From contig DUFR01000025.1 of assembly GCA_013331845.1 (NCBI GenBank), positions 1,784-43,002 of the forward strand: a stretch of DNA of 41,219 bases, written 5' to 3'. Below the pieces are notes generated by a model. That model searched no databases and was not told where the DNA came from. It worked only from the letters and a program-made list of their open reading frames with translations. This document shows positions 1-41,219 of this stretch, piece by piece (within the stretch, counting starts at the first letter, position 1; each line of letters opens with the position of its first letter). Source of the stretch: Candidatus Aenigmatarchaeota archaeon (GTDB taxonomy: Archaea > Aenigmatarchaeota > Aenigmatarchaeia > GW2011-AR5). A program made the position numbers and the translations under genes.

Positions 1-77
1 TATTAATTGCATTACAGGAAAATTACAAAAAATTTCTCACAAGAATAAATAGTCAGGACGCACAGAAGTATTATTGG

Positions 78-758
78 ATGGTCGGAAAAATTATAGCTAT
101 TGATGAGTGCGGATCCATAAATGATCCTATGAACCCCTTTTCTGTTGTAGTTGCAAATATTTCTTATGACCTGAGCCGTCTGAAAAAACACTATCAAGGC
201 AGGAAATTGAGAGGAGGATACAGATATACAGAACCGACCGGAGAGTTTTTTTATCTTACTATTGACCCAAAGATGCTAAGAGTGGCATCACATACTTATG
301 GACAACTGAAAAGCTATACAGCAGCAATATTAAATGGCAGCTTTTATCCTTTCATGCTTCGAAAGGACGCTATTGTAAGACTTCTTGAAACAGCTGATTA
401 TGATCCACAGAGAGACGTGGCTTTGATTGATTCTTTCTGTAAATGTTCTGCACTCAAGGAAATAATAATGGAAACCTGGCAAAGAGTCTATGGTGTTGAA
501 GTTCCAAGGCAATCAGTCAGATGTCAGAGAGGAGCTGACATGGTTTTTCCTGATGTACATGATGCTGATTCAAATGCGTTCCGTCTCTTCGATCGCCTGA
601 CACATGATGATTACGATGAGGACGACCCAACATTTTTCTCAAGGCGCGTAACGCTTACGGACGATGACATCATACGCTATAACCTTGACAGACACCGACG
701 AAGAGAAGTAAGAAAACTAATGAAAACACGCGAAATAGAAATGCCTTTTTCACTATAA
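78..758 (+). CDS. RNase HII-like protein (divergent paralogue), possibly 5'-partial
   Basis: A 226-residue protein if it starts at the ATG at 78, but the same frame is open without a stop to the left edge of the window, so it may be longer. The N-terminus has an AIDECG motif (D9, E10) that resembles the GIDEAG motif of RNase HII. Further on, ALIDSF (D118) and RGADMVFP (D154) occupy the places of the second and third catalytic aspartates of RNase HII (compare VIIDSP and FADKKYPV in the next gene). All four carboxylates expected of an RNase H fold are therefore present, although overall similarity is low. The C-terminus (about 175-226) is rich in Asp and Arg and is not recognised. It stands directly upstream of rnhB. 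The family assignment is inference by eye; a DUF3800-like RNase H-fold protein is the alternative. Confidence 0.5.
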   Translation: MVGKIIAIDECGSINDPMNPFSVVVANISYDLSRLKKHYQGRKLRGGYRYTEPTGEFFYLTIDPKMLRVASHTYGQLKSYTAAILNGSFYPFMLRKDAIVRLLETADYDPQRDVALIDSFCKCSALKEIIMETWQRVYGVEVPRQSVRCQRGADMVFPDVHDADSNAFRLFDRLTHDDYDEDDPTFFSRRVTLTDDDIIRYNLDRHRRREVRKLMKTREIEMPFSL

Positions 759-776
759 ATTCTTTCTTTCTAATTT

Positions 777-810
777 ATTCTATAAAAATTTCAATTAAAC
801 ATGGGGTGAT
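777..810 (+). promoter_or_regulatory. Putative TATA box and ribosome binding site of rnhB
   Basis: An AT-rich TATA-like stretch (ctataaaaattt, about 779-790) is followed by a GGGGTGAT ribosome binding site at 803-810. The spacing points to the TTG at 817 as the start codon, which puts the full GIDESG motif in the protein. The spacing is seen; promoter activity is inferred. Confidence 0.4.
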
Positions 811-816
811 AGTACT

Positions 817-1500
817 TTGACAAAAATATTGGGCATAGACGAGTCCGGTAGAGCTCTATGAGTACCGTTAGGCCCTGTCTGTGGACCGATGACAATTTGT
901 GGTTATCTTATTGACAACGAAAATCTGGCGGAGCTGAAAGTGCTTGGCGTCAAGGACTCGAAGCTGCTTACGGAGGCAAAACGTGATGAACTTTATCCGC
1001 TTCTCAAAAAAATCGCTCATGATTTTATTGTCCTGAAGGTTTCTGCTGAAGAAATCGACAAGTTGCGCAGCGAAAGCAATCTGAATGCTTTAGAAATAGA
1101 ACGAATGCAGCATATTATAAACATGTTCAATCCTGACAAGGTTATAATAGACTCGCCCGAGGTTGATACGTCAAGCTTCTCGAAAAAGGTAATGGCCAAA
1201 GTCAGGAACAAAAAGATAAATATCGTGGCTGAAAATTTTGCTGATAAAAAATATCCTGTTGTGGGTGCTGCTTCTATTCTCGCTAAAGTGGAACGGGACA
1301 GTGAAATAGCAAAGCTGCACAAAAAACACGGCTTTTTCGGCTCTGGATATCCGAGCGACGAAATCACAATCAGGTTTTTAAAGGATTGGATTAAAAAGAA
1401 TAAAGAGTTTCCATCTTTTGTACGCAAAAGCTGGTTTACTTCGCAATGGATAAAGAAAGAGAAGGAGCAGAAGAGTATCGGGAAATTCCTAAGTAAGTAA
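817..1500 (+). CDS. rnhB: Ribonuclease HII, interrupted by an in-frame TGA in the active-site motif
   Basis: RNase HII cleaves the RNA strand of RNA-DNA hybrids and single ribonucleotides in DNA. Read from TTG 817 the protein begins LTKILGIDESGR, then ALxVPL, then GPVCGPMTICG, where x is a TGA codon at 859-861. Everything else is intact: VKDSKLL, the VIIDSP aspartate, FADKKYPVVGAASILAKVERD-type block, and the SGYPSDEIT block. Starting at the next ATG (889) would leave 203 residues without the essential Asp-Glu pair. Removing six codons (853-870) gives GIDESGRGPVCGPM, the family motif. The reading frame is otherwise undamaged, so this is either a very recent lesion, an assembly error, or a recoded or removed insertion. 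It appears to be the first gene of an operon with the small membrane protein and aspS. Confidence 0.8.
846..867 (+). other. 22-nt hairpin holding the in-frame TGA of rnhB
   Basis: CGGTA (846-850) pairs with TACCG (863-867); after a 3-nt bulge CTC (854-856) pairs with GAG (860-862) around a TAT loop. The stop codon at 859-861 is inside the hairpin. A 10-bp perfect palindrome TAGAGCTCTA (849-858) overlaps it. The hairpin largely coincides with the extra 18 nt (853-870) that separate GR from GP in the RNase HII motif. Confidence 0.55.
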
Positions 1501-1541
1501 AAATGGAGCGTTAAAGCGTGTAATTATAAGAGGTTTTAACT

Positions 1542-1814
1542 ATGAATTTGAAATCGTACTTTGATGTTGAATTGAGGACAACAGTTGTTTATGCAGTTAT
1601 TGCTGTTATCATGGGCTATGTTTCCATGACCATCAACAACACGGCAATGGCGGCTCTTGTGGCGATAATAGTTCTTGTTATATTGACATTTGTTTTGCGG
1701 GCTGTTTTCAAGATAAAGGAAGGCGCAAAATGGTGGATGGGCAACGGGGTAATTGTTTACCTGTTCCTGTGGGTTATAGTTTGGACGATTTTCTACAATA
1801 CTTACATAATTTAG
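1542..1814 (+). CDS. Small integral membrane protein
   Basis: A 90-residue protein with three predicted membrane segments (about residues 14-31, 36-53 and 68-88) and a short polar N-terminus. A GAGG ribosome-binding motif precedes the ATG. It lies between rnhB and aspS; its stop codon TAG (1812-1814) is directly followed by the aspS start, so the two are probably co-transcribed and translationally coupled. No enzymatic motif is visible and I do not recognise a characterised family. Confidence 0.75.
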   Translation: MNLKSYFDVELRTTVVYAVIAVIMGYVSMTINNTAMAALVAIIVLVILTFVLRAVFKIKEGAKWWMGNGVIVYLFLWVIVWTIFYNTYII

Positions 1815-3125
1815 GTGAGATTCATCAAGGCAAACAACACGGAAGAACGAGTTTACACGACAGATGCTGCAAAAATGGCAGGAAAGCGTGCAACTATTTT
1901 TGGCTGGGTGCGCAAGACAAGGGACTTGGGCAGCTTGATGTTTATTGTTCTCTACGACCGTTTCGGTGAAATTCAGGTAACATTAAAAAAAGGCGACAAG
2001 AATTTTGAGATGGCCAGTAAAATATCAAGAGAGAGTGTTCTCAGAGTCACAGGCACTGTCACAAAAAACGAAAAGGCTCCAGGCGGAATCGAGCTTAATC
2101 CAGATGAAATAGAGGTTATTGCCAGAGCGGAATCGCCTCTGCCGCTGGAGACAGACCCGAAAATAAAGTCAGAGCTAGACACGCGCATTGACAACAGATT
2201 CATTGATCTTCGCAAGAAGGAGAATGCTGCTATTTTTGCGATAAAAGACGTGATTTACAGAAGCTTTATCGAATATCTTGAGAAGGAAGGATTCACGCTG
2301 ATGCACACACCGTGCATCATTGCTGCAGCGACTGAAGGCGGTACTAATCTTTTCCCGCTTTCTTACTTTGACAAGGAAGCTTTTCTGGTACAAAGCCCGC
2401 AGCTCTACAAGCAGATGCTGATGGCTTCTACGTTTGACAAAGTAATGATAATCACGCCAGCATTCCGTGCCGAAGAGCACAACACAATCCGCCACCTTAA
2501 TGAATGCCTGCAGATGGACATAGAGACAGCTTTCGTGAAGGATGAAGAGGGCGCGCTGAAATACGCTGAAGGTGTAATAAATTATATTTACAAGCAGGTC
2601 GCGGAAAAATGCAAAGAGGAGTTAAAAGCATTAGATAGAAAATTGGACGTTCCGAAGATGCCTTTCAAGCGAATGACCTATGATGATGCGCTTAAGTTTC
2701 TGGCAAAGGAGGGAATCAAGATAGAGTGGGGCAATGACTTCACTCCAGAAGCAGAGAAGATGATAGGCAAGCATTTCAATCCGGTCATAGTAACAAAATG
2801 GCCGACAGACATACGCGCCTTCTACTCAATGCCTGAGCCGGGACGTGAAGAGGTTTGCCGCGGCTATGACATGCTCATAGATGGCATTGAAGCCATGTCT
2901 GGCGCACAGCGCGTTCATGATTACAGACAGTTGGTTGATATATTGAAAAAACGCGGCATGAATCCAGACAATTTCAAGTTCTATACTGACGCCTTCCGTT
3001 TTGGCATGCCCAGCCACGCGGGCTGGTCCTTTGGTCTTGAACGGCTGACTATGTTCATCTGCGGACTCAAGAACATCCGCGAGGCAACTTTGTGGCCTAG
3101 AGACAGAACAAGGCTTACACCGTAA
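1815..3125 (+). CDS. aspS: Aspartyl-tRNA synthetase (archaeal type 2)
   Basis: A class II synthetase of 436 residues that charges tRNA(Asp) (and possibly tRNA(Asn), since many archaeal enzymes are non-discriminating). An N-terminal OB-fold anticodon-binding domain (FGWVRKTRDLG ... FIVLYDRFGEIQVT) is followed by the catalytic core. Motif 2 is seen as FRAEEHNTIRHLNE and motif 3 as GWSFGLERLTMFI with the tail LWPRDRTRLTP typical of this family. The length is normal. The start is a GTG lying inside an AGGTGA motif, immediately after the stop of the preceding gene; an internal non-ATG start a few codons later cannot be excluded. Function is confident from the motifs. Confidence 0.95.
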   Translation: MRFIKANNTEERVYTTDAAKMAGKRATIFGWVRKTRDLGSLMFIVLYDRFGEIQVTLKKGDKNFEMASKISRESVLRVTGTVTKNEKAPGGIELNPDEIEVIARAESPLPLETDPKIKSELDTRIDNRFIDLRKKENAAIFAIKDVIYRSFIEYLEKEGFTLMHTPCIIAAATEGGTNLFPLSYFDKEAFLVQSPQLYKQMLMASTFDKVMIITPAFRAEEHNTIRHLNECLQMDIETAFVKDEEGALKYAEGVINYIYKQVAEKCKEELKALDRKLDVPKMPFKRMTYDDALKFLAKEGIKIEWGNDFTPEAEKMIGKHFNPVIVTKWPTDIRAFYSMPEPGREEVCRGYDMLIDGIEAMSGAQRVHDYRQLVDILKKRGMNPDNFKFYTDAFRFGMPSHAGWSFGLERLTMFICGLKNIREATLWPRDRTRLTP

Positions 3126-3156
3126 CAACTAGTTTTTAATAATTACTTAGATAGGT

Positions 3157-3369
3157 ATGAGTATGCAACTCACATCTGATATCAAAAAAGGTGATAAATA
3201 CTTTGTCGCTAGGTGTCCTGAATTAGGCGTTACAACACAGGGCAGAACATTGGAAGAAGCAAAGGAAAACCTTAAAGAAGCGGTTGAATTGCATTTGGAA
3301 GCAATGGTTGATTATATGATTAAGCACGGAAGCGTCCATATTGAAAGAGGAAAAATTGTTCAGAACTGA
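3157..3369 (+). CDS. hicB: HicB-family antitoxin
   Basis: A 70-residue protein with the partial RNase H-like fold of HicB: an N-terminal beta pattern (DKYFVARCPELGVTTQG) followed by the helix TLEEAKENLKEAVELHLEAM. HicB binds and blocks the HicA ribonuclease. No separate DNA-binding domain is seen at the C-terminus, so autoregulation might depend on the complex. It ends 5 nt before hicA. An AT-rich TATA-like stretch (tttttaataatt, about 3133-3145) precedes it. A second ATG, two codons in, is an equally possible start. Antitoxin-first order is less usual than hicA-hicB but is known. Confidence 0.85.
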   Translation: MSMQLTSDIKKGDKYFVARCPELGVTTQGRTLEEAKENLKEAVELHLEAMVDYMIKHGSVHIERGKIVQN

Positions 3370-3374
3370 TTCTC

Positions 3375-3596
3375 ATGAAATTTCCTGTTATTTCTGGAAA
3401 AGAACTCATAAAAATATTATATAAGAATTTTGGATTTTATCCTATTAGACAAAAGGGCGACCATGTTACAATCACAAACGACAAAGCTTTTGTGACAGTT
3501 CCGCTTCACAAGGAATTAGATATAGGAACTTTAAAATCCATTCTAGACGACTGCGGTATTTCAAGAGAAGAATTCATGAAAGCTTGTAGTAAATAA
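3375..3596 (+). CDS. hicA: HicA-family mRNA interferase toxin
   Basis: A 73-residue double-stranded-RNA-binding-fold toxin. Seen: PVISGKELIKIL at the N-terminus, RQKGDHVTI with the catalytic histidine H30, VTVPLHKELDIGTLKSIL, and the typical C-terminal helix GISREEFMKA. The gene is complete and the key residues are present, so the toxin is probably active, cleaving mRNA when HicB is lost. It forms a two-gene unit with the upstream hicB. A second, decayed hicBA locus lies at 28.8-29.3 kb. Confidence 0.9.
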   Translation: MKFPVISGKELIKILYKNFGFYPIRQKGDHVTITNDKAFVTVPLHKELDIGTLKSILDDCGISREEFMKACSK

Positions 3597-3597
3597 T

Positions 3598-3642
3598 CTA
3601 TTTCGAATATTCGTTGATATCGGGTTTTATGATTTTTGCCAT
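3598..3642 (-). pseudogene. Duplicated C-terminal fragment of the YbaK-like gene
   Basis: On the minus strand this 45-nt stretch encodes MAKIIKPDINEYSK and a stop, nearly matching the last 14 codons of the complete gene upstream (MAEIIKPEIGDYSK, 3796-3840). Both are exactly 45 nt. It is separated from the gene by about 150 nt of hairpin-rich sequence. It is best read as the remnant of an older gene end or of a tandem copy; many synonymous-type differences show that the duplication is not recent. Confidence 0.6.
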
Positions 3643-3659
3643 AAGCCTCTTTCTTTGGA

Positions 3660-3790
3660 AATCTGCAAAGAGCGAAGCTCTTTGAGATGCCAGAAAGCTT
3701 CGCTTTCTGAGCAAGAAAGACCCTTGGGAGAACTCGAGGAAAGCAAAGCTTTCCTGAGTTGCCAAAAGATTCCATCTTTTGAGCAAAGAA
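3660..3790. repeat. Array of four short-loop hairpins, two tandem modules
   Basis: Four perfect hairpins with 3-nt loops follow each other: 3667-3683 (7 bp, loop GAA), 3692-3708 (7 bp, loop TTC), 3737-3755 (8 bp, loop AAA) and 3764-3780 (7 bp, loop TCC). The sequence between them is repeated: GAG(A/T)TGCCA after the first and third, TGAGCAA and GAAA after the second and fourth. So two copies of a two-hairpin module are present, with different stem sequences but preserved pairing. It lies between the stop of the YbaK-like gene and the duplicated tail fragment. No conserved coding frame crosses it. Confidence 0.65.
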
Positions 3791-3795
3791 ACATA

Positions 3796-4254
3796 TTATT
3801 TTGAATAATCACCAATTTCTGGCTTTATGATTTCTGCCATGTCCCGCGAGCTCATGTTTATCGAAATCTCATGAAGACCGGCGTTGAAGTTCACTGTTGG
3901 ATTGTCGAGAATATGACGGTCCATCAAAACCTGCAAGCCGAACAAATTGCCGAATGGATGGACACTTCCCACCTCGCAGCCGGTCACGCGGAAAACGTCT
4001 TCGGCGCTGGCGAGCGAGGCTTTTCCTATTTTTTGCCGAAGACGGTCAAAATCTATTTTTTTGTCGCCGGGCACCAAAATCAGGAAGAAACCTTTTTCCG
4101 ATTTCACAACCATTGCCTTTACGCCGCTGCTCAATGGCACGCCGCGCATTTTCGCTGCCTGTTCTGACGTATAGGCGCGCTCATGGGTGAGGACTTTGTA
4201 TTCTACATTGTTCTCGTCCAGTAGATTTTTCAACGCTTCTACTTCCGGTTCCAT
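3796..4254 (-). CDS. YbaK/ProX-type aminoacyl-tRNA deacylase
   Basis: A 152-residue protein of the YbaK/aaRS editing-domain family, which hydrolyses mischarged tRNAs such as Cys-, Ala- or Ser-tRNA. Seen: an N-terminal helix, VLTHERAYTSEQAAKMRGVPLSSGVKAMVVKS with the conserved lysine of the family, then VLVPGDKKIDFDRLR and the GCEVGSVHPFGNLFG signature. The length fits a free-standing editing protein. Its ATG follows the TGA of the nucleotidyltransferase gene with no spacer and in the same frame, so translation is surely coupled. The substrate amino acid cannot be assigned from the sequence. Confidence 0.85.
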   Translation of the reverse strand: MEPEVEALKNLLDENNVEYKVLTHERAYTSEQAAKMRGVPLSSGVKAMVVKSEKGFFLILVPGDKKIDFDRLRQKIGKASLASAEDVFRVTGCEVGSVHPFGNLFGLQVLMDRHILDNPTVNFNAGLHEISINMSSRDMAEIIKPEIGDYSK

Positions 4255-4887
4255 TCAGTCAACACTCCTCAAAAATTCTATCATGTTGAAATTTATCTTG
4301 CGGCTGTGCAGAAGTTGTATGAAATATGTCTGTGATGATTTTGGCACCATAAAAACAGTTGAAGCAAGTTGTTTACCGCCGTTTTTTGTCACCAAACCCT
4401 CTGATTTGTAGTTGGCTTCTATCCTGCCAAAAAGCAGTCTCCTTATTTTTAGATATAGTTTTTTGTTTTTAGGCAGAGTGAACGAAAAAAGCACTATTTT
4501 TTCCGTTTTCTGTGTCTGTACTGACTTTGAAAAGAGTTCAATGCCTTCTGATTCTATGCTGTTCTTCAATTCCCAGTCTTTCATCTGCCCGACTTTCACT
4601 GAGATAGGATACGTGAAACTGAAAAGCTTCCATTTATCAAAATCTTTTGACATTACGAATTTTCTTTTAGCCGATTCGGACGCCTTTAGTATGGGTTTTT
4701 CATCGGACCCCCCGCAATCAAGAAAAACGTCTATATCGCTTTCTTTGTCTAGTTCCCCTCTTGCGCCTGAACCGAAAAGGTAAGCTGATATTATCTTATC
4801 CTCAACGCTTTTTTCAAGAAAAAGAAATGTGAGAAAGTTAAGCGCGTAGCTGGCAGCTTTTCTGGCCTGGTCATTCATCAAGATCAC
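4255..4887 (-). CDS. MNT-type minimal nucleotidyltransferase (partner of HEPN)
   Basis: A 210-residue protein with the polymerase-beta-like nucleotidyltransferase motif LFGSGARGELDKESDIDVFLD (G39-S40, metal-binding D51 and D53). The family includes the antitoxins of HEPN-MNT modules, which add nucleotides (often AMP) to the HEPN partner, and toxins that modify tRNA ends. The C-terminal 130 residues are not recognised and make it longer than the shortest MNT proteins. It overlaps the upstream HEPN-like gene by 17 nt and abuts the YbaK-like gene. Assignment to the fold is good; the target is inference. Confidence 0.8.
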   Translation of the reverse strand: MILMNDQARKAASYALNFLTFLFLEKSVEDKIISAYLFGSGARGELDKESDIDVFLDCGGSDEKPILKASESAKRKFVMSKDFDKWKLFSFTYPISVKVGQMKDWELKNSIESEGIELFSKSVQTQKTEKIVLFSFTLPKNKKLYLKIRRLLFGRIEANYKSEGLVTKNGGKQLASTVFMVPKSSQTYFIQLLHSRKINFNMIEFLRSVD

Positions 4888-5293
4888 CTATTCTTTCCAT
4901 TAATATATTCTTGAGCTTGTTGAAGGAATTCACAACAGACTCTATCTGCGTTTTCGTCGGGCGACCATATACAAGATTCGTTCTGTTGCCTTCTATGGTG
5001 TAAATAAGGTCATATACCTTTTCTTTTGAAGGGAAATCCACCTTTAACTTCCTTTCTATTAGTGGCTCTACTTTTTGCTCAGGCAGTGGTCTCTTGAACC
5101 AGTCATGCTTGAGCATTTTGCCTATGGGTATCTTGCCCTCCTTATGCAGGTAGGTTTCAAGCATCTCTATGGCGCAAGCTGACGCATGAAAGCCTATAGT
5201 AACAGGTCTCTTCTCAATACCCACAGCTATGGCACCTTCTATAGCTTCCATGCTTTCATTAATTCTTTTCTTGTGGTCTCTTATAGCGCTCAT
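4871..5293 (-). CDS. HEPN-like protein, first gene of a HEPN-MNT-YbaK operon
   Basis: A 140-residue mostly helical protein. The region GNRTNLVYGRP resembles the conserved patch of HEPN ribonucleases (R, four residues, H), but tyrosine stands where histidine is expected, so catalytic activity is uncertain. Coding overlap with the MNT gene and the typical gene order support the HEPN assignment more than the sequence does. The gene starts at an ATG about 26 nt after a TATA-like TTTAAATA on the minus strand, suggesting a leaderless transcript. Alternative: a HEPN-like substrate-binding protein without RNase activity. Confidence 0.65.
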   Translation of the reverse strand: MSAIRDHKKRINESMEAIEGAIAVGIEKRPVTIGFHASACAIEMLETYLHKEGKIPIGKMLKHDWFKRPLPEQKVEPLIERKLKVDFPSKEKVYDLIYTIEGNRTNLVYGRPTKTQIESVVNSFNKLKNILMERIGDLDE

Positions 5294-5299
5294 ATTGGA

Positions 5300-5370
5300 T
5301 TATTAGTTCCAAAAATATTTAAACTTTTTGGTACTAAAGTTCCATATATTTGGAAGAAAAGTTCCAGAAA
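5300..5370 (-). promoter_or_regulatory. Promoter of the HEPN-MNT-YbaK operon with three phased GTTCC sites
   Basis: On the minus strand TTTAAATATT (about 5312-5325) lies about 26 nt before the ATG. Three GTTCC words on the plus strand start at 5306, 5339 and 5361, that is 33 and 22 bp apart, near whole helical turns. One lies between the TATA box and the start, two upstream of it. They could be operators for autoregulation by the module; this is inferred from phasing only. Confidence 0.35.
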
Positions 5371-5434
5371 CCCTGTTTATGATTATTGGTACTATATTTA
5401 CTCGCATAGATTTTTTACTTTCGTTTCCGAACGC

Positions 5435-5550
5435 CATAGCCCTTTAGGGTATGAATGAAGATAAGAGGAAACGAAAGGAGGCGCCAGCCGCTTTAGCGGC
5501 TGGAGGCTCCACTCCTTACAACTCTACAAGGAGGAATTAAAAATTCCTCC
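5435..5550 (+). other. Hairpin cluster in the 5.3-5.6 kb gene-free stretch
   Basis: The 5294-5722 stretch has no convincing gene. It holds four hairpins: CATA(g)CCCT/AGGGTATG at 5435-5453; CCAGCCGCT/AGCGGCTGG at 5484-5503 (9 bp); CTCCTT/AAGGAG at 5512-5533; GGAGGAATT/AATTCCTCC at 5530-5550 (9 bp, AAA loop). The last two share AAGGAG and cannot form together, as in a two-state switch. The first, followed by GAATGAAG, looks like right-end hairpins of IS605/TnpB-type elements, so part of this may be a transposon remnant. Both readings are tentative. Confidence 0.45.
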
Positions 5551-5642
5551 AATATAGCTTAATTTTTCAGAAATTATGTTTATATTCAGGAAAAACCAAT
5601 AAAATCTTAGTGCATTATCAACAACCATCATTAATAGTGTGG

Positions 5643-5724
5643 ATGTTGGGTATTGCTGACGGTGGTTGGAGATGTCAGTATATATGAGACTCCCAACTGT
5701 TGACAGAGGCGGTATACCGAACAT
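5643..5724 (+). promoter_or_regulatory. Structured leader overlapping the start of the giant surface gene
   Basis: ATGTTGGGTAT (5643-5653) pairs with ATACCGAACAT (5714-5724), 10 of 11 bases, placing the start codon (5723-5725) in the 3' arm. Inside, TGCTGAC (5654-5660) pairs with GTCAGTA (5674-5680, one wobble), and other partial pairings exist. The stretch also holds a 14-codon ORF beginning at ATG 5643 and ending in TGA. It could control access to the start codon. Confidence 0.45.
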
Positions 5725-8700
5725 GAAAGCTCAAACAGCTTTAGGTATATTTATCGCGTTTGGAGTAGTATTATTAGTTTTGATGTTATCCCCGAAAACG
5801 AGTTTTGCAGCATCTTGTGGCGACGGTTTGTGCGAACCGTCAGAATATCCTTGGTGCGAAGACGATTGCGGATATTGCGGTGATGGTCGGTGTTTAGGTT
5901 ATGACCCAACTGAATGCCCTCAGGATTGCGGAGGCGGTACTTGCACTCCTCCGTGTACTGGTAGTCAGATATGCCAGAGTGGTGTATGCGTTTCTGATGG
6001 TGGCACTGATACAGGCGTAGCGACAGGGGTCGGCGACGTGAGCACATGCTCTGGCACAACAGGCTGTACAGGCGCTACATGTCGCTGGAGCAAATGCGCG
6101 ACAACTGCCGACCCAACAAAGATAGAGTTCACATTTACCATACCTAATACGTGCATTGGAAATTCAAGATATGACTCATCGCGGAGAAAATATGTTCCTG
6201 CAAAACCGTGTGCTACGAATGCTGTTTCGTTTCCTGACAGCGTGAAGGATGCTTATGCCAACAACTGCCTGCACAGTATTCTTCTTACACAGGTTCAGTC
6301 TGATGATTATGGCAAAGTATGCGCTGGTGCAGGGTGCAGCTCTAGCAGCGCTTCAGCTAGCGGCATTATTTCGGGTCCAGGAGGAGGCGCTGGCGGAGGG
6401 GGTGGAAACTCCTTTGTTTCTGGTACACCAGTGCTGCTTGCCGACGGTAGTTCAAAACCAATTGAAGAAATAAGTATTGGAGACAAAGTCCGTTCGTTCG
6501 ACCCGGAGACCAGCAGGTTTGCCACTGGCAATGTCACTTCTATTCTTACACGAGATGTTCAGGAAAGTTATATTATTGACTTTGATGACGGTTCAAGTGT
6601 GGGAGTTACTGGCACACACCCATTTTATGTCAAGACAGCCGCTTTCGGAGTTCCTACTGTACATAAATATTTTGTGCAGGTTAAAGACCTGATGGCTGAC
6701 GACCGAGTCTACAAAGCGGCTAATGATCAAGCAGTTCCTGTTAAGATTACTGCTATTCGGCAGATATCAAAGTCAGTTACAGTGTATAATTTCAACGTTG
6801 AGATGTTTCATACATATATTGCCAACAACATGATGGTTCATAATATTAAACCTCAACCAGCTGTCCTGGCAAAGCCAACATTCAGCGTTACGGGATTCAC
6901 GACAGGCGCTGGCGGTGTTATCTATACAGCAGCGAGCAATGGCGTCTGGTCGCCAAACATTGATGCGACCAATGCTTTTGACAGTGCAAATCCACAAGTG
7001 AGTCTTTATGTTGAGGATAAAATAGCAGCGAGCGGCGGCGGAGCGTCAAGAACCATAGGCGCGACGTTCAAGGTAATAATTCTCAACCCATCACCGACGC
7101 AAAAGTGCGTTATGGACACGGCAACAGGAAAACCAAAGATAGTGGTGCTTTGTGCTGGCACGACAGTAGAATGCACCCAAACACCAACGGAAATCCCAAC
7201 GCTTACCGCGCCGCGCTGCATTGACGTGACCAGTCAGGCGAGATGGTATTCTACGGGCAATTCTACTTCGAAGTGCGTTGACAGTAACCAATACAAAGCC
7301 ATGGTTACGCCACAGCAATATCTGGTACCTATATGCACGAAGAATGTAACAGACCCGACATTTTCAAAATATGGTAATTATAAAACTAATGCAACCCAAC
7401 CCGGCGACCCGCCTGGAGGCGGTCCTCGCACAAGGAATAACTGGACGACAAGAACATCCTGCGGCACCCTTGGCTGCGACACTGCTACTGGACAGTGTCG
7501 TACTGGTGGTGGCGGCGGATGCCCTGCCGGACAGACATTGTGCAGTGATGGTGTTTGCAGAACTAGTTGCGTAGGCGGCGGCACTTGCATAAAACCTCCT
7601 TCGCTTACTTCAATAACCGCAGCGCCGCGGTATGTGGCGCCTACAGGTATTGTAACAATGACAAGCATTGGTTCGAGCACTGAATCCATAGTAACCAACG
7701 GTACCCCGAGGCAAATGAAAGTCAAACTGGAGTGTGGCACAGCAACAGGTGACTTTAACACAACTGCTCCCCGACCAGGCGGGAACAATACAAATCCCCC
7801 ACCAGGCGGAGGCAGTTGCGATGCGCCAGCCGGCTCTGCAAGTTACACTGCCAAAGTAATTGCTGCTATTGATGCTTATTTGGCTGCATATCCCAATATA
7901 GCAAGTAAATCAGGCAATGACGATGAGGCTGTGTTTACTTATCTGGAAGGTGTTGCTGAGAAATTCAGAACACAAAATCCGGGCTTTTCTGCGAGTGGTA
8001 ATGTAATAAATTGTAATGGCAACCGCGGAAACGACGGACTAATAGTCGGCAGCAGCACTGACAGCTATGGCCAATATTATGATTTAATAAATGGCGTTGT
8101 TGCGGGCAACGGCGGCACAATCGCTGAGTCGAGCTGGGCATCGTTTGTCGAGCTCGCCAATTGGAGAAGATGCAATTGCGGAAGAACTACACCAACAGGT
8201 TCGGCGACAGCCCGGCCCACGTTTAGTGTGACAGGAGCTTCCACTGGCGCCGGAGGCTGCCAGTCAGTAACTCAATCAGGTGTTCTATCTATTTTGCAGC
8301 CACACTCTCCTGATAACACAGGAATAATGGAAGCTCTTCCTGAATTACAACAAGCCTTTGGTTCCCAAGTTCAAGTACTTTATCATCCCATAAGGCTCGA
8401 CAAAGTAGATTTTGGAGGAGGCATGGTTGTTGATGTTATTAATGGTGCCACAGGTCAGCCTGCTAGTGTTTCTGGAGCTACATGGGGATGGATTGTAGAA
8501 ACACCTTGCGGCGGCACAGGCAACACAGGCAGCACAAGTGTCTCGTGCCAGACAGGCACCTTTAGTGCCAATCTGTGCAGCGGGCAATTGACTGACAGCA
8601 ACCCAACATGTACTTTTACTGTTCCGCCGGAATGGAGAGGCGGCGGACATTTCCAGAACCTTTACTGCCGCCTGAAGGACGAATCTGGTTTGTACTCAAA

Positions 8701-11700
8701 CTCAAGCAGGACAAGCATAATAGTTGACAACACGCCGCCTGTGTCTCAAATAACTGCGCCAGCGGCAAACAGCGCCCAGACAGCCAACTTCCAGATTAGT
8801 GTCACGGATTCAGATGACTCTGGCCTGGACAAGTGCTACTATACAACCTCAACCACTTCATCTTCCACTGTTTTGCCGCGGGCAAATATCGCACTTTCTA
8901 ATCCTTACAAAGTATGGAGGCCGCTCGATGTGGCTTATAGCACTAGGAGCGATGTGGCGCTGGCTGTTTGGAATGACAATACAGTTACCAAAGGGGCTGT
9001 CGGACAATTAATAAAGGGCGACGGAACACTGATTGGCAGCAACTTCATACTCGGAACCAATAACGATTTCAGCGGCGGCATCAAAGTCGCTTACGATGAG
9101 GACGATGATTTATTCTTAGTTGTATGGGGCACTGGTGTTGGCAACAGCATGGGGCCGACCTATGGCTCGCTTGTCAGACCAGACGGCACATTTGTCAAGC
9201 AGAATTTTGTTATCATGAACGATTGTAATGTAGGCATCCATGCTTCCTCTAGTGGGAATATAGCCTACAGCAAAAACGCTAAAACATTCTATGTAACCTG
9301 CACACACGGCATCATAACTACTGGTAGCATTGTAGGCAATTCAGTTACGCCAGACGGCACTGTTGGAAACGAAGTGGTTGTGACAGGCGGCGGCATGTTT
9401 GGTTCTTCAGTTGCAGCAAGCGGGAGCACTGAACTTGTTACGTGGTTTGATTCAAACGACATTGCCTACGGCAGACTATACGACTCTAATGGCGCCGCTT
9501 TGACAGATCCAATCAGGATTTCAACCGGAACGCTGGGAGGTTATGTGGCGCTTGTTCCGTTCTATGATACTACACGCAATGAGTACACCGTTTTCTACTG
9601 GGGAAGTGTTGACAAAAAACTTTACAAACGCACTATTGGACCAAGCGGAACTTTGGGAACCGAGTCTACCGTGTTCACTAACAACAATGTTGGAGTCAGT
9701 GATATTGCCTACAATCCTTTGACTGGCAGTTATTTTGTCGCGGACCAGCATATTAATGATAATGGAAACGGGTACATTGAAATAAGCAGCAGCGGAACTG
9801 CGGCAGCGTCTGTCAGAGTTTCTGAAGACACAACACTTCCGCACTATACACCAGCTATAATAGCTACAAAGAGCAACGTGCCGCTCACGATAATGAACCG
9901 TGCGGGCGATGCTTATGCACAGTTCGGCGGACTGAATGGCGCAATTAACGGCGCCAAGCTCAGGACGTGCAATAGCCAGACAACAATAACTGTCGGACCT
10001 GGCAATGACTGTCCTAATCAAGGCGCGTGCACTGTCAGCGCTTTTGCGACTGATATCACCGGCAACGTTGGCACACCTGATTCGCGCAGCTTCACCATAA
10101 AATTGATTCTCACAAATATTACTTCGCCGCCGGACAACAGCAACCAGACCGGCAACTTTTCCGTTGATGTTCAGGACCGGGACTTTGCTTCTACGACAAA
10201 CAGTACACTTACATGCACTTATGATGTCTATAGCATTGGTTCAACATCTACAAAGACCGTGAACAACGCAGCACGCAGATGCAACAGCAACTTCACAGTC
10301 ACAGTAGGACCTGGTGGCAACTGCACTAACATGGGGCAGGGCTCATGTAAAGTTGTCGCAAAAATTGACAAGACCATGAACGGCACCAGAGTTGAAGATA
10401 CCAGCGAGCGTTTCTATAACATTGACTGGGTTACACCTTTCTCAGAAATTGTCAGCGCGCCTACCAATTGGGTAACTTCTGACTTCACTATTTCTGTAAG
10501 GGATAACGCTCAGGGCGTTGCCAGCAGAATATCAAAATGCCAGTACAGAGTGGTCAGCAATGTAACACAGACAGTGCCGTGGACTGACAGGACCTGCGGC
10601 ATTAATGCGCCTGTCAGCATACCGATAACCGTCGGGCCTGGCAAAAACTGCAGGCATGAGGGCGGCGACGCGTGCACGATAATTGTCAGGCCTTTGGACA
10701 TGTCTGGAGCGCCGGGCATAGAGGACAATGTTTCTGTTCCAGTACTTTTCAATGCCACTCCAGACGGATTTTCAAGCACAATAACCACGCAGACCGAGAG
10801 AGGGCTAAACTTCAGCGGCACTACGCGGCAGGAACTGAGAGCATACACGTTCTACGTCTGCAACAAAAACTCGAATGTTAATAGCTGCATAGCAGCATAC
10901 AACAGCAACAACAAAGGCGTTAACAAGCCGAACTTCTGTGGTTCGCTTCTTGGAAAATGCGACGTGAGGTGCAGCGATCAGACAGCTTCATACTACTTTG
11001 CCGCGAGAGGCACGCCGGTCGGCCAATCCACGACGGTTACTGTTGTCAGTTCTATCATGTCCGCGGCGTGTCCAACGTTTAACATAGGCACAATAAATGA
11101 ATGGTATCAAATATTTACTCAGCTCGAAGTGGAAATTGGCACTGAAATAGGAATTATTGATTCTTGCATAAACCAGAACGGCGTGTCGAATCTTTGCAAT
11201 AACGAGACACTTGCGATTCTAAGGGAAGCGCTGCTTATTACCCAGGACCACTTAAAATACATGAATGTTACTATGCGAGACCTTACGGTTACAACGGCGC
11301 AGCAGCTGATTCAGCGCTCGATAGAAAAGAGAGACGAACTTTCTGCGCTTCTCGGCAGAATAAGACCGCCGACGCTTGTAACAACGACTGTTATCATGCC
11401 TGATGTCGTAAGATTTAACCGCAGCATGGACTTGATCGCCCTGATAAACAAGAATGGTCCTACGGATGTCTTTGGAACCGTTTACTGTACAATAACAAAG
11501 CCTGGCAATGTGGTCCAGCAGAACAAGTCATCTTGTCTTGCATTAGTCGGATCTGGGCAACGCATGGCCACATATACGGTTCCGTTCATGCCTGACAGGA
11601 TGGGAACATGGAGCTACAGCTGCAAACTGGGACGCTCGGTAAGACCGGACTGCTCCTTTGAGGTGAACCAGACACCTGTCAGCGACACGTTTGTTGTGTT

Positions 11701-14700
11701 ACCAGTTGCGAGCACTTTCATACACTCATTATCAGCTCCAGACAACGTGATAAGGAGTAGCGTAGCAACTACAGATGTTGTTGTGACAAATCCTGACAGC
11801 ATGGCAAGGTTTGTTAATGTAACCTGCAGTTTCAAATATATGGCCAACGGGCAGCTGATTACAAGAGTAAATTCATCAGGCTGCATTAATGCTGTTGCTG
11901 GTGATACAACAGTTCCTGTTAATATGTATGCCAGCACTCTTGGCGAATGGAACGTAAGCAGCTGCACTGTATATTCGTCTTCATCATCGAACTGCGCCAG
12001 CCAGTCGCGCGATAATGTTTCTCTTGACACTGCGAGCTACATGGTGATCCTGCCTAGTACGGTTTTCATTGAGTCTGTTAGCGTGCCTCAGACACCTGTG
12101 CTGAACAACTCTCTGGTTAGCATACCGGCTGTTATTAACAACCCTACAAATGATGTTGCTTATGTCACTTTGAACTGCGGAATGACAAAGCCGCAAAACG
12201 GCGGCTCGCTGATCGTCACAGACCAAAACGGTGTTGATTCTGGCAGGACGAGTTCGTTCACGCTTGACACCACAACTGACCGCGTCGGCATGTGGAACAT
12301 AAGTTCCTGCAGTGTTTCGGTCTCACCAGTTCCGGACTTCTCGAACAGCGCGGTTGTTTTTACGCGCAACAATGTGGGCGCATTCAATGTTATCGCCAGA
12401 ACCAATCTTACAATAACAGACGTAAGCCCGCAGGGTACAGTCCAGAACAACACATTCACCAGTATAAGCGTTTCTATTACAAACCCTTCCAATACGCGTT
12501 ATGGGCGTGTTTCATGTATTGTAAGAGACCCAATTAATAGAGCTCATGTCAACAACTCTGCTTGCCTGCTGGTAACAAGCAATGCGCAAAGAGTTTTCGC
12601 CGTCAACTTTTTCGCAAACAGAACAGGTGAATGGCACATCCCACAATGCTCTGTTTACGGCTCAGCTTATTCTGACTGTTCCCAAGCGTCACTGCATGAT
12701 ACAAAAACTTTTGTTGGCAAGTCGTTTAATTCAACAATTACCTGCACTAATGGCTTGTACAGCGCGACCAATCCGACAACAGGCATATGCCAGGAATTTG
12801 GCAACAACTGTAACATACCTGCCGGCTGGATAAATATAACAGCAGGTTCGTGCCCGGCTGGTCCTGGTGTTGTTTACATATCGTCGGTCACTGTTCCAAC
12901 AAGCGACGTCGTAAATAATTCCAATGTTAACATAGACACACTTGTGGCAAATCCAGTAAATGATGACAGGTTTGGCCAGGTCAGCTGCACTGTCAGAAGC
13001 CCGAGCGGCGCGACACAACTTCTTACTTCGTCCTGCCAAGGCATACCCGCAATAAACACGCGAACATACAGAATAACACTCCCTGTGAATACAGTTGGCA
13101 TTTGGAACGTTACGAGATGCAGTGTCAATGCTTCCACAGATTGTGCCTCGGTAACGCTGCAGCACACCTTCAATGCGAGCAAGACAATAAATGTCATACG
13201 CGGCATCAACCTTTCATTTGTTTCATTCTCACTGCCGCCGGACGCAGTGGTTAACAGTGTTGTGCAATTACAGGCTGCTATGAGAAACCCTTCAGACGCA
13301 GCGAGATACGCGCGCGTGTTCTGCAGCTTCAGGAATCCGAATAATCTGGATGCGTCAAATACAACAGCATGCCTGCAGGTGGCAGGAACATCCACGTCGA
13401 CATTTGGAGTAAACATACACACGAATATTGTTGGAACATGGAATGTTCAAACGTGCACATTGCGCGGCTCCCTTGATTCAAGCTGCGCAGAACTTCATGA
13501 CACTGAATCCAACATAGGAGCGTTCAACATAACTGCTGTATCACCACCGCCGGCGCTTGCAGAACTTTTCATAAGCAACATAAGTGCCAGCTCAGCAGCA
13601 CAAAATGACAGCCGCGTAAGCGTTCTGGTTTATGGAAGAAACAGCAACCTTGCCAACAGCAGCTATGCTCATGTGGGATGTGATTTCCTGAACCCGCTTG
13701 GCGGACTGACAAGGCAAACATCCTCATGCATGCAGGTAACTGCCAATAGCACGGTACGCTTCGGTGTTTCACAGCTGCTTAACATACTTGGAACATGGAC
13801 TGTACGAAACTGTTTCATAAACGCGTCAAACACGAACAATTGTGCACCTTCAGCACTTAATAATGTTTCAACTGAATCAAGATCAATAACAGTCTCGCTC
13901 CCTCCAAACCTTTATATCACAGGTGTCAACGCGCCTGACGCTGATGTTGTAAATAACACGAATGTAAATATAGATATTTTTGTTAACAATCCTCTCAACG
14001 ACGACAAATATGGCTTTGTAAGCTGCATAATAGAGAACCCTGCTGGCATTAACCAGACCAAAACCACACCATGCTCTTTTGTGCAGAGGGCCAACAACAA
14101 GAGATATAATGTTTCTTTATTTGCTGGAGTTGTCGGCTCGTGGAACGTGAGGAACTGTTCTGTTAGATCTTCAGCAAGCGCCAGCTGCGCCAGCTCCTCG
14201 GTTGCAGGAGAACTTATAAACGGCGACACATTCAATGTGATACGCGGCTACAACCTTACCCTTTCGTCATTGTCTGTGCCGCAATCTGTTTATGTAAACC
14301 TGCCTTTGTACGTGGCATACACGCTGAGAAACCCTTCAACCTCTGACCGGTATGCCCGGGTTACATGCACCATGACAAAGGGAGGACAGAGTGTTGTTAA
14401 CACGTCATCATGCATGACCATAGGACCTGAGTCATTCATTGATAATAACGCCGTGTTTACGCCTGCTTCAACAGGGACGTGGTCTGTTACTTGCGTGGCT
14501 GAACGTTCTTTCGACGCAGGCTGCACTTCTCTCGAGGCGCACGACAGGAATTCAGAAAACTTTAATGTAACGACTCCGCCTGACCTGTTCATACAATCAA
14601 TAGATGTGCCATCACTTGCACCCAAGGATTACGAAGTCTTTACAACGCTGAGAATAAGGAATCCTGCAATTACAAACGCTTACGGCTTTGTCCAGTGCAC

Positions 14701-15709
14701 GTTCAAAAACAGACTTAATGAAACAACGTACAATAACTCTGACTGCCTTAACATGACTTCTGACACAACCACAGTAAGCATGGGTATCACACCAGCGCTT
14801 CGCGGCAACTGGAGTGTTTACAACTGCTATGTGAACGCCACACCACTCACTGATTGCAGCTCGTCAAGGGTGCATAATATCTCGACGACAGAAAAATCGT
14901 TTAACGTGTTCGCGCCGGTTCTCTCCTTTGTCGGTAGCATAAATCTTGCGTCTTCAAATCTTATGGTTGGTGATATTGCTGACATAGTTGTTAATGTGAA
15001 AAATACAGGAGAACGAGAATATCTTACCTTTGTCAACTGTACTCTTATCAATCCTCTCGGAGTTTCTTATATGCTTACGACAACGCCGCAGACGCTGCAA
15101 ATAGATGAAACAAGAGACTTCCATCCGCAGCGCCAGGTTGATGTTTCAGGAACATGGAAAGTCGGCATCTGCGGCGCTTACAGCATAAGCAGCCCGCCTA
15201 AGCTGGAAGCAAGCAAGACAGTTAACCATAACTTTGACGTGCTGTATGCGGCTTCAACAGACGAGTGCAGCAGCAGCGTTCCATGCCAGGTCGGCTTCAC
15301 TTGTGAGAGCGGAAAATGCGTAGCTGCCCAGCCGCTTTGCACTGCAAGCAACTGCCCAGGCACAAAACAGGGGTGCTACTGCTCCAATGACCAATGCGTT
15401 TCGTGTGGACAGGGCTATACATGCTCACGGGCCAGTTGCGTTCCGGAGACGCCGGTTATCAACACTTGCAGATCAACCAATGATTGCACGTCTGGCAACA
15501 TATGCGTAAACGGAGTATGCCAGCAAAAACCTGTCGAATGCTACAGCAATAGTGATTGTGGCGTCAATTATGTATGCAGCTCAGGAAGCTGCGTTGTGTC
15601 TGTTCAGAAGCCGCTACTGGATGAGAAAATAATATATTTCCTTATAATACTCCTTGCAGTATTAATGGTTCCCATAATTTTATTCATTTATATTAAGCGT
15701 GCAATATAA
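5723..15709 (+). CDS. Giant cell-surface protein with Hint domain and Ig-like repeats
   Basis: A 3328-residue secreted, membrane-anchored protein if started at ATG 5723, which is preceded by GAGGCGGT and opens a signal peptide or anchor (KAQTALGIFIAFGVVLLVL). In order: Cys-rich CGDG-type modules; a Gly-rich linker; a Hint domain (residues 230-374); Cys-rich and Gly-rich segments; a beta-propeller-like region (about 1050-1380, repeats around LFLVVW); three repeats with VGPGxxC ... GxxxC; a Cys module plus helical segment; about eleven Ig-like repeats of roughly 100 residues (DNA about 11380-15230); small disulfide modules; and a C-terminal membrane helix (LLAVLMVPIILFIYI) with a short basic tail. 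N-x-S/T sites are abundant. It would be an adhesin or cell-contact protein. A pilin-like gene follows 24 nt downstream. Confidence 0.85.
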   Translation: MKAQTALGIFIAFGVVLLVLMLSPKTSFAASCGDGLCEPSEYPWCEDDCGYCGDGRCLGYDPTECPQDCGGGTCTPPCTGSQICQSGVCVSDGGTDTGVATGVGDVSTCSGTTGCTGATCRWSKCATTADPTKIEFTFTIPNTCIGNSRYDSSRRKYVPAKPCATNAVSFPDSVKDAYANNCLHSILLTQVQSDDYGKVCAGAGCSSSSASASGIISGPGGGAGGGGGNSFVSGTPVLLADGSSKPIEEISIGDKVRSFDPETSRFATGNVTSILTRDVQESYIIDFDDGSSVGVTGTHPFYVKTAAFGVPTVHKYFVQVKDLMADDRVYKAANDQAVPVKITAIRQISKSVTVYNFNVEMFHTYIANNMMVHNIKPQPAVLAKPTFSVTGFTTGAGGVIYTAASNGVWSPNIDATNAFDSANPQVSLYVEDKIAASGGGASRTIGATFKVIILNPSPTQKCVMDTATGKPKIVVLCAGTTVECTQTPTEIPTLTAPRCIDVTSQARWYSTGNSTSKCVDSNQYKAMVTPQQYLVPICTKNVTDPTFSKYGNYKTNATQPGDPPGGGPRTRNNWTTRTSCGTLGCDTATGQCRTGGGGGCPAGQTLCSDGVCRTSCVGGGTCIKPPSLTSITAAPRYVAPTGIVTMTSIGSSTESIVTNGTPRQMKVKLECGTATGDFNTTAPRPGGNNTNPPPGGGSCDAPAGSASYTAKVIAAIDAYLAAYPNIASKSGNDDEAVFTYLEGVAEKFRTQNPGFSASGNVINCNGNRGNDGLIVGSSTDSYGQYYDLINGVVAGNGGTIAESSWASFVELANWRRCNCGRTTPTGSATARPTFSVTGASTGAGGCQSVTQSGVLSILQPHSPDNTGIMEALPELQQAFGSQVQVLYHPIRLDKVDFGGGMVVDVINGATGQPASVSGATWGWIVETPCGGTGNTGSTSVSCQTGTFSANLCSGQLTDSNPTCTFTVPPEWRGGGHFQNLYCRLKDESGLYSNSSRTSIIVDNTPPVSQITAPAANSAQTANFQISVTDSDDSGLDKCYYTTSTTSSSTVLPRANIALSNPYKVWRPLDVAYSTRSDVALAVWNDNTVTKGAVGQLIKGDGTLIGSNFILGTNNDFSGGIKVAYDEDDDLFLVVWGTGVGNSMGPTYGSLVRPDGTFVKQNFVIMNDCNVGIHASSSGNIAYSKNAKTFYVTCTHGIITTGSIVGNSVTPDGTVGNEVVVTGGGMFGSSVAASGSTELVTWFDSNDIAYGRLYDSNGAALTDPIRISTGTLGGYVALVPFYDTTRNEYTVFYWGSVDKKLYKRTIGPSGTLGTESTVFTNNNVGVSDIAYNPLTGSYFVADQHINDNGNGYIEISSSGTAAASVRVSEDTTLPHYTPAIIATKSNVPLTIMNRAGDAYAQFGGLNGAINGAKLRTCNSQTTITVGPGNDCPNQGACTVSAFATDITGNVGTPDSRSFTIKLILTNITSPPDNSNQTGNFSVDVQDRDFASTTNSTLTCTYDVYSIGSTSTKTVNNAARRCNSNFTVTVGPGGNCTNMGQGSCKVVAKIDKTMNGTRVEDTSERFYNIDWVTPFSEIVSAPTNWVTSDFTISVRDNAQGVASRISKCQYRVVSNVTQTVPWTDRTCGINAPVSIPITVGPGKNCRHEGGDACTIIVRPLDMSGAPGIEDNVSVPVLFNATPDGFSSTITTQTERGLNFSGTTRQELRAYTFYVCNKNSNVNSCIAAYNSNNKGVNKPNFCGSLLGKCDVRCSDQTASYYFAARGTPVGQSTTVTVVSSIMSAACPTFNIGTINEWYQIFTQLEVEIGTEIGIIDSCINQNGVSNLCNNETLAILREALLITQDHLKYMNVTMRDLTVTTAQQLIQRSIEKRDELSALLGRIRPPTLVTTTVIMPDVVRFNRSMDLIALINKNGPTDVFGTVYCTITKPGNVVQQNKSSCLALVGSGQRMATYTVPFMPDRMGTWSYSCKLGRSVRPDCSFEVNQTPVSDTFVVLPVASTFIHSLSAPDNVIRSSVATTDVVVTNPDSMARFVNVTCSFKYMANGQLITRVNSSGCINAVAGDTTVPVNMYASTLGEWNVSSCTVYSSSSSNCASQSRDNVSLDTASYMVILPSTVFIESVSVPQTPVLNNSLVSIPAVINNPTNDVAYVTLNCGMTKPQNGGSLIVTDQNGVDSGRTSSFTLDTTTDRVGMWNISSCSVSVSPVPDFSNSAVVFTRNNVGAFNVIARTNLTITDVSPQGTVQNNTFTSISVSITNPSNTRYGRVSCIVRDPINRAHVNNSACLLVTSNAQRVFAVNFFANRTGEWHIPQCSVYGSAYSDCSQASLHDTKTFVGKSFNSTITCTNGLYSATNPTTGICQEFGNNCNIPAGWINITAGSCPAGPGVVYISSVTVPTSDVVNNSNVNIDTLVANPVNDDRFGQVSCTVRSPSGATQLLTSSCQGIPAINTRTYRITLPVNTVGIWNVTRCSVNASTDCASVTLQHTFNASKTINVIRGINLSFVSFSLPPDAVVNSVVQLQAAMRNPSDAARYARVFCSFRNPNNLDASNTTACLQVAGTSTSTFGVNIHTNIVGTWNVQTCTLRGSLDSSCAELHDTESNIGAFNITAVSPPPALAELFISNISASSAAQNDSRVSVLVYGRNSNLANSSYAHVGCDFLNPLGGLTRQTSSCMQVTANSTVRFGVSQLLNILGTWTVRNCFINASNTNNCAPSALNNVSTESRSITVSLPPNLYITGVNAPDADVVNNTNVNIDIFVNNPLNDDKYGFVSCIIENPAGINQTKTTPCSFVQRANNKRYNVSLFAGVVGSWNVRNCSVRSSASASCASSSVAGELINGDTFNVIRGYNLTLSSLSVPQSVYVNLPLYVAYTLRNPSTSDRYARVTCTMTKGGQSVVNTSSCMTIGPESFIDNNAVFTPASTGTWSVTCVAERSFDAGCTSLEAHDRNSENFNVTTPPDLFIQSIDVPSLAPKDYEVFTTLRIRNPAITNAYGFVQCTFKNRLNETTYNNSDCLNMTSDTTTVSMGITPALRGNWSVYNCYVNATPLTDCSSSRVHNISTTEKSFNVFAPVLSFVGSINLASSNLMVGDIADIVVNVKNTGEREYLTFVNCTLINPLGVSYMLTTTPQTLQIDETRDFHPQRQVDVSGTWKVGICGAYSISSPPKLEASKTVNHNFDVLYAASTDECSSSVPCQVGFTCESGKCVAAQPLCTASNCPGTKQGCYCSNDQCVSCGQGYTCSRASCVPETPVINTCRSTNDCTSGNICVNGVCQQKPVECYSNSDCGVNYVCSSGSCVVSVQKPLLDEKIIYFLIILLAVLMVPIILFIYIKRAI
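6410..6844 (+). other. Hint (intein-like) domain within the giant surface protein
   Basis: Residues 230-374. Seen: an N-terminal block SFVSGTPVLLADGSSKPI followed by EEISIGDKVRSFD, block B with TGTHPFYV (T-x-T-H type), and a C-terminal block VYNFNVEMFHTYIANNM ending MVHN. The first residue is Ser instead of the usual Cys and the residue after the terminal Asn is Ile, not Cys, Ser or Thr. Protein splicing is therefore unlikely, while N- or C-terminal cleavage remains possible, as in bacterial intein-like and polymorphic-toxin Hint domains. No homing endonuclease is inserted. Confidence 0.85.
11380..15230 (+). repeat. About eleven tandem Ig-like repeats, roughly 100 codons each
   Basis: Each unit has a beta-rich pattern: a start such as FIxSVxxP, then NNSxVxIxxxVxNPxNDxxYGxVxC, a second Cys in SSC or SxC, the strand GxWNVxxCxV, a closing Cys and a link ending FNV. 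Four conserved cysteines per unit suggest two disulfides. Units have diverged at the DNA level, so the array is old. One similar unit occurs in the second surface protein (encoded near 34460-34790). Confidence 0.75.
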
Positions 15710-15733
15710 CTTAAGTAATGGATTGGTAATGCT

Positions 15734-16285
15734 ATGAAAAGCTCTGTTGAAATGCTCAAGGAAACACTGCGAAAGGGGTATTGTGGTACTACAATATCCT
15801 TAGCAGCTAGCAGTATGACGCAAGTAACCAGAAGCGCGAAGCGCTTCGTTCGGTTACGCCATACTGCTCCTGCAGTGTTTCCACTAAACTTTCAACAGAG
15901 CTCTAAGAAAGGAATTTCCCTGCCGACAAACATGATAATAGTTGTTGTGATAGCAGCGCTTGTGCTTGTTGCACTCGGCGCGTTTTTTATCACAACATCC
16001 GGTAGCAGCATGTCAGATGCCGAAGCCCAGAGAATTTTTGCCAACGGCTGTGTGCAATATTGCAAGCCTGGCCTGTACGACACTTTCACGGCTGCCTTCA
16101 GGGCTTCGCAGAACGATCCGAATTTCATTAAGGCGTGCACGAGGTTTGGTTACGGCGATGGGCAGAATGCGAACAGATGTCTTGAAAAGTGCCCTGGCTG
16201 CAATGTTATTCTTGACAAGAATGAAAGAGATGCAAACGGTGGGATGGATCGTATTTTTAACACGCTAACTTCAACACCATCATAA
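15734..16285 (+). CDS. Pilin-like protein with a 53-codon structured insertion in its leader
   Basis: As it stands the frame gives 183 residues. The first four codons (MKSS) and codons from 58 on (KKGISLPTNMIIVVVIAALV) together form a class III-like archaeal prepilin leader with a KKG cleavage site; between them lie 53 codons (15746-15904) that form a large inverted-repeat structure. The mature part (about 105 residues) has the hydrophobic helix, SGSSMSDAEAQRIF and four to six cysteines, and resembles the second pilin-like protein (37481-37909). Signal processing would be abolished if the insertion were translated, since the hydrophobic helix would be internal. It follows the giant gene by 24 nt and precedes a small membrane gene by 17 nt. 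Confidence 0.75.
   Translation: MKSSVEMLKETLRKGYCGTTISLAASSMTQVTRSAKRFVRLRHTAPAVFPLNFQQSSKKGISLPTNMIIVVVIAALVLVALGAFFITTSGSSMSDAEAQRIFANGCVQYCKPGLYDTFTAAFRASQNDPNFIKACTRFGYGDGQNANRCLEKCPGCNVILDKNERDANGGMDRIFNTLTSTPS
15740..15902 (+). other. 163-nt multibranched inverted-repeat element in the pilin leader
   Basis: Perfect outer stem of 13 bp (AGCTCTGTTGAAA 15740-15752 with 15890-15902), 7x7 internal loop, perfect second stem of 11 bp (GGAAACACTGC 15760-15770 with 15872-15882), then two branches: a hairpin at 15775-15800 (about 10 bp) and a compound hairpin at 15810-15867 with stems of 8, 6 and 7 bp capped by a GAA loop. AGCTCT occurs at both ends as a 6-nt direct repeat (15740-15745, 15899-15904). 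It keeps the reading frame and has no stop. Confidence 0.8.
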
Positions 16286-16302
16286 TTAGTAGGTGATAAA
16301 TA

Positions 16303-16560
16303 ATGGCAAAAAAATCAAAAAAAGTGAGAAGAACACCAAGAAGAGCGCGCGAGAAATCCATGCTTACACGCGAGGAGTTTTTCCTCAATAAGCACGACGA
16401 AGAGAAGGTCCTGCTCTTTGTTACAGGCCTTGTTTTTGGTATGGGACTTGTGGCAACCATAATGGACAAATTCCTTTTCGGCGGGCTTGCGATGCTTGTG
16501 GTCGGCCTTGTGCTGCTTCTCTTGGAGCTTAATGTAGAAGAAAAAGTGTATAAAATTTAA
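16303..16560 (+). CDS. Small membrane protein with basic N-terminus
   Basis: An 85-residue protein. The first 20 residues are very basic (MAKKSKKVRRTPRRAREK), followed by EEFFLNKHDEEK and two membrane segments (about 36-55 and 59-77) and the tail NVEEKVYKI. AGGTGATAA gives a strong ribosome binding site. It comes 17 nt after the pilin-like gene and is probably in its operon, so it could be an accessory membrane protein of the surface system. No known family recognised. Confidence 0.75.
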   Translation: MAKKSKKVRRTPRRAREKSMLTREEFFLNKHDEEKVLLFVTGLVFGMGLVATIMDKFLFGGLAMLVVGLVLLLLELNVEEKVYKI

Positions 16561-16588
16561 AATTTAGATGTTTTTACTTTTCTTATAT

Positions 16589-17086
16589 TTAATTAGAGCT
16601 AGACGTTGGTAGGTAAGGGATTATCGTCTGCAGTGTCTGCTCAGGTGTTTTTTTATTGGCAATAATCACATTTCCATAATCAAAGGACACAAGTTTGTGA
16701 ACGGCTCTGATGCTTTTTTCACCAATACTTCTTCTGCCTTTATCTCTTGATATACAATTACCGACGCTCGCTTTCAATGTGAATATGAAATGACGATAAG
16801 GAAGGTTCTTGGTAAGGTGAATTATTTGAGTTTTATGGTAGAAACATCCATCGAAAATTACAATTTTACCACTTTCCAGCTTCTTTATGGCTAGCGGAAT
16901 CGCCAACTTATTTGCCTTTAGAAATTTTTCTTTTGGTATGCATCGTCCTTTAATTGTGTCTAGCTTATTCTTATGGAGTATAACGTCCATAGAAATGTGA
17001 CAACCTTTAAGATGCTTTGTTAACCTTTTTGATATTTCCGTCTTGCCTGCACCTGCTGGTCCCCTTATTATGATGTAATAACACAT
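16589..17086 (-). CDS. P-loop kinase-like protein (AAA_33/adenylate-kinase type)
   Basis: A 165-residue protein. The Walker A motif IIRGPAGAGKTEISKRL lies at the N-terminus; HISMDVILHKNK and VIFDGCFYHKTQI fit the substrate and Walker B-like regions of small nucleoside or phosphoester kinases, and RDKGRRSIG resembles the lid arginines. The substrate cannot be assigned. It is transcribed towards the small membrane gene and away from tRNase Z, sharing a short divergent promoter region with the latter. Confidence 0.75.
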   Translation of the reverse strand: MCYYIIIRGPAGAGKTEISKRLTKHLKGCHISMDVILHKNKLDTIKGRCIPKEKFLKANKLAIPLAIKKLESGKIVIFDGCFYHKTQIIHLTKNLPYRHFIFTLKASVGNCISRDKGRRSIGEKSIRAVHKLVSFDYGNVIIANKKTPEQTLQTIIPYLPTSSSN

Positions 17087-17104
17087 ACTTTATTGTAGAC
17101 TAAT

Positions 17105-17125
17105 TTAGTTTAAAAACCATCGCAT
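17105..17125 (+). promoter_or_regulatory. TATA box of the tRNase Z gene
   Basis: TTTAAAAA (about 17109-17116) lies about 25 nt before the ATG at 17138 and no ribosome binding site is seen between them, which suggests a leaderless transcript. The 51-bp gap to the divergent kinase gene is AT-rich and probably holds promoters for both. Confidence 0.45.
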
Positions 17126-17137
17126 CAAAATAAAACT

Positions 17138-18058
17138 ATGACGCAAATAGAAGTTACCTTCCTTGGAACGACGGCAGGCATACCTACTGCTCACAGGAAT
17201 CACGCTTCTCTCTATCTAAGATATCAAAGTGAGAATGAATTTTGCTATCTCTTTGACTGCGGCGAGGGCACGCAGCGGCAAATATTTGCGAGTGGCCTGA
17301 ACTTCATGCGCATCAATGAAATTTTTATCAGTCACTGGCACGCTGACCACTTTGCAGGGCTTCTTGGACTCATGGAAACCATGAATTTAGAGAAGAGAAC
17401 AAAGCCGCTTACCATATTCGGACCTGAAGCGGACCACTTTGTGGATACACTGCTTGACCTTGGATATGCGTCAAAAAAATACGATGTGATAGCGAAGCCG
17501 GTGCCTTTTGAAGGCTCGGAAATAACGAAGCTTCTGGAGACTGATGAATTTATGATCTGCTCCATACCAGCGAAGCATGGTATACCAGCTGTCGCTTACG
17601 CTTTCATTGAAAAGGACAGGATCAAGATTGACAAGGGAAAGGCAAAACAAATTGGCCTGCCGGAGAAGGGTCCTATATTCAAAAAAATAAAAGAGCATGG
17701 CAGCGTAGTTTTTCAGGGACACAAGATTGACATAAATGACATAGCTCTTGTGGAGAAAGGTAAGAGATTTGTTTATTCAGGTGACACAATGCCGTGCAAA
17801 AACCTTGTGACCATATCACAGGGCGCAGACCTGCTGGTTCACGACTCAACTTTTTTCATGGAAGACGTCTTTGACAAGCAATACAGGCACACAACTTTTG
17901 AGGATGTCCTGAAGCTGATAGAGGAGGCACATGTGAAGGAAGCTGTCCTCACCCATATAAGCCGCAGATACCAGAATGTGGAAAAACTAAAGGAGAAAAT
18001 AAAAGACTATCCGAACGTGAAAGTTGCCAAGGATTTCATGAAGATTGAGATCAAGTAA
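17138..18058 (+). CDS. rnz: Ribonuclease Z (tRNA 3'-end endonuclease)
   Basis: A metallo-beta-lactamase-fold nuclease of 306 residues that removes the 3' trailer of pre-tRNA. The zinc-binding HxHxDH motif is HWHADH (H66, H68, D70, H71), after FDCGEGTQRQI. Later metal ligands are in VYSGDTMPC and LTHISRRY, and HDSTF is also conserved. Length and motifs match the short form (ElaC type). It begins with a leaderless-type promoter and stands alone. Confidence 0.95.
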   Translation: MTQIEVTFLGTTAGIPTAHRNHASLYLRYQSENEFCYLFDCGEGTQRQIFASGLNFMRINEIFISHWHADHFAGLLGLMETMNLEKRTKPLTIFGPEADHFVDTLLDLGYASKKYDVIAKPVPFEGSEITKLLETDEFMICSIPAKHGIPAVAYAFIEKDRIKIDKGKAKQIGLPEKGPIFKKIKEHGSVVFQGHKIDINDIALVEKGKRFVYSGDTMPCKNLVTISQGADLLVHDSTFFMEDVFDKQYRHTTFEDVLKLIEEAHVKEAVLTHISRRYQNVEKLKEKIKDYPNVKVAKDFMKIEIK

Positions 18059-18185
18059 GTAAAGTGAACGCTTCAGTCGAGTTGCTGTGATTTTATTTGT
18101 GTTGTCGTCGTATCTAATAACCTTTTGACAAGCACTAACTTTTTCATTACCCATTCTTTTTATACAAGGCAACGTAATTGTAATT

Positions 18186-20042
18186 ATGCGGCTTAAGCAA
18201 AGCATAGGACAGAAGACTCTTCTCATGCTTATCCTCAATGCGATACTCGGCACTGGCATATTCTTTCTGCCGGCTATCGGCGCGGCTTACTCAGGAAGCA
18301 GTTCGCTTCTCGCATGGGTTATTATGTCGCTTGTTGCCATAATAATTTCCGTTTATTTTGCAGAGCTTGTTTCAATGTATCCCAAGTCCGGCGGCGCTTA
18401 CGAATTTGTCAAGAACGCTTTTGGCAAGTCCACAGGATTTGTTTTCGGCTGGCTGTCGTGGATTGTCGCAAACCTGACCATATCCATGCTCATAGTAGGC
18501 TCCATGCTTTACTTGTTTCCATTCCAGGGAATCTTGTTCAGCATATCAGCGGCGCTGTTTTTTGTCCTTCTTTTCAACTTCATCAGCTACCGCGGCATAG
18601 ACTGGTCGTCGAAACTACTCCTGTTTTTCGGGGTAATGACCGTCACCGCGTTGCTTGCACTCGTAATCCCAGGACTGGCCACTGTAAATACCGGAAATTT
18701 CGCGTTAATTTTTTCAGTGCCGCTTCCACTACTACTCCTTACCGTATATTTCATTGCGGAAACTTTTTTCGGCTGGGAAACAACCACATACCTCTCGGGG
18801 GAAATAAAAAATGCGAGAAAAGTCCTGCCAAAAATGCTCGTGATTGGTACAGTTCTGATAGCATTGATAAGCATACTGGTTATTTTCGTCTCGCTCGGTA
18901 ATATCGATGCGCAGACCTTTTCAGCTCAGGAAGCTCCTCTGGCTTTCCTTGCCGAAACGCTCTTCGGAAACGATATCGGAAAAGTTTTTGCCATCATAAT
19001 ATTCATCCCGCTGATAGGCACGGCCGCGTCATGGATCGTGTCGTCGCCGCGCCTGCTTTTTGCAATGTCGCGCGACAAACTTCTCGTCAAACGCTTTTCT
19101 CGGATACACAAGAAATACAAGACGCCGAGCTCTGCAATCATTTTTCAGACTTTCGTGACAAGCATCATAACCCTGCTTGCATTTGGCAACTATTTTTTCC
19201 TTCTTTCGCTTCTCATACCACTTGTTGTAGTCATGTATTCGATTGTCATGCTTTCCGTGGTAAAGCTCAGGATTGAAAAGCCGAATATCAAACGCTACTT
19301 CAACGCGCCTTTCCCGAAGATAGGTCCTCTTCTTGTCGTAGCTTTCAACATTATGCTGCTTTATTTTTGGATTACTGAAGTCACAGGGGCGGCATATATT
19401 TTTGCGATGGGCATATTTCTTATTTTACTTGGCTTGCCCCTCTACATCGCGATAAGGCTGAGCGTTGACAAGCAGTTCACGGAAAGATTCTACGACAGGA
19501 TAGCCTTCTTCTGGGACAAAACTTTCCGCATATGGTACACAGAGAAGGAGGCGGAAAAAATACTCAAGCATCTCCGGTTGAAAAATTATCATGTTGTTCT
19601 GGACTTTGGTTGCGGCTCTGGCAACACCACACTGGCTGTTTCACAGCAGGTCAAAAACGGCACGGTTGTTGCCGTTGACCTTAGTCAGAAACAGCTGGAA
19701 CATGCTGTAAAAAAAGTAAAGAAGCTAAGACTCACGAACGTTATTTTTGTGAAAGGCACGATAAAGATACCAAGAAAATCCTTCCATGCTGTTACAGTTG
19801 TCGGCGTGTTGGAACACCTTGACAGACCGCAGCATTATGTATCGCGTTTGATGGATTCCCTGAAGAAGGGCGGCAGGTTTTATTTCATTTCCTTTGGAAA
19901 ATGCTTTGGAATACCCGGACCTGAGTTCCTCGAAAGCGACGAGAAGATAAAAAAACTATTTGGACGTAACGTTGAAATTCATATCTCACGAAAGAAAAAA
20001 CGCTTTGTTGAGTATGTCAATATCTATGGCATGAAACGGTAA
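18186..20042 (+). CDS. APC-family amino acid permease fused to a SAM-dependent methyltransferase
   Basis: A 618-residue fusion. Residues about 1-430 are an APC-superfamily transporter: ILNAILGTGIFFLPAIG is the typical first membrane helix, and about twelve hydrophobic segments follow, with the family's GWETTTYLSGEIKNARK segment. From about 455 on a class I methyltransferase begins: HVVLDFGCGSGNTTLAVS (SAM site), VVAVDLSQKQLEHA, and VVGVLEHLDRPQHY. The reading frame is continuous, with no stop or start between the parts. Membrane attachment of the methyltransferase follows if the fusion is real. The transported substrate and the methyl acceptor are unknown. A TATA-like stretch (tttttata, about 18158-18166) precedes it. 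Confidence 0.85.
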   Translation: MRLKQSIGQKTLLMLILNAILGTGIFFLPAIGAAYSGSSSLLAWVIMSLVAIIISVYFAELVSMYPKSGGAYEFVKNAFGKSTGFVFGWLSWIVANLTISMLIVGSMLYLFPFQGILFSISAALFFVLLFNFISYRGIDWSSKLLLFFGVMTVTALLALVIPGLATVNTGNFALIFSVPLPLLLLTVYFIAETFFGWETTTYLSGEIKNARKVLPKMLVIGTVLIALISILVIFVSLGNIDAQTFSAQEAPLAFLAETLFGNDIGKVFAIIIFIPLIGTAASWIVSSPRLLFAMSRDKLLVKRFSRIHKKYKTPSSAIIFQTFVTSIITLLAFGNYFFLLSLLIPLVVVMYSIVMLSVVKLRIEKPNIKRYFNAPFPKIGPLLVVAFNIMLLYFWITEVTGAAYIFAMGIFLILLGLPLYIAIRLSVDKQFTERFYDRIAFFWDKTFRIWYTEKEAEKILKHLRLKNYHVVLDFGCGSGNTTLAVSQQVKNGTVVAVDLSQKQLEHAVKKVKKLRLTNVIFVKGTIKIPRKSFHAVTVVGVLEHLDRPQHYVSRLMDSLKKGGRFYFISFGKCFGIPGPEFLESDEKIKKLFGRNVEIHISRKKKRFVEYVNIYGMKR

Positions 20043-20113
20043 GTAAGGCAAAGCCTGAGGCGATTAATTTTTGCTTTTGTGTAAAATAGAACACGTCTAT
20101 GTACTTACTTTAC

Positions 20114-21862
20114 TTACTTCTTCTTTTCCGGCGCCTTGAAAATATTTCCCAGCTGCTTTGCGCCCTGATTAATCATCTGTCTGCCTCTTTCGGCGCCCTG
20201 TTGCAAGTCTTGCTGGGCGCGTTGCAAGTTTTCCTGACCTCTTTGTTCTATGGCCTGGCGTTGTTGTTGTGCTTGTATGTCTCTTATTTGCTGTTGCGTT
20301 GCGCCTGGATAAATATTTCCTCGATACTGCGACGTTCCGTCAGGATTTTTATGTGTGGTGCCTATTTCTTCGGAATAACCCTGATGTGTGCGAAGCTTGT
20401 CTTCTGTGATCGCATTGCTGCGATATTTTAAATCTGTCCATTCTCGTAATGTCGGGTTTCTTCCTGTTGCGTTCCTGTACGCACTTACATACCCGCTTTC
20501 CTGTTCCATTCTGTCTATTCGGGCTACGAACTGTGATTCGCTGTCCATGCCCAAGTCTTTTGCAACACTTTTGGCTGCGGCTGATGCTCCAATGAGAAAC
20601 CATCCCTTTGGATTTGAAGTGTCAAAAAATAATCTGTCGTATGCATGACTTAGCGTAGCATGTTCGAATCCTGCTGGGTCATTCGCATAGGCGTCTAAGA
20701 AACGCGTACCATTTTCTCTATCGTATAGTCTAAGCATCTCTCTGTACTCGCTGCCGCCTAGCAGATATACGCCTTGCGGTGCCTGGAACTGCATAAATGT
20801 CAGCAGAGCGTTGTGAGTTCCTATATCACCCTCGATATTTTTCAAGTACATACTCATCATGCCGGGATTTGACATATCTCCAAATAATTCTTCTATGGCT
20901 CTAGACATTGTTACTATGTCAGTCTGATTCATGAGTCTGGCGGAATCTGAGTATTTTTGCCCATTATATGCATATCTTATGTTGTATTTCGCACCTTTGC
21001 CCCATGTCGCACCTCTTTCTGTAAAAACATTTAGATACCCATTCGTGGATAAATCGGAAACACGTATTATGTTATCGTGGAGTATTTCCTGTCCTTCTGG
21101 AGAGAAAACAAATGAAAACGCGCCGTTATTGACTCTTACCAGAGTTTCGTTTCTGCCATCCTCATTCAGATCCAGTGCAAATGCTTCTGCGCCGCTTTCA
21201 TATGCAGGATGTATGAGTCCTGACTGCAGTGGAATAGATGTAAGTGCTGGTTCCCTGCTTCTTTCAAATTCATTGTACCATGATGCACGCTGTTTTTCAT
21301 ATTCTTCGAATGCCGGTAATCTGCTATTTTTTGGTTGTTCTACTTGTACAGTTTGTGGTTGTGCTACAGGCGCAGAGCTGTATATCTGCTGAGTGGGCGT
21401 ATAATTGTTGCTTGTATTATTTGCACGTACTCCTAAAAAGAACATTAAACCCAGGCATGCGAGAGCAGCCGCGCCTATATAGACTCCCATGAATCCAGAA
21501 TTATCATTAGCTTGATATGAAACTTTTGTAACACGAGAGTCATGCGGCGCTGCTACGGGCTCGTATTTTTCAGCTACGGCTCCTGACGGCGTGTATGAAG
21601 TGTTGCCTGATGCTCTGGTGCTATCAGAACTTTCATATGATGCTTTAGCTTCCGCTGATTCGCCAAGATATGCAGTTCTGAATGCTTCATCGTACTCATC
21701 CCCGACCGGTTCCTCTCTTGGTTTGTATCTAAAATCCTTGGCTGCATACGTTTTGCTATCTGTATTTTCATCCGATGCCTTGTCCCCCGGCAGGTTGTAT
21801 ACAAAACTTGTGGTTGTAGATCTTCTGTCAGTGACTTTGAACGGCTTTTCATCGCTTACCAT
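20114..21862 (-). CDS. Single-pass membrane protein with large exposed domain and Gln-rich coiled-coil tail
   Basis: A 582-residue protein not recognised as a known family. The first 120 residues are polar and low-complexity, with no signal peptide; one membrane helix (GFMGVYIGAAALACLGLMFF) lies at about 124-143; then a Pro/Gln-rich linker, a domain with ALDLNEDGRNETLVRVNNG (FG-GAP or EF-hand-like Asp-rich loop), a mostly helical domain, and a Gln/Arg-rich C-terminal helix (about 525-575) likely to form a coiled coil. Orientation probably puts the C-terminal part outside. The gene is convergent with the permease fusion and divergent from the winged-helix gene. Confidence 0.75.
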   Translation of the reverse strand: MVSDEKPFKVTDRRSTTTSFVYNLPGDKASDENTDSKTYAAKDFRYKPREEPVGDEYDEAFRTAYLGESAEAKASYESSDSTRASGNTSYTPSGAVAEKYEPVAAPHDSRVTKVSYQANDNSGFMGVYIGAAALACLGLMFFLGVRANNTSNNYTPTQQIYSSAPVAQPQTVQVEQPKNSRLPAFEEYEKQRASWYNEFERSREPALTSIPLQSGLIHPAYESGAEAFALDLNEDGRNETLVRVNNGAFSFVFSPEGQEILHDNIIRVSDLSTNGYLNVFTERGATWGKGAKYNIRYAYNGQKYSDSARLMNQTDIVTMSRAIEELFGDMSNPGMMSMYLKNIEGDIGTHNALLTFMQFQAPQGVYLLGGSEYREMLRLYDRENGTRFLDAYANDPAGFEHATLSHAYDRLFFDTSNPKGWFLIGASAAAKSVAKDLGMDSESQFVARIDRMEQESGYVSAYRNATGRNPTLREWTDLKYRSNAITEDKLRTHQGYSEEIGTTHKNPDGTSQYRGNIYPGATQQQIRDIQAQQQRQAIEQRGQENLQRAQQDLQQGAERGRQMINQGAKQLGNIFKAPEKKK

Positions 21863-21924
21863 ATTTAATATGGTTAATTAAAACTATTTTAAGTTAAGCC
21901 TTTTTTTGCACCCATGAAAAGCAA

Positions 21925-21960
21925 TTTAAAGTATCATGCGTTAGGATAAAGTGAGTTATA
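21925..21960 (+). promoter_or_regulatory. Promoter of the winged-helix regulator
   Basis: AATTTAAAGTA (about 21926-21936) is a TATA-like box some 30 nt before the GTG at 21967. The 104-bp region from 21863 also holds the promoter of the divergent membrane gene (for example cttaaaatag on the minus strand). Confidence 0.35.
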
Positions 21961-21966
21961 TGACTG

Positions 21967-22212
21967 GTGGACAACTTTGGAAAATCATGCCAGAGAGTAA
22001 TGGACGCTCTATCTAGCTCTGCTTCTACACAGCGCGACATCGCGAATGCTACCGGACTTTCTGAGAGAACTGTAAAATATTTACTAAAATCACTGGTCTC
22101 AAAGAATATTGTTTCTGTTCAATACACTTTCTCTGATATGAGACGGAAGACATACACGAGGAGGGATTCTAACTTGGTTGCCGAGAAGTTCCCTTTTGCA
22201 AGATGGGAATGA
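21967..22212 (+). CDS. Winged-helix/HTH transcriptional regulator
   Basis: An 81-residue protein with a clear winged-helix DNA-binding pattern: VMDALSSSASTQRDIANATG, then the recognition helix SERTVKYLLKSLVSKNIV and a wing with FSDMRRKTYTRR. It resembles the single-domain MarR/TrmB-like regulators common in archaea. The start is a GTG; the ATG at 22000 would shorten the first helix. Whether it controls the divergent membrane gene (sharing the intergenic region) is inference. Confidence 0.7.
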   Translation: MDNFGKSCQRVMDALSSSASTQRDIANATGLSERTVKYLLKSLVSKNIVSVQYTFSDMRRKTYTRRDSNLVAEKFPFARWE

Positions 22213-22261
22213 GAGACGACCAATAGAAAGGCATTTATAGTTGCTGTTATAATGATTATAT

Positions 22262-22390
22262 ATGATTACAAAATATACTACGGTGAGATTAGAAAAAGAA
22301 ACCGTAAAAATGTTGCAAGAAGTTGGCAAAAAGAAAGAAACTTATGATGAAATAATCAAGAGGCTTATGAAAAATGCAAACAACGTATAA
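22262..22390 (+). CDS. 42-residue RHH/VapB-like protein upstream of tnpB
   Basis: A short ORF translating to MITKYTTVRLEKETVKMLQ and a helical remainder with KKETYDEIIKRLMK, the pattern of small ribbon-helix-helix or VapB-type proteins. It overlaps the tnpB start by 17 nt, in another frame. ATTTATA at about 22231-22238 lies about 25-30 nt upstream, giving a leaderless-type promoter that would drive both genes. It may regulate expression of the element. Confidence 0.6.
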   Translation: MITKYTTVRLEKETVKMLQEVGKKKETYDEIIKRLMKNANNV

Positions 22391-23555
22391 ATTCAGGCTC
22401 TATCCAACAGGGGAGCAAGAGCAAAAGTTACTATGGACTCTCAATAAATGCAGGTATGTTTATAACTTTTTACTCAGTGAAATGAATCAACAAAAAGTCA
22501 TTGACAAGGCGCAATTACAGGAAATGATAGTTGACCTAAAAAGAATAGAGCCTGACTTGAAAAATGTTCATTCAAAGGTTCTGCAATACGAAAACTACCG
22601 CTTATTCTCAAACCTTCGTGCATTATCACAAACAAAGAAAATGGGTAGAAAGGTTGGAAGCATGAGATTCAAAGGCAAAAATTGGTTCAAAACTTTCTCC
22701 TACAACCAGAGCGGGTTTGCCGTCATGCAGAACCGGACAAGATATGACAAATTATGGCTGTCAAAAATAGGAGAGATTCCTTTCATTATGCACAGGGATA
22801 TAGAAGGAAAGATAAAACAAATCACAATAAAGCACCACCCTTCTGGAAAGTGGTACGCTTCAATAATCGCTGAAACTAAAACTGAAATTCCCGAAACAAA
22901 GAATAAAGAGAAAGTCGGTTTGGATTTAGGAACAATGAACTATGTCTATGACAGCGATGGCAATCATTCCGACAATCCCAAGCATCTTGACAAGTCTCTG
23001 GGAAAATTACAAAAAGGGCAAAGAAGATTATCAAGAAAAAGGAAAGGATCACAAAACAGAAATAAACAAAGGATTTCTGTGGCACGGGTACATGAAAAAA
23101 TAATAAATCAAAGAGATGATTTTCTGCACAAACTCTCTCGGTATTATGTTGACAAGTACGGCTTCATAGCAGTAGAAGACTTGCAGATAAAAAATATGGT
23201 AAGAAATTGCCATCTGGCAAAATCAATTTCAGATGCGTCATGGTCAAAGTTCATCCAGATGCTCGAATTCAAGGCTGAGAGAGCTGGTGTTCGAGTGGTG
23301 AAGGTTGAGCCAAGAGGAACAACACAAATTTGTTCAAGTTGCGGAATTAAAGTCCACAAAGAATTATGGAACAGGACGCATAAATGCACTTGTGGTCTGG
23401 AAATAAACAGGGATTACAATTCCGCAATGAATATACTAAAAAGAGCATTAGGGCAGGAATTGTCCAAATCTACGCCTGTGGAGATTGAGCCACTACTCAG
23501 CAATGAGCAAGTTTGGTCAGAGAAGCAGGAAACCCCTTGCGAAAGCTATGGGTAG
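22374..23555 (+). CDS. tnpB: TnpB, RNA-guided endonuclease of an IS200/IS605-type element
   Basis: A 393-residue OrfB/TnpB protein. The RuvC-like catalytic residues are present: D184 (VGLDLGTMNY), E268 (IAVEDLQIKNM) and D347 (NRDYNSAMNIL). The zinc-finger has C320-x2-C323 and C338-x-C340. The N-terminal helix-turn region (YKFRLYPTGEQEQKL) is typical. TnpB proteins cut DNA under guidance of an RNA from the element's right end. No tnpA is present, so it is an IS1341-like solo tnpB element, which may be moved in trans. All key residues are intact, suggesting a functional nuclease. Confidence 0.95.
   Translation: MQTTYKFRLYPTGEQEQKLLWTLNKCRYVYNFLLSEMNQQKVIDKAQLQEMIVDLKRIEPDLKNVHSKVLQYENYRLFSNLRALSQTKKMGRKVGSMRFKGKNWFKTFSYNQSGFAVMQNRTRYDKLWLSKIGEIPFIMHRDIEGKIKQITIKHHPSGKWYASIIAETKTEIPETKNKEKVGLDLGTMNYVYDSDGNHSDNPKHLDKSLGKLQKGQRRLSRKRKGSQNRNKQRISVARVHEKIINQRDDFLHKLSRYYVDKYGFIAVEDLQIKNMVRNCHLAKSISDASWSKFIQMLEFKAERAGVRVVKVEPRGTTQICSSCGIKVHKELWNRTHKCTCGLEINRDYNSAMNILKRALGQELSKSTPVEIEPLLSNEQVWSEKQETPCESYG
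23532..23553 (+). ncRNA. Right-end hairpin of the tnpB element (candidate guide-RNA scaffold end)
   Basis: ACCCCTTGC (23532-23540) pairs with GCTATGGGT (23545-23553) at seven of nine positions around a GAAA tetraloop and covers the end of the tnpB reading frame. In characterised TnpB elements the omega RNA comes from exactly this place, with the guide taken from the sequence just beyond. The structure is seen; the RNA is inferred. Confidence 0.45.
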
Positions 23556-23603
23556 TTCACATAAGAGAATGCTAATAGTAACTAGGTGATTATAATCGAT
23601 AAA

Positions 23604-24713
23604 ATGATTGTCACGCCTTGGGAAGTCTCGGGGCATGTTGACTATGAGAAGCTCATAATGGAATTTGGCACGAGCCACATAACTAAAGGACTGCTCGAGC
23701 GGATAGAAAAGGCAGCCGGCGAGACTCATTTCATGCTTGACAGAAAAGTATTCTTTTCTCATCGTGACCTTGATTGGCTGCTGGACAAATACGAGAAGGG
23801 TGAGGAGTTTGTGCTTTACACAGGTCGCGGACCTTCTGGTGACACGCATCTGGGCCACCTGCTGCCGTGGGTTTTCACCAAATGGCTTCAGGATAAGTTT
23901 GACGTAGAGCTCTATTTTCAGATAACCGATGACGAGAAGTTTGTTGTCAAGGAGAACATGGAGCTGTCAGAAACAACAAGGCTGGGCTATGACAATGCGC
24001 TGGATGTTATTGCGCTGGGCTTTGACCCAGATAAAACATTCATATTCGTTGATACAGATTACATAAAATCGCTTTACAAGATTGCGTTGCGCGTGGCTAA
24101 GCATACAACATTTTCAACGGCCAAAGCTGTCTTCGGACTAGACAACAGCACCAATATCGGCATGTCCTTCTGGCCAGCAGTACAGGCAGCGCCATGCTTT
24201 TTGCCTTCTGTCCTGAAATACAGGAATGTTCCGGTGCTTATACCCGCTGCTATTGACCAGGATCCCTACTGGCGCATCACCCGCGACGTAGCGCCTAAGC
24301 TTGGCTACTACAAGCCCGCTGCGATCCATAGTACGTTTCTTCCTGGTTTGCAGGGGCCTGAAAGCAAGATGTCTTCGAGCAAGCCAGAGACAACTATATT
24401 CACTACTGACACGCCTGAGGACGTGAAGAAGAAAATAACCCGCGCGTTCAGCGGTGGCGGGGCTACAATAAAGGAACATAAAGAAAAGGGCGGCAATCCT
24501 GACATAGATGTGGCGTGCCAGTATCTTTACCAGATGTTCGAGCCAGACAGCAATAAGATAAAAGAATTATTTGACGGCTACAGAAGCGGCGCTGTCAGCA
24601 CTGGTGATGTCAAAGCACTGCTCATAAAAAAGGTCACGGATTTCCTGACAGAACACCAGAAAAAGAGAGAGCAGGCAAAAAAGAAGCTTGATAAATTTAT
24701 ACTAAAAGACTGA
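23604..24713 (+). CDS. trpS: Tryptophanyl-tRNA synthetase (archaeal/eukaryotic type)
   Basis: A class I synthetase of 369 residues starting at ATG 23604; AGGTGAT at 23584-23590 is the ribosome binding site, so the earlier in-frame GTG inside it is probably not the start. VTPWEVSGHVDYEKLI is the N-terminus of the archaeal TrpRS group. The HIGH motif is THLGHLLPW within GRGPSGDTHLGH, and the KMSKS motif is KMSSS. Full-length and intact. It charges tRNA(Trp) with tryptophan. Confidence 0.95.
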   Translation: MIVTPWEVSGHVDYEKLIMEFGTSHITKGLLERIEKAAGETHFMLDRKVFFSHRDLDWLLDKYEKGEEFVLYTGRGPSGDTHLGHLLPWVFTKWLQDKFDVELYFQITDDEKFVVKENMELSETTRLGYDNALDVIALGFDPDKTFIFVDTDYIKSLYKIALRVAKHTTFSTAKAVFGLDNSTNIGMSFWPAVQAAPCFLPSVLKYRNVPVLIPAAIDQDPYWRITRDVAPKLGYYKPAAIHSTFLPGLQGPESKMSSSKPETTIFTTDTPEDVKKKITRAFSGGGATIKEHKEKGGNPDIDVACQYLYQMFEPDSNKIKELFDGYRSGAVSTGDVKALLIKKVTDFLTEHQKKREQAKKKLDKFILKD

Positions 24714-24759
24714 TTCCTACAGACGTTTGACTGAAACAACCGATAGGCTTCATAAATAA

Positions 24760-24792
24760 CCTTAAATAAGTATATTTACTTATTATACTTAG
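24760..24792 (+). promoter_or_regulatory. Promoter and inverted-repeat operator of the RHH gene
   Basis: TAAGTATA (24767-24774) and TATACTTA (24784-24791) form a perfect 8-bp inverted repeat with a 9-nt spacer, overlapping the TATA-like ttaaataag and ending just before the AGGTGATATA ribosome binding site. This fits autorepression by the ribbon-helix-helix protein encoded next. Confidence 0.5.
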
Positions 24793-24800
24793 GTGATATA

Positions 24801-24959
24801 ATGACTAATATGACATTAGCCGTTCCAGACGAACTTTATGTAATTATGAAAAAGCACAGGGAAATAAAATGGAGCGAGGTTGCCAGACAGGCTTTATGGG
24901 ACAAGGCGAAAAAGTTAGAAATAGGTGACCGGAAAAGACATAGAAAAGATAAACCATAA
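24801..24959 (+). CDS. Orphan RHH/VapB-like antitoxin-type protein
   Basis: A 52-residue protein beginning [20 protein letters not shown] and continuing with a helix [18 protein letters not shown], the ribbon-helix-helix pattern of VapB/CopG antitoxins (beta strand with LAVPDEL, then the SEVARQAL helix). The C-terminus is basic (RKRHRKDKP). It has a strong AGGTGATATA ribosome binding site and a palindromic operator. No VapC-type toxin follows; the next ORF is the homing endonuclease. Confidence 0.7.
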
Positions 24960-24984
24960 AATGAAATACAAAATATCAAAAAAC

Positions 24985-24990
24985 ATGAGA
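24985..24990 (+). other. metG: Candidate first exon of metG (ATG AGA)
   Basis: ATGAGA followed directly by a stop (TAG). Joined to 25986, it gives MRVTITSALPYVNG, a normal archaeal MetRS N-terminus. Without it the metG frame has no ATG, GTG or TTG that would include the VTITSALPY strand. The exon is inferred. Confidence 0.45.
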
Positions 24991-25985
24991 TAGTTAGATA
25001 AGGTGATTAAAATCAAAAAGATAGAAATTGCTAATGAAGATCTTATTGATTTGTATAATAAAGGGTTAAGTTCAATTAAGATAGCCAAGAAATATAATTG
25101 CTCAAAAAGAACCATATTAATTAAATTACACAAAATTGGAATTGACCTAAGAGATCCTGGATGCTTAAAGGTTCGACCTTTCAAAGAAGAACTAGAAAAA
25201 TTATATTTAGATAAAAATTTACCTACAAGAAAGGTTGCTGAGATATGTCAATGCAGTAGGTCAACAGTTCATAGAAAATTAAAGATGTATGATATCGAGA
25301 GACGTGGTTTGGCGGATGCAGAAATAAAATATCCTAGGAAATCTTTTAACGGAAGTTTAGAAGAAAAATCTTATCTAGTTGGCTTTTCTCTAGGTGACTT
25401 AAGAGCAAGAAAAATTTGGAAAAATGGAAAAACTATAAACATTGCGGGCGGAAGCACACAAATAAATCAAATTGAATTATTCGTTTCACTTTTCTCCAAA
25501 TATGGTCGAGTTTGGCATAAGCAAACAAAGAGCGGTAGATATAACGCAGAAGCTTTTTTGGATATGTCTTTTGAATTTTTTCTTGAGAGAAAGAAAAATT
25601 TAAAATGGATAAGTAAAAATCCGAGTTATTTTCTGGCATTTCTGGCTGGATTTACAGATGCCGAAGGGTCTATATTTTTGTCTAATAGACAAGCAGTTTA
25701 TAGTATAGGAAATTATGATTTAGAAATTTTGATTTTTATACAGAAAAATCTAGAAAAATATTATGGAATCGAGTCAAAAATATATTTAGATAAAAAAATA
25801 CGTATAACATCTGATGGGTATGAACGTAATAGTTTTTATAAAATTCTGAGAATTCAGAGAAGCCGTTCTTTAGTTAGTCTATTTGAACTTCTTGAAAATA
25901 ATATAAAACATCCAAAAAGATTAAACCAACTTTATTTAGCTAGAGAGAACCTAAAAACGAGGGGATTAATTTCAAAGAAAATAGA
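24991..25985 (+). mobile_element. 995-nt intervening sequence in metG encoding a homing endonuclease
   Basis: It begins TAGTTAG, ends AAAATAGA, and contains one ORF for a LAGLIDADG endonuclease. Its length is not a multiple of three and the endonuclease ORF is in another frame than metG, so it is not an intein. The first bases (ATAGTTA, 24990-24996) are a perfect complement of the start of the second exon (TAACTAT, 25987-25993), and AGA is at both borders. It is visibly more AT-rich than trpS and most of metG. No archaeal bulge-helix-bulge motif with canonical 3-4-3 geometry was found. Confidence 0.55.
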
Positions 25986-25989
25986 GTAA
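25003..25989 (+). CDS. LAGLIDADG homing endonuclease
   Basis: A 328-residue protein. Two helix-turn-helix motifs come first (about 13-45, SSIKIAKKYNCSKRTIL; about 70-95, PTRKVAEICQCSRSTVH), then two LAGLIDADG motifs: YLVGFSLGD (D132) and LAFLAGFTDAEG (E221), both with the catalytic acid, so a monomeric double-motif enzyme. It cuts a long asymmetric site and drives copying of the intervening element into empty alleles. The start is probably the GTG within AGGTGAT at 25001-25007. The end overlaps the metG second exon by a few bases. It sits where the metG N-terminus should be. Confidence 0.85.
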   Translation: MIKIKKIEIANEDLIDLYNKGLSSIKIAKKYNCSKRTILIKLHKIGIDLRDPGCLKVRPFKEELEKLYLDKNLPTRKVAEICQCSRSTVHRKLKMYDIERRGLADAEIKYPRKSFNGSLEEKSYLVGFSLGDLRARKIWKNGKTINIAGGSTQINQIELFVSLFSKYGRVWHKQTKSGRYNAEAFLDMSFEFFLERKKNLKWISKNPSYFLAFLAGFTDAEGSIFLSNRQAVYSIGNYDLEILIFIQKNLEKYYGIESKIYLDKKIRITSDGYERNSFYKILRIQRSRSLVSLFELLENNIKHPKRLNQLYLARENLKTRGLISKKIE

Positions 25990-28037
25990 CTATAACATCA
26001 GCTTTGCCATATGTGAACGGTGTAAAACATTTAGGCAATATAGCAGGATCCTTATTACCTGCGGATATTTTTCATAGATTTCTAGATATTTTCGGCATCG
26101 ATAATATTTTCATTTGCGGAACAGATGAACACGGAACTGCTGTTGAAATATCCGCGGCCGATGAGGGACTCACACCCGAAAATTATTCTGATAAATATTA
26201 TGAAATTCAAAAATCTATATATGAGAAATGGAATTTTGATTTCTCTTTCTTTGGACGTACATCATCAGAGAATAATCATAAACTGACACAGGAGATATTC
26301 CTTGCTTCTTATGAAAATGGATACATCATAGAGAAAACGCTTACTATACCACACTGCACTAACTGTAAAAGATTTCTTCCTGACAGATATACACTAGGTG
26401 TTTGTCCTGCTTGTGATTATGCAGGCGCAAAGGGCGACCAGTGCGAAAAGTGTGGACGTTTGCTGGATCCGACGGAGTTGCTGCATCCGCGCTGTGCTGT
26501 CTGTGGTCATGCGACTATTGAGTTCAAGGATGAGAAGCACCTTTTTCTGGACTTTACGGCGCTGCAGGAAAAACTTCATAAATGGATTGAAGGACAATCA
26601 TGGCCGGACAACACAAAGAATTTTGCACTGGGCTGGATAAAGGAAGGACTTAATCCCCGATGCGTAACGCGTAACCTGAAATGGGGTGTGCGTGTGCCTC
26701 TTAAAAAATATGATAATCTTGTATTTTACTGCTGGTACAACGCACCGATAGGTTATATTTCCATTACAAAAGATGCGTATGAACAAGGAAAAATCAAAAA
26801 GGACTGGAAGAGCTACTGGACTGATTCTAATATTTATCATTTCATTGGCAAGGACAACGTTCCGTTCCATACCATATTCTGGCCTGGCACGCTCATCGCT
26901 GCCCATGACCTCAAATATCAGCTGCCTCACTATGTGGCAGGCTATGAGTATCTTAACTGGGAAGGCGAAAAATTCTCCACGTCACGCGGCATTGGTCTCT
27001 TTAGCGATGAAGCGCTTGATTTGTTTCCGGCGGATTACTGGCGTTTTTACCTTGCTTCCATATTGCCTGAGAGCAAGGACAGCAACTTTGACTGGACAGA
27101 TTTCCAGAACCGCGTCAACAGCGAACTAATAGATAATTACGGCAACCTGTTTTACCGCGCGACCTATTTCATAGAAAAGAATTTTGAAGGACGCGTGCCT
27201 TTGGCACATCTGGGTGAAAAGGAAAGGGAGCTTCAGTGGCATCTTGAGAAAACAATAAATAAAGTAAAAGAACTCATTGAAGATGTTAAGCTCAGAGAAG
27301 CACTTCGTGAGATTCTTTCCCTGGCATCAGCAACGAACAAATATTTTCAGGATCAGAAGCCGTGGGCTAGCGACGATGCAGCTACCACGCTCTATACGAC
27401 TGTTAATATTCTACAGCCACTTTCCATCTTACTCAGCCCTTACATACCTGACGCCGCAGACAGGGCGCTGAAATGTCTCAATGCGAAGAAGGAGCTTTCC
27501 TCCAGATTTTCCCTGGAACCGGGACACGAAATAAAGGCAGAAATTCTTTTCAAGAAGATTGACAGTATAGAAAAGGTAAAGAAGTATAAAACCAAATACA
27601 TCAAAAAGGACTTGGCGGAAAAAACAAGTAAGTTGGAAGCAAAGGGCGCTGTTAAGGCGAATAAGAGCATAGGCAAAGAAAGTTCTGCCCTAACTAATCC
27701 TGACGCCTTAGCTATGGTAAATAATATGATGTCATTCAAGGAATTTGAAAAAGTTGACCTGCGAGTTGCTACGATAACGTCTGTAGAGGACCATCCCAAC
27801 GCAGACAAACTCTATATTCTTCAGATAGACCTGGGAAGCGAGCAGCGGCAGTTGGTTGCTGGATTGCGACTCAAATACACAAAAGAACAGCTCAGGGGCA
27901 AACAGATAATTGTTGTAACAAATTTAGAGCCGCGCGAGTTGCGGGGGACGCGTAGCGAGGGCATGCTGCTGGCGGCAGAAGACGGCACTATATTACAGCC
28001 ACTTGCCAAGGTTCCCAATGGCTCGAAGATCATGTAA
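25986..28037 (+). CDS. metG: Methionyl-tRNA synthetase, N-terminus interrupted
   Basis: A class I synthetase for tRNA(Met), including initiator tRNA. From VTITSALPYVNGVKHLGN (HIGH motif as HLGN) the protein is continuous for 683 residues. Seen: ICGTDEHGTA, a double zinc-knuckle region (CTNC, CPAC, CEKC, CAVC), the KMSKS variant KFSTSRG, and the C-terminal Trbp111/EMAP-type tRNA-binding domain (FEKVDLRVATI ... NLEPRELRGTRSEGM). Within the existing DNA the first usable start is TTG 26004, which would remove the first beta strand of the Rossmann fold. Codon composition of about the first 400 nt is more AT-rich than the rest. Confidence 0.95.
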   Translation, partial: VTITSALPYVNGVKHLGNIAGSLLPADIFHRFLDIFGIDNIFICGTDEHGTAVEISAADEGLTPENYSDKYYEIQKSIYEKWNFDFSFFGRTSSENNHKLTQEIFLASYENGYIIEKTLTIPHCTNCKRFLPDRYTLGVCPACDYAGAKGDQCEKCGRLLDPTELLHPRCAVCGHATIEFKDEKHLFLDFTALQEKLHKWIEGQSWPDNTKNFALGWIKEGLNPRCVTRNLKWGVRVPLKKYDNLVFYCWYNAPIGYISITKDAYEQGKIKKDWKSYWTDSNIYHFIGKDNVPFHTIFWPGTLIAAHDLKYQLPHYVAGYEYLNWEGEKFSTSRGIGLFSDEALDLFPADYWRFYLASILPESKDSNFDWTDFQNRVNSELIDNYGNLFYRATYFIEKNFEGRVPLAHLGEKERELQWHLEKTINKVKELIEDVKLREALREILSLASATNKYFQDQKPWASDDAATTLYTTVNILQPLSILLSPYIPDAADRALKCLNAKKELSSRFSLEPGHEIKAEILFKKIDSIEKVKKYKTKYIKKDLAEKTSKLEAKGAVKANKSIGKESSALTNPDALAMVNNMMSFKEFEKVDLRVATITSVEDHPNADKLYILQIDLGSEQRQLVAGLRLKYTKEQLRGKQIIVVTNLEPRELRGTRSEGMLLAAEDGTILQPLAKVPNGSKIM

Positions 28038-28038
28038 T

Positions 28039-28086
28039 AAGCCCTTTCAGCTCTTTTCAAAAAAGAGCTGGCAGAAAATAAGGCTT
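28039..28086 (+). terminator. Hairpin downstream of metG
   Basis: CAGCTCTTTT (28048-28057) pairs perfectly with AAAAGAGCTG (28061-28070) around CAA; an outer AAGCC/GGCTT stem (28039-28043, 28082-28086) encloses it. It starts one base after the metG stop. It is followed by GGCAG and AAAGAAACATA, words also found in the hairpin array near 3.7 kb. A terminator role is possible, but a T-run does not follow directly. Confidence 0.45.
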
Positions 28087-28183
28087 GCGGAAAAGAAACA
28101 TAACTTTCTAAAAACCCGGCGGAAAATAATTTTTCATACAATAGCTGGATAAGCTTTTTAAGAGCAGACACCACTAATTATGT

Positions 28184-28702
28184 ATGGCATATGACTTTTA
28201 CCGGCAGCTCGGCACCGGCGTGTCAAGCCTGACTTTTGGCGCGGCATTATCTATATTTGTTTATGCTGTCGCTTCTGGAATTGTATCGGGACTTCAGGCA
28301 TGGTTGCTGTTCGGCTCCTCGTTTCTGCTCATGCTGAGATTCTGGTGGAGATATAACGAGCTTTTTGTCCAGCACATACCATCCAATACGTTTTTGCATT
28401 TTTTATTTGATTTTGCCATAGCGTTCTTTGCAATACTTGCTGTGCTTTTTGTTGGCTCTATCCAGACATGGGCGCTTCTCGGAGCCCTGGCTATGATATC
28501 CAGCGCTATAAGATGCGGACTTTCCTGGGCCAGCCAAAAAGCTAACAGAGAATTGAAGAAAACCCTTATCGGCGCAATAGGAATGATGGTAATAATGGGC
28601 ATAATGTATGTGGCTGCGCCTGTTGTCAGCCATCTGACTCTGGCAGCTGTGATATTTGTTATAGTTCTGATTTTTGTTGCTTATTCTTCGCGCAGGAAAT
28701 AA
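28184..28702 (+). CDS. Integral membrane protein (about five helices)
   Basis: A 172-residue very hydrophobic protein with about five membrane segments and a short basic tail (YSSRRK). Charged residues around LRFWWRYNELFVQH and ASQKANRELKKT would be in loops. A TATA-like gctttttaaga (about 28153-28164) lies about 25 nt before the ATG. I do not recognise the family. Confidence 0.75.
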   Translation: MAYDFYRQLGTGVSSLTFGAALSIFVYAVASGIVSGLQAWLLFGSSFLLMLRFWWRYNELFVQHIPSNTFLHFLFDFAIAFFAILAVLFVGSIQTWALLGALAMISSAIRCGLSWASQKANRELKKTLIGAIGMMVIMGIMYVAAPVVSHLTLAAVIFVIVLIFVAYSSRRK

Positions 28703-28796
28703 AAAAGAGTCATGTCAATAAATTTTTGATGTATGAACTAACATCTTGATTCTTTGAATTTTACAGTATCTGGCATCGAATGCGTATTTTACAGTG

Positions 28797-29026
28797 TTAT
28801 ACAGATTTTTCTAGTTCAATGAATTCTTCTCTTGATATTTCTGCGTCACGAAGTATCTTGAGCACAATTCCAATGCTCACATCTTTTCCCGGATGAACCG
28901 GTACCGTAACAAGTGTGCCTTTAGGATTTTCATTTGTACATGGCTGCTTCTTTGACGCACTATTTAGAAACCTTTCATTGAAAGAACTTTTATCATCTTC
29001 TTTCCAGAAACAGAAGACAGTCTCAT
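28797..29026 (-). pseudogene. hicA: Decayed HicA toxin gene
   Basis: From an ATG that overlaps the hicB stop (ATGA) the frame gives MRLSSVSGKKMIKVLSMKGF and then a TAA (28964-28966) where HicA proteins have a charged residue. It continues IVRQRSSHVQM in frame, followed by a frameshift near 28930-28937, after which NENPKGTLVTVPVHPG and ISREEFIELEKSV complete a normal HicA C-terminus with stop at 28797-28799. The total length fits a HicA. Two lesions make loss of function likely. Confidence 0.85.
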
Positions 29027-29259
29027 CCCTCTACCTCTATTTTTTGCACGCCTATGAATTCGTTTTGGGATGCCTCTTGTTCCTCAAGACACATCTCTAT
29101 TACTTCCTTTATGTTTTTCATAGCTTCCTCTACTGTTTTGCCCTGGGTATAGCATCCTTTAAGGCTTGGCACTTCGGCTATGAAGAATCCGTCTTCACAC
29201 TTTTCTATGACAACTGTGAAATTATAAATTTTCTTTTTCATGCTTAAGATATAATCCAC
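29023..29259 (-). CDS. hicB: HicB-family antitoxin (partner of the decayed hicA)
   Basis: A 78-residue HicB-like protein; the likely start is the internal methionine at residue 7 (MKKKIYNFTVVIEK). GFFIAEVPSLKGCYTQGKTVEEAMKNI is the family signature. The C-terminal extension EASQNEFIGVQKIEVEG has no DNA-binding domain. The frame is intact while its toxin gene is broken, as if the antitoxin outlived the toxin. It is unlike the first HicB at 3157 except in the family pattern. Confidence 0.85.
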   Translation of the reverse strand: MDYILSMKKKIYNFTVVIEKCEDGFFIAEVPSLKGCYTQGKTVEEAMKNIKEVIEMCLEEQEASQNEFIGVQKIEVEG

Positions 29260-29376
29260 AGAGTTTATAAGGATTGTGCAATATTTTGGCTAAGACTAAT
29301 ATATTTTAATGCACTTTTTTCTCTTTCACGCTAAATTAAACTTAATATATGAAGAAAGCCAAATATGCTAAGACGA

Positions 29377-29489
29377 AAGTAAGGCAAGGACGCTAGTGCA
29401 TATACGTAGCTTTACTTAGGAAAGGTTGTAACATGAAGTGCCTATACTGCAAAACACTTCTTTTCAACACCTGCGGTGCTCGAAAATGA
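29377..29489 (+). promoter_or_regulatory. Structured leader and 18-codon ORF before the second surface operon
   Basis: AAGTAAGGC (29377-29385) pairs with GCTTTACTT (29409-29417). A ribosome-binding stretch (AGGAAAGG) then precedes an 18-codon ORF (29433-29489) MKCLYCKTLLFNTCGARK whose TGA overlaps the ATG (29486) of the large gene. Within it GAAGTG (29435-29440) pairs with CACTTC (29455-29460) and CACC with GGTG (29468-29478). ATGAA occurs at both 29433-29437 and 29486-29490. A TATA-like aacttaatatat lies near 29338-29350. Confidence 0.45.
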
Positions 29490-32400
29490 AAAAATTCATA
29501 GTTCTAGTTATCTGCGCATTGATCGGAATGCTGAGCATACCGCATGTCAGTTTGTGGAATTTCTCTGTTGGGAGCGAGACGGTGAACGCGGCGACGACAC
29601 AGAAGACTTATCCATCTAATTCTCCTGTTGTTGGAAGTGTGTGTGGCGTGGCTGGAAAAGATAAATGTTTATCCAGCAATGGCCAGTTTAGACTTGGTTA
29701 TTGTCAAGTTCCTCAATGGAAAATTTATATTCCTCTTCCAGACGAAAGTTATGATAGTTGTTTAAATCGTTGTAACCCGCGGTATGATTGCATAGAACCT
29801 TATATTGAATTAACAGCACCAATAAGCGAAACAGTCCCACGAGGAACGGTCCCATTAATAAAATCAGTGACCAATTATCCAGCTAGTGAAATATCTTCTC
29901 ATAACATAGAAGTTAACCCCGGAAATAATGGATGGACTACGATAACATGCTCTAGTAGAGCAGTTTGTGAACATAGTAATGCATATACGAATTTAATTGA
30001 TGGTACTACTGTTCAGTTTTATTCTGAAATCAGTTTGAATGATGGAACGTATATAAGGAACCCGAAGACAGGTGAATATACTTACACGCTTTCTTCAGGA
30101 ACGACATGCACAACACCTTCGCAATGCACAACTCCTCCCGCAAATGAATGTAATGGCAATGTACGAACATACTACACATCACCTGGCACGTGCACTGGCG
30201 GCAGTTGCACTTATTCACCACAAACAGAAACATGTACAACCGGCTGCACTCTGAGTGCGTGTGTAGGTGGTGCAACGCCCGCCCCGTCGCCAGGCACTGG
30301 ACTAACATTTAATCCGGCGTCTCCTATAACGGTTGCTGTCGGTGAGACATCGAGCGCAGTAACAGTTACGGGCGCGACAGGCGCGATTTCTACTGATTCG
30401 TTAACGCCTTCCGGCAAAGTAACTGTGAGTTACTCAGTCACATCGTTTACTGTTAGAGGAGATGCAGCAGGCACGGCTTCGCTCGTGATAAAAGATTCCT
30501 CTAACAAAAAGACGTCGCCTATTACAATTACTGTCAACCCTGCTGGCGGCGGCGCGCCAGGAGGATGGGGTGTACAAATAAATCCAGCTAAGCCATCTGC
30601 AGGTCAGCAATTTACCATAACTTTTAGTATTCCGTCAACTTCTGTAACTTCGTTATTATACCAAATAACAGGAGGACCAACTTCTGTGTCTATTGGAACT
30701 GCCTCAGGATGTCTTTTAAATTCAAATAATGGAATGTCATGCACAGCTTATATTGGCGCGCTTTCTGCTGGTACATACACCATTAGTAATGTCAATTATA
30801 AAGAAGGTAATAATATTCTAAAATTTTTTCAATTAAGTCCTAATCCCTATTCTTTCGAGGTTACTGCATCAGGCACGCCAGGAACAAGCACAAACCGGTG
30901 CTGTGTTTATCTTCGCGGAAGCGAGTATGAATATAAAAACGACCAGACAGAAGCCAAATGTGATGAAGAAGGCGGCTCATGGAAAACCACGAGTTGTACC
31001 AACGCCGGTAAAGAACAATGCAATGATTACTGCCGATTGAACCAGTTCGGCACCAGCGGCACCTGTTCGCTCAGTCCTGGAACGCAATCAAGGACTGACA
31101 AAGTCTGCTATGGCAATGAAAAATGTGTGTGTCAGGGCACTGCACAACAGGACGCTGCGAATGTGCCTTGCGCATCAGCGTGCTACACGGCCAGCGGTGT
31201 TACAGGCTATCTGTCGCCTGCCTACAGCACTACTGCATCATCGTTTCCTATAGGGCAGTGCACTGATAATCCACAAGCTCTTTACATGGCAATTGGCGTT
31301 GCCTCGGCTGTTGCCACGAGCGGTGCGTCATCTTCACGCCAACCTATTTCAATTGGTAATCCCGGGCAGCATGGGTGCGGCTTGGCTGAGACGTGCTGGT
31401 GCACATTTGTAAATACCGCTTCTTTTACAGCTAACACGCAAACAGCAGCGACCCTTCCTGGAACACAGACCGCAGGTACATGGACTCATCCAAATGACAT
31501 TACAGCCAGCGCGCCACGCGCAACGCCAAATGATCATGATTGCAGTGCAGCATCGAATGCGACAATAACAGCGTCGCTCGGCATTGCTGGCACAACGCAG
31601 ACGAGTGGCACTTCATCAACAACAGTGTCGCGGCTGATACAGGCAGGCGAAACTGTGACGATAACAGGAAATGTCGCAAAGTTGTCAGACACATGCAATG
31701 GCTACAACTATACCTGCACAACGATGCAGCAGCTTGGGTGCGAATTACATAACCGTGTTTTGTGGAATTCACTTAGTTACAAGGACTGTCCTGCAGGCAC
31801 CACATTGATTCCAGGTTCAGCACAAGGCGATGGCATAACACCAAACTGGAGACTGATAGCTGCTGCAGTAATTATCGCAGTGACATGGGGGGCGGCCGCG
31901 GCAGCAGCCGGGCCTTTAACTTCCGCTTTTTATACTGGTCAGACGGTTCAGGGTGCAGTATTTACTGGAGCTGTTTCAAGTGCAGTAGGTGCAGCAATTA
32001 ATGGTGCAAATTGCGGCGGAAACAACGCAAATGCAGGTACTGGCGTGGCTAATACAATAAACCAACAATGGCAGGTGGCAGCAGCTCAGGCGGCACGATC
32101 AGCAGCAGCGCAAGCAGCAGGAGATGCAGCAGCTCAGGCAGCAGCAACCGCAGCAATAAAAGCAGCTGCAGTACAAGGGGCGTCACAAGCAGCTGTAGAA
32201 GCAGCAGCAGCGCAAGCAGCGCAAGCAGCAATACAGACAGGAGCATCGTCAGCAGCAGTGCAGGCAGTAGCAAACGCAGCAGCTACAGAAGCATTAAAAT
32301 CAAGTGCAACAGAAGCAACTGTAAACGCAGCAGCTCAGACAGCAGCAAAAGGATCGTCAACAGCATTTAGTCCATATGCAGGATTTGCTGGCATTGGAAC

Positions 32401-32743
32401 TTCTCTTGCATTAAATGCATTGCCAACATGTCCTACACAAGATGAAATTATCGGTTGTTTCTCGGTGTGCGGCAAGACCTATAATACAGCGGTGGCTGCG
32501 TCACCGCTTTGCAATCAGGGCGGGCCTGTCATTGGATTCACCGCCGCGACATATCCTTGCGCCACTGGAACCTGCGGCGCATATGCCAGCAAGCGCGTCA
32601 AGATAGATATACGGGGCCCGGATGGACTAACAGCCATAGAAGATTATGTTACAACAGATTCGCTGGGAGATTTCAGCTACACATTCCAGGCGCCGGCTGC
32701 TGATGGAGAGTTCACTGCAATCGTCAGCGTGCCGAGGGATTAA
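29486..32743 (+). CDS. Large secreted Cys-rich surface protein with Ala-rich helical region
   Basis: A 1085-residue protein from ATG 29486, giving the signal peptide MKKFIVLVICALIGMLSI. It has Cys-rich N-terminal modules, a Big_2-like beta domain (about 275-350, FNPASPITVAVGETSSAVTV), a second beta domain, further Cys-rich modules, a hydrophobic Gly/Ala segment (about 800-855), a strongly Ala-rich stretch (about 860-965) built almost only from GCA codons, and a C-terminal beta domain (VKIDIRGPDGLTAIEDYVT). No C-terminal anchor is seen, unlike the neighbouring large proteins, but the internal hydrophobic segment could anchor it. It is 11 nt upstream of the next large gene, hence an operon. Its exact role is unknown. 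Confidence 0.75.
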   Translation: MKKFIVLVICALIGMLSIPHVSLWNFSVGSETVNAATTQKTYPSNSPVVGSVCGVAGKDKCLSSNGQFRLGYCQVPQWKIYIPLPDESYDSCLNRCNPRYDCIEPYIELTAPISETVPRGTVPLIKSVTNYPASEISSHNIEVNPGNNGWTTITCSSRAVCEHSNAYTNLIDGTTVQFYSEISLNDGTYIRNPKTGEYTYTLSSGTTCTTPSQCTTPPANECNGNVRTYYTSPGTCTGGSCTYSPQTETCTTGCTLSACVGGATPAPSPGTGLTFNPASPITVAVGETSSAVTVTGATGAISTDSLTPSGKVTVSYSVTSFTVRGDAAGTASLVIKDSSNKKTSPITITVNPAGGGAPGGWGVQINPAKPSAGQQFTITFSIPSTSVTSLLYQITGGPTSVSIGTASGCLLNSNNGMSCTAYIGALSAGTYTISNVNYKEGNNILKFFQLSPNPYSFEVTASGTPGTSTNRCCVYLRGSEYEYKNDQTEAKCDEEGGSWKTTSCTNAGKEQCNDYCRLNQFGTSGTCSLSPGTQSRTDKVCYGNEKCVCQGTAQQDAANVPCASACYTASGVTGYLSPAYSTTASSFPIGQCTDNPQALYMAIGVASAVATSGASSSRQPISIGNPGQHGCGLAETCWCTFVNTASFTANTQTAATLPGTQTAGTWTHPNDITASAPRATPNDHDCSAASNATITASLGIAGTTQTSGTSSTTVSRLIQAGETVTITGNVAKLSDTCNGYNYTCTTMQQLGCELHNRVLWNSLSYKDCPAGTTLIPGSAQGDGITPNWRLIAAAVIIAVTWGAAAAAAGPLTSAFYTGQTVQGAVFTGAVSSAVGAAINGANCGGNNANAGTGVANTINQQWQVAAAQAARSAAAQAAGDAAAQAAATAAIKAAAVQGASQAAVEAAAAQAAQAAIQTGASSAAVQAVANAAATEALKSSATEATVNAAAQTAAKGSSTAFSPYAGFAGIGTSLALNALPTCPTQDEIIGCFSVCGKTYNTAVAASPLCNQGGPVIGFTAATYPCATGTCGAYASKRVKIDIRGPDGLTAIEDYVTTDSLGDFSYTFQAPAADGEFTAIVSVPRD

Positions 32744-32754
32744 GGCGAAGAGAA

Positions 32755-35700
32755 ATGGCGATTCAAAAAATTAAAGGGAAAAGTATGGGTACAGTAGGAT
32801 TAGGAATATTACTGATAACCCTAACCTTTGCATTATCTTTAGTTCTTTTATCATCAGAAACCTTGGCTTCGCTGACGTTCACAGGCCGCGACTGCAATGG
32901 CAACAGCATCTGCGACGTGATGACTTCTTGTAACAGCGGCGGGTGCACTAACAGCTATGAGAACTGCCAGTCCTGTGGATATACGACAAAAGTATGCCCT
33001 AATGGCATTGCAACTGCACCCAAAACTTGTAGCAAGCTTTCTGGTTCGCCACAGTGCATGACGGTGACGCCTGTCTGCACCGGCAGCCAGAACACAACAA
33101 CAGACCCCTATGTTATGCTTACCTTCAACGTCTTTACCAGAAAGAACCTGATTGTCAACGTCACGCCTGCAACCCAGCCAGGGCTTGCCGGTTCCACACT
33201 TAACTATGTTATAGGACTGAGAAACAATAACCCGAAGACGCTTGTCTTCCAGATAAACAGCCAGATACCGGCAAACTGGCAGATAAACATACCTGCCCAG
33301 ACGTCATTGAGCGAAAACAGCGCAAGGGAAATACCTTTCCGCGTCACCTCTAACGTGTCAGCAAGCGACGCAGCATATCCTATAATTATAGGTTTGTTCA
33401 ACACAGAGCTTAATCTGTACGGCACGGTTACAGCTGAATATGTTGTCGCTTCCCGCGGCGCACCTTCCATTTCTTCCAACCCAAGGAGTCAGGAGGGCTA
33501 TCCTGGGGCAGCTTTAATGTATAATGTTTCTGTTACAAATAACGATCCCATTGGCTTTGATGCAAGCTCTGTATCACTTAGGGCAAACTCTCCTGGCGGT
33601 TTTAATTCTGTCTTTACTCCTAACAACATCAGGCTTGCACCTAGAGCGACAGGCTATGTAAGGCTGGATGTCACGTCACCGATGAACGCTACAGAGCAGA
33701 CATACTCAATAACACTTAACGCAACGTCCAACAGCCTCTCTTCAAGCGAGTTAATAGAGTACAAAATTAATTTCTGCGGCAATACTGTTTGTGAAGTGGG
33801 TGAGGAAGGCAGCTGCTTGAAGGATTGCCCGAATGACCCGTACATTAATTGCAACGGCCGCTGCGAACGCGAGCTTGATGATGGATTGAACTTCGCAGCA
33901 ACGGTCAGCGTGCCTTTCAACCAATTCATAATTTGCGGCAGGAACGCGACAATATCCGGGTGCCTACAGGCTGCCAGGTCGACGGTTAATGTGTCGAACA
34001 CGTGCGGCATCGGAAGGCAGTGCATATGTAAATCCTCACAACCTAGCTGTGATGCGCGGTGTGTTGACTCGACAGGGGTTTATTATTTACTTGCTAATGG
34101 CACGACAAACGTGAGGAGCATTGCAAACTACAGCTTTGCCTGCCCTTTTGTCAACCTTCCGGAAATAGTTGCACTGCGTGATAATTTCACTGCAGCCAAA
34201 GCACAATATGAGATGGCGCGAAGTGCGCTCCTTGAGACGACCAGGAACATGACTGCACAAGGACGCTCTGGAATCCAGCCGTGCATTGACGCACTTTCTT
34301 CCATGACAACTAATCTTGGTGACGTTATTAGATACTTCAATGATGTCATAGCGTGGCCTGGAAAGCTCAACACAACAGCTGCGCGCGGCCGGGCGGTTAC
34401 AACAAGAACAACCATAGAGGGCATTTACAATACCTATTGCCGCGGCGCTTCTGGCTTATTGCAGGTGGATACCATAGCAGCAGGGCCGGTTGAAAAGGGT
34501 ACTACAGGAAGTTTGGATGTAACTATTCGCAATATTGGCAACATAGGATACTATGGATATCCCCAGTGCGACCTGACAGGCGCGGCTGGCGAAAGAACAA
34601 GCGTGAACGGCTCATGCACTGCCATAGGCGGGCAGCAGTTCCAGACATTCAACTTTGATTTCAATGCTACAACAGCAGGCAGATGGGCCAGCCGCTGTAG
34701 AGCCCTTGGTACGCTTTCATCAGACTGCGTAAATGCTTCTTTGCACCATGAACTCACTGGCCAGTTCAATGTTTCAACGCGGGACACCTATGTTGTTGAT
34801 GTTTCTGGCGCATGCAACCAGACATTAAATTGCTCGGTGCGCACATCGCAGCCCGGATGCGGAGGGTGTAGTATTTCAGGCCAGGAATGCACCAGTGTAG
34901 ACAGTGTTAACAACACTGATTTGTTTGATTGTCCCAGAGCATCTTACGGCACATTCAATCTGACGGGCTATGTCCTTGATAATAATCGCTGCAAACCTGT
35001 TGCGCCTGTAGAAAAAAGTGCTTCAGTTCGATGCGCCGGCTGTGGTGACAACGTAATTGATTCTGGCGAACAATGCGAACTGCCTTATACTGATAACAAC
35101 GCCAAATGCACACAGTCAAGGAATACATGCGAAAACAAGATTTACGGACTTCGCGATGCGTTGGGCTTTTGTGATATCGGATGTGGCTGCACATATGACC
35201 AGTATCAATTCAGCTGCACAAGAGGCCAGTGCGGTGCCCTGTGTGCTGACGGCGAAACGCGCACAGTTATATTAAATACGACATTAGGAAGCTGTTCCTG
35301 TACTCAACAGTGCGGCTCTGGTTGTGACTGGGACTCATGCTATTGCGAGCCTAACACAGGAGGCGGCGGCACCGGCACGATTACAGGACCTCCGTCAATA
35401 ACAGTTTCCCACACGCCGCAGACTCCTACAAACGGACAGGTTACCTTGACAGCAACAGGCGCTAACCTGACGCAGATAGAAATATATGTGGACGGATTTG
35501 TTGTAACCAGCTGCAGTTCACCTCCGTGCACGATAAGTGCCACATACACAGCTGGCGTTCACAGCTATTATGCGAGGGCAAGCAATTCGTTTGCCGTAAG
35601 AACAGACCCTGCTGACGGTGCCAAATCTTTCGCCATCCCATCAACCACAGGCACTACAACGGTTAATGTCACAAACACAACAACAAGTGGTTCGGTGTCG

Positions 35701-37299
35701 CTTACCATATCCCACACACCAGCAACTCCTACAACCGCGGACACAGTGACTATAACAGCTTCTGCCAGTGTAAATGCCAACAGGGTAGAAATTTATGTTG
35801 ACGGCGTTCTCTCAAAAAGGTGTACGGATTTCATATGTTCACTTGAATCCACATACTCTGCCGGTACTCACAATTACTTTGGCAGAGCTTATGATTCGAC
35901 AGGCTCGGTCACAAACCCGGCAACAGGCACAAAAAGCTTTACAGTGACGCAGGCAGCAGGTGCACAAAATGGCACGTCAGGTTCACCAGGCGCCGGCACT
36001 ACAAACATCGTGCTTGATGTGAGCAGTTCACCGATTAATCCGACTACACGGGATTCGGTCAGGATAACAGCAGTTGCCAATGGTCCCAACAGCTTCCGCG
36101 AAATTAATATTTACATAGACGATGCGCTAAAGAAAACGTGTACGAATTCTCCGCCTTCACAACCGTGTGCCTGGACGTCCTTGTATTCACAGGGCGAACA
36201 TTCGTATTATGCTTTTGTTACAGATGTAAGCGGCGCTACAAAGAGAGATCCTGTTAGCGGATCGAAAACCTTCACAGTGGCAGGTTCTTCTGTATCCCCG
36301 ATACCAGGACCAGCTCCGCCAGCACCCGGCCCGGGTCCGACACCGCCACTGAAGACAACCGCTCCGGTATGTCACGCAAAAATAGATGCGAAAAACTGTA
36401 CCTATAATTCTGCCACCAGACGCTATGACATTTCTCTAACAGGCTCTTGGGCCAATGGAACGCATGCACACTGGGACATATCAGACGATCCTCACATACA
36501 AATTTACCTTTATAACTACACCCGGATAAAACCTGTTGCCACACCTGGCTGGAACACAGTGAAGATCGCTGTTCATAATGTAAATGACACTCTGCTATGT
36601 TCTGACACGTCTACTGTATACTGCGGCCCGGGCACGTCTACTGGCAAGAATGTTGATGTGATATTTGACGTCAAGGATGTTCTGAACACAGGCATGAATA
36701 CGGTTAAGATTATAGTCGTTCCTTATGTTGACATCAGCTATATTCGCGTCTATAGCTACACAGAAAACACGCTTAATGTGTCCAGACCATGGGTCGAGGG
36801 CAATACGAGCCTTGCTGGCATATCAGGCCCGGTAGCTGTGGTAGAAAATAAAACCTATGATGTCTACGCGATGAGCACCAGCCTGGCTGCGACAAAGAAT
36901 GTTTCAATGGTGTATACTCTCCAGACGAGCAGACTTGGCAAATACACACTCATCGCGTATGCAAACTACTCTGGAAAATCAGAAAGATACACAAAGACGA
37001 TAACAGTTACCAGCTGCCACGATACCTATAGAGTATATGCGCGAAATGATAATGACAATACAATCTGCATGCAATTTGACACGCGTTGCGACGTGCCTGT
37101 TGTTGGCTGGACTATAGTTGAAGGATGCGTTGCTCAGCAACCACCCACGCCTTCGGTGGGTTTGGATTTGACATGGATAATTATTTTACTAATAATTATT
37201 TTGCTTGTCGCTCTGGCCTACAGATACCGCGACAGGATACGCGACAGAATCAATAAACCCAGGAGAATTCCCAGAGAAGAGATGCCCAGCTTTGAGTAG
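32755..37299 (+). CDS. Large membrane-anchored surface protein with Ig-like repeats
   Basis: A 1514-residue protein with an N-terminal hydrophobic helix (GTVGLGILLITLTFALSLVLL) after a KGKS sequence, two NEW3-like beta domains, a CGNTVCEVGEE Cys module, a Cys-rich plus helical module and one Ig-like repeat shared with the giant protein at 5.7 kb, Cys-rich modules, three Ig-like repeats (about 880-1165, each with VEIYVDG, a Cys pair and HSYYA), a Pro-rich linker, a C-terminal beta domain, and a terminal membrane helix (LTWIIILLIIILLVALAY) with a basic tail ending EEMPSFE. It has many N-glycosylation sites. It would be a surface adhesin like its paralogue. Confidence 0.8.
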   Translation: MAIQKIKGKSMGTVGLGILLITLTFALSLVLLSSETLASLTFTGRDCNGNSICDVMTSCNSGGCTNSYENCQSCGYTTKVCPNGIATAPKTCSKLSGSPQCMTVTPVCTGSQNTTTDPYVMLTFNVFTRKNLIVNVTPATQPGLAGSTLNYVIGLRNNNPKTLVFQINSQIPANWQINIPAQTSLSENSAREIPFRVTSNVSASDAAYPIIIGLFNTELNLYGTVTAEYVVASRGAPSISSNPRSQEGYPGAALMYNVSVTNNDPIGFDASSVSLRANSPGGFNSVFTPNNIRLAPRATGYVRLDVTSPMNATEQTYSITLNATSNSLSSSELIEYKINFCGNTVCEVGEEGSCLKDCPNDPYINCNGRCERELDDGLNFAATVSVPFNQFIICGRNATISGCLQAARSTVNVSNTCGIGRQCICKSSQPSCDARCVDSTGVYYLLANGTTNVRSIANYSFACPFVNLPEIVALRDNFTAAKAQYEMARSALLETTRNMTAQGRSGIQPCIDALSSMTTNLGDVIRYFNDVIAWPGKLNTTAARGRAVTTRTTIEGIYNTYCRGASGLLQVDTIAAGPVEKGTTGSLDVTIRNIGNIGYYGYPQCDLTGAAGERTSVNGSCTAIGGQQFQTFNFDFNATTAGRWASRCRALGTLSSDCVNASLHHELTGQFNVSTRDTYVVDVSGACNQTLNCSVRTSQPGCGGCSISGQECTSVDSVNNTDLFDCPRASYGTFNLTGYVLDNNRCKPVAPVEKSASVRCAGCGDNVIDSGEQCELPYTDNNAKCTQSRNTCENKIYGLRDALGFCDIGCGCTYDQYQFSCTRGQCGALCADGETRTVILNTTLGSCSCTQQCGSGCDWDSCYCEPNTGGGGTGTITGPPSITVSHTPQTPTNGQVTLTATGANLTQIEIYVDGFVVTSCSSPPCTISATYTAGVHSYYARASNSFAVRTDPADGAKSFAIPSTTGTTTVNVTNTTTSGSVSLTISHTPATPTTADTVTITASASVNANRVEIYVDGVLSKRCTDFICSLESTYSAGTHNYFGRAYDSTGSVTNPATGTKSFTVTQAAGAQNGTSGSPGAGTTNIVLDVSSSPINPTTRDSVRITAVANGPNSFREINIYIDDALKKTCTNSPPSQPCAWTSLYSQGEHSYYAFVTDVSGATKRDPVSGSKTFTVAGSSVSPIPGPAPPAPGPGPTPPLKTTAPVCHAKIDAKNCTYNSATRRYDISLTGSWANGTHAHWDISDDPHIQIYLYNYTRIKPVATPGWNTVKIAVHNVNDTLLCSDTSTVYCGPGTSTGKNVDVIFDVKDVLNTGMNTVKIIVVPYVDISYIRVYSYTENTLNVSRPWVEGNTSLAGISGPVAVVENKTYDVYAMSTSLAATKNVSMVYTLQTSRLGKYTLIAYANYSGKSERYTKTITVTSCHDTYRVYARNDNDNTICMQFDTRCDVPVVGWTIVEGCVAQQPPTPSVGLDLTWIIILLIIILLVALAYRYRDRIRDRINKPRRIPREEMPSFE

Positions 37300-37338
37300 G
37301 TAACAGGTGAGATAGGGTTTACGATAATAAAAAATGAC

Positions 37339-37480
37339 ATGAATAGAAAGTAATGGTAATTGAATTAAATCACGCGCTAAGGTGGAGTTCGGACCAAGGC
37401 TAGACGCTAACCGAACATCGTTCTTAGTTGCTATTGGGAACGTTAACTGAACATTGCCCCTAGCGATAGAGTTGATAAAA
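37339..37480 (+). promoter_or_regulatory. Structured leader of the second pilin-like gene
   Basis: After ATG AAT AGA AAG TAA at 37339-37353 comes a branched structure: outer stem CGCTAaGG (37375-37382) with CCccTAGCG (37457-37465), hairpins GTTCGG/CCGAAC (37387-37392, 37411-37416) and GTTCTTAG/TTGGGAAC (37420-37427, 37434-37441, with wobbles). ACGCTAACCGAACATCG and ACGTTAACTGAACATTG are direct repeats differing by three C/T changes. The gap 37300-37480 holds no other gene. Confidence 0.45.
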
Positions 37481-37909
37481 ATGCAGCTTCCGATAAAAGC
37501 GATTGTTGTTATGGTGATTCTTGTGATCGTTCTAGTTGCGTTATCGAGCTTTCTGCTCCAATCGTCAGGCGGCAGCATATCAGGCGTAGAAGCTGAAAGG
37601 ATATTCAATACGAAATGCCTTGCCTACGGCAAACTCAACTGCGACTGGAAGGTCACTTATGAACCTGATTTTCCTGATTACGTAAAAGCGTGCCGCATAC
37701 TTTATGGACAGTGGCGCGAGGCATTTTCCTGTCTCTATACACTATGCAATCAGTGCTACGAGACAGCAGACTTGAAATGCAGCGGGCTCTGCAACATCTG
37801 CAAAGGTCATGAAAACGCCGGCGTGGACAGGCAAACGTGTTGTTTGCGCTACCAGACAGAATGCTCTGGATCTGCGGTAGACTGCAGCAAAGCGTGCCCT
37901 ACACAATAG
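37481..37909 (+). CDS. Pilin-like protein, second copy
   Basis: A 142-residue protein starting MQLPIKAIVVMVILVIVLVA, aligned with the first pilin-like protein from ISLPTNMIIVVVI onward; SGGSISGVEAERIFNTKC matches SGSSMSDAEAQRIFANGC there. The mature part is very Cys-rich (about fourteen), suggesting many disulfides. A classical K/R-G leader is missing at this start; cleavage after IKA is possible, or an upstream exon-like MNRK could supply it. It follows the large anchored gene in the same direction, as the first pilin-like gene follows the giant gene. Confidence 0.7.
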   Translation: MQLPIKAIVVMVILVIVLVALSSFLLQSSGGSISGVEAERIFNTKCLAYGKLNCDWKVTYEPDFPDYVKACRILYGQWREAFSCLYTLCNQCYETADLKCSGLCNICKGHENAGVDRQTCCLRYQTECSGSAVDCSKACPTQ

Positions 37910-37961
37910 CGGAGGATTATGCTATTTTGTAGCTACTTTGAAATGACAAATATAGAAAGCT

Positions 37962-37985
37962 TTAAATACACCGGATAAAGATTGT
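37962..37985 (+). promoter_or_regulatory. TATA box before a 36-codon ORF
   Basis: CTTTAAATA (about 37970-37978) is a good archaeal TATA box, some 15-25 nt before ATG 37990. Confidence 0.35.
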
Positions 37986-37989
37986 TCCT

Positions 37990-38100
37990 ATGACAATGAA
38001 CAGAAGAGATTTTGAAGATTATATGATATCAGCCCTGCGGTATCCTTCGGATTATAAAAAATACTCCCAAAATATTTGTATTGTGTCTCGTAATCTATAA
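37990..38100 (+). CDS. Small ORF, 36 residues, uncertain
   Basis: The ORF reads MTMNRRDFEDYMISALRYP and ends SRNL. It has protein-like composition and a TATA box at the right distance. The opposite strand, however, carries a competing open frame that continues the large leftward gene past its TGA. Only one of the two is likely to be real; it may also be a truncated gene. The stretch 37910-38164 holds nothing else recognisable. Confidence 0.3.
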   Translation: MTMNRRDFEDYMISALRYPSDYKKYSQNICIVSRNL

Positions 38101-38164
38101 TGCTGGCTATGATACTGACGTATTCAGGTCTCTTGTATTTTGCATCGTTTACGATTTCGTTAGC

Positions 38165-41100
38165 TCATTCATCGGTATTACTAAGACTTGGCTGGTTAAT
38201 TTTTATTGTTTCTCCAAGTTGTGCTGCGAGTTCTGTTGGTGAGGTTGGGTAGTATACATCATAATCATGAAAATATTCTGGTAAATTCTGGGGAACTTTT
38301 ATTGTGTTTCCTGTATATTTGGCTATGTTTACGTTCTCCACCATGGAATTTATGTTAGCAGTTACCCACATATATTCTTCTTTTTTAAGTGAAATGCCAA
38401 CTATGCTGCTCATGCTGTCCCCTGCTTCTATTCTTGCTGTATTATACTCTGTAACATCATTTTTGTCAAACGTTCTGTAAAGTCTTTCCTGACTAGGTCT
38501 CATCACTGCTCTTATCTTGAAAAGATTTCCGTATTTTTGAAGGAAGGACTCGATTGATTCGGTTCTTACTGGTTGACTTTTAGGCGCGTGATACAGGTGG
38601 GTTATTATATGATTATTACCGATTTTTCCCAGGTAAAGCGCAACATGGGTGAAGTCTATCTCAGGTGTGTTGCCACTCTGGATACCCAATATCTTATCAG
38701 AATGGTAGTTGCTTTCTGAATAATAAAATCCTATTACATCTCCAGGCAGCATGGAATCGTAGTTGTTGAATATTTCATTATTTCTCCAGTCAAACCATCT
38801 GACAGAACCGCCGTGATTTTTTATGTTGGATGGCATATTCCAGGCGTCTCCACCCACACCTGTTATGAAGTGCTTTCCTATGCCAAATATGTATTCATGA
38901 ACACGGGTGACATATTTCGCACAATTAACTCCTAGGCAAAGCGGATCGTTCAAAACGAATCCCTTATAACCTTTTTTGACCGCCTCGAGTCTCGAAGATA
39001 TTGTTCCCTGATCGAAAGTGGTGCTTCTTCTTTCACTTATTCTGCATATGGTTGGAGTGGCAGTACAGGCACCGTTCTCCCAGTAGCATCCCTTTTGTGC
39101 GCATTTTGTTGCACAGTCTCCTAGTCCGAGGAGGTTATAGCCCCACTGCGAAAGCGTGCCAGAACATATACTTCTACAAGCTTGCGACTTCGCAGTTTTT
39201 CTATTTTGTATTCCAGTAGCAAGACCTGTGACTGATATGCCTTCTGCTGTTTGTGTGCTTTCAGCCATTTGTGAGCTTTCAATTATTATGGTGGGATTGC
39301 TTTCATCACCCATATATTGATTATCAGCGACTGCATTGCCTTCTGTCTGGTACGGATCTTTTACCGTGACAATCGTGCCAGACTGAATGTTTTCAAAGAT
39401 GTTTCTTATTTCTTCTGATTTTACTGCGTTTCCACAGTCATGCTCTGGAGGAGCGACGCTGTGCATGCCTATACAGACATCACTACTTGTTTGCAGCCCA
39501 ATCCAGTAATCGCGGATGCCGGTGTTGATGGGGTCAATATTACATTGAGGATTTAATATTGTGCCTTGGTCATCGGTGTATATGAAGTCTTCGTCATTGT
39601 TCTGTATGTTTATCTTTTCCGAGATTGTGTACTGGCCTTCCTGAAGAACAGAACTTTGTTGAGCCAAACTGGCATCTAAAGAGGTTAAATCTGGCTGTGG
39701 CAGATCAGGAGCGCTAATATCACTTGTATCCATTCCTGTTATGGGAATTGGTTTTGCTGTTACGTAGCCCGTTGATGTTGCAGGAAAGCCACATTTGATG
39801 TTTGCAGGTCCAGGACAAAATCCCGAGTAAGGAAATGTATATCCTGGTGTGTCTACAGGCAAGCAAGTGCCTATTGCACCGTAAGCAGTGCACGACTGTT
39901 CTGTGAAAGTGCTGTCAGGCACACAGCATTTGATATTACTGGAGCCTGGACAAAGTCTGTCATAAAATGTGCATCCTGACGCAGTTGCATATTGACATGT
40001 GCCTGCCAAACCTTCTGGTGACGTGCATACTTGTTCTATATATTGAATGTCACTGCTTGTCTGTGTATTTGTCGAACCGCTTAAACAATTTCTCCATTTC
40101 AGATAATAATTTTTTACCGTTGAAAAATAGCCTGTGTTCGCTTCGCTTGCACAATTTCCACTGTTGTAGGCTTTTATTGCCCCGTCTAAATTTTCACAGC
40201 GGTTCATGAGATCTTTTACATGATTTGCAAGAGCATCTATACTTTTTTCTGGATTAAATCGCTCATCCTGATCATATTTGCAGTTATTGGGCGTGCAGGA
40301 ATTGCAACTTGCAACTTTTGTTTTTACAAGGTTTCCTGTAGTTCTGCTTATTGCTTTGCATATGGTGGTTTGCGCATCGGGGCACCATGCCCATTCATAT
40401 CCTCCTGGTGTCGGCGGAACATAAAGGTCATATGTTCTTGCTGTGCTTCCTATGAATTGTGCTATGCCTGCTGATGAACACGGACTCACGGCACGCGGAT
40501 TCCATGCCGATTCTATGGATATTATTCCAGCAATGAGTGCTTCAGGGTTGTCAATGCCAGAGTTGCGCAGGTAATTGTCTGCTGCACTTCTAATGACAGC
40601 AGAATATTGGTTATAACCAGCTACAAATGATGCAGGCAAATTCGAGCAGCTTACCGCTCCGCCGCTGGTAACATAATCAGGATTAACACTGGGTCCGCTA
40701 TCGACCGGGACATAATTGCTATCATCAACAACGATAGGGATATCACTATAAATAATGTCAGGATTGCTGTAAGTAGCAGATTTTGAAACAGTACTGAAAG
40801 CGGCGCTTATTGGGTTTCCGGTCACACCGTTTTCGCAGAGATAAACATCATTGCAATTTGCGGCGTTTGAGCATCCCTCATATTTCTTTATTATTATGAG
40901 CTCTCTCATTTCTCCTGGAGTGCAGATATTGTCGCAGTTGCCTTTGTTCCATATGCAGCCGTCCTGGTTGACGCATTTTTCCAGACTGCAATCCTGGCCA
41001 CACTGCTGGCTGCAGGGTCCATTTGCCTGCACTTCATTTCCATTCATGCTGACAGCTGGTTCCTGACTACCAAAGAAGTTAGTGAACAGTGTGAAGATGT

Positions 41101-41185
41101 CTAAAAAACCCTCGGCGTGAGCTGCCTGAGCTGATAATAAAAGTGTGCTCAATACTAAAATGGTAATGATTAATTTCTTATTCAT
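38165..41185 (-). CDS. Secreted protein with lytic transglycosylase and NlpC/P60-like domains
   Basis: A 1006-residue secreted protein with signal peptide MNKKLIITILVLSTLLLSAQ ending AHA. In order: Cys-rich modules (about 55-120); a lytic transglycosylase (SLT, lysozyme-like) domain (about 185-365) with the catalytic glutamate E225 in GIISIESAWNP and the following SSAGIAQFI; Cys-rich repeats (about 385-475); a middle region; another Cys module (CATKCAQKGCYWENGAC); an NlpC/P60-like amidase domain with Cys in LGVNCAKYV, His in DFTHVALYLG and HIITHLYHA; and a C-terminal part resembling a LysM-like segment. Such enzymes cut the glycan and the peptide of peptidoglycan, which archaea lack. The open frame continues 58 codons beyond the TGA. 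Confidence 0.85.
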   Translation of the reverse strand: MNKKLIITILVLSTLLLSAQAAHAEGFLDIFTLFTNFFGSQEPAVSMNGNEVQANGPCSQQCGQDCSLEKCVNQDGCIWNKGNCDNICTPGEMRELIIIKKYEGCSNAANCNDVYLCENGVTGNPISAAFSTVSKSATYSNPDIIYSDIPIVVDDSNYVPVDSGPSVNPDYVTSGGAVSCSNLPASFVAGYNQYSAVIRSAADNYLRNSGIDNPEALIAGIISIESAWNPRAVSPCSSAGIAQFIGSTARTYDLYVPPTPGGYEWAWCPDAQTTICKAISRTTGNLVKTKVASCNSCTPNNCKYDQDERFNPEKSIDALANHVKDLMNRCENLDGAIKAYNSGNCASEANTGYFSTVKNYYLKWRNCLSGSTNTQTSSDIQYIEQVCTSPEGLAGTCQYATASGCTFYDRLCPGSSNIKCCVPDSTFTEQSCTAYGAIGTCLPVDTPGYTFPYSGFCPGPANIKCGFPATSTGYVTAKPIPITGMDTSDISAPDLPQPDLTSLDASLAQQSSVLQEGQYTISEKINIQNNDEDFIYTDDQGTILNPQCNIDPINTGIRDYWIGLQTSSDVCIGMHSVAPPEHDCGNAVKSEEIRNIFENIQSGTIVTVKDPYQTEGNAVADNQYMGDESNPTIIIESSQMAESTQTAEGISVTGLATGIQNRKTAKSQACRSICSGTLSQWGYNLLGLGDCATKCAQKGCYWENGACTATPTICRISERRSTTFDQGTISSRLEAVKKGYKGFVLNDPLCLGVNCAKYVTRVHEYIFGIGKHFITGVGGDAWNMPSNIKNHGGSVRWFDWRNNEIFNNYDSMLPGDVIGFYYSESNYHSDKILGIQSGNTPEIDFTHVALYLGKIGNNHIITHLYHAPKSQPVRTESIESFLQKYGNLFKIRAVMRPSQERLYRTFDKNDVTEYNTARIEAGDSMSSIVGISLKKEEYMWVTANINSMVENVNIAKYTGNTIKVPQNLPEYFHDYDVYYPTSPTELAAQLGETIKINQPSLSNTDE

Positions 41186-41219
41186 TAATTTTACTATATT
41201 TTGCGTTTAACTTAAAGAT

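Follow-up and report, generated by a model that had tools for sequence, protein, structure and literature searches.

DPANN archaea may attack bacteria or live on them. The window analysed here, a 41,219-nt stretch of contig DUFR01000025.1 from a Candidatus Aenigmatarchaeota archaeon, contains a gene that offers a concrete clue: its product combines domains predicted to cut glycan and peptide, no sign of murein synthesis was seen in the genome, and genes for surface attachment adjoin it. Judging from sequence comparisons and a structural model, we consider it probable that the protein is a secreted modular peptidoglycan hydrolase acting most likely on bacterial walls, for attack or feeding; no culture of the archaeon is needed to express and assay it.

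Gene and predicted protein

The gene occupies positions 38165..41185 of the minus strand, exactly as given in an earlier reading of the DNA made without database searches (the sequence-only reading), and encodes, from an ATG start codon, a protein of 1006 aa; all protein features described below lie on the same strand. Residues 5-23 form the sole hydrophobic segment, with AHA-EG directly after it and no later membrane anchor, and the N-terminus, delimited by eye as aa 1-24 (41114..41185), reads as a Sec signal peptide and the protein as exported. The 42 cysteines, 4.2% of the residues, are consistent with an extracellular location. As had been proposed, the SLT and NlpC/P60-like domains lie in one exported protein, encoded by a single ORF.

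An SLT domain with archaeal relatives

Pfam recognised an SLT lytic-transglycosylase domain (PF01464, GH23) in two stretches with an E value of 1e-14 and 54.5 bits, against a cut-off of 21.3. Together with BLASTP comparison, these matches place the domain at aa 177-372 (40070..40657), with a Cys-containing insert between the two matched stretches. A catalytic Glu and an AYN motif are characteristic of SLT domains; the predicted catalytic residue, Glu225 (40511..40513), was located by its position in the motif SIESAW (223-228), and AYN is present at 339-341, in agreement with the earlier claim of an SLT domain retaining its catalytic Glu.

In an in-house BLASTP comparison within a small set of proteins from the window and its relatives, the best partners of the SLT domain were archaeal, namely L029, a protein of the same family (40% identity, E 7e-37), and L030 (31%, E 5e-20). 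Searches of a phage collection returned only 11 records, the best with an E value of 2e-5 at 27% identity, and a plasmid collection gave no match at E 0.001. Within this sampling of archaea, phages and plasmids, a recent transfer of the SLT domain seems unlikely. Across the phylum, 46 of 156 genomes have a match to the domain, over the cut-off in 45 of them, and among the 39 high-quality genomes 17 have one.

A divergent NlpC-like domain shared with phages

The second domain, at aa 735-905 (38471..38983), was delimited from an alignment of its relatives, an AlphaFold2 model and structural alignment by VIA-align. It had no Pfam match, whether the whole protein (E 1) or aa 701-965 (E 0.5) was submitted, and fell short of the PF00877 cut-off; the genome containing the window has no PF00877 match at all, and such matches occur in 5 of the 156 genomes of the phylum. 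We found that the first relative, in archaeon GW2011_AR5 (G002), was 61% identical over aa 701-965, and that a more distant one, L052 of genome G138, was a separate protein of 276 aa with an NlpC-like domain and a Pfam LysM domain. A profile built from these three sequences led to phage relatives in IMG/VR, where 3 of 38, then 8 of 57 and then 8 of 86 stretches were confirmed in successive rounds, representing five protein groups (L062/L074, L063/L064, L071, L072 and L075/L076). Within the phylum, NlpC-like profile A3 matched 3 of 156 genomes, all of them the sources of the sequences from which it was built. A first scan of viral contigs confirmed no relative, and profiles A3 and A7 gave only chance-level matches. 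Plasmids likewise offered nothing better than chance for the NlpC-like part (best E 7), and among INPHARED phages no match to the core domain appeared at E 1.

In an alignment of eight sequences from archaea and phages, with identities of 23-62% to the row from the window, the predicted catalytic residues Cys755 (38921..38923) and His847 (38645..38647) were conserved in all eight, and the predicted third residue, His863 (38597..38599), in seven, being replaced by Ser in L075. The Cys and His attributed to an NlpC/P60-like domain by the sequence-only reading are therefore present, although it was relatives and not Pfam that confirmed them.

The nearest relatives of the domain outside the lineage were phage wall hydrolases. 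For example, in phage protein L063 the domain accompanies Phage_lysozyme (1.6e-21), with PG_binding and SLT matches below their cut-offs, and L062 gave no Pfam match at E 0.05. The phage proteins share the motif series C-A-x-x-V / G-x-x-G-[ND]-A-W-x-M / GG / GD / H with few substitutions and, as seen by eye, carry SLT-like motifs downstream; they differ in having PG-binding-like repeats, and no Cys modules were noticed in them. A bacterial origin of the protein, which had been put forward for checking, is consequently not a simple matter: the best matches of the SLT domain are archaeal (40%), and the nearest outside relatives of the NlpC-like domain belong to phages. The unusual subfamily shared with phages would be a new source of wall-active enzymes.

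A phmmer search of PDB sequences, with the whole protein and its C-terminal part as queries, produced weak matches only. A lead to a putative lipase among them, 3bzw (E 0.027 and 0.0078), proved false.

Structural model of the NlpC-like domain

A first structure model, made from two sequences, was poor (pLDDT 41.7), its fold matches amounting to a hint. When six phage rows were added, AlphaFold2 gave a second model with a mean pLDDT of 68.5 and a pTM of 0.69, most of the domain, taken in blocks of ten, lying between 55 and 93. Among 994 chains aligned to it with VIA-align, 17 had Z scores of at least 8 before reduction to one row per entry, and all nine of the rows then listed at this level were NlpC/P60-type peptidases or a phage endolysin. 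Specifically, 8tw1 aligned with a Z of 9.3 (rmsd 3.5, 132 aligned), 4xcm with 9.2 (rmsd 3.5, 117 aligned) and MepS, 8xup, with 9.1 (rmsd 2.9, 113 aligned). The domain thus resembles MepS, the Thermus thermophilus protein 4xcm and endolysin Lys2972 in fold (Z 9.1-9.3), with its Cys helix aligned to that of MepS, but differs from them in being unrecognised by Pfam and in sharing 10-21% identity over the aligned part.

Other comparisons were fainter. For neither model did Foldseek return a PDB match at E 0.001 or better; in a viral library it found one match, to a CHAP-domain protein (2e-4), and the third-ranking match of the second model was the pseudomurein endoisopeptidase PeiR, at a weak E of 0.09. 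A comparison with Escherichia coli MepS by hhalign was likewise weak, covering 16 columns around the catalytic Cys helix with a probability of 2.3%.

Structure prediction, suggested earlier as a check on the arrangement of the catalytic residues, returned an NlpC-type fold (pTM 0.69; VIA-align Z 8-9.3). The conserved Cys-His-His and this fold, set against the missing Pfam match, point to a papain-like domain of the NlpC/P60-CHAP kind that is not a member of PF00877. We call aa 735-905, on sequence and model, a divergent domain of this kind in which the predicted catalytic residues are kept.

Accessory modules

Three further parts of the protein are Cys-rich and were delimited by BLASTP: module N (aa 58-130; 40796..41014), 44-47% identical to other hydrolases of the genus; two tandem modules (aa 380-470; 39776..40048), with a mutual identity of 46.5% over some 42 aa; and module M (aa 665-722; 39020..39193), with identities of 40-47% to other hydrolases of the genus. 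All recur in other hydrolases of the genus.

Alignment with the intact YkuD domain of L028 (Pfam 7.8e-7) revealed a degenerate YkuD-like, that is L,D-transpeptidase-like, segment at aa 515-615 (39341..39643), and similar segments occur in the L027 and L028 proteins. PF03734 had no match in the window protein or elsewhere in its genome. Because His575 is retained but the S-x-G-C signature is lost, the segment may be a binding relic. Such degeneration implies that catalytic domains can decay in this hydrolase family.

At the C-terminus, aa 915-965 (38291..38443) form a LysM-like tail that aligns with a region of L052 recognised by Pfam as LysM (PF01476; 7.9e-6, 26.2 bits against 20.9), whereas the window protein itself has no Pfam match to LysM. 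The protein combines an SLT catalytic domain over the Pfam cut-off with a putative wall-binding part, the LysM-like tail, that Pfam does not recognise. The sequence-only reading had noted neither this tail nor the YkuD-like segment, nor the modules rich in Cys.

Genomic setting and the variable hydrolase cassette

Archaeon GW2011_AR5, which NCBI places only among unclassified Archaea, has the same locus on a contig of 439,877 bp. This bears out the archaeal origin supposed earlier, and the window genome is in the lineage of this archaeon. The proximity of the NlpC-like domain to phage proteins could also be read as a sign that the gene entered a metagenome assembly by a binning error or as phage contamination. 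However, the locus, with the surface-protein genes and the small Cys-rich gene, recurs in three assemblies, one of them including the 439,877-bp contig, and other hydrolases of the same genus carry the Cys modules too; with the synteny shared in this way, we rejected contamination, which we regard as extremely improbable.

The window genome contains a single Mur-ligase-type gene, which lies between ORFs reading as GlyA and ThyA and looks, from this setting and its sequence, like FolC of folate metabolism. Peptidoglycan synthesis by the archaeon was accordingly set aside, this being a test of one gene family in an 84%-complete assembly.

The hydrolase gene faces a row consisting of MetRS, two large Cys-rich surface proteins and a small Cys-rich protein. 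Locus comparison showed that synteny is conserved for the surface-protein genes at 29438..32743 (plus strand), downstream of MetRS, and at 32755..37299 (plus strand), the latter with a Pfam Big_7 Ig-like match of 2.9e-4, below the cut-off. The small conserved protein (37454..37909, plus strand; 9.3% Cys) has a single TM segment and is the convergent neighbour of the hydrolase gene; across the phylum, 36 of 156 genomes contain a match to it, many of these matches being weak and local. The adhesin-like neighbours of the earlier description are thus real and are syntenic in relatives.

We compared nine genomes in which the small protein and the second surface protein occur together (G000, the window genome; G002; G003; G004; G007; G009; G013; G017; and G018). 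In three of them, G000, G002 and G003, the site carries a hydrolase cassette, with a different set of catalytic domains in each. The cassette was not found in the compared stretches of the other six, among which G013, G017 and G018 are short contigs. The surface-protein block, unlike the cassette, is widely conserved. In G002, of the same genus, the site encodes NAGPA, YkuD, a protein with TPM, NlpC-like and DUF1615 domains, and a protein with TPM and SLT; the SLT and NlpC-like domains are encoded there by neighbouring genes that share 4 nt (L027:10991-13516 and 8046-10994), and in the window the two domains are fused in one protein in the same order. Gene pairs that are fused in one organism and unfused in another usually share a substrate. 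In G003, the site encodes TPM with SLT and TPM with YkuD, the frame of the latter being broken by TAA, then a distinct Cys-module protein, together with a lipoprotein-like ORF having only a weak DUF1287 match. As judged from these gene contents, the cassette is accessory, its catalytic domains being swapped between related species at one site. Other fusions in the phylum join SLT to Amidase_2 (one with a weak M23), to M15 and to M23.

Relation to known systems

The CwlT-type hydrolases of Gram-positive conjugation combine SLT with NlpC/P60 domains and resemble the present protein in the two-domain cutting of glycan and peptide; in contrast to the CwlT setting, no conjugation genes were recognised among the window ORFs scanned.

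Large extracellular SLT proteins have been described in Pace- and Woesearchaeota, together with a DPANN transglycosylase cluster, fam00969 (PMC8204110). The present case is similar in concerning DPANN, secreted SLT-domain proteins and a proposed action on bacterial walls, but it belongs to the GW2011_AR5 lineage, its SLT domain shares one protein with an NlpC-like domain, a tail resembling LysM and a YkuD-like segment that has degenerated, and next to the gene's swapping cassette stands an adhesin block that is conserved. Predation by Woesearchaeota with GH23 murein transglycosylases, including "vampiristic" MAGs, has been proposed in PMC9723730, which shares with our case a DPANN SLT/GH23 enzyme and the predation hypothesis; there, the partner is a separate pore-forming toxin gene, and NlpC is absent from the main text. 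In PMC12352652, the title of which states that archaeal hydrolases kill bacteria, modular hydrolases were reported from 175 of 3,706 archaeal genomes. These are patchy in distribution, domain-shuffled and partly secreted, as is the case here, but the emphasis falls on haloarchaeal homologues of M23 zoocin A, and SLT, NlpC and "Aenigm" are absent from the main text. The same enzyme type is treated in PMC10936187 and PMC11537232.

With PMC8204110, PMC9723730 and PMC12352652 as precedents, the general idea that archaeal wall hydrolases act against bacteria is already known. What is new here is the joining of SLT and NlpC-like domains in one protein, an NlpC-like subfamily that is divergent and also found in phages, and a cassette that swaps beside a surface-protein block; in the literature searched, we met none of the three, nor any link between DPANN and NlpC.

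Possible target and function

In the reading that we favor, the SLT domain would act on the glycan, splitting MurNAc from GlcNAc within the strand, and the NlpC-like domain would act on the peptide, cutting an amide bond of the stem or of a cross-link, while the LysM-like tail, the Cys modules and the degenerate YkuD-like segment might hold the enzyme on the wall. The wall would be that of bacteria touched by the cell and held by the neighbouring surface proteins, and the outcome could be killing, entry or nutrient release. A bacterial wall is the most likely target because the genome shows no sign of murein synthesis. The earlier proposal of a dual peptidoglycan-hydrolase-like protein with a probable bacterial target gains support from the SLT domain, from the conserved Cys-His-His residues in a model with a papain-like fold, from the relatives among phage wall hydrolases, and from the related proteins of the phylum that carry other wall-enzyme domains (YkuD, Amidase_2, M23 and M15).

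The same domains and the same secretion would also suit an enzyme that digests the peptidoglycan of dead bacteria for amino acids and sugars and does not attack live cells, and dead-cell peptidoglycan has been proposed as an amino-acid source for Pacearchaeota in PMC11537232. We give such scavenging a lesser but real chance; the convergent arrangement of the cassette with surface-protein genes speaks against it, as does the resemblance of a patchy, swapping cassette (three of nine genomes) to the arms-race pattern described in PMC12352652, neither point being decisive. A protein that serves as an adhesin, holding on to bacterial walls through hydrolase folds that no longer cut, would account for the YkuD-like segment without its signature, the many Cys modules and the large adhesins next door. 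However, Glu225, Cys755, His847 and His863 are all retained, which argues against a binding role, since selection for binding alone would not require them, and we regard this explanation as unlikely.

A marginally smaller likelihood attaches to an archaeal polymer as the target, either pseudomurein, if the host is a methanogen, or the envelope of the producer itself. Archaea are the hosts of many DPANN, and PeiR is among the Foldseek matches of the second model. However, SLT enzymes require MurNAc, which is absent from pseudomurein, and this chemistry, together with the weakness of the PeiR match, makes the pseudomurein alternative raised by the sequence-only reading the less likely one. In addition, a phage relative carries a lysozyme domain, and PMC12352652 reports only two hydrolase homologues in pseudomurein makers.

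A more elaborate form of the hydrolase reading can be offered tentatively, as one that we think has well under an even chance of being right. The vertical block of MetRS, the two Cys-rich surface proteins and the small membrane protein would hold the prey in a contact-dependent attack system on bacteria, and the site downstream would act, in the manner of a polymorphic weapon, as a loading bay for swappable wall-cutting modules, at least one of them from the phage wall-hydrolase pool. The modules would be SLT, NlpC-like, YkuD, DUF1615 and TPM, placed between shared Cys-rich modules. Module swapping at one fixed site, if true, would suggest that the archaea and their bacterial prey are engaged in an arms race.

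A connection with type IV pili was also considered, and Pfam found no pilus or secretion family in the 10 proteins scanned. By eye, the small Cys-rich protein and the SLT operons of L031, L034, L053 and L059 give a pilus-like impression.

Variants at the hydrolase site

In archaeon GW2011_AR5, the hydrolase site holds two genes, one of the YkuD L,D-transpeptidase type and one for a NAGPA phosphodiester glycosidase (L027:6610-7470 and 7473-8045), a pair that is unusual for an archaeon without sign of murein. In G003, the genome of another relative, the TPM-YkuD frame is broken by an in-frame TAA and is followed by a Cys-module piece (L028:2920-4719 and 4744-6309); this TAA may represent decay, an assembly error or recoding.

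Other SLT proteins in relatives

A second SLT family, a set of very large proteins, was found in the loci of relatives (L036:4968-9800, L038:4363-9816, L037:2-4549, L030:8200-14289, L029:6777-11153, L026:6984-7586, L060 and L061). Its scanned members are about 1500-2000 aa in size, and the family has several TM segments in mid-protein and the SLT domain close to the C-terminus. Genes for DUF63 (confirmed by Pfam in L026 only) and, by eye, small lipoprotein-like genes adjoin these SLT genes in many loci, and the family may represent a conserved surface machine.

Four further SLT proteins, each with a TM segment at the N-terminus as judged by eye, have SLT with M23 or Amidase_2 (L059:8023-10620, L031:690-4145 and L034:3448-6945) or SLT alone (L053:5545-6582). 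Their genes are adjoined by several encoding single-TM proteins, and by eye the loci look pilus- or secretion-like; among the proteins scanned there, Pfam detected no pilus or secretion family.

Hint-domain, TnpB-like and LAGLIDADG genes in the window

The window encodes a Cys-rich surface protein of 3347 aa (5666-15709, + strand), in which residues 259-387, close to the N-terminus, match a Hint/intein-type domain (PT-HINT, 6.6e-10). The next gene (15734-16285) encodes a protein related to the small Cys-rich one. Two other genes on the + strand encode an IS605 OrfB/TnpB-like protein (22374-23555) and a LAGLIDADG and HTH protein (25003-25989), the latter immediately upstream of MetRS.
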